Origin: Bacteroidales bacterium
GTDB lineage: Bacteria > Bacteroidota > Bacteroidia > Bacteroidales > P3
DNA length: 32,021 bases
Reading direction: 5' to 3'
NCBI GenBank assembly: GCA_017542345.1
Contig: JAFXXI010000009.1
Span: 1-32,021 of the forward strand
Shown piece by piece: positions 1 through 32,021 of this stretch. Positions within the stretch are counted from its first letter, which is position 1. The number at the start of each line of letters is the position of its first letter. Made by a program: the position numbers and the translations under genes. The notes below the pieces were generated by a model. That model ran no database searches. It had not been told where the DNA came from and saw only the letters and a list, made by a program, of their open reading frames with translations.

Positions 1-716
1 GCCTGGATGCGGCGTATGTCGAGGCGCACCGAAGCGTAGAACTTCAGCGCGTTGCCGCCCGTCGTCGTCTCGGGGTTGCCGAACATCACGCCGATTTTCT
101 CGCGCAGCTGGTTGATGAAGATGCAGCAGCAGCCCGTCTTGCTGATGGTCGAAGTCATCTTGCGCAGGGCCTGCGACATCAGGCGGGCGTGCAGACCCAC
201 CTTCGAGTCGCCCATCTCGCCGTCGATTTCGGCCTTGGGCGTCAGGGCCGCCACCGAGTCGATGACGATGATGTCGATGGCACCCGAGCGTATCAGGTTG
301 TCGGCAATCTCGAGGGCCTGCTCGCCGTTGTCGGGCTGCGACACCAACAGCTCGTCGATGTCCACGCCCAACTTCTTGGCATAGAAACTGTCGAAGGCGT
401 GCTCAGCGTCGATGAAGGCCGCTATGCCGCCCTTCTTCTGGCATTCGGCGATGGCGTGGACGGCCAGCGTGGTCTTACCACTCGACTCGGGACCGTAGAT
501 TTCGATGACGCGTCCGCGCGGGAAACCTCCGACACCCAGTGCGTTGTCGAGGCTGATACTACCCGTCGAGATAACCTCCATCTCCTCGTTCGGACGGTCG
601 CCCAGTTTCATAATCGAACCCTTGCCGTAGCTTTTCTCAATCTTGTCGAGCGTGCTCTGGAGTATCTTCAGTTTTTCCTGCTTCAGGGCAGCCGCTTCAT
701 TCACTTCTTTTGCCAT
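1..716 (-). CDS. recA: RecA recombinase, N-terminal 238 residues (gene runs off the left edge)
   Basis: DNA strand-exchange ATPase of homologous recombination, cytoplasmic. The translation from ATG at 716 reads [15 protein letters not shown] and stays open to base 1, so about 100 C-terminal residues of a usual ~345-aa RecA lie outside the window. Visible motifs: Walker A GPESSGKT at residues 75-82, catalytic Glu at 105 in FIDAEHAF, Walker B ending at Asp153 (IIVIDS), the switch Gln203 in [14 protein letters not shown], and the DNA-binding L2 loop [17 protein letters not shown] at 214-230. The only oddity is three cysteines in a row at 196-198 just before IFINQ, a position where Bacteroidota RecA often has one or two. 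It is transcribed divergently from the aminotransferase gene. A -7 promoter box lies 57 bases upstream of the start; no LexA-type box is evident. Identification is certain. Confidence 0.98.
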
Positions 717-772
717 ATCTATCAATGTTTTAGTTTATATTTCACCTTTTCCGGCCCTCGGGTCGGTATGTG

Positions 773-780
773 CAAAGATA
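773..780 (-). promoter_or_regulatory. Bacteroidota-type -7 box for recA
   Basis: On the minus strand these bases read TATCTTTG, a match to the TAnnTTTG consensus of the Bacteroidota primary sigma factor. A TTTG -33 box at the usual 19-21 base spacing is not present (the bases there are CGCC), so only the -7 element is supported. It would give a recA leader of roughly 50 bases. Confidence 0.6.
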
Positions 781-870
781 CACTTTTTTTCCAATCTGCG
801 GCGACTTTTTTTTCAACCGCCTCTCTCCCACCCTCCGACGCACCATCACTGTATCATCACCGACCGTCCT

Positions 871-914
871 CGGAGTTGGGGCGGAGTTTACTCGGAGTTT
901 ACTCGGAGTTAGGC
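871..914 (+). repeat. Array of four 11-bp tandem repeats (CGGAGTTTACT type) between recA and the aminotransferase
   Basis: Four consecutive 11-mers: CGGAGTTGGGG, CGGAGTTTACT, CGGAGTTTACT, CGGAGTTAGGC. The first six bases (CGGAGT) plus the next T are the same in all four; the end of the unit varies in the outer copies. The array is 91 bases from the recA -7 box and 154 bases upstream of the aminotransferase -33 box. A second intergenic array further right (17495-17549) has the same 11-bp period and the same CGGAG core. Function unknown. Confidence 0.85.
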
Positions 915-933
915 TGTCGTTGATACGGTGTTG

Positions 934-952
934 ATCAGTGCAAAGGACTGAT
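934..952. repeat. Short inverted repeat ATCAGT-N7-ACTGAT
   Basis: Perfect 6-bp arms at 934-939 and 947-952 around a 7-base spacer, in the recA/aminotransferase intergenic region. It could be an operator or chance; nothing else supports a function. Confidence 0.3.
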
Positions 953-962
953 TTACTGACCC

Positions 963-1034
963 TTATACTACTCGTATAACGAGCACTACAAATACCTACA
1001 TCTGGCTGGTTATCAACTCGTTGGTAAAAACGAG
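963..1034. promoter_or_regulatory. Candidate operator region: overlapping dyads with repeated CTCGT/ACGAG half-sites
   Basis: Three perfect dyads are packed here. TTATAC (963-968) pairs with GTATAA (974-979). CTCGT (971-975) pairs with ACGAG (979-983) over 3 bases. CTCGTT (1017-1022) pairs with AACGAG (1029-1034) over 6 bases. The second and third share the same half-site, so the CTCGT/ACGAG word appears four times in 64 bases, ending 33 bases before the -33 box of the aminotransferase gene. A dimeric regulator of that gene is plausible but is inference. Confidence 0.4.
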
Positions 1035-1067
1035 GAAATGGAGCACCTATGAGACTGGAAAATATTT

Positions 1068-1099
1068 TTTGGCGGTGTGGGTTTTAATTTGTATCTTTG
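1068..1099 (+). promoter_or_regulatory. Promoter of the aminotransferase gene (TTTG-N20-TATCTTTG)
   Basis: TTTG at 1068-1071 and TATCTTTG at 1092-1099, separated by 20 bases, match the Bacteroidota -33/-7 consensus closely. The leader would be only about 15-20 bases long, A-rich, with no Shine-Dalgarno sequence, which is normal in this phylum. Confidence 0.85.
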
Positions 1100-1120
1100 C
1101 ATTTTCAAAAATAACGAACA

Positions 1121-2323
1121 ATGGAGATATTATCGAATCGAATTCTGAATATGGCCGAGAGCGAGACGCTGGCCATGACCGCCAAGGCCCGCGAGCTGAA
1201 AGCCCAGGGCAAAGATGTGATAAGCCTTTCCATCGGCGAGCCCGACTTCAATACCCCTGAGGTGGTGAAAGAAGCCGCCAAGAAGGCCATCGACGACAAC
1301 TTCACCCACTATCCCCCCGTGCCGGGCTATGCCGACCTGAAGGAAGCCATCTGCACCAAGCTGATGCGCGACAACGGTCTGGAATACAAGCCTGAGCAGA
1401 TAGTGGTATCGACCGGTGCCAAGCAGAGCCTGTTCCAGGTGGTGCAGTGCCTCATCAACCCGGGCGACGAGGTCATCATTCCCACCCCCTTCTGGGTGAG
1501 CTACAAGGAGTTTGTGCGCCTGGCCGAAGGTAAGTGCGTCTTCGTGAAGACCAAACTGGAGAACGATTTCAAGGTGACCCCCGAGCAGCTCGAAGCCGCC
1601 ATCACTCCCCGCACCAAACTCATCATGTTCTCCTCGCCCAGCAATCCCACGGGCATGCTCTACACCAAGAAGGAGCTGAAAGGCATCGCCGAGGTGGTCG
1701 CCAAGCATGAGAACCTCTTCGTGATGGCCGACGAGATCTACGAGCACATCAACTTCGTGGGCAAGCACGAGTCGATCGCCCAGTTCCCCGAGGTGAAGGA
1801 CCGTGTGATCACCGTCAACGGTGTGGCCAAGGGCTTTGCCATGACTGGCTGGCGTATCGGCTTTATCGCCGCCCCCACGGTCATCGCCAAGGCTGCCAAC
1901 AAACTGCAGGGCCAGGTGACCAGCGCCACCTGCTCCATCGCCCAGAAAGCCACCGTCTGCGCCATGCTCATGGACCCCAAGACCTCGAAGGACATCATCG
2001 ACATGCGCAACATCTTCCAGATGCGCCGCGACATGGTCTACAAACTGCTGTGCGACATCCCCGGCTTGAAGGTGCGTCTGCCGCAGGGTGCCTTCTATTT
2101 CTTCCCCGACGTTAGCTCCTACTACGGCAAGAGCTTCAACGGCAAGAAGATTGAGAACTCGACCGATATGGCCTTCTACCTCCTCAACGAGGCCAACGTG
2201 GCCACGGTGATGGGCTCGGCCTTCGGCGACGACAGCTGCATCCGCCTGAGCTACGCCACCAGCGAGGATCTGCTGCGCGAAGCACTCCGCCGCATTAAAG
2301 AGGCACTGGCCAAGCTGCAATAA
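1121..2323 (+). CDS. aspC: PLP-dependent class I aminotransferase, aspartate aminotransferase type
   Basis: A 400-aa cytoplasmic fold-type I aminotransferase, most likely exchanging amino groups between aspartate (or a related amino acid) and 2-oxoglutarate. Seen directly: SNPTG around Asn175, DEIYE with PLP-ring-binding Asp204, Lys237 in NGVAKGFAMTGWR as the Schiff-base lysine, Arg245 as phosphate contact, and Arg375 in IRLSYA for the substrate alpha-carboxylate. The N-terminus (SNRILNMAESETLAMTAKA) and length fit the AspC/AspB group of bacterial enzymes; substrate range (aspartate, tyrosine, others) cannot be settled from sequence. The start at 1121 sits right behind a strong promoter, and the stop at 2321 is followed by a hairpin terminator, so it is a single-gene transcript. 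It is unrelated in function to the secreted-protein cluster to its right. Confidence 0.93.
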   Translation: MEILSNRILNMAESETLAMTAKARELKAQGKDVISLSIGEPDFNTPEVVKEAAKKAIDDNFTHYPPVPGYADLKEAICTKLMRDNGLEYKPEQIVVSTGAKQSLFQVVQCLINPGDEVIIPTPFWVSYKEFVRLAEGKCVFVKTKLENDFKVTPEQLEAAITPRTKLIMFSSPSNPTGMLYTKKELKGIAEVVAKHENLFVMADEIYEHINFVGKHESIAQFPEVKDRVITVNGVAKGFAMTGWRIGFIAAPTVIAKAANKLQGQVTSATCSIAQKATVCAMLMDPKTSKDIIDMRNIFQMRRDMVYKLLCDIPGLKVRLPQGAFYFFPDVSSYYGKSFNGKKIENSTDMAFYLLNEANVATVMGSAFGDDSCIRLSYATSEDLLREALRRIKEALAKLQ

Positions 2324-2343
2324 AGTTGCAAGATTATAAATAG

Positions 2344-2376
2344 AAAGCCCCTCACGGCGATGCTGTGAGGGGTTTT
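2344..2376. terminator. Bidirectional Rho-independent terminator between convergent genes
   Basis: CCCCTCAC at 2348-2355 pairs perfectly with GTGAGGGG at 2365-2372 around a 9-base loop. The stem is flanked by AAAG on the left and TTTT on the right, so it can end transcripts from both sides: the aminotransferase gene (stop 2323) and the lipoprotein gene (stop 2397). Confidence 0.85.
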
Positions 2377-2396
2377 CTGTTTTATCCAATAACCAT

Positions 2397-4673
2397 TTAT
2401 TCCTGGTAGGTGTCGAGCTCAGGGGCCGAGGAGGCGTTAGGCTGCACCCAGGTGGAGTAATTGCTGTTGCCGCTGCCGTTGAGGTTGGTGGTCAGCGTGG
2501 CAAAGTTGGTCGTCGGGTAGCTGCCGACGGTGGTAACGCCAGCCTGAGAGCCGTCGACGAGGTAGCAATGGTCGTAGGTAGCCGTTGTCGAGGTGCCGTA
2601 GAAAACGTTGTAGTCCTCATAACTGTAGCAGTAGCTGAAGGCACCGCCCGTAACCGCGCCGGCAAGGCCGCCGATGACGGCGTTGTTGTTGCGGCGTATG
2701 AGGGTTATCTCTTTGACGTAGCTGTTGTTGACCTGGCCACCTTTGACGTAGCCCACCAGTCCGCCGCCTACGCTGGAGGCGGTGGTGACGGTGATCATGG
2801 CAGTGTTGCTGTTGAAGCAGTTTCTCACCTCACCGGCGACGAGGCTGTCGACGATGCCGCCCACCGAACGGCCCTGCAGGGGGCCAGACACATAGCAGTA
2901 GTCCACCAGGCTGCTGGCGCCAATGTTGTTTCTCACGATGCCGCCCACACCCTTGGAGGTGTAGATGTGGCCCGTGGCGCTCATGTAGCAGTGCTTCACA
3001 ATGCCGCTGTTCTCGTAGACGATACCGCCCCAGTCGGCGGTGCTTTCCGTGATGTTGGCAGCGAAATAGCAGTCCTTCACGGTGCCGGTGGTGCTGTTCT
3101 GATAGCAGATACCCGCGGCCTTGGCGGTGACGTCGCGCAGCGTTATGTCGGACGCCTGGCAGCCCTGAATGGTACCGTTGTTGATAAAGCAGATTCCGGC
3201 GAAGTTCTTGTTGCTCTGCACCTGGACCCTGGCGTCGCAGCGGCAACCCTGGATGGTGCCGTTGTTGGTAACGCAGATGCCGGCGAAGGACGAGAAGATG
3301 GAGATTGTGTAATTGGAGTTGCTGGGATTGGAGGTGAGGGCACAGTCGATGATGCGGCCGTCGTTCTGAGTGCAGAAAGGCGACACACCGGTGGCGTTGG
3401 TCAAGGTGTTGCTCCCCGAACTCTTGACGGTGAGACCTACCACTTCACCGTTGGATCCAATGGACTCGAAGAGCGGCACGTTGGGGTAGGTGTTGGTGAT
3501 ACCGGGGTTCGACTGCTGGTTCATGGTGAGGAAGTGGCCCTCGAAGTTACGGATACCGGCCGCCCAGTTGTCCTGCGTGAGCACGATATCGGAGCGCATG
3601 AGCTTGATGTAGGTGTTCGCAGTGATGGGCTGACCGTTGATGGTGCGCGTGCCGCTGTTGTAGCAGTCGCGCAGGTACTTCAGGTCATTGATGTCGTAGA
3701 CCTTGAAAGGACGGTCTTCGGTGCCGTTGCCCGCGATGGTGGGCGTCGGTGCACTGGCCCATGCGTCAATCGACAAGGCTGGCATGTAGGAGATGCCGTT
3801 GCGGCGTGTCTTGACAGAACCGATGGTGCGTGAACACGACTGACTCGAGGTATTGGTCACGGTGACCGTGAGGTTGTTGTACTGCGTGGTGTTATCGCGG
3901 CCTGTGAAGGCGGGGAGCACCAGGTAGAAGGTGAGCAGCTTGTTGTTGGGGAAGGCTACGCCCGACGAACCACAGTCGATGGTGACGCTCCTCTTGGAGG
4001 ATTCGAGTCCTGTGAGGTAGGGGTCGTAGGTATTGTAGTTGTTGACTAAAAAGAGGCCGTTGAGCTGCTTGTCGGGTGAGGTGACGGTGATGCTGCGGAT
4101 GGCCGAAGTGGCACCAGTGCCGTTGACGAACTGCAGGCGCACGATGGATGCGAGAGAGCGGAAGTCGAGGTTGAAGGGGGTGCTTTGGGACGAATTATCC
4201 CAGACACCGCCGTACCAAGCCACCATGGGGAACACCTGCTTGTCGAAGGTGCTGTCGTTGCGATAGGTCTGGGTGGCGGGGACGTCGATATTGGCGGTGA
4301 AAGCAGAGCCGCTGCCGGCGGAGATGATGTTGTTGTCGCTGGCGGGGTGCAAACCGAGGAAGTACTGGGAGTTCTCGGGCAACGTGGTGAGGAAGATGCC
4401 GTTGTAGGCGCCCCAGTCCTCGTTGTCGGGGGTGGAATAGTAGAGCCAGGCTCTGTACTTGTCGTCGCCACTTGTGTTACTGCCGATGCTTATCTCGTCG
4501 TCGTACTCCCAGAGGATGTATCGTTCGTCGACAAGGCGCACCTTGGCGTCGTCGTTCTGGGGCCGCTCGGTGGTGGCCGTGAACTGGAACTGATGGATAC
4601 GGTTCTCCTTATGGCATGCCACGGGGATGAGGGCCAGTGTGAGCAGTGCTATGGCTATTGTCAGTTTCTTCAT
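2397..4673 (-). CDS. Lipoprotein with fimbrillin-like N-terminal half and GLUG-type beta-helix repeats
   Basis: 758 aa from the ATG at 4673; the frame stays open upstream to an ATG at 4709, but starting at MKKLTIAIALL gives a compact lipoprotein signal with the lipid cysteine at residue 20 (PVAC). The bases after Cys (HKEN) only weakly resemble a surface-export signal. Residues about 20-295 look like a fimbrillin-family beta domain (SIVRLQFVNGTGATSAIRS near 173-200). At about 310-375 comes the lead-in seen before GLUG regions (GNGTEDRPFKVYDINDLKYL ... FEGHFLTM). From about 460 to 680 there are GLUG-like repeats such as GGIVYENSG, GGLVGYVKGG and GGLAGAVTGG, with roughly one cysteine per rung (QGC, KDCY, KHCY, DYCY, RNCF). 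It probably lies in the outer membrane, facing out. It is the last gene of the cluster, 26 bases after the small protein gene. Its ligand is unknown. Confidence 0.82.
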   Translation of the reverse strand: MKKLTIAIALLTLALIPVACHKENRIHQFQFTATTERPQNDDAKVRLVDERYILWEYDDEISIGSNTSGDDKYRAWLYYSTPDNEDWGAYNGIFLTTLPENSQYFLGLHPASDNNIISAGSGSAFTANIDVPATQTYRNDSTFDKQVFPMVAWYGGVWDNSSQSTPFNLDFRSLASIVRLQFVNGTGATSAIRSITVTSPDKQLNGLFLVNNYNTYDPYLTGLESSKRSVTIDCGSSGVAFPNNKLLTFYLVLPAFTGRDNTTQYNNLTVTVTNTSSQSCSRTIGSVKTRRNGISYMPALSIDAWASAPTPTIAGNGTEDRPFKVYDINDLKYLRDCYNSGTRTINGQPITANTYIKLMRSDIVLTQDNWAAGIRNFEGHFLTMNQQSNPGITNTYPNVPLFESIGSNGEVVGLTVKSSGSNTLTNATGVSPFCTQNDGRIIDCALTSNPSNSNYTISIFSSFAGICVTNNGTIQGCRCDARVQVQSNKNFAGICFINNGTIQGCQASDITLRDVTAKAAGICYQNSTTGTVKDCYFAANITESTADWGGIVYENSGIVKHCYMSATGHIYTSKGVGGIVRNNIGASSLVDYCYVSGPLQGRSVGGIVDSLVAGEVRNCFNSNTAMITVTTASSVGGGLVGYVKGGQVNNSYVKEITLIRRNNNAVIGGLAGAVTGGAFSYCYSYEDYNVFYGTSTTATYDHCYLVDGSQAGVTTVGSYPTTNFATLTTNLNGSGNSNYSTWVQPNASSAPELDTYQE

Positions 4674-4699
4674 TGCTGCAGTCATTTTAGGGGTTGGTG

Positions 4700-4897
4700 T
4701 TATAGCCACAGGCCGCGCTCGTATTCGCCGCTTTCGTCGGTATACTCAGTCACCTCTTCGGAGGCGCGCAGTGTGCGGTTGTCGCTCTCGCCCTCGACGA
4801 GCACATAGTCCTTGTGCAACGCCACCGAGAGGGCAAAGCCCTCTTCGGCGCCGTATACAAAGACCTCTATGAACGGTTTTATATAGCTTCTTTTCAT
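4700..4897 (-). CDS. Small protein of 65 aa, function unknown
   Basis: Starts MKRSYIKPFIEVFVY and contains EEGFALSV, then an acidic tail (ESDNRTLRASEEVTEYTDES). Short ORFs opening with MKK/R-x-Y-x-x-P and carrying a hydrophobic strand are common next to secreted-protein genes in Bacteroidales; their role is not established. It has no signal peptide or membrane helix. It begins 9 bases after the stop of the giant T9SS-sorted gene and ends 26 bases before the lipoprotein start, so it fits as the middle gene of an operon. Strand, spacing and its location in an otherwise empty gap make it a likely real gene. Confidence 0.7.
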   Translation of the reverse strand: MKRSYIKPFIEVFVYGAEEGFALSVALHKDYVLVEGESDNRTLRASEEVTEYTDESGEYERGLWL

Positions 4898-4906
4898 TGG
4901 CTTACA

Positions 4907-7900
4907 CTATTTTTTAATCAACTTCTGTATGGTAACCCCGTCGGCAGCATGTACGCGGAGGTAGTAGATACCGGTGGAGTAATGCTTGATATCAATGGTG
5001 ATTTCGTCGTTGCCGTAGGTGTCGTAGTCGGCCAGGCGACGACCGTCGTTGTCGTAGAGTTCCACATGCTTCATGCTTTCGGCCTCGACGGTGACGCGAG
5101 CGGTGGTCGGGTTAGGATAGACCAACACATGGCTCTTGGTCACCTGCGGGATGCTGACGTTGGCGTAGAAGGTGAGGGTGAGGGTGATGATACTGTCGCA
5201 GCCGTACTCGGTGGCGAGGGTGTCGCTCAACACGAGCGTGGCGAAGCCGTAGTTCTCGACCGTGGATTGCAGGAGGGCGGTCTCGGCAGCGGTCAGGGTG
5301 AAGCCGTAGCCGCTGTAGGCCTCGCCCACCAGGGCGCTGTCGGCATACTGCTCGTGCGACGAGAAGTGAGCGGCGAAGTGGATGGTCATCATGCTGTCAA
5401 CCATCTCGACGGTGTCGATGACACGGTAGCTCATGGTTTCGCCGTCGGCATAGTAGTTGCCGTTCCACTCAACGCTGTCGCAGCCATAGACGGTCATGCT
5501 GTCGCGCAGCGGTATCAGGTCGGGCGTGCCGAAGATAGGATAGCCGCCGTTGGTGCTCTCGAGGTCGCTGCGCCAGGTGTGGTAGTCGCCGCCAGCGGCG
5601 TTCTGCTCACGCACCCAGGCGTTGAGGACGCGGGTGAGGTTGTTGCGGCCGTGGACGCTCTGGGCCAAGGTGACGCCGTTGCCGGCACCCTCGAAGGTCG
5701 AGATGTTGTCCACATAGCTGCCGTTGATGCTGCTGCCCACAGACTGCTTGGCGGCACCCTGCTCGTAGTAGTTGCCGTCGGCGTTACTGTGGTTCAGCGA
5801 GGAGGCTACACCGCTACCACCGGCATTGTTGATGTCGCCGTAGAAGTAGTTGTTCTCTATCTCGCTGTTCTTGGCATAGCCAGCGATACCACCCACGCGG
5901 GTACCTTCGCTGTTCTCCAGGCGCACAAAGTTGTTGGCCACCACCGAGGGGCTGGCGCTCTTGCTCTTGCGGAAGAGGCCGCCCTTGCTGCCAGCGGTAC
6001 CGTCGAGGTAACCGGCCACACCGCCTATGTAGAGGCCGTTCATGCGGTTATCGTTATAGCCATAGCTGTTGGTGACGGTCGTCGAGACGCCGTAGCCCAC
6101 CATACCGCCGCTGTAGACGGCATCGCCGATGAACTTGGCCTTGACGCTCACGTTGGTCACAACGTCGTGCGTGGACTTACCAATCATACCGCCACTCGTG
6201 TAGTTGGTAGCGAGGATGGTGGTGGCGCTGCTCAGCTCGGCGGAGTCGGCGACAACGACGTTATCGAGTTGGGCATCCTTCGAGCAAGCCGCCACGGTAC
6301 CGACATACTGTGAGCCGCGGATGAGGGCAGACTCAAGCTTGATGCCGCAGATGCGAGCCGTGTCGATGTTGCCGAAGAAGCCGGTGTAGTTCATATTCGG
6401 CTCGTTGACGATGATGTTCTTGATGACGACCTGCTCGTCGCGGAGGCGTACCGTATCGGTGGCGTTGCTGCCCACGCCGAGGAACCATCCGCGGAAGGGC
6501 TGGTGGTTGGTACCCACCGGGGTCCACAGGTAGTTCTTCATGTCGTAGCCGCCGCTCTTCTGGTGCAGGAACACCTTGTTGAAGTAGAACTGGCGGGCCT
6601 GTGCGCCATTGAGACCGTTGACCACGCTGATAAACCAGGCAAGACCGTTCTCGTCATAGATATGCACGTCGCCGTGCAGGGTGGTGACATAACTGTTGCC
6701 GTTGTTGCCAGCGTAGTAGTAGTTGTCGTCATACGCTGCGTGAGCCGTGGCGACGCTGTTGACATGCTCAGACCAGTACTCGTCGGGGCCATAGTAGGCA
6801 GTGACGGTGGCGTCGTGGGCAGGCACGGTGTAGAGGGCCAACGGACGGTAGTACGGGTCGAAGTCCCACATGATAAACTTGTTCGTGCTGCCGCGCGGCT
6901 CGGTGTAGAGGTAGATGGTGTCGCCCGGGCAGAAGTTCAGGTCTGCAAGTTCGTGGCTCTCGCTCTCACCGACGTACTGGTAGACGTAGTCGTTGTCGGC
7001 ACCCGCCACGGTGGCGCTGATGGTACCGTTGCTGCGGTCAACCCATACACGCGGGGTAATCTGCACGCCCGAGAAGTTGCGGCTGGCGATGGCAAGCACG
7101 CTGCGCGCGGTGTCGGTCCAGCCGGAGCCAACGGTATCACTCATCCACGGCGAACTGTTGTCGCGGTGGCTCGCCGTGTCGGCGGCTGCCGTAGCCTTGG
7201 GCCAGTAGGTCGCGGGATTGGCGGCCTCATGGTCCATCAGTATGCGCAGGTCGATGTTCTTGTAGAGGGCGCACTCGCCGGTGGCGTCGGTAACGCTTAC
7301 CAGCAGGTGGTTCCAGACGCTGGAAGTGGCGGTGGTGATGGCCTCGTTGGGCAGCAGCAGGGTGTCGGCTATCGAGGCCGCATACTTGGCGTAGCGGTCG
7401 TCGCCGGTGACAGCGGTGCCGTTCTCGCCACCCGCCAGGTCATACTGCACCTGTGCGTTGCTGTAGGGGGTCGTCGTGGTCTGGATCGTGGTGCTCTTGC
7501 CGAGGTCGGTCCAGGTGTAGGTGTAGGGCATCATACCGCCCTGCACACGGTAGATAATACTGTCGCCGCCGGTGGGGCACACGTTGTTCTTTACGCCGAA
7601 GTGGAGCACGTCGCCCGAGGCCAGCGTGAGGGTGTTGTCGCGCTCGTACAGCGGTCCGATATACATGTCGGAGGCCAGCTGGTGACGGAAGGTGGCGCAG
7701 CGGAAGAGGTAGGCGTTGATGAGGTTCACCGACGGGTTGTAGAAGATGCTGAAGTGGTCGTCGCTTACAAAGTTCTCGTTCTCTCTCACGGCGTTGGCAA
7801 GCACGGTGTTGTTACCGCCCACCACGGTGGCGAAGCGGATGGTGTCACGTTCGTGGATGCCGGGGAACCACTTGCGCACGCCAATCTTGGTCTCGTCGCC

Positions 7901-10900
7901 CACGGTGCCGCTAACCACAATCATGTCGCTCTGCGTGTCGTTCATCACCTGCTCATAGTGGGTGCCCGAGGCCGCCTCGCGGGTGAGTAGCACGTTGGCG
8001 CGAGGCCAGGTGCGAAGGTCGGCGGTGTCGATGATGTAACGCTCGGGTACACCGTCAATGACCACCTCATCCCACCAGGTCACGGCCGACGGGTCGCTAT
8101 CGATAATCGGATTCATCAGGTAGTTGCGGGTAATGTCGATGGCGGTGTTGCGGTTCGACTCAGGCAGTTCGACGGTGCCGCCGTCAACATAGATGGCGCC
8201 GCCGCCGGGGGCTTTCTGTATCGAGATGGAGTCGTGCGTCAGGTCGTCGAGGCCGGTCATGGTGTGACTGAAGTTGTTCTCGACGGTGACGTTGCCGCCG
8301 AGGGTCAGCCGTGCGCCGTCGGTGACGCTGATGGCACCCATCAGGCTGGCGTCGGTGGGCATGCCGTTGCCGTCGGTCTGGCCGCTCAGGCTGCCATACT
8401 CATTCCAGTTGTGCTGCACGAGGGCGCCTTCACGCAGGTTCACCGAGCTACCGGTGCCAGTGGCCAGGATGATGGGGGCATAGACGCGGTTGGTGTCGGG
8501 CAGCTTGTCGAGGGTCTTGCCGCCGGCGGTGTAGCTGTAGAACTGCAGGTTGCCGCTGCCGTCGAGGTTGGCGTTGGCGTTCAGGTTGGCGGCGTCGTAG
8601 GTGGCAGCGCCTTCGCGCACGACGTGCGTCACATGTGAGCCGGCACCGCCGTGGAAGGCAATATTCTCGGCTGTGAAGGTGCCGCCGTTGCGCACCACAA
8701 TCATCGGTCCACGGTAGACGCTCTGCTCGTCGGGCAGCTGGTGGTGGTGACCATCGTAGCGTATCACCTCGATGGCCGGGCCGTTGGGGCCGGTGATGTG
8801 GACAGGCGTATTGTCAATCACTAACTCGTCCATGATACACAGCACGTCGCCCTCCTGATAGATACCTTCCTCCAGTGCTTTGCGGAAGCTCTGCACATAT
8901 AGGCCGGGCGTCTTGCCGATTTCGTTCTTCTGGAAGCTGGTGCCGTTGTGGACCACGTCGCTGTAGGGGTACACCGTGACGCTCTTGTTGGGGGCTATCT
9001 GACGGGTTACCGAGTTGGCCGAAGCCATGTAGATGGTGTCGCCGTGCGAACGGGTCTTCACATAGAGGGTCACGTCGAAGGTGCCGCGCGAGATGTCGTC
9101 CTCCTCGGTGAAGGTCTCCATGGTGAGGATAACCTTGCCCACATAGCCCTTGCCGTCCATGGCGTCGTAGACGCGCGTGCCGTCGAAGGCAAGCTCGACA
9201 TCAATCATGGCCGAGCCACGTCCGTCAAGGGTGCCCAGGAAGTAACCGTGGGCATCGTTGCCGTTCACGCTCTGCAGCGAATAGGGTGCTACCGCGCTAC
9301 CGTTCCAGGTGCAGGTCTTCACCGGGTCGGTGCCGCTGGGGTAGGCCAGCTTGTAGAGGTTGGTGCGCACGCCGGTGCCGCGGATCCAGCCGTTGGCCAT
9401 ACCGGCATCCTCCGACACGTTGTTGGAGGGGATGATGGACATGGCGAAGCGGTTGTGCGAGTTGTGGTTGTTGTCGCCCGGGTGACCCACACTGACTGCG
9501 TGCGGATAGTTGTCCGATGTGGCCGTCACATCCGACGGATTGGGCAGCAGCGAGAAGCGGTCGCCATTGCCGAAGGCCGACGACAAGACAGACGTTATGG
9601 TGTCACCGCCGTTATTGTCGGTGGGCATCCAGCGGATACTCTTGATGTAGAGGTTACGTTCCTCACCGCAGGGCACGAGTTCCAGTTTGCGGGTGAAGGT
9701 GTTGGTGCGGCCGCCGTTATACATGGCTAGCACATCCTGGTCCATATCCTTCAGCTCGTCGATGATGGTCTGGATATTGACCTTCACCTGGATGGGAGCT
9801 ACCTCACGGTCATTCTCGTCGTACTCCATCATCTTGAAGACCACGTTGCCGTTGAAGGTGTTGGTGAAAGTGGTGTCGTAGGTGAGATAGAGTCGCATCG
9901 AGGGCTTCAACTGCGGGTTGGCAGGGTCGTTGCTGTTGTACACCTTCGGCGAGCAGTAGTGGTTCACACTGTTCACGCGGGCGTTACCGTTGATGACGAA
10001 GTATGCCCAGTCTTGGTCGGGAGCCACTTCGGGTGTTGCGGGGTCGTCGTCATGGTCTATGAGCGCCGGCATGTCGAAAGTCGTAGCGCTCGCTGCGGCG
10101 AAGTTGCCGTTAGGCACCATCACCAGGCCGAAGGTATAGTCGGGACGCTGGCGTATCTCCGTGGGGCCTTCCATCTCGGAGGGGTTGCCGTTGGGGATAT
10201 TTATCCATTCACCCTTCGTGTCGGGGTCCTGATTGCCGTCGTCGTACCAGTTCTTGATGTTGCTGAGGGCGTTGGTCATGTCGACGTTGCCGTCGGTGGT
10301 GAGGGTGCTGTTCAGCGTGGGGTGCCAGGCCGAGTCGACGAGGTCAATCTCGCCGTTGCTGCCCGTCATCACAAAGCCTTCGCCGATGAGTTTATAGTAG
10401 TGTCCTGCCTCGGTGGCGGGCATCTCGAAGGCCACCTCGGCAACACCGTACTTGTGTGTCACGGAGCCAGCGCCAATTTCCATTGACCAGTCGCGGTTCA
10501 GCCTGTCGGGCGAAGAGTGTGCCAGCAGGGTGGCCTCCACCTCGCGCAGACCGTGCTCGTCACCCACCTTCCACTCACGGTACTTGGTGGTGCCGGTATA
10601 GCCGTTGGCATCGGTAGTGGCATGGTTGGTGTAGGGCAACTCGTCGGCGCCGTCGGCCAGCCAGTCGGTGTTGATTTGCGTGTAGTTCGTGGCCACGGTA
10701 CGCGTCTTGTTGTCCGTGCGGCAGGTGGTCACAAAGCCGCCGTCGTTCATATTAAAGTTGGCACTGAGCTCCATCTTCGGACGAGCCGTGATGGACGACT
10801 GATAGCCGCCCGGCGTGGTCACATAGCCGTAGCCAGTGACGGCGCCATAGTCGGTGCTGGAGTTATCGGACTTGCCGATACTCATCGAGACACCGTTGTC

Positions 10901-13900
10901 GAGAATCATCAACGTGTGGCGCTTCGTAGCCACCGAGGGCGACACCACATATTCCTTGTCGCAGATGTCCACATTGTCGCCGCAGGCGCTGGCGTCCACC
11001 AGTCCGTTCAGCTCACTCAGGACCACCTGCACGGTGTCAAACTGCTCGCCGCTGTGGATGCTCGACGAAGTACCCTGCTCATAGAAGCCCAGGCCCTCCA
11101 CGTTGTCGATGGCAGCCTGCAGCTTCGTCACGTTGTAGCCGCGGTAGTTCATCTGCTTCACGTTCTTGATCGCGTAGCGGTTCGACATATACTGCTGGCT
11201 GGCGTCGGTGGTGCCGGTCAGGAGGATGGCGGTGTTGTGCAGCCACAAGCTGTCGGTACGCTGCATGGTCTCGAGGCTCTTGGTGGGAGCGCAGGCCTCC
11301 ATGCCACCGTAGTTGCGCACCTCGATGTGGCTGTGGATATCGCCGCCGAGCACCGAAGTACCGCTACCGAAGAGCGAGCGCATGATAATCATCTCGGGGT
11401 CGGCCGACACCATGTCGTTGGTGGTGTTGTAGCCCTTGCCGTCGATGTACATACGGCTCTCGCCGCCCATGAAGCCGGGGTTGTCGAACGATACTGCGCC
11501 GCTGGCGTTACCCCAGTTGGCGCCGCTGTATATCGAGTTCTCCAGTGCCAGGGTGTTGGCCACCAGCGCGTCGCTGTAGCCGCCCTTGTAGCCGGGTTTG
11601 AACTTCTTGTAGGTGCTGTCCTGCGTGTCGTTGCCGTAGGTGTTGCGCCACACCGTGCTGCTGTCGATGGCGTCCATACCAATGTTGACGTAGGCCGAGC
11701 CATAGACGATGCCCTGGTAGCCGGCGCCGTAGAAGTTGGAGCCCACGATACCGCCGGTGATGTTCACTATCGACGAGGGGCGCATGGTGCTCACCGCCAA
11801 GCGGTCGGCACGCGTGGGATTGGCACCCGTCGCCGGCTTGCACTCGGCAATGTAGCCGTCGTTGACGAACTCCGAGCCGCCATAGAGGCTCTCGTAGATC
11901 TCGCCGCCGTCCATGTTGACCACCTTCAGACCGTAGACGATGGGCTTCTTGGTCTTCTTGTTACCGCGGCCGCCGCCGAACACGTTGCGGTGGAACTTGC
12001 CGTCGTGGACATTCAGCACTATATAGGCCAAGTCCTCGGGATCGCTCACCGTCGTGGCTTTGGTGCGTGTGGTGTCGGGCATGTAGCGGTAGACGCCGTC
12101 GTTGGTCAGGCGCGTCTGGTCGTACTCGTATTCGCCGCTGCTGTTCTTCTTGAGGGGCAGCACGGTGCCGAACTTGCCGCCGCCGTAGAGGCAGCTGTCG
12201 ACCTCACCGTCGTTGAAGGTAATGTGGATATACTCCGTGTTGGGTCGCTCGATGCTGTCGCCGCCGGCATAGACGGTCGACGAGGCGTTCATGTAGGCGT
12301 ACTGGGACGACAGGGCCAGGCCGTGCTGCGTGTGGTAGTAGCTGTCGGGATAATCGCCGTTGCCGCCGCCGTAGACGTTGTAGAAGTTACCGTTGTTGAC
12401 CACCATCTCGGTGCGGTACACGTTGCCGGAGAAGTCGTTGCCGCCGAAGAGGTTGTTCACCAGCGTGTCACCATCAAACTCCAGGTAAGCGGTGCCGTGG
12501 ACATCCGAACCCCAGCAGCCGCCGTAGATGGCCAGGAAGGGGTTGTTCCAGGTGGGATAGGTCTTGATGTAGGTGTTCGTCACGTCGCCGCCGCTACCGC
12601 CGCCGTAGGCCTTGGCCGTGGTCACATTCTTGGCGTGATACAGGTGGACGTAGGTCGAGCCGGTGACATTGCCCCAGCGCTTGCCGTCGAAGTCGCGGAG
12701 GTTGAGGTCGTCCCAGCGGCCTTCACCGCCGCCGAAGAGCGAACCGTTGACGGTGACGTTGCCGGTGCTGACGCCGTTGGAGGTGCAGCCCTTCAGGTCG
12801 TCGACCACCAGGCAGGTGGTGCGGCATTCAGCCATCGAACCGCCGGCGTAGACCGAAGCGTTTACCGTGCCGCCCCAGAGGTTGACATTCGAGCTGTCCA
12901 CGTCGGGCTTGGCAGCCGTGGCTATCAAACCGGTCTCGGGATGCGCCTGGTCGTAGGTGCCGTATTTGTACACGTTGTACCGCTCGTGGCCCACGGGCAC
13001 ATAGTCGTAGCGGCCGTTCGAGCCGCCCCAGATGCGCTGGATGAGACCGCCGGACACATCGACGCGCGTATTGCCCTTGATGCTACCGCTGATATCGTTG
13101 CCGCCATAGAGGTACTGGATGCCTTCGGCCGACGTCCTGCGCACATCGACGTATGACATACCCTCCGTGTTGCTCATGCGGCAGCCGCCGAACACGGTGT
13201 CGGTGACCGTCACATAGTCGCTCTCCGAGAAGACGTAGGTCGACACATCGGGCACCTCGTTGCCGCAGATGTCATAGAGCACGTCTTTCTTGGTCATGTC
13301 GCCACGGTTACCGCCGCCGTAGACGTTCTTCACGTTGCCCTTCACCAGGTGGATGTTGGGCACGACGTTCATGTCGTCGAAGTTGTTGCCGCCGAAGATG
13401 GTGCCCACATAGTTGCCCGTCTTGCCGCCGGCAAAGTTGGAAGGCAGCGTGGCCATGTTGAAGCTGTTGGTCACACCGGTGTTGTTGAGCAGTATGGCCA
13501 CCTTGTCGCTCACCGAGCAACCGGCGCCGCCGCCGAAGACGGTGTCGATGAAGCCGCCCTCGGTATGCAGGTCGATGAAGGTGCTGGCCTGGTCGGGTCG
13601 GTCACCCTCCGTGCCGGGGCATACCGCCACAGCGGGGAACTCCGGATGGGTGCCGTCGTAGTCATACTTGCCGTTACCCGAACCGTAGACCGAGTTGATG
13701 ACTGGCGAGCCCTCGATGAGGACGTAGGTCGAGTAGCGCGGGTTGTACTGCTTGATGCCGCCCTCGGTGGTGGTGTAGTAGTTCAGCGAGTCGCCGTTCG
13801 AGGAGAACTGATTGGCCTGGTTCTCGCTCTCGGCCCTCAGGCTGTCGGTTGCGTTGGTGCAGCCGGCGTAGTTCACCACACTCTGGTAGGGCAGGAAACT

Positions 13901-16900
13901 CTGCACGCTGCCCACGCAGTCGTTGCCGGCGAAGAGGCTGCCCAGGATGGTGGGCGTCTCTTTCACATAGATCTGCGACAAGCCCCAGATGGAGGCGTTG
14001 GCGCCGCCGCCGAACACGTTGCCGCGTATCTCGGCCGTGCCGCCAATCTCCAGGCGCACGGTGCCGTTTTTCTCTCTCGTCGACAAAGTCCGCTCGGCCT
14101 CGCCGCTGGGTTTGATGCGCGCATAGGCGCTGCTGCGGAAGCCTACGTCGGCCAACAGGCCGCCGCCCACCACGTCGCCCTTGACGAGACCGCCGTTGAT
14201 GAAGACGTTGGTGTGCTGCACCGTGGGCATCAGCAGGCCCGCGAAGTCGTTATACGGGTCGTTGCCGGCCGTGCTGCTGAAGGGGTTGGGAATCTGCTGG
14301 TCGCTGTAGTGGCCGGTGCCGTCGTCGCAGTGGTAGTAGCCATCGCCACCACCATACACGTTGCCCTGCACCACAGCTTTCTTCGTTACCACAAGGTAGG
14401 TGGCGCCGTCGTGCTCCGAGCCCACGTCGCCGCTCACGTCGTTACCGGCGATGATGTCGCCATAGCAGCCGCCGGCCGCATAGATACCGCACGAGTTCGT
14501 GACATTGGCCCTACGGCAGCCGCCGTAGACATAGTCGGCGATAACCTTCGAGGATGATAAGGCATAGATGACCGAACCAATCTTATTGGGCACCGTGACG
14601 AGGCTACTGTAGCTAAGAATGTCCGACATGGTGTCGAGCAGCGGGCGGATGTCGAAGTACGACATGTGCTCCGCCGCAGCCTGCGCCAAGGTCTTGTTGT
14701 TGGTCATGTCGCCCTGGCTGCCGCCGCCGTAGACCGCACCAATGCCGCCCGAGCGGAGGTTCACGAACGACACGTTGTCCATCGGCGCCAGATTGTTGCC
14801 GCCGTAGAGGTAGTGGACGTTATAGATACCGTTGTCGGGGTCGAAGTTGTTCCACAGGAGTCCGTTGTTGGCGGTGTCGGTCGGGCTGGTAATCGAGTTA
14901 TTGGTGTAGATGAAGTGACCGTTCATGAAGCTGCCGCCGCTCTCGCCGTTGACGTCGTACACCGTGCCGTCACGCTGGCAGTCCACGAAGCAGATGGGGT
15001 TCTTCACCGTGGCGTTGTTGCCGCCCACGAAGGCCGTGTCCACCATACCGCCGTTGAACTGCACCTGGACATACGAGCAGTCCACCCTGTTGCCGCCGCC
15101 GAAGAGGTGGCGGATACCGAAGTCGCGACCATAGCCGTTGAAATAGGTGTTGTGGGTCAAGGCACGGTCGTCGACCAGCTTGGTGCAGCCCACGTTGACG
15201 AAGGTCATCGAGGTCTGTGCCACGGCGCCGCCGTAGTTGTTGCCGCCGAAGGCAGCCAGGACGGTGCCGCCGTTGATGTCGAGGGTGATGGCCGACGCAT
15301 AGTCGCCGCTGGTCGAGGAGATGCCTATGAAGGCGTTCTCGGCGCCGCCGAAGAGCGAGTCGATGTAGATGTGGTCGTTATGCTCGTGGGCGTTGTGACC
15401 CAGAGCGTCGCTGTGGCCCTCCACCTCGGGCACACCGATGTTGACGTGCGAGGTCTTGACGTAGGGTATCGTACCGGCCAGCTTGGTACCGACCGTGCGG
15501 TTACCGTCCTCCACCGTGGCAAAGTCGGCGCCCGTGTAGGGGTCGTAGTCGAAGGTGCCGGGGGCCACCACCTCACGGGTCGGGTCGTTCCAGTCATAGA
15601 CACCACCGCGGAAGGCATACTGGCCGTATTCCACGGAAGTGGTCTTCGTGGCGTTGTCGGCCCAACTGCTGGTGGCAGCGTCATAGGTGCCGCTGTAGCG
15701 GTAGTAGCCGCAGCCGCCGCCATAGAGGTAGTCGATATGAATGGGGTGGTCGGCGTTGGTGTAGCGTGAACCCACCTGGATGGTGGCGCCTTCCTCGCCC
15801 TGCACCCAGCCGGCGATATCGTTACCGCCGTAGATGGCATAGATCGAGTCGGCGTTGTGCACCGTCACCGAGGTGTTGCCCGTCACGTTGGCCATACGGC
15901 CGCCGCCCACCACATAACCCTTGATGACGGGAGCTTTAGTGGATGCCACCTCGTGGCTCAGGTCGGCCGCCGACACGGTGACGGTGGTCGACATCTGCTG
16001 TGTGGTGCCGTTGTTGTAGTACACCGTGGCGGTGATGGTGGCCGTCGTCGGCACCATCGGGATGTCGCGGCAGGTGAGGCTGGTCGTCCAGGGGTGGTAG
16101 TGTATCGGGCCGAGGTTTTGCGTGGCGCCCTCGACGGGGTTCGCCACGCTGAGGTAGCGCTGCGCGCGGTTGTCGATGCTGAAGCGCACACTGTCGATGG
16201 TCAGGTTCACAGACTGTGCCGTCGGCGGCGTGGTGTAGCGGTTGCCGCCGTAGTAGTACCAGTTGCTGTAGGTAGGCACACCGGCGCTTCCGAAGTTGTC
16301 GCTGGTGCGGAGCGAGTAGTCCAGGTTGATACCGCGGCGGTAGGTCTCCTCGTTGTATTCGGTATAGGCCTCGGTCACCGTGGCGGTGACGTAGTCGCTT
16401 GTAGCGGTGACCACGTTGGCCTGCAACGACACGGCCTCGCCGTAGCCGATGGTGGCCGCTGCGGCACTGAGGTCCACCAGACCCTGGCCATCCGTCACAC
16501 CCGAGATCACGCGGTCGTGTTCCGTCTTCTTCACCTCCATATAGGTGGTGGCCGCACCGGCGGGGTAGTTCAGGGTGCCGCCCACGCGCACGTTGTCGAA
16601 GTAGCTGATGCCCTTGTCGGGGTTGCTGGCGTTGTCCCAGGTGTTGCCGCCGGAACCGTCGGCACGGTAGTTGCTATAGATAAGTTCGTTCGGACGCTGG
16701 TAGCTGCTTACCTCCGACATGCGCCACTGCGGGTTGGCGGCGCGGGTGCCGTCGGCGTCGTTCAGCGTGTCGTAGATCATCCAGAAGTAGTACTCCTTCG
16801 TGCCGCCGGGCACCGACACCTGCTCGGTGATGGCGCAGCCGTGGTCCCAGTTATACCATGTTGTCTTCTTCTGCAACGGGGCGTCGGCCGCCACCTTGTA

Positions 16901-17356
16901 GATGCTCAGGCCCTCGCTGTGCGAGGCGATGATGTAGTAGCGGTAGCCGTTCCACTCCTGGTAGTAGTTGCCGGTGTTGCCCGTACGGAGCCACACGCAC
17001 AGCGGGTTGAAGCCGCCGGCGGTGCTGAAGCTCTGGAAGGTGGGATGCGCGGCATCCGTGGTGTCGAGCGCCAGATAGGTGTCGCCCTGCGCCACGATCT
17101 CCGTCGTGCTCGCCGAGGAGTGGGTGCCTCGGGTATAGATCTTGGCCCAGCTGTTGGCCTGGTCGTAGCCCGTGAGGAACTTCCCGTCGTCCGAGTCAAT
17201 CTCGCGGCCTTCGAACCAGTAGTAGTTGCCGTTGGTCAGCGTGAAGTAGCTCTGACCGCGCAGCCCTGTGGCTCCACAGCACAAAATAATTGCCAGCAGT
17301 ACTAACGCCCGCGCACCTGCGGGTGTTATTAGATTATTATTTGCAGTTTTCAACAT
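4907..17356 (-). CDS. Giant secreted repeat protein with T9SS type A sorting domain (~4,149 aa)
   Basis: Likely a cell-surface adhesin or filament exported by Sec and then the type IX system. The start at 17356 (MLKTANNNLITPAG) is preferred over the upstream ATG at 17407 because it gives a normal signal peptide (hydrophobic ALVLLAIIL, cleavage near LRG-QSYF, residue 34). Layout by residue: 35-475 non-repeat N-terminal domain; 475-2020 Gly-rich rungs ([VIL][FY]GG[GNSC]) in a recurring order; 2020-2850 unassigned; 2880-3040 pectin-lyase-like (ISVTDGARLTLGGNVTVENN); near 3260 a SprB-like motif (CPTGGDS ... GGMMPYTYTW); near 3510 an InlB-B-repeat-like strand (YTVPAHDATVTAYY); 3700-3830 GLUG repeats (GGMVGYG, GGVAGYL, GGIAGYA); 3950-4065 CDSVEWNG and GCDSIITLTLT; last ~76 residues the sorting domain (VLVYPNPTTARVTVE ... 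STGIYYLRV ... LIKK). It has its own promoter. The family is not recognised by name. Confidence 0.9.
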   Translation of the reverse strand: MLKTANNNLITPAGARALVLLAIILCCGATGLRGQSYFTLTNGNYYWFEGREIDSDDGKFLTGYDQANSWAKIYTRGTHSSASTTEIVAQGDTYLALDTTDAAHPTFQSFSTAGGFNPLCVWLRTGNTGNYYQEWNGYRYYIIASHSEGLSIYKVAADAPLQKKTTWYNWDHGCAITEQVSVPGGTKEYYFWMIYDTLNDADGTRAANPQWRMSEVSSYQRPNELIYSNYRADGSGGNTWDNASNPDKGISYFDNVRVGGTLNYPAGAATTYMEVKKTEHDRVISGVTDGQGLVDLSAAAATIGYGEAVSLQANVVTATSDYVTATVTEAYTEYNEETYRRGINLDYSLRTSDNFGSAGVPTYSNWYYYGGNRYTTPPTAQSVNLTIDSVRFSIDNRAQRYLSVANPVEGATQNLGPIHYHPWTTSLTCRDIPMVPTTATITATVYYNNGTTQQMSTTVTVSAADLSHEVASTKAPVIKGYVVGGGRMANVTGNTSVTVHNADSIYAIYGGNDIAGWVQGEEGATIQVGSRYTNADHPIHIDYLYGGGCGYYRYSGTYDAATSSWADNATKTTSVEYGQYAFRGGVYDWNDPTREVVAPGTFDYDPYTGADFATVEDGNRTVGTKLAGTIPYVKTSHVNIGVPEVEGHSDALGHNAHEHNDHIYIDSLFGGAENAFIGISSTSGDYASAITLDINGGTVLAAFGGNNYGGAVAQTSMTFVNVGCTKLVDDRALTHNTYFNGYGRDFGIRHLFGGGNRVDCSYVQVQFNGGMVDTAFVGGNNATVKNPICFVDCQRDGTVYDVNGESGGSFMNGHFIYTNNSITSPTDTANNGLLWNNFDPDNGIYNVHYLYGGNNLAPMDNVSFVNLRSGGIGAVYGGGSQGDMTNNKTLAQAAAEHMSYFDIRPLLDTMSDILSYSSLVTVPNKIGSVIYALSSSKVIADYVYGGCRRANVTNSCGIYAAGGCYGDIIAGNDVSGDVGSEHDGATYLVVTKKAVVQGNVYGGGDGYYHCDDGTGHYSDQQIPNPFSSTAGNDPYNDFAGLLMPTVQHTNVFINGGLVKGDVVGGGLLADVGFRSSAYARIKPSGEAERTLSTREKNGTVRLEIGGTAEIRGNVFGGGANASIWGLSQIYVKETPTILGSLFAGNDCVGSVQSFLPYQSVVNYAGCTNATDSLRAESENQANQFSSNGDSLNYYTTTEGGIKQYNPRYSTYVLIEGSPVINSVYGSGNGKYDYDGTHPEFPAVAVCPGTEGDRPDQASTFIDLHTEGGFIDTVFGGGAGCSVSDKVAILLNNTGVTNSFNMATLPSNFAGGKTGNYVGTIFGGNNFDDMNVVPNIHLVKGNVKNVYGGGNRGDMTKKDVLYDICGNEVPDVSTYVFSESDYVTVTDTVFGGCRMSNTEGMSYVDVRRTSAEGIQYLYGGNDISGSIKGNTRVDVSGGLIQRIWGGSNGRYDYVPVGHERYNVYKYGTYDQAHPETGLIATAAKPDVDSSNVNLWGGTVNASVYAGGSMAECRTTCLVVDDLKGCTSNGVSTGNVTVNGSLFGGGEGRWDDLNLRDFDGKRWGNVTGSTYVHLYHAKNVTTAKAYGGGSGGDVTNTYIKTYPTWNNPFLAIYGGCWGSDVHGTAYLEFDGDTLVNNLFGGNDFSGNVYRTEMVVNNGNFYNVYGGGNGDYPDSYYHTQHGLALSSQYAYMNASSTVYAGGDSIERPNTEYIHITFNDGEVDSCLYGGGKFGTVLPLKKNSSGEYEYDQTRLTNDGVYRYMPDTTRTKATTVSDPEDLAYIVLNVHDGKFHRNVFGGGRGNKKTKKPIVYGLKVVNMDGGEIYESLYGGSEFVNDGYIAECKPATGANPTRADRLAVSTMRPSSIVNITGGIVGSNFYGAGYQGIVYGSAYVNIGMDAIDSSTVWRNTYGNDTQDSTYKKFKPGYKGGYSDALVANTLALENSIYSGANWGNASGAVSFDNPGFMGGESRMYIDGKGYNTTNDMVSADPEMIIMRSLFGSGTSVLGGDIHSHIEVRNYGGMEACAPTKSLETMQRTDSLWLHNTAILLTGTTDASQQYMSNRYAIKNVKQMNYRGYNVTKLQAAIDNVEGLGFYEQGTSSSIHSGEQFDTVQVVLSELNGLVDASACGDNVDICDKEYVVSPSVATKRHTLMILDNGVSMSIGKSDNSSTDYGAVTGYGYVTTPGGYQSSITARPKMELSANFNMNDGGFVTTCRTDNKTRTVATNYTQINTDWLADGADELPYTNHATTDANGYTGTTKYREWKVGDEHGLREVEATLLAHSSPDRLNRDWSMEIGAGSVTHKYGVAEVAFEMPATEAGHYYKLIGEGFVMTGSNGEIDLVDSAWHPTLNSTLTTDGNVDMTNALSNIKNWYDDGNQDPDTKGEWINIPNGNPSEMEGPTEIRQRPDYTFGLVMVPNGNFAAASATTFDMPALIDHDDDPATPEVAPDQDWAYFVINGNARVNSVNHYCSPKVYNSNDPANPQLKPSMRLYLTYDTTFTNTFNGNVVFKMMEYDENDREVAPIQVKVNIQTIIDELKDMDQDVLAMYNGGRTNTFTRKLELVPCGEERNLYIKSIRWMPTDNNGGDTITSVLSSAFGNGDRFSLLPNPSDVTATSDNYPHAVSVGHPGDNNHNSHNRFAMSIIPSNNVSEDAGMANGWIRGTGVRTNLYKLAYPSGTDPVKTCTWNGSAVAPYSLQSVNGNDAHGYFLGTLDGRGSAMIDVELAFDGTRVYDAMDGKGYVGKVILTMETFTEEDDISRGTFDVTLYVKTRSHGDTIYMASANSVTRQIAPNKSVTVYPYSDVVHNGTSFQKNEIGKTPGLYVQSFRKALEEGIYQEGDVLCIMDELVIDNTPVHITGPNGPAIEVIRYDGHHHQLPDEQSVYRGPMIVVRNGGTFTAENIAFHGGAGSHVTHVVREGAATYDAANLNANANLDGSGNLQFYSYTAGGKTLDKLPDTNRVYAPIILATGTGSSVNLREGALVQHNWNEYGSLSGQTDGNGMPTDASLMGAISVTDGARLTLGGNVTVENNFSHTMTGLDDLTHDSISIQKAPGGGAIYVDGGTVELPESNRNTAIDITRNYLMNPIIDSDPSAVTWWDEVVIDGVPERYIIDTADLRTWPRANVLLTREAASGTHYEQVMNDTQSDMIVVSGTVGDETKIGVRKWFPGIHERDTIRFATVVGGNNTVLANAVRENENFVSDDHFSIFYNPSVNLINAYLFRCATFRHQLASDMYIGPLYERDNTLTLASGDVLHFGVKNNVCPTGGDSIIYRVQGGMMPYTYTWTDLGKSTTIQTTTTPYSNAQVQYDLAGGENGTAVTGDDRYAKYAASIADTLLLPNEAITTATSSVWNHLLVSVTDATGECALYKNIDLRILMDHEAANPATYWPKATAAADTASHRDNSSPWMSDTVGSGWTDTARSVLAIASRNFSGVQITPRVWVDRSNGTISATVAGADNDYVYQYVGESESHELADLNFCPGDTIYLYTEPRGSTNKFIMWDFDPYYRPLALYTVPAHDATVTAYYGPDEYWSEHVNSVATAHAAYDDNYYYAGNNGNSYVTTLHGDVHIYDENGLAWFISVVNGLNGAQARQFYFNKVFLHQKSGGYDMKNYLWTPVGTNHQPFRGWFLGVGSNATDTVRLRDEQVVIKNIIVNEPNMNYTGFFGNIDTARICGIKLESALIRGSQYVGTVAACSKDAQLDNVVVADSAELSSATTILATNYTSGGMIGKSTHDVVTNVSVKAKFIGDAVYSGGMVGYGVSTTVTNSYGYNDNRMNGLYIGGVAGYLDGTAGSKGGLFRKSKSASPSVVANNFVRLENSEGTRVGGIAGYAKNSEIENNYFYGDINNAGGSGVASSLNHSNADGNYYEQGAAKQSVGSSINGSYVDNISTFEGAGNGVTLAQSVHGRNNLTRVLNAWVREQNAAGGDYHTWRSDLESTNGGYPIFGTPDLIPLRDSMTVYGCDSVEWNGNYYADGETMSYRVIDTVEMVDSMMTIHFAAHFSSHEQYADSALVGEAYSGYGFTLTAAETALLQSTVENYGFATLVLSDTLATEYGCDSIITLTLTFYANVSIPQVTKSHVLVYPNPTTARVTVEAESMKHVELYDNDGRRLADYDTYGNDEITIDIKHYSTGIYYLRVHAADGVTIQKLIKK
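11300..15925 (-). repeat. Coding rung repeats of the T9SS-sorted giant protein, with a recurring order (cassette C)
   Basis: Degenerate protein repeats marked by [VIL][FY]GG[GNSC]. An ordered run recurs: NN..MDN / GDMTN / CRRANVTN / NDVSGDV / GDGYY at about 14810-14330; NNFDDMN / GDMTK / CRMSN / NDISGSI / NGRYDY at about 13410-12995; GGDVTN / CWGSDV / NDFSGNV / GNGDYPD at about 12610-12345. A partial copy (GRMANV / NDIAGWV / GCGYYRY) opens the region near 15925-15700. The copies are too divergent at DNA level to be recent. Confidence 0.7.
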
Positions 17357-17445
17357 GGTCTTTATAATATATTTATGCGGCCCACACCAAGCATCCCTCT
17401 GTAGCACAGCTCTGTGCGGCAGGAGACTTGGTCTGGTCCATTAGG

Positions 17446-17476
17446 CAAATATACGAATTTTTTTTCATTCTGCAAT
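17446..17476 (-). promoter_or_regulatory. Promoter of the T9SS-sorted giant gene (ATTG-N19-TATATTTG)
   Basis: On the minus strand, TATATTTG at 17453-17446 matches the TAnnTTTG -7 consensus, with ATTG at 17476-17473 as a near -33 box, 19 bases away. It would give an ~85-base leader to the ATG at 17356. This makes the gene independent of the giant gene upstream of it. Confidence 0.7.
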
Positions 17477-17494
17477 TTTTGTATTTTTTCGTCC

Positions 17495-17549
17495 GCTCCC
17501 CTCCGGTTCCCCTCCGGTCCCCCTCCGGTCCCCCTCCGCTCCCGCTCCT
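17495..17549 (-). repeat. 11-bp tandem array, unit CGGAGGGGGAC (minus strand), upstream of the giant gene promoter
   Basis: Read on the minus strand the copies are CGGAGGGGGAC twice, CGGAGGGGAAC and CGGAGGGGAGC, preceded by a degenerate copy (AGGAGCGGGAG). It ends 19 bases upstream of the ATTG -33 box. Unit length and the CGGAG core match the array at 871-914, although the other six bases differ. Confidence 0.85.
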
Positions 17550-17567
17550 ATCAAAAGGCATGGAAAT

Positions 17568-17611
17568 GGGGAGGGGGTCCCCGGGGTGTCCCTAGGGGGT
17601 CCCTAGGGGTT
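17568..17611. repeat. Second 11-bp array, built on 8-bp palindromes
   Basis: Four 11-mers on the plus strand: GGGGAGGGGGT, CCCCGGGGTGT, CCCTAGGGGGT, CCCTAGGGGTT. The last three each begin with a perfect 8-bp palindrome (CCCCGGGG or CCCTAGGG) followed by a 3-base spacer. The array starts 5 bases after the stop of the upstream giant gene and is 18 bases from the neighbouring CGGAG array. It could form hairpins at that gene's 3' end, but no U-tract follows, so it is not called a terminator. Confidence 0.75.
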
Positions 17612-17616
17612 ATTGT

Positions 17617-20600
17617 TTAGGGTGTAGGTCGAGTCGCCACGGCAGGTAGTGAGGGTTGGTGATAAGAGCTGAGAGCCACGGCCTTAACGTACTCGCCGGC
17701 GCCGAGCGTAGGCTTGTGGGCCGAGTCGTACAGGGTGCCGTTGGTGGGCAGACCGTTGGAGTAGGTGAACTGGGCGTTCTCGTCGTTGGAGATGAGGTAG
17801 TAGATGATGGCGTCGGGCATCACCGTGGAAAGAGTCACCTCGTGGGTGTTGTTGTCAATGCTAATGCCCGGGGTAGTAGCCACATAGTCGTTCTTGACGG
17901 CGATGGCCTTAACGGTGCCACCGGCGGGCGTGCTGAAGGGAGTGGTGTAGCGCGTGCTGGAGGTGGTGGGAGTGGTGCCGTCGGTGGTGTAGTAGACGGC
18001 GGTGCCGGGCGTGGCGCAGTAGATGTCGGTGGTGCCGTCGGAGGCGATGGTGATGGCGGGCTGGGCGCAGACAAACTGGCGCTCGTAGCCCACCTGCACA
18101 TCGGTGCTGCCGTTGAGGATGGCCGCGTTGCCGGCACCGTAGACGGAGCCGTCGATGACGGTGGCGTCGCCGAAGATACCGATAGTGGTGTTGCCGGTGA
18201 CGACAGCCGTCCGGCCATAGCCGCCGCCGAAAATCGAGCCACGCACCTCGGTGGTGTCGTGGTTGCTCGTGGCGAAGGTGGTGTCGGGACCGCTGATATT
18301 AGTGATACGCGAGCTGTAGACCATGACGGTGGGGTTGCCCTCGACGGGAGCCGCCTGGCCGCCACCGTAGATGTTCTGGTCTATGATGGCGATGTTGCGA
18401 CGGTGGGCGTCGGGCACGATGAAGGCATCGGCCACGGGGCCATGGTCGAGGTCGATCTTGCGGTCGAGGCCGCCGAAGTTGACCACGGGGTTGGCCTTCA
18501 TGTAGCCGGTGAGGGTGTCGCCGTGGGTGGCGATGCCGTCAACGAGGTTGGTGCCGTTGCCGACGCTGCCGCCGTAGACGTTCTGCAGGCCGAAGGTCTT
18601 GCCGTTGGCGCAGGAGTCGTTGATGACGTTGACCAGCGGCGAGGCCAGGGTCGGATCGTTGGGCGTGTAGATGGCCATATTGCTGCCGCCGTAGATGTTG
18701 CCGAGCATCAGACCGTCGGAGCAGTCGTAGTCGGGATCGAGGTCGACGTTGATGGTGATCTGGCCCGTGATGTTACCGTTGACATCGGAACCGCCGAAGA
18801 GGTTGCCGATGTGGCCGCCGGTGACGTTGACAGTGACGTTGCCATAGATGTTGGCGGGACGTGCCGTGGTGCCCAGCGAGCCGCCGAAGACGTTGTCGAA
18901 GGAGCCGCCGGTGATGTTGAGGATGACGTCGCCCGTGAGGTCGGCGTTGCGCGAGCCGCCGTAGAAGTTACCCATGTGGGTACTGCAGCCCACGGTGACG
19001 ACACCGCCGCCGCCTTCAGCTTCGTTACCGCCGCTATAGGTGTTGGCCACCATCATCGGGCAGGAGCTGTTCTCCATCTCGAGGCGGGTGTCGTTGACGA
19101 AGCCCTTGGTGTTGGAACCGCCGAAGACGTCGTTGATGAGACCGCCCTGGATTTCGGTCCAGGCCACGCCTGCGACATCGGCGCCCGGGTTGCCGGCACC
19201 GGAACCGTTACCGCCGCCGAAGACCTCGTAGATGCGTCCGCCTTCGATGATGATGTGGTTGTTGACGGTGCTCGCCGCGTTGCCGCCGCCGTAGATGTAC
19301 TTGATGCTGTTCTCGTCGCAGTAGTGGACGTAGACGAGGGTGGTGCCGTTGGCAGCCACGGGGCTGTGGGCGGCACGGTTGCCGCCACCGTAGACGGCCT
19401 GCAAAGCAAAGGCGTTGTCGTCGGTGGAGAGCGTCAGCACGTCGTCGCTCGTCAGCTCGCTGGCGTCGCCGTCGAGGGCGGCCCAGTCGCCGCTGGCGGG
19501 GCAGGCGTTGGCGCCGGTATGCGCGGTCTTGTAGATGTGTACGTTGGTGTTGCCGAAGACGGTGCCGTCCATGTTGTTGGCGCCGTAGACTTCGCCGTCG
19601 ATGGTGGCCGAGCCGATGGCCAGGCTGGCATCGTCGGGATCGGCACCAGGCAGGCCTATGTTGACCGTGGTGTTGCCGGAGGATGCGTTGCGCTCGTCGC
19701 CCACCGAGGCCATCTGGGCGCCGCCGTAGACGGAGCCGTGGATAGTGCCGCCGGTGATGTCGACACGGGCGTCGCCGTAGGTGCGACCGGCCATGGTGAG
19801 AGGTGTCGTCGAGAGGCTGCGCGTGGTGGAGTCGTGGACGGCGGCGGAGTTGTTCTCGGTCTCGTCGTCAGAGCCGTACCCCGCGCCGTAGATGTCGCCG
19901 GAGTAGATCTTGGCGAGGTTGGCGTGGGGGGCGCCAGAGAAGCCGAAGGTGCCGCCGCTGATGTTGACACGCGAGTTGCCAATCACGGCGCCCTGCTCGG
20001 CACCGCCGAAGACGTTGCCCAGGACGGTGGCCGTGCCGCTGATGTTGACAACGGATTGGCGCGAGCGGGCCATGGAGACCCAGTGGGGTGCCGTCGGGTC
20101 GACGTCGCCCTGGCTGGCGCCGAAGACATTGCCGGTGCAGGTGTGGGTGAGGGTATCCTTGTCGGCGTTGTAGATGGTCCACACGCTGGGGTTGATATCG
20201 GGGTCGACGGTGTACTCATAGGCGAGGCCTATGGTGCCGCCGCTGATGTCGACCGTGGAGGTACCTGTCTGTGCCACGAAGGGATGGCCTGCCGCCTCGG
20301 TCCAGTAGCCCACGCCGGCCATCTCGCCGCCGCCGAAGACGGAGCCGCGGATGACGGGGCTGCCCGAGACGGTGACAACGGCGTTGGCCACGCGGCCTGC
20401 CACGATGTCCTCGTAATATTCAATGTCGCCCTTGCCGGAGCCCATGATGTCGCCCACCGACCAGTCGCACTGGAGGAGCTTCTCGGGATTGTTGATACCG
20501 ATCTGGCCGCCGCTGACGGTGACAGTGGCGAGGCCGTGGTTGATGGAGTCGTAGAGGTCGGAGGTGACGTAGGCGCTGTAGTCGGCATCGATGTCGACAC

Positions 20601-23600
20601 CCGTGAGGGCCAAGCTGCCACCGCCGAAGATGGAGCCGATGAGGTAGCCGTCGGTCATGGTGACGGAGGTATTGCCACCCACGCGGCCGGCATGCTGGTT
20701 GATGCGGAACTCGTCGGCGGTGAGGGGGTCGCTGTCGTGGTCGATGACGGCGCCGCTGCCACGACCGCCGCCGAAGACGTTGCCGGCGAGGGCATCAAAG
20801 TTCACGGTGGCGTCGCCGATGGTGCCGCCGGAGATGGTGACGTCGGTATTCTCGAGGACGTGGCCGTCCTGGCCGCCGCCGTAGACGTCGCCCTTCACCT
20901 GGCCGCCGCTGATGTCGACATCGGTGACGCGGACGTCGCAGAAGTCTTTGAACTCATCGTCGCCACGGCCCTTGCCGGCGCCGTAGAGCGAGCCGTCGAC
21001 GGTGCCGTTGGTGACTTCGACCTTGGCGGTGCCGGTGGCATTGTTGCCGTCGGTGCCAAGGAGGGCGAGGGCACCGCCGCCGAAGACATCGCCCTCGACG
21101 TGGACATCGGCGCCGTTGAGCAGCACATTGGTGTTGCCGTGGACGTGGCCAGCGGTGCGGGAGAGGGAGTCGACGATGGCGATGGTCTTGTAGATGTTGT
21201 CGCCGTCGGCTTCGATACCCGTACGGATGGTTTCAAGCGTGGTGTTCTTGTCGCAGACAATGTCGCCATTGGCTTTGAGGTAGTTGCCGCTGGCGTCGCG
21301 GAGGAAGGCCTCATAGGTGTCCTCGCCGCTGCCGCCGCCATAGACATCGCCGCTCACTTCGCCGCTGGTGAGGGTGACGTAGGTGGAGTTGTTGACATGG
21401 CCGTTGAGACCGCCGCCGTAGACGTCGCCGTCGATGCGGTTGGAGGCCGAAGCGGCAGAGGCGTAATTGATATTCACCACGGTGTTGGCGACCCAGGTGT
21501 GCTGGGTGTAGTCGTTGCCGTGGAGATGGCCCTTGCCGGCGCGGCCACGGCCAGCGCCGAAGACAGAGCCGTAGACATGGCCGCCATAGACATCAATCCA
21601 GGCGCGGCCGGTCTGGGCGGTGGTGCCGAGGGACACAGGAGTGTCGCTGTAGCCGATGGTGCCAAGCTCGCCCACGCTGCCCAGCGAGGAGCCGCCGAAG
21701 ACGTGGCCATAGACGTTGCCGCCATTGAGAATCACATGGGTGGACTGTTTCACCCAACCAGCGGTGGTGCTGGTGGTGTAGTTCTCCATGTTTAGGTCGA
21801 CGCCGCGGCCGCCGCCGTAGACGTGGCCGACGTAGTCGTTGATCCATTCATATTCGCCTGAGTGGCGTATGCGGCCGATGTCGCCCTTGTTGACGATGAC
21901 GAGTGTGGAGTCGAGGACGTGGCCGTTCTCGCCGCTGCCGAAGACGGCGCCACGCACGTCGGGCGAGGCGCTGGTGTCGGCCTTGCCGATGGTGACATGG
22001 GCGACGTTGACGTAGGCTGTGCTCGCATAGTCGCTGCCCGCCATACCGCGGCCGGAGCCGAAGACACGTCCGTTGTTGCGGCCGGCGGTGCCGAGGCGGC
22101 CGCCGCGGATGTCGACGGTGGCTGTGCCGCCGCTGACGTAGGTGATGTCGCCGCCCGCATTGTCGTATCTGCCCACCGTGGCCACCGAGCCGCCGCCGTA
22201 GACGTTGTGGTAGACGAGGCCGCCGGTGATGAGCACGTTGCTGTTGCCGTAGACACGGCCTGCCGTTCTGCTGAGGTGTACGGTGCCGCCCTGGACATAG
22301 TGGTCTACACCGCGGCCGCCGCCGTAGACGTTGCCGAGGAAGACGGCGATACCGCCCACGATGCGGCCGTTACGGTCGGTGAGAGTGTCTTGATGACGGA
22401 TGCCGGGGTAGAAGTTGACGCCGTAGATATTGGTGTCGACCGTGGCGGGACGTGCGGTGGAGGGGAAGTTGATGGTGTCATAGGAGCCGTAGTCGTTGGC
22501 AGTCTTGCCACCCACGACGCCGCCGCTGACCTTGACGAAGGTGTTGTGGAGCACATGGCCGTTCATGCCGCCGCCGAAGACCGAGCCGCGCACGTCGGCA
22601 AACTGGGTGGGCTGGCTGATGCTGGCGCCGTCGGTGATGTGGACAAAGGTGCTGTCCACATAGGCCAGGTGGGTGGCGTCGGAGGTGGAGGATGCCGCTA
22701 TACCGCGGCCGCCGCCGTAGACGCCGCCTTCGTTCTCGCCGGTGATACCAATGCGGCCGCCGTCGACAACCACCTTGGTCGCGCCGGTGCCGGCGTGGAT
22801 GTCGGTGGGATCGGTGTAGAAGCCGTTGCCGTAGACATAAGTACCCACGGAGGCGATGGAGCCGCCGCCAAACACGTTGTGGAGGATGCGGGCATTGCCG
22901 GTGACGTAGACGTCGGTGTTGCCGTAGACGCGGCCCGCCGAGGCGCTATAGATGTGGGTGCTGCTGTTCTCGGGGTTGCCGGGGGTGTGGTCGATACCAC
23001 GGCCGCCACCGTAGACGTTGCCGCGGAAGACGCGGTTGCCGGTGCCGTAGACACCCACGTTGAGTTCGTCGTTGGTGCTGTTGGTGTCGTTAATCCAGAT
23101 GGTGGAGCGCGGGGTGCGCTCGGAGTTGAAGGGGGTGTCGAGAATGGGCAGGAAGAAGCCGTTGTGGTGCAGGCGGAAGCCGCCGATCTTGCCGCCGCTG
23201 ACGACGACGCGGGTGTCGCCCTTGACGTGGCCATTCTCGCCGCCGCCGAAGACGGAGCCCATGATGTCGGCCGTGTCGCTGACGGTGACAAAGGTGTTGT
23301 TGGCGAAGGCCAGCTCGGAGTACATGCGGTGGTCGGCGCTGCCGGAGTTGTCATAGTTCATACCGCGGCCGGAGCCGTAGACCATGCCTTCGTTCTCACC
23401 GATGCAGCTGAAGTTCTTGGCTATGGTGTCGGAGGCGCTGACTGCTGTGTCGCTGCCGAGGAGGGCCTTGTATTCAGCGTTGGTGAGGACGGCCGTCTCG
23501 GTGTTGTTGAGCAGGTAGTTGCCACGGGCGTCGTAGAGCAGGTCGCGCCACTTGGGACCTATATGGCCACCTTTGACGGTGACGATGGTGCGGCCGGTGT

Positions 23601-26600
23601 TGGGCGCGAAGGTGTGCTCAACGCCGCCGAAGAGGGCGTCATTGTCGGTGCGCGTGAAGTTGCCCACCGAGGCGTAGGAGCCGCCACCATAGACGGCGTG
23701 GTAGACGTGGGCCGAGTCGCTGACGGTGACGTTGGTGTTGCCGTAGACACGACCGGCGGTGAGGCTGAGGTGCGAACCGTAGTGGTCGGTGCCGCGGCCG
23801 GAGCCGTAGACGTTGCCGGTGTAGACATGGCTGATGTCGACGCCCTCGGCGCTCTCGGGGTCGTACTTGCGCACGTTGAGCGGTATGCGTACACCTATGG
23901 TGCCGCCGCTGATGGCCACCTTGGTGCTGTCGAAGACGTGGCCGTTCTCGCCGCCGCCGAAGACGGAGCCGCGCACCTTGGCGGTGCCGGAGACCTCGAT
24001 GTTGGTGGTGTTGACGTAGGCGAAGCGCGAGTAGTTGGTGCCGCCGGCGTTGGTGCCGGCCTTGCCAAGGCTGCCGCCGAAGATGTTGCCGGGGCTGTTG
24101 ATGTCGGTGACGGTGATGTTGTCGGGACCCACGGTGCCGCCACTGACGACGATGTGGGTGTTGCCGCGGGTGGCCACCGAGGTGGTGACAGAGTCGTTGG
24201 CGTCGCGGGTGAACTGGCCTGCCGTGGCCATCTCGCCGCCGCCATAGATATTGCCTTTGACCCAGGTGGTACCCTTAGCGCTTTGCGACATGGTTACCTT
24301 GGGGTTGGAGCGCACGAGGCCGGCCAGGAAGTCGGTCGAGTCGCCCTTGCCGCCGCCGTAGACGTTGGAATCGACGGTGCCGCAGAGGATGTTGACCAGC
24401 GGGCTGGCTTCGTAGTTGGTCACGGTGGTGTCGTCGGGGAGGTACTGGGTCAGGTTGGAACCGCCGTAGACGTTACGAACCTGCCAGAGGCATTCGTTGT
24501 AGGTGCTGTCGACGTCGACGGTGATGGTACCGGTGATGTTGCCGTTGATGTTGGAGCCACCATAGGCGCTGCCAATCTTGCCGCCGAGGATGACGAGGTG
24601 GGTATTGCCTTCGATGTCGGCCTTGACGGAGTCTAACTTGCCAGCGCTGGCGCCGGGGGCCGCGATGGCACCCTTGGAGCCGCCGTAGACCTCACCGAAC
24701 TCACCGCCCTTGATGATGAAGGTGACGTTGCCTGCGATGTCGGCCTGGTTGGAGCCGCCGTAGGCAGCCTTGAACTTCACGCCGCAGCCGAGGGTTGTCG
24801 AGAGCTCGACGGGGCCGAGGTCTGACACATTGGAGCCGCCGAAGAACTCGTCGCCCTCGATGGTGCTGCCGCAGGCGCCGTCGTTTTCAACGGAGATGCG
24901 GATGGTGTCGACCGCACCTTTGAAGTTGCTGCCGCCGAAGAGGGTGCCGATGGTGCCGCCGTGGATCTCGGTGATGGCAGCGCCATAGATGTTGGCCGGC
25001 ACGGAGCTGCCCACATAACGGTCGAAGGTGCCGTCGCCGCCGCCATAAACACTGCCGAAGCGGCCGCCATCGATGATGAGCTTGGTGTCGGCACCGATGC
25101 CGGGCTTGGCGCCCACATTGGCCGCAGCGCCGCCGCCATAGACCTCTCCGATGGTGTTGTCGCAGGTGTAGATATGCACCTGGGCATAGTGGCCGGAGTC
25201 TTTAGGCAGATAGTGGGAGTTGTAGCAGCCGCCGTAGAGTTTGCCGATGGCATACTTGGTGCCGGAGACTTCGTCTTCGGCGGTGTGGGCGGTCTTGTAG
25301 ACGTTGATATAGATGTTGCCGAGGGGTGAGCCGGCATACTGGTTGCCGCCGTAGACGGACCGCTTGGAGGCATCGAAAGAGACCTCGCCGCTGTAGGTGC
25401 CGTCGCCGTTGTCCTTGCCGATGTTGATGGTGGCATCGCCGCCCACGTTGGCACGACGGCCGCCGCCATAGGTGAAGGGCACGTTGCCGCCGAGGAGGTT
25501 GATGGTGGTGTTGCCGGCGACGTAGCCGGAAAGGGTGTCGTTGGTGAAGTCGCCATAATAACCTGCGTCATTATAATCAGCCTTCCAGCAGCCTTTACCG
25601 CCGCCATAGATGGCCGAGCGGACAAAACCGCCATAGATGTTGAGTTCAGTGTTGCCGAGCATCTGGCCGTTATCGGCGCCGCCGTAGATGGTGTTCTTGA
25701 GGCGGCCGCGGTAGAAGTTGGTCACGCTGTTGTGGCAGGTGGCGAGGGCTGAGTTGTCGATGCCTTCAGGACTCGGGATACCACGGCTGCCGCCGCCGAG
25801 ATAGCCACCGAAGGCGTTATTGGCATTTGCAGGGCCGCCGAGGGTGTCGCTGTCGAGGGGGAGACGGACGTTGATGTAGCAGTAGGAGGAGTCACCGGTC
25901 TGGCCTTTGAAGGGACCCACAGAGGCCATTGCGCCGCCAGCAAGTACGTTGCGATAGATACGGGCGCCAAGGACATCGATGGTGGTGTTGCGCGTGACGG
26001 AACCGGCCGACTGGCAGTAGCTGCCGTCGGGGAGGGTGTCCTCGCCACGGCCGGCGCCGTAGATGTTGCCTCGGTTGTACCAGTGGCCAATGTTGGAGTT
26101 GATAGTGCTGTTAACCAAGGGACGCACGCCTACCTGGCCGCGGTTGGTCTGCACATAGGTGTCGAAGCGGACGTGGCCGTTCTCGCCGCCACCGAACAGG
26201 GAGGCGGTGACATGCGGATAGAGGATGTGGTAGTCGCAGCTGCGCTGTGTGGAGTCGCCGATGACGACGAAGGTCTTGTTGACATAGGCCATATAGTAGT
26301 TGCGGTCGTAGTCGAAGCCCACCTTCTCAACGGAGGGGAAGACAATACCCTTGCCGGCGCCGTAGACGTGGCCATCGGGTATTATATACGTGCCGCTGTA
26401 GGCGGTGCCGTTGGTAAGGGTGTCGGGGCCTATGGTGCCGCCGAGGATGTTGACGTAGCAGTGGCCCGAGTTCTCGGCCAGGAGGCTGTCGGCCACCGAG
26501 ACATTGGCGCCTTCGCCGTAGCCCTTGTAGTTGCCCTTGCCCACAGAGGCGAGGTAGCCGCCGCCGTAGACATTCTTGGCCACGCGGCCGCCGAGGATGT

Positions 26601-29600
26601 TCACGTAGGTGTTGCCAAAGACCTTGCCGGCGATGATGTCGTAGACCTCGGCATCGTAGAGGGCGTCGGTGGAGGCATTCTTGAGTTTGTCGGTGTACTT
26701 GTCGACACCCTTGCCGCCGCCGAAGACAGAGCCAAGCACAAGACCGCGCTTGAGGGTGACGACGGCGGAGTCGTAGACGTGGCCGTTCTCACCAGAGCCG
26801 TAGACGGTGCCGATGATCTTGTCGGTGGACGAGGCCAGGTCGATGTTGACATGGGTGGCACGGGCAGTAGCCAGCTTACCCGTCACATAGCGGTCGCCCA
26901 CGGTACCGCGGGCCGAGCCGAAGATGTCGCCACCGGTGGTGTCGGAGCCAGAGATGAAACCGATAGTGCCGCCGGTGATGTTCACCACGGCGTCGCCGGA
27001 GTTACCATTATAGGTATATTCATAGGGCCAGCTGAGGTAGTATGAGGTGTTGGGGTCGGTGTGTTTGATGACACTGGCTATGGTGCCCACCGAGCCCAGC
27101 TCGCCGGCGCCATAGACGTTGTTGTTGACGGCGCCGCCCGAGATGTTGACCGTGATGTTGCCGCCGGTGAGACCAGCGTAGGTAGGTATACTGTCGCTCG
27201 TGGCGTCGTTGCCCACCTGGGCCTTCTCGGCAGCCGTCAGTTCGGGATGGCCCACGCCACCGCCATAGACGTTGCCGTGGCTGGTAGAGCCAGCGCTGTT
27301 GCGGCCGATAATGGCATTGGCAGAGATATTGATTTCAATATCCTCAGTCACGGTGCCCAATTCAGAGCCACCGTAGACATTGCCCTTGACCCAGGAGTTG
27401 CCACTGATGTTGACTGTAGTCGACTTGGCGGAACCCAGTCTGTACCAGTTGGGCATAACTAAATCGCCATCAAGCTTGGTGAGACGGCCCATAGAGCCAC
27501 CGAAGACATTGCCACCACGCGAGTGGGACAAACCATAGTCGGAGGCATCATCGTTGCCGATGGTGCCACCGGTGATGTTGACGGTGATATTGCCGCTGTC
27601 GGCATCGGAGGTCATCACACCGTAGCAAGCCTCTTCAGGGAAGCAGAGTTTGTAACCCACCGAGCCCAAACGGCCACCGCCGTAGACGGAGCCGAGAATG
27701 TTGCCTTGGGCAATATTGACGGTGATATTGCCGCCCACGTTGCCAGCGGTGAGGGCAATGCCATCAAAGCCACGGCCACCGCCAAAGACGTTGCCGTCGA
27801 CGTAGGAAGTGCCGGTGGTACCGATAGTGTTAGGCGTATTGATAGTGACCGTTACGTCGCCCAAGACGTGACCGTCCTCGCCGCCACCAAAGACGGAGCC
27901 GAAGATGCGGCCGCCGGTGACATTGACAATGACGCTCTCAACGTTGGTCATCTTATTAAAGAATAGACGCGGGTCGCCTTTGCCAGCACCGAAGAGGTAG
28001 CAGCTTACGGGACGAGCAAGGATGGAGTCGATGGTGCGCGGCACGCCGAGGGTACCACCGCTGAAGTTGACGGTGCAGCTGCCGAGGACGTCGGTCATCT
28101 CGTTGCCGCCATAGAGGTTGTTGAGAATATGTCCGCCGTCGACGTCGACGCGGGTGTTGCCGTTCACGCGGCCTGCCGAACGACGCCAGGTGGCAGGAGC
28201 CACATCGGTGCCGGGTTCAATGGCATAGTAGCCGGAGCCGCCGCCATAGACCGAGCCGTAGAAGCTGTGACCGTTGGAGGGGTTGCTGTTACCTCCACGC
28301 GCGCTCGTACCATTACCATAATTCCCATCAGTTCCAGCGTAAGCGTCATAGATTTCGAAGGGTGCACGGAAGGGCCAGTGGGAGACTTCGTGGAATTCGG
28401 CAGGGTCTTCTCCGTTCCACTGGGAGGAGGTATACTTGGGATCGAAGACATAGCTCGAACCATTCCAGTAGCATCCAACACCTATCTGGCAGTCACCAGT
28501 TATCCTGACGCGGGTATTGCGCAGCACCTGGCCATTCTCGCCGCCGCCGTATACCGTGGCGGTAACGAGGGCATTGCCGCCGATCTCGAGGTAGGTGCTG
28601 TCGACCACAGCAAGTTTGTTGGCATTGGGGTAGTGGATGGAGTCGACCTCGCCGCGGCTACCACAGAAGATGTAGCCATAGTCATCCTGGTCGGGGTTGG
28701 GTGGTGGCATGAGAGCTACCTCGGGGATACCCACCTGGCTGTTGCCCGAGACGGTGACTTTGGCAAGGCCAGTACCCGTTTGGCAGGTCTTGGGCTCGCC
28801 CGCAATATGCAGCGGACTCTCGCCGGCGCCATAAGTAGCCGTGAAGGTACCCACAGAGCCCAGCTCGCCGCCGCCGTAGATACTACGCTTCACGAGGCCG
28901 CCCTGCATGTCAACCCAGGTGTTTTTGGCCACGAGGCCAAATTCTTCGTGCGACTGGTCACCCTTACCTCCACCATAAACAGAGCCATTGACGGTGCCGT
29001 TCTCAATACGCACAGTGGTGCTGCCGTCAACTTTACCAAGTTCGCCACCACCAAGGACATTGCCTTTGACGAGGAACATCTTGCCGTTGGCCACATCGGG
29101 ATGCATGTGGACGTAGGGGTTGGCTATTACGAGGCCGTTGTTCACACTCGCCGTACTGCCCTTGCCGCCACCGTAGACGTTGCGGTTGACGTGGCCATTC
29201 AGAAGGTCGATGAGGGGGTAGGCATAGTCGGGATCGTAGTTGGGGTCGCTGGAATTGGCGGTGTCGGGGGTGTAGGCCGCGAGGTTGCCGCCGCCATAGA
29301 TGGCGTTGATGTCCAACGGGCAGTCAGCGCCGGTGGAATCAACAATGATGGTGATGCGGCCTTCGACGGTACCGTTGACATCGCAGCCGCCATAGACGGT
29401 ACCCACGGTGCCGCCACGGAGAATGATAGTAACGTTACCGCCGGTACCTTCAAGTTCGGGGTGAGCGGCCATGTGATCAACCATAGCCTGCGTGAATTTA
29501 CGGTCGTTCACGGGAAGGGCTTGGTCAGCCGTTATCTCTGCCGAGGTGGGGTATTTCTTAATACTGGCGGCAAAAGAGGGGTCACCCTTAGGGCCGCCGA

Positions 29601-32021
29601 AGATGGTGCCGAAGTGACCACCGGTGATAACAAGGGTTACGTTGCCGTAGGTAGTACCAAGGCGGCATCCACCATAAAGAGCATTGTATTCCAGACGGTT
29701 TGAGCAAGTGTACTCGTGGAGGAAGTCGCCCATAATATCCACTTCGTTACCGCCGCAGAAATGATTATACACCCTCAGCATACCTTCGTTACAGTCGGTC
29801 GACACACCGCTACCGTTGACGAAAGTGACACCACCGCTGACGGTACCGCGCTTGTTACAGTGTTCGTAGATGAAGCCACAGAGACCGCCCTTACCAATGA
29901 GGTAGACGCCGCCGACACCGACATTGGCGGGGATGAGGGCACCGTTGCCGCCGCCGAAGACCTCGTCGAAGCGGCCACCGTCGAAGACAACACTATCGCC
30001 CGTTACAGCCGCAGCGTTACCGCCACCATAGAGCGTACCGATGGTGTTTCCGCAGCCGTGAACGTAGACATGGGGTTTCTTGACATGGGGGCGGGCTTGC
30101 TCGTCGGTGAGACCCGTCACGTTTTTCCTATAAATTTCTGTCGGAGCATAATCGGCACGGTTGCCGCCGCCATAGAGGCTAGCGATGGCGTAAGTGGCGT
30201 CCTCGGTGGCGCCAACCTCATCGGAGGCCTCGCGATGGGTGCCGTACACATCTATAAAGACATCGTTCTGCGGGGTGCCGTTGAGGTTGTTGCAGCCATA
30301 GACAGAAGCGCTCCTCAACACGGCATGACCGTCGTAGACAGGGTCGCCGGCAACAATTTCCTCGAAGCCGATGTTGACCTGTATCTTACCATGGACAATG
30401 GCAGCAATGTCGCTGGTGGCACCGTTGAGTCCGTTCTTCTGTCCCAGACCACCGCCGAAGATATTGCCTGCGATAGTACCGCTGAGGATGTCGATGGTGG
30501 TGGTCTCGACAGTGTTCATGCCGTTACCATCAATATTAGTGGAGTTGGTGTTGACCTTGCCGAGAGCCGATCCGCCATAGAGGTCGCCATAGAGGGTGGG
30601 CGTGGCGGTACCGGCCTGGTTGCCGAAGGTCACATGTACATTGCCGTCCACCTCAGTAGTTTGGCCGAAGCCGCCGCCGAAGATACGGGCGTTGTGACCG
30701 ACACTGCCCACGGTGCCGCCCAGGAGGGTGACGGTAGAGTTACCGCCCACGGTGCCCGAAGTGTTACAACCACCATAGATACCGTCGGAGACCGTACCAT
30801 TGTTCATATCGATTGTGGTGCTGCCACTGATGCCGGCTTCATTGCCACCGCCATAGAGGTTGGCGACCACGCTGTTGAAGCGATCCAGCTTCACGATGGG
30901 GCTGCCGGTAACAGCAGCGGCGTAGCCACCGCCGAAGACGCTACCCGTGACCTTTGCCACATACTGCGTAGCGCGGTCTATGCCTGCGGGATATTCCACA
31001 CTGGCGAGGGAAGCCATGGTAGTGGCGTCATAGCCGATATTGACATGAGGATTGGCCGTGACGATTGCCGTCGCACCCTTGCCGCCGCCGTAGACGTTGC
31101 CACGGATACCAGCCGACTGTTTGATATGCATCACATTGATGGTGGGCGAAGCGGCAGAAGCGTTGGTGGGAGTATAGGGGGTCAAATTACCGCCGCCGTA
31201 GATGTTGTTGAGGTCGAGGCCGCAATCCGTGGTCTCATGGTCAAGCACATTGACGGTGATGTTACCAGTGATGTTACCGTTAATGTTCGAGCCACCAAAG
31301 GCATCGTTTTTAACAGTGCCACCGTAGAGGTTAAGGGTAACATTACCGGTGATGTTGGCGGGGGTGCCCACTACACCTTTCGAGCCACCATATACATTAT
31401 CCATTATACCACCCTTGACGTTGAGAATGACGTCGCCGGTGATGTTGGCCGCATTGGAGCCGCCATATACATTCTTAAATGTACCAGCACCGCATTCAAT
31501 GGTGGTGGTGACGTTGGTAGCAATATCTACCTGGTTCGAACCTCCGAAGAAGTCCTCGACCACCTCGGCGCAAGGGCTGTTGTTGTCGACGTTGACATTG
31601 ATGGGACCGCTGATGGTACCTTGCGTGTTACTACCGCTGACGAGGGTGCCGATGGTGCCGCCATGCAGGTCGAGGGTGATACCGCCGGCGCCGACATTGG
31701 CCGCCGTAATCTCACCGTTACCACCGCCGAAGAGATAGCTGAAACGGCCGCCCTGGATATCCACCTCCGTGCCGGTGACGGCAGCAGCGTCGCCGCCGCC
31801 GAAGACACGTCTGATGGTGTTGTCGCAGGTGTATACATTCACATAGGTCTTCTTGCCGGTGGCGCTGAAGTCGGCATTCTTACCGCCGCCGAAGACGTTG
31901 TCGATGGCGTATTCAGCGTCGTTCTCGGTGTATGAGGCTAATTGTTTGGCAGTTCTGGCCGTGCTGTAGATGTTCACCGTCACATCCTGCTGCGGCGAGC
32001 CGTTGGTGTTGTTGCAGCCGT
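17617..32021 (-). CDS. Giant Gly-rich rung-repeat protein, 5' end outside the window (more than 4,800 codons visible)
   Basis: The frame is open to the right edge. A GTG at 31983 is internal: the codons before it (GCNNTNGSPQQD) continue a repeat found again at 30305. By eye about 110 rungs of the form [VIL][FY]GG[GSC] are spread over the visible protein, alternating with short strands such as NVTLNLYGG. They form an eleven-rung cassette A (four copies) and a four-rung cassette B (about eleven copies). The last ~130 residues (17665-18065) look like two chitobiase C-terminal-type (CHB_HEX) beta-sandwiches (PGTAVYYTTDGTTPT; PDAIIYYLISNDENA). The protein then stops at PTP with no T9SS sorting domain, and none is found in any minus-strand frame downstream. 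Likely an extracellular beta-solenoid or filament; the signal peptide, if any, lies outside. Function unknown. Confidence 0.88.
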   Translation of the reverse strand, partial: GCNNTNGSPQQDVTVNIYSTARTAKQLASYTENDAEYAIDNVFGGGKNADFSATGKKTYVNVYTCDNTIRRVFGGGDAAAVTGTEVDIQGGRFSYLFGGGNGEITAANVGAGGITLDLHGGTIGTLVSGSNTQGTISGPINVNVDNNSPCAEVVEDFFGGSNQVDIATNVTTTIECGAGTFKNVYGGSNAANITGDVILNVKGGIMDNVYGGSKGVVGTPANITGNVTLNLYGGTVKNDAFGGSNINGNITGNITVNVLDHETTDCGLDLNNIYGGGNLTPYTPTNASAASPTINVMHIKQSAGIRGNVYGGGKGATAIVTANPHVNIGYDATTMASLASVEYPAGIDRATQYVAKVTGSVFGGGYAAAVTGSPIVKLDRFNSVVANLYGGGNEAGISGSTTIDMNNGTVSDGIYGGCNTSGTVGGNSTVTLLGGTVGSVGHNARIFGGGFGQTTEVDGNVHVTFGNQAGTATPTLYGDLYGGSALGKVNTNSTNIDGNGMNTVETTTIDILSGTIAGNIFGGGLGQKNGLNGATSDIAAIVHGKIQVNIGFEEIVAGDPVYDGHAVLRSASVYGCNNLNGTPQNDVFIDVYGTHREASDEVGATEDATYAIASLYGGGNRADYAPTEIYRKNVTGLTDEQARPHVKKPHVYVHGCGNTIGTLYGGGNAAAVTGDSVVFDGGRFDEVFGGGNGALIPANVGVGGVYLIGKGGLCGFIYEHCNKRGTVSGGVTFVNGSGVSTDCNEGMLRVYNHFCGGNEVDIMGDFLHEYTCSNRLEYNALYGGCRLGTTYGNVTLVITGGHFGTIFGGPKGDPSFAASIKKYPTSAEITADQALPVNDRKFTQAMVDHMAAHPELEGTGGNVTIILRGGTVGTVYGGCDVNGTVEGRITIIVDSTGADCPLDINAIYGGGNLAAYTPDTANSSDPNYDPDYAYPLIDLLNGHVNRNVYGGGKGSTASVNNGLVIANPYVHMHPDVANGKMFLVKGNVLGGGELGKVDGSTTVRIENGTVNGSVYGGGKGDQSHEEFGLVAKNTWVDMQGGLVKRSIYGGGELGSVGTFTATYGAGESPLHIAGEPKTCQTGTGLAKVTVSGNSQVGIPEVALMPPPNPDQDDYGYIFCGSRGEVDSIHYPNANKLAVVDSTYLEIGGNALVTATVYGGGENGQVLRNTRVRITGDCQIGVGCYWNGSSYVFDPKYTSSQWNGEDPAEFHEVSHWPFRAPFEIYDAYAGTDGNYGNGTSARGGNSNPSNGHSFYGSVYGGGSGYYAIEPGTDVAPATWRRSAGRVNGNTRVDVDGGHILNNLYGGNEMTDVLGSCTVNFSGGTLGVPRTIDSILARPVSCYLFGAGKGDPRLFFNKMTNVESVIVNVTGGRIFGSVFGGGEDGHVLGDVTVTINTPNTIGTTGTSYVDGNVFGGGRGFDGIALTAGNVGGNITVNIAQGNILGSVYGGGRLGSVGYKLCFPEEACYGVMTSDADSGNITVNITGGTIGNDDASDYGLSHSRGGNVFGGSMGRLTKLDGDLVMPNWYRLGSAKSTTVNISGNSWVKGNVYGGSELGTVTEDIEINISANAIIGRNSAGSTSHGNVYGGGVGHPELTAAEKAQVGNDATSDSIPTYAGLTGGNITVNISGGAVNNNVYGAGELGSVGTIASVIKHTDPNTSYYLSWPYEYTYNGNSGDAVVNITGGTIGFISGSDTTGGDIFGSARGTVGDRYVTGKLATARATHVNIDLASSTDKIIGTVYGSGENGHVYDSAVVTLKRGLVLGSVFGGGKGVDKYTDKLKNASTDALYDAEVYDIIAGKVFGNTYVNILGGRVAKNVYGGGYLASVGKGNYKGYGEGANVSVADSLLAENSGHCYVNILGGTIGPDTLTNGTAYSGTYIIPDGHVYGAGKGIVFPSVEKVGFDYDRNYYMAYVNKTFVVIGDSTQRSCDYHILYPHVTASLFGGGENGHVRFDTYVQTNRGQVGVRPLVNSTINSNIGHWYNRGNIYGAGRGEDTLPDGSYCQSAGSVTRNTTIDVLGARIYRNVLAGGAMASVGPFKGQTGDSSYCYINVRLPLDSDTLGGPANANNAFGGYLGGGSRGIPSPEGIDNSALATCHNSVTNFYRGRLKNTIYGGADNGQMLGNTELNIYGGFVRSAIYGGGKGCWKADYNDAGYYGDFTNDTLSGYVAGNTTINLLGGNVPFTYGGGRRANVGGDATINIGKDNGDGTYSGEVSFDASKRSVYGGNQYAGSPLGNIYINVYKTAHTAEDEVSGTKYAIGKLYGGCYNSHYLPKDSGHYAQVHIYTCDNTIGEVYGGGAAANVGAKPGIGADTKLIIDGGRFGSVYGGGDGTFDRYVGSSVPANIYGAAITEIHGGTIGTLFGGSNFKGAVDTIRISVENDGACGSTIEGDEFFGGSNVSDLGPVELSTTLGCGVKFKAAYGGSNQADIAGNVTFIIKGGEFGEVYGGSKGAIAAPGASAGKLDSVKADIEGNTHLVILGGKIGSAYGGSNINGNITGTITVDVDSTYNECLWQVRNVYGGSNLTQYLPDDTTVTNYEASPLVNILCGTVDSNVYGGGKGDSTDFLAGLVRSNPKVTMSQSAKGTTWVKGNIYGGGEMATAGQFTRDANDSVTTSVATRGNTHIVVSGGTVGPDNITVTDINSPGNIFGGSLGKAGTNAGGTNYSRFAYVNTTNIEVSGTAKVRGSVFGGGENGHVFDSTKVAISGGTIGVRIPLNVRKYDPESAEGVDISHVYTGNVYGSGRGTDHYGSHLSLTAGRVYGNTNVTVSDSAHVYHAVYGGGSYASVGNFTRTDNDALFGGVEHTFAPNTGRTIVTVKGGHIGPKWRDLLYDARGNYLLNNTETAVLTNAEYKALLGSDTAVSASDTIAKNFSCIGENEGMVYGSGRGMNYDNSGSADHRMYSELAFANNTFVTVSDTADIMGSVFGGGENGHVKGDTRVVVSGGKIGGFRLHHNGFFLPILDTPFNSERTPRSTIWINDTNSTNDELNVGVYGTGNRVFRGNVYGGGRGIDHTPGNPENSSTHIYSASAGRVYGNTDVYVTGNARILHNVFGGGSIASVGTYVYGNGFYTDPTDIHAGTGATKVVVDGGRIGITGENEGGVYGGGRGIAASSTSDATHLAYVDSTFVHITDGASISQPTQFADVRGSVFGGGMNGHVLHNTFVKVSGGVVGGKTANDYGSYDTINFPSTARPATVDTNIYGVNFYPGIRHQDTLTDRNGRIVGGIAVFLGNVYGGGRGVDHYVQGGTVHLSRTAGRVYGNSNVLITGGLVYHNVYGGGSVATVGRYDNAGGDITYVSGGTATVDIRGGRLGTAGRNNGRVFGSGRGMAGSDYASTAYVNVAHVTIGKADTSASPDVRGAVFGSGENGHVLDSTLVIVNKGDIGRIRHSGEYEWINDYVGHVYGGGRGVDLNMENYTTSTTAGWVKQSTHVILNGGNVYGHVFGGSSLGSVGELGTIGYSDTPVSLGTTAQTGRAWIDVYGGHVYGSVFGAGRGRAGKGHLHGNDYTQHTWVANTVVNINYASAASASNRIDGDVYGGGLNGHVNNSTYVTLTSGEVSGDVYGGGSGEDTYEAFLRDASGNYLKANGDIVCDKNTTLETIRTGIEADGDNIYKTIAIVDSLSRTAGHVHGNTNVLLNGADVHVEGDVFGGGALALLGTDGNNATGTAKVEVTNGTVDGSLYGAGKGRGDDEFKDFCDVRVTDVDISGGQVKGDVYGGGQDGHVLENTDVTISGGTIGDATVNFDALAGNVFGGGRGSGAVIDHDSDPLTADEFRINQHAGRVGGNTSVTMTDGYLIGSIFGGGSLALTGVDIDADYSAYVTSDLYDSINHGLATVTVSGGQIGINNPEKLLQCDWSVGDIMGSGKGDIEYYEDIVAGRVANAVVTVSGSPVIRGSVFGGGEMAGVGYWTEAAGHPFVAQTGTSTVDISGGTIGLAYEYTVDPDINPSVWTIYNADKDTLTHTCTGNVFGASQGDVDPTAPHWVSMARSRQSVVNISGTATVLGNVFGGAEQGAVIGNSRVNISGGTFGFSGAPHANLAKIYSGDIYGAGYGSDDETENNSAAVHDSTTRSLSTTPLTMAGRTYGDARVDITGGTIHGSVYGGAQMASVGDERNASSGNTTVNIGLPGADPDDASLAIGSATIDGEVYGANNMDGTVFGNTNVHIYKTAHTGANACPASGDWAALDGDASELTSDDVLTLSTDDNAFALQAVYGGGNRAAHSPVAANGTTLVYVHYCDENSIKYIYGGGNAASTVNNHIIIEGGRIYEVFGGGNGSGAGNPGADVAGVAWTEIQGGLINDVFGGSNTKGFVNDTRLEMENSSCPMMVANTYSGGNEAEGGGGVVTVGCSTHMGNFYGGSRNADLTGDVILNITGGSFDNVFGGSLGTTARPANIYGNVTVNVTGGHIGNLFGGSDVNGNITGQITINVDLDPDYDCSDGLMLGNIYGGSNMAIYTPNDPTLASPLVNVINDSCANGKTFGLQNVYGGSVGNGTNLVDGIATHGDTLTGYMKANPVVNFGGLDRKIDLDHGPVADAFIVPDAHRRNIAIIDQNIYGGGQAAPVEGNPTVMVYSSRITNISGPDTTFATSNHDTTEVRGSIFGGGYGRTAVVTGNTTIGIFGDATVIDGSVYGAGNAAILNGSTDVQVGYERQFVCAQPAITIASDGTTDIYCATPGTAVYYTTDGTTPTTSSTRYTTPFSTPAGGTVKAIAVKNDYVATTPGISIDNNTHEVTLSTVMPDAIIYYLISNDENAQFTYSNGLPTNGTLYDSAHKPTLGAGEYVKAVALSSYHQPSLPAVATRPTP
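18550..19592 (-). repeat. Cassette A, copy 4
   Basis: Eleven rungs: GANNMDG, GGNRAA, GGNAAST, GGNGSG, GGSNTKG, SGGNEAE, GGSRNAD, GGSLGTT, GGSDVNGNITG, GGSNMAIYTP, GGSVGNG. Cysteines at the four homologous places (HYCDEN, SSCPMM, VGCSTH, YDCSDG). Confidence 0.8.
19693..23975 (-). repeat. Cassette B array 2 (about six to seven four-rung cassettes)
   Basis: The regular array. NGHV/DGHV rungs fall near 23975, 23265, 22585, 21955, 21425 and 20890, and each is followed in order by a GRGxD rung, a GSxASV rung and a GRGM-like rung. Spacing shrinks from about 700 to about 530 bases toward the 3' side. A last, less complete set ends in GYGSD and AQMASV. Confidence 0.8.
24335..25356 (-). repeat. Cassette A, copy 3
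   Basis: Eleven rungs in the cassette order: GGNQYAG, GGCYNSH, GGAAANV, GGDGTF, GGSNFKG, FFGGSNVSD, GGSNQAD, GGSKGAI, GGSNINGNITG, GGSNLTQYLP, GGGKGDST. Cysteines in YTCDNTI, GACGSTI, LGCGVKF and NECLWQ. Confidence 0.8.
25435..28560 (-). repeat. Cassette B array 1 (about five four-rung cassettes)
   Basis: A cassette of four rungs recurs in order: (1) GGGENGHV, (2) GGGRGxD, (3) GGxxASV, (4) GxGKG or similar. Starts of cassettes, marked by the NGHV/NGQ rung, lie near 28555, 27900, 26812, 26210 and 25690. One set (ELGTV / GVGHP / ELGSV / ARGTV) between 27380 and 26880 is a weaker match. Confidence 0.7.
29150..30305 (-). repeat. Cassette A, copy 2
   Basis: The same eleven-rung order: GCNNLNG, GGNRAD, GGNAAAV, GGNGALI, HCNKRG, CGGNEVD, GGCRLGT, GGPKGDP, GGCDVNG, GGGNLAAYTP, GGGKGSTA. 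Cysteines at the four homologous sites (HGCGNTI, TDCNEG, YTCSNR, ADCPLD). An insertion of about 45 residues (ITADQALPVNDRK and after) separates the GGPKGDP and GGCDVNG rungs. It is the most divergent copy. Confidence 0.75.
31060..32021 (-). repeat. Cassette A, copy 1 (cut by the window edge)
   Basis: Order of rungs N to C: GCNNTNG, GGKNADF, GGDAAAV, GGNGEI, GSNTQG, FFGGSNQVD, YGGSNAAN, YGGSKG, FGGSNINGNITG, YGGGNLTPYTP, YGGGKGATA. Four cysteines occur in YTCDNTI, SPCAEV, IECGAGT and TDCGLDL. Confidence 0.8.

Follow-up and report, generated by a model that had tools for sequence, protein, structure and literature searches.

The giant gene P0007 contains two long arrays of short glycine-rich coils in which four coil types, K (GKG/GRG), N (ENGHV), D (GRGxD) and S (SxASVG), follow one another in a nearly strict cycle, and the same order is retained in related proteins. 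The window, i.e. the whole stretch of DNA analysed, is 32,021 nucleotides long and derives from a gut Bacteroidales bacterium. P0007 occupies positions 17617..32021 on the minus strand as an open frame without a stop, encoding the C-terminal 4800 of its 6272 residues; the gene begins beyond the end of the window, at position 36435 of the contig. The "one giant protein" of the initial annotation is confirmed, and extends further than was visible there. Glycine-rich coils make up the bulk of the protein.

The four-type coil cycle

Fifty-eight coils were delimited by eye at a YGGG-like head. Array 1 (25354..29055, minus strand; P0007 residues 2461-3694) comprises 27 coils in K-N-D-S order, and array 2 (19588..24246, minus strand; residues 4064-5616) comprises 31, with half a cassette skipped once (S-K, then another S-K). 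Two arrays in the order NGHV, GRGxD, SxASV, GRG/GKG had been proposed initially; the arrays and their order are real, the limits are those now given, and "strict" needs qualifying by the single skip. One cassette in array 2 serves as an example, all on the minus strand: K at 22579..22719 (residues 4573-4619), N at 22327..22578 (4620-4703), D at 22201..22326 (4704-4745) and S at 22063..22200 (4746-4791). Together the arrays hold 13 full K-to-S cassettes and six further coils, equivalent to 14.5 cassettes rather than the approximately eleven first counted, and full cassettes span 153-234 residues, with limits that depend on the by-eye cutting of coils, instead of about 175-240. Coils within the arrays range from 26 to 104 residues; compact coils of 24-26 residues consist, by eye, of the YGGG-like head and a T-x-V-x-I-like strand.

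The order can be recovered independently of these labels. Hidden Markov models (HMMs) trained on array 1 alone agree with the labelling by eye for 31/31 coils of array 2, and 29 of the 30 steps so labelled follow the cycle, where 20000 shuffles reach 20 at most. Models trained on array 2 agree for 23/27 coils of array 1, with 22 of 26 steps in order against a shuffle maximum of 17, and leave-one-out labelling agrees for 55/58 coils. Coil similarity computed within the arrays without any labels also reveals a preferred order, peaking at lags 4, 8 and 12 (z of 10.8, 7.5 and 5.2), each peak being reached by 0/2000 shuffles.

The four turns of the cycle differ in more than their motifs, as had been anticipated: both loop placement and head charge vary with coil type. 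K and D coils carry their long loops between head and strand, N coils after the strand and S coils in both places, consistently over hundreds of coils. The fifth head residue is basic in 304/401 K coils and 283/510 D coils, acidic in 443/562 N coils and mixed in S coils (163 acidic and 100 basic among 571), although the head is part of what the HMMs score, so that type label and head charge are linked from the outset. Among 1578 in-order neighbouring heads, 537 are of opposite and 99 of like charge. A salt-bridge ladder between adjacent heads is not claimed, since charge covariation within type pairs is inconsistent: N-D pairs speak for such a ladder, K-N and D-S pairs against it, and S-K pairs are mixed, having fewer like charges than shuffled pairs and fewer opposite charges too.

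Both arrays are flanked by another repeat, block A, which is larger and comprises about a dozen coils. Its copies, all on the minus strand, are found at 30958..32021 (residues 1472-1826; a profile match of 511.7 bits, together with alignment), 29056..30300 (2046-2460; 543.3 bits), 24247..25353 between the arrays (3695-4063; 545.6 bits) and 18370..19587 after array 2 (5617-6022; 528.1 bits), the last three having been included in the alignment from which the profile was built. Spacing between heads in block A is irregular, from 12 to 67 residues.

Relatives, age and exchange of cassettes

The coil order was found again in nine of ten same-genus loci (267/297 steps), and in 71 ORFs from 69 of 70 named loci in metagenome-assembled genomes (MAGs; 1974/2325 steps). 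These MAG loci come mostly from rumen collections. Half-cassette skips are tolerated: K is followed directly by S in 40 steps, with no coil head hidden in between. The cassettes are old and specific to their position: each of cassettes 0-4 shares 73-80% identity with its positional counterpart in an ortholog, compared with 34-46% for its closest match among the remaining cassettes of its own protein. A portion of array 2 seems to have been swapped between lineages, in phase. The dN/dS ratio is 0.29 over array 1 and 0.95 over array 2 (windows 0.8-1.4). Positive selection on array 2 is not accepted, with synonymous sites near saturation; the amino-acid excess is not read in this way because codons for the same amino acid differ at 0.29, against a random expectation of 0.33.

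The statement that the repeat belongs to no named family holds for the libraries searched, no match above chance being found in Pfam, NCBIfam or PDB sequences. Two PDB sequence searches gave nine and three matches, the strongest at E 0.1 and E 0.082 respectively and all taken to be chance hits, and 55 two-cassette stretches gave only single-member matches to profile libraries, at E 0.055 or worse. No relatives were found among viral contigs, plasmids or phages; PADLOC gave no match and PHROGs a single one (E 0.31). A literature search of titles and abstract openings retrieved nothing describing the repeat, an absence thereby not proven. The repeat is regarded as a putative undescribed family of giant repetitive surface proteins.

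Protein ends, neighbouring genes and the type IX secretion system

P0007 is probably exported; its signal peptide was read by eye only. Across its window part, matches up to E 1 were limited to CHB_HEX_C_1 and Fn3_assoc in Pfam, near the C terminus (17881..18051, minus strand; E 9.3e-13), with nothing in NCBIfam. Pfam and NCBIfam scans of the C-terminal 4800 residues showed no type A sorting tail of the type IX secretion system (T9SS; TIGR04183/PF18962), none was seen in any of the eight same-genus orthologs scanned (8/8), and no type B tail (CHU_C/TIGR04131) was matched in the window part at E up to 1. A frameshift at the end of the gene, once suspected, was discounted, as the ortholog L090 ends in a like manner.

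P0007 is flanked upstream by a partner gene, P0003, and downstream by P0002 (4907..17407, minus strand), a companion of up to 4166 residues for which the ATG at 17356 is the more likely start. P0002 has a signal peptide, by eye, diverged coils in its N-terminal half and a T9SS type A tail at 4910..5122 (minus strand; PF18962, TIGR04183). Its homologs occur in 10/11 genus genomes that bear cassettes, against 6/26 others. Upstream P0004 carries a type B tail, scoring above the cut-off for Pfam CHU_C and below it for TIGR04131. Apparent gene overlaps in stop-to-stop frames were set aside, such frames not beginning at start codons. Fused versions of P0007 and companion proteins occur in other lineages, a type A tail is present on 17 of 60 related C termini, and in some ORFs, e.g. 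L045, cassettes and tail share one polypeptide. NCBIfam NF042962 (DUF499_antiphage) gave a stray match to 3/60 C termini. SprA is encoded in 39/41 genus genomes, including that of P0007, which also has 39 T9SS tail matches.

A putative surface stalk

The favoured reading, about as likely as not to be right, is that P0007 would be an exported, elongated solenoid stalk of a gut Bacteroidales bacterium, displaying variable loops at the surface together with its partners. The repeat pattern suggests a solenoid with a patterned filament surface; a parallel beta-helix would be its likeliest form, each coil corresponding to the stretch from one head to the next. The repeat unit would be four coils with long loops at alternating places, such that variable loops would project from a regular stalk in a fixed four-coil pattern as putative binding or exposed sites; adhesion targets might plausibly be fibre, other microbes or the host. 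Encoded with P0003 upstream and the tailed P0002 downstream, P0007 would probably reach, and stay at, the surface together with both. Consistent with such a stalk are the order in the window and in relatives, the loop sites, the compact coils with head and strand, the position-specific cassettes, in-phase exchange, linkage to P0002, the fusions, the tailed C termini among relatives, SprA and the tail matches in the genome. Against it stand the irregular spacing of block A, the inconsistent charge covariation between neighbouring heads and the lack of a known binding domain or partner for P0007. Against it, too, a recognised T9SS tail that could take the protein across the outer membrane was found neither in P0007 nor in the eight orthologs scanned, and the signal peptides are by-eye readings. 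The more specific proposal of a heterotypic solenoid display rail, with coils in fixed order, alternating loops, blocks exchanged in phase and arrival at the surface without a tail by way of a T9SS-tailed neighbouring solenoid, fused to it in related lineages, appears unlikely.

The order might instead be the fossil of an old four-coil tandem duplication, its types persisting by descent and like-with-like recombination in a plain long stalk whose pattern has no role. Duplication of a unit would by itself give such an order, the four types are restricted to the arrays' cycle, in-phase exchange is also expected from recombination between like units, and half cassettes can be skipped. Yet cassettes that have diverged to 34-46% identity within a protein keep type-specific loop placement over hundreds of coils, the order is kept in 71 related ORFs and dN/dS over array 1 is 0.29; this explanation is rather unlikely. 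That P0007 is a scaffold carrying or docking other proteins, such as plant-fibre enzymes, and not an adhesin, would fit the companion genes, the fused relatives and the T9SS in the genome; it is improbable, as Pfam and NCBIfam found no docking or enzyme domain in the stretches scanned.

A periplasmic location, suggested by the missing tail in P0007 and the orthologs scanned, is more improbable still given the tailed C termini among relatives and the ORFs that unite cassettes and tail. It is scarcely credible that the arrays are collapsed or expanded by misassembly: the gene is repetitive and the genome an incomplete MAG (69.67% complete), but the arrays lack near-identical DNA repeats, the frame is open over 6272 codons and collinear orthologs occur in other assemblies. 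If the loops of the proposed stalk do bind, it would amount to a naturally occurring patterned scaffold whose modules can be exchanged, and would be a candidate means for uncultured rumen bacteria to attach or to alter their surface. Export also becomes a question where a giant protein without a tail is encoded next to a partner that has the T9SS tail.

Among known systems, SprB is a very large protein; like P0007 it is repetitive and comes from Bacteroidota with a T9SS, of which it is type B cargo. SprB of Flavobacterium johnsoniae is described as a gliding adhesin anchored through SprF (PMC12635249, PMC9143113). P0007 is set apart from it by description, as no type A or B tail was found and its repeat matches no catalogued family. 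T9SS type A cargo (Por_Secre_tail) is represented by P0002 and the 17 tailed C termini, whereas tail-less P0007 ends in CHB_HEX_C_1. RTX nonapeptide repeats share GGxGxD with P0007, where it occurs seven times, mostly in D-type heads; however, no two of these lie 9 or 18 residues apart, and the array coils are 26 to 104 residues long. Pmp proteins, filamentous haemagglutinin and autotransporter passengers have, as P0007 does, short glycine-rich coils in long tandem arrays, but the P0007 coils in the window match no Pfam model at E up to 1, and these beta-helix proteins are not known for a higher-order cycle of four types. Solenoid repeats are usually regarded as near-uniform; here a higher-order unit of four coils keeps its order through deep divergence across a large set of giant proteins.

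Ordered coils and a second repeat in P0007

The coils of the two arrays in the giant minus-strand protein P0007 (array 1, residues 2461-3694 at 25354..29055; array 2, residues 4064-5616 at 19588..24246) were delimited by eye at their YGGG-like heads. The resulting 58 coils fall into four types, K (GKG/GRG), N (ENGHV), D (GRGxD) and S (SxASVG), a single K-N-D-S run constituting a cassette. Hidden Markov model profiles trained on array 1 reproduced the labels assigned by eye for 31 of 31 coils in array 2, with 29 of 30 steps in order, against a maximum of 20 in 20000 shuffles. The reciprocal test matched 23 of 27 labels and ordered 22 of 26 steps (shuffled maximum 17), and leave-one-out relabelling agreed for 55 of the 58 coils. 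For the first two coils of array 1, read by eye as S and K, the profiles give N and D, which makes this array more regular than the eye reading suggested; these revised labels were used when training the profiles for the counts in relatives. Without any labels, the similarity among array coils is highest at lags of 4, 8 and 12. The fixed order of four rung types proposed in the initial annotation is therefore borne out, as is their repetition, although the estimate of about eleven cassettes gives way to a count of 13 complete cassettes and six additional coils. No near-identical DNA repeats were found within the arrays, in which similarity stands at 80-85% between the best 40-base copies and 60-84% within longer families, arguing against both a recent expansion and a simple assembly artefact.

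Both arrays are flanked by a larger repeat, absent from the initial annotation and here termed block A, with a unit of about a dozen coils. A profile built from four of its five P0007 matches, one of these being used in part, gives nearly full-length matches at residues 146-497, 1472-1826, 2046-2460, 3695-4063 and 5617-6022. The only match to this profile among 395 genomes sampled from the phylum was the source genome itself.

Conservation of the order and placement of the loops

At a threshold of 1e-10, 11 of 61 genomes, the source genome among them, gave a match to the cassette profile; these represent 11 of 37 genomes from the same genus and none of 24 from other genera. Four of 393 genomes sampled from the order matched, again including the source, and a K-N-D-S run was present in just one of the other three (G151). 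Nine of ten same-genus loci yielded an open reading frame (ORF) in which four or more coils could be classified, the tenth (L098) containing an ORF of the type found downstream of P0007 instead. Across these nine, 267 of 297 steps follow the K-N-D-S order, and every protein exceeds the maximum of 2000 shuffles.

Scanning the contigs of named genomes retained 70 loci from the best 80 of 98 matches, and 71 ORFs from 69 of these have 1974 of 2325 steps in order; these locus sets overlap, as some named loci are same-genus contigs encountered again, and some overlap mutually or share a genome. A recount with slightly different limits found 1966 of 2320 steps ordered. In 219 of the 354 exceptions the gap contains an unclassified coil head, implying that many out-of-order steps represent missed coils, while 40 K-S steps span a gap without any head and look like true half-cassette skips. 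The titles of the 70 loci drawn from the best 80 of 98 matches give a ruminant gut site in 20 cases and RUG or RUI names, which we take to denote rumen collections, in 35; the other 15 are uninformative, and none indicates another host.

A survey of loop placement in P0007 and related ORFs drew on 557 K, 718 N, 694 D and 719 S coils, duplicates being kept, with the strand located in 546, 687, 641 and 641 of these, respectively. The head-to-strand stretch is at least 15 residues long in 494/546 K, 588/641 D and 597/641 S coils, but in only 34/687 N coils; that from strand to next head reaches this length in 618/687 N, 565/641 S, 150/546 K and 88/641 D coils. These type-specific lengths imply two alternating long-loop sites along the cycle. 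At residue 5 of the head, most K and D coils carry a basic residue and most N coils an acidic one; S coils are mixed. A charge ladder along neighbouring heads was considered and rejected, as covariation between neighbours was not consistently supportive.

Cassette history and a probable block exchange

Twelve cassettes were compared between P0007 and its ortholog L090. Cassettes 0-4 share 73-80% identity with the L090 cassette at the same position and 34-46% with the best other P0007 cassette, and cassette 11 shows 66% against 37%; no such same-position advantage is seen for cassettes 5-10. The dN/dS ratio relative to L090 lies at 0.19-0.29 in four stretches covering residues 750-3694 and at 0.40 for residues 3695-4063; it reaches 0.95 in array 2 and falls to 0.42-0.47 beyond it. 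Array 2 windows whose first residue lies between 4101 and 5001 have 29-49% identity to the three closest orthologs (L060-L062), while neighbouring parts mostly have 65-85%. The best match for windows 4101-4701 is the generally more distant L019, at 52-58%, followed by L034 at 4801-4901 and L077, at merely 37%, at 5001. Synonymous differences from L090 in the low-identity stretch stand at 0.29, compared with 0.33 expected at random, a proximity not seen in most other stretches. We read this pattern as the probable exchange of a block of cassettes with the K-N-D-S phase retained. Residues 2040-2460 (about 29056-30318) may be a second exchanged block, with synonymous differences from L090 of 0.50 against a random expectation of 0.54, while identity to L061 stays at about 75%. 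The main rival to the overall reading of P0007 given below is that like-with-like recombination alone could cause both the order and the in-phase exchange to persist.

Genomic setting, putative partners and probable export

The window spans the initial 32,021 bases of a contig 101,980 bases long, part of a metagenome-assembled genome that is 69.67% complete. On the minus strand, the P0007 gene runs from contig position 36435, beyond the window, to 17617, encoding 6272 residues (~636 kDa, pI 4.8) that open with a signal peptide, identified by eye, and pass at once into Gly-rich coils. In the C-terminal 4800 residues, Pfam matches are limited to CHB_HEX_C_1 and Fn3_assoc, close to the end, and an NCBIfam scan of the same residues gave no match. 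Opposite P0007 lie plus-strand open frames at 17656-21795 (1379 aa) and 21862-24636 (924 aa), which probably arise as a side effect of the Gly-rich, G+C-rich codon content of the repeat gene. P0005 (2397-4709, minus strand, 770 aa) has as its sole match a weak NigD1/NigD2 lipoprotein, below the cut-off. The genes at 3-725 (minus) and 1121-2323 (plus) we take, by eye from their motifs, to be recA and an aminotransferase gene, and they look like ordinary neighbours of the cluster.

Directly downstream of P0007 is P0002, of up to 4166 aa, with diverged coils and a type IX secretion system (T9SS) type A tail; the gap separating these giant genes (17480-17616) holds G-rich near-repeats of the ggggaccggagg kind. 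Upstream, outside the window, P0003, 1410 aa long and with a signal peptide read by eye, combines Fn3_assoc and CHB_HEX_C_1 with coils at its end, and P0004 (2870 aa; L003:9215-17827, contig 41214-49826), which matches fn3 and choice-of-anchor J and has a type B T9SS tail (CHU_C), would be a further large exported protein of the same cluster.

Among the 37 genus genomes searched for both, P0002 homologs were present in 10 of 11 that match the cassette and in 6 of the 26 that do not (Fisher P = 2e-4), or in 9 of 10 with the cassette (P = 7e-4) when G007, where the cassette match falls inside the companion ORF itself, is recounted as negative. The two genes are close on one contig in G009, G012, G015, G016, G022, G023, G025 and G029, and directly adjacent in L103, L104 and L105, being divergent in the last. 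Parts resembling P0003 and P0007 are joined in single ORFs, for instance in L038 and L041, and P0007-like parts are fused to weakly P0002-like stretches (24-28% identity, partly across the coils of P0002) in L045, L055, L066, L068 and L071. The genes are thus separate in one genus and variously fused elsewhere (compare L032, L038 and L041 with L045, L055 and L066), suggesting that fusion or fission at coil boundaries may be easy.

Among 60 of 81 complete C termini, the 21 omitted being mostly upstream-partner ORFs but including the cassette-bearing L059 and L077, a T9SS type A tail was found in 17 (NCBIfam), or 11 under the stricter Pfam limit, and CHB_HEX_C_1 in 12. No T9SS tail was found in P0007 or its eight scanned genus orthologs, seven of which have CHB_HEX_C_1. 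The source genome encodes SprA and has 39 T9SS tail matches, and the set formed by P0003, P0007 and P0002 may use this system through its tailed member, P0002.

The best reading is that P0007 would be a surface-displayed solenoid stalk bearing patterned, variable loops; the analysis establishes the order, how well it is conserved, the placement of the loops and the linkage of the genes, and proposes the fold, location and function. It belongs in kind with giant repetitive surface proteins; as the tested defining feature of each named family compared was absent from P0007, it is held to be a variant among them.
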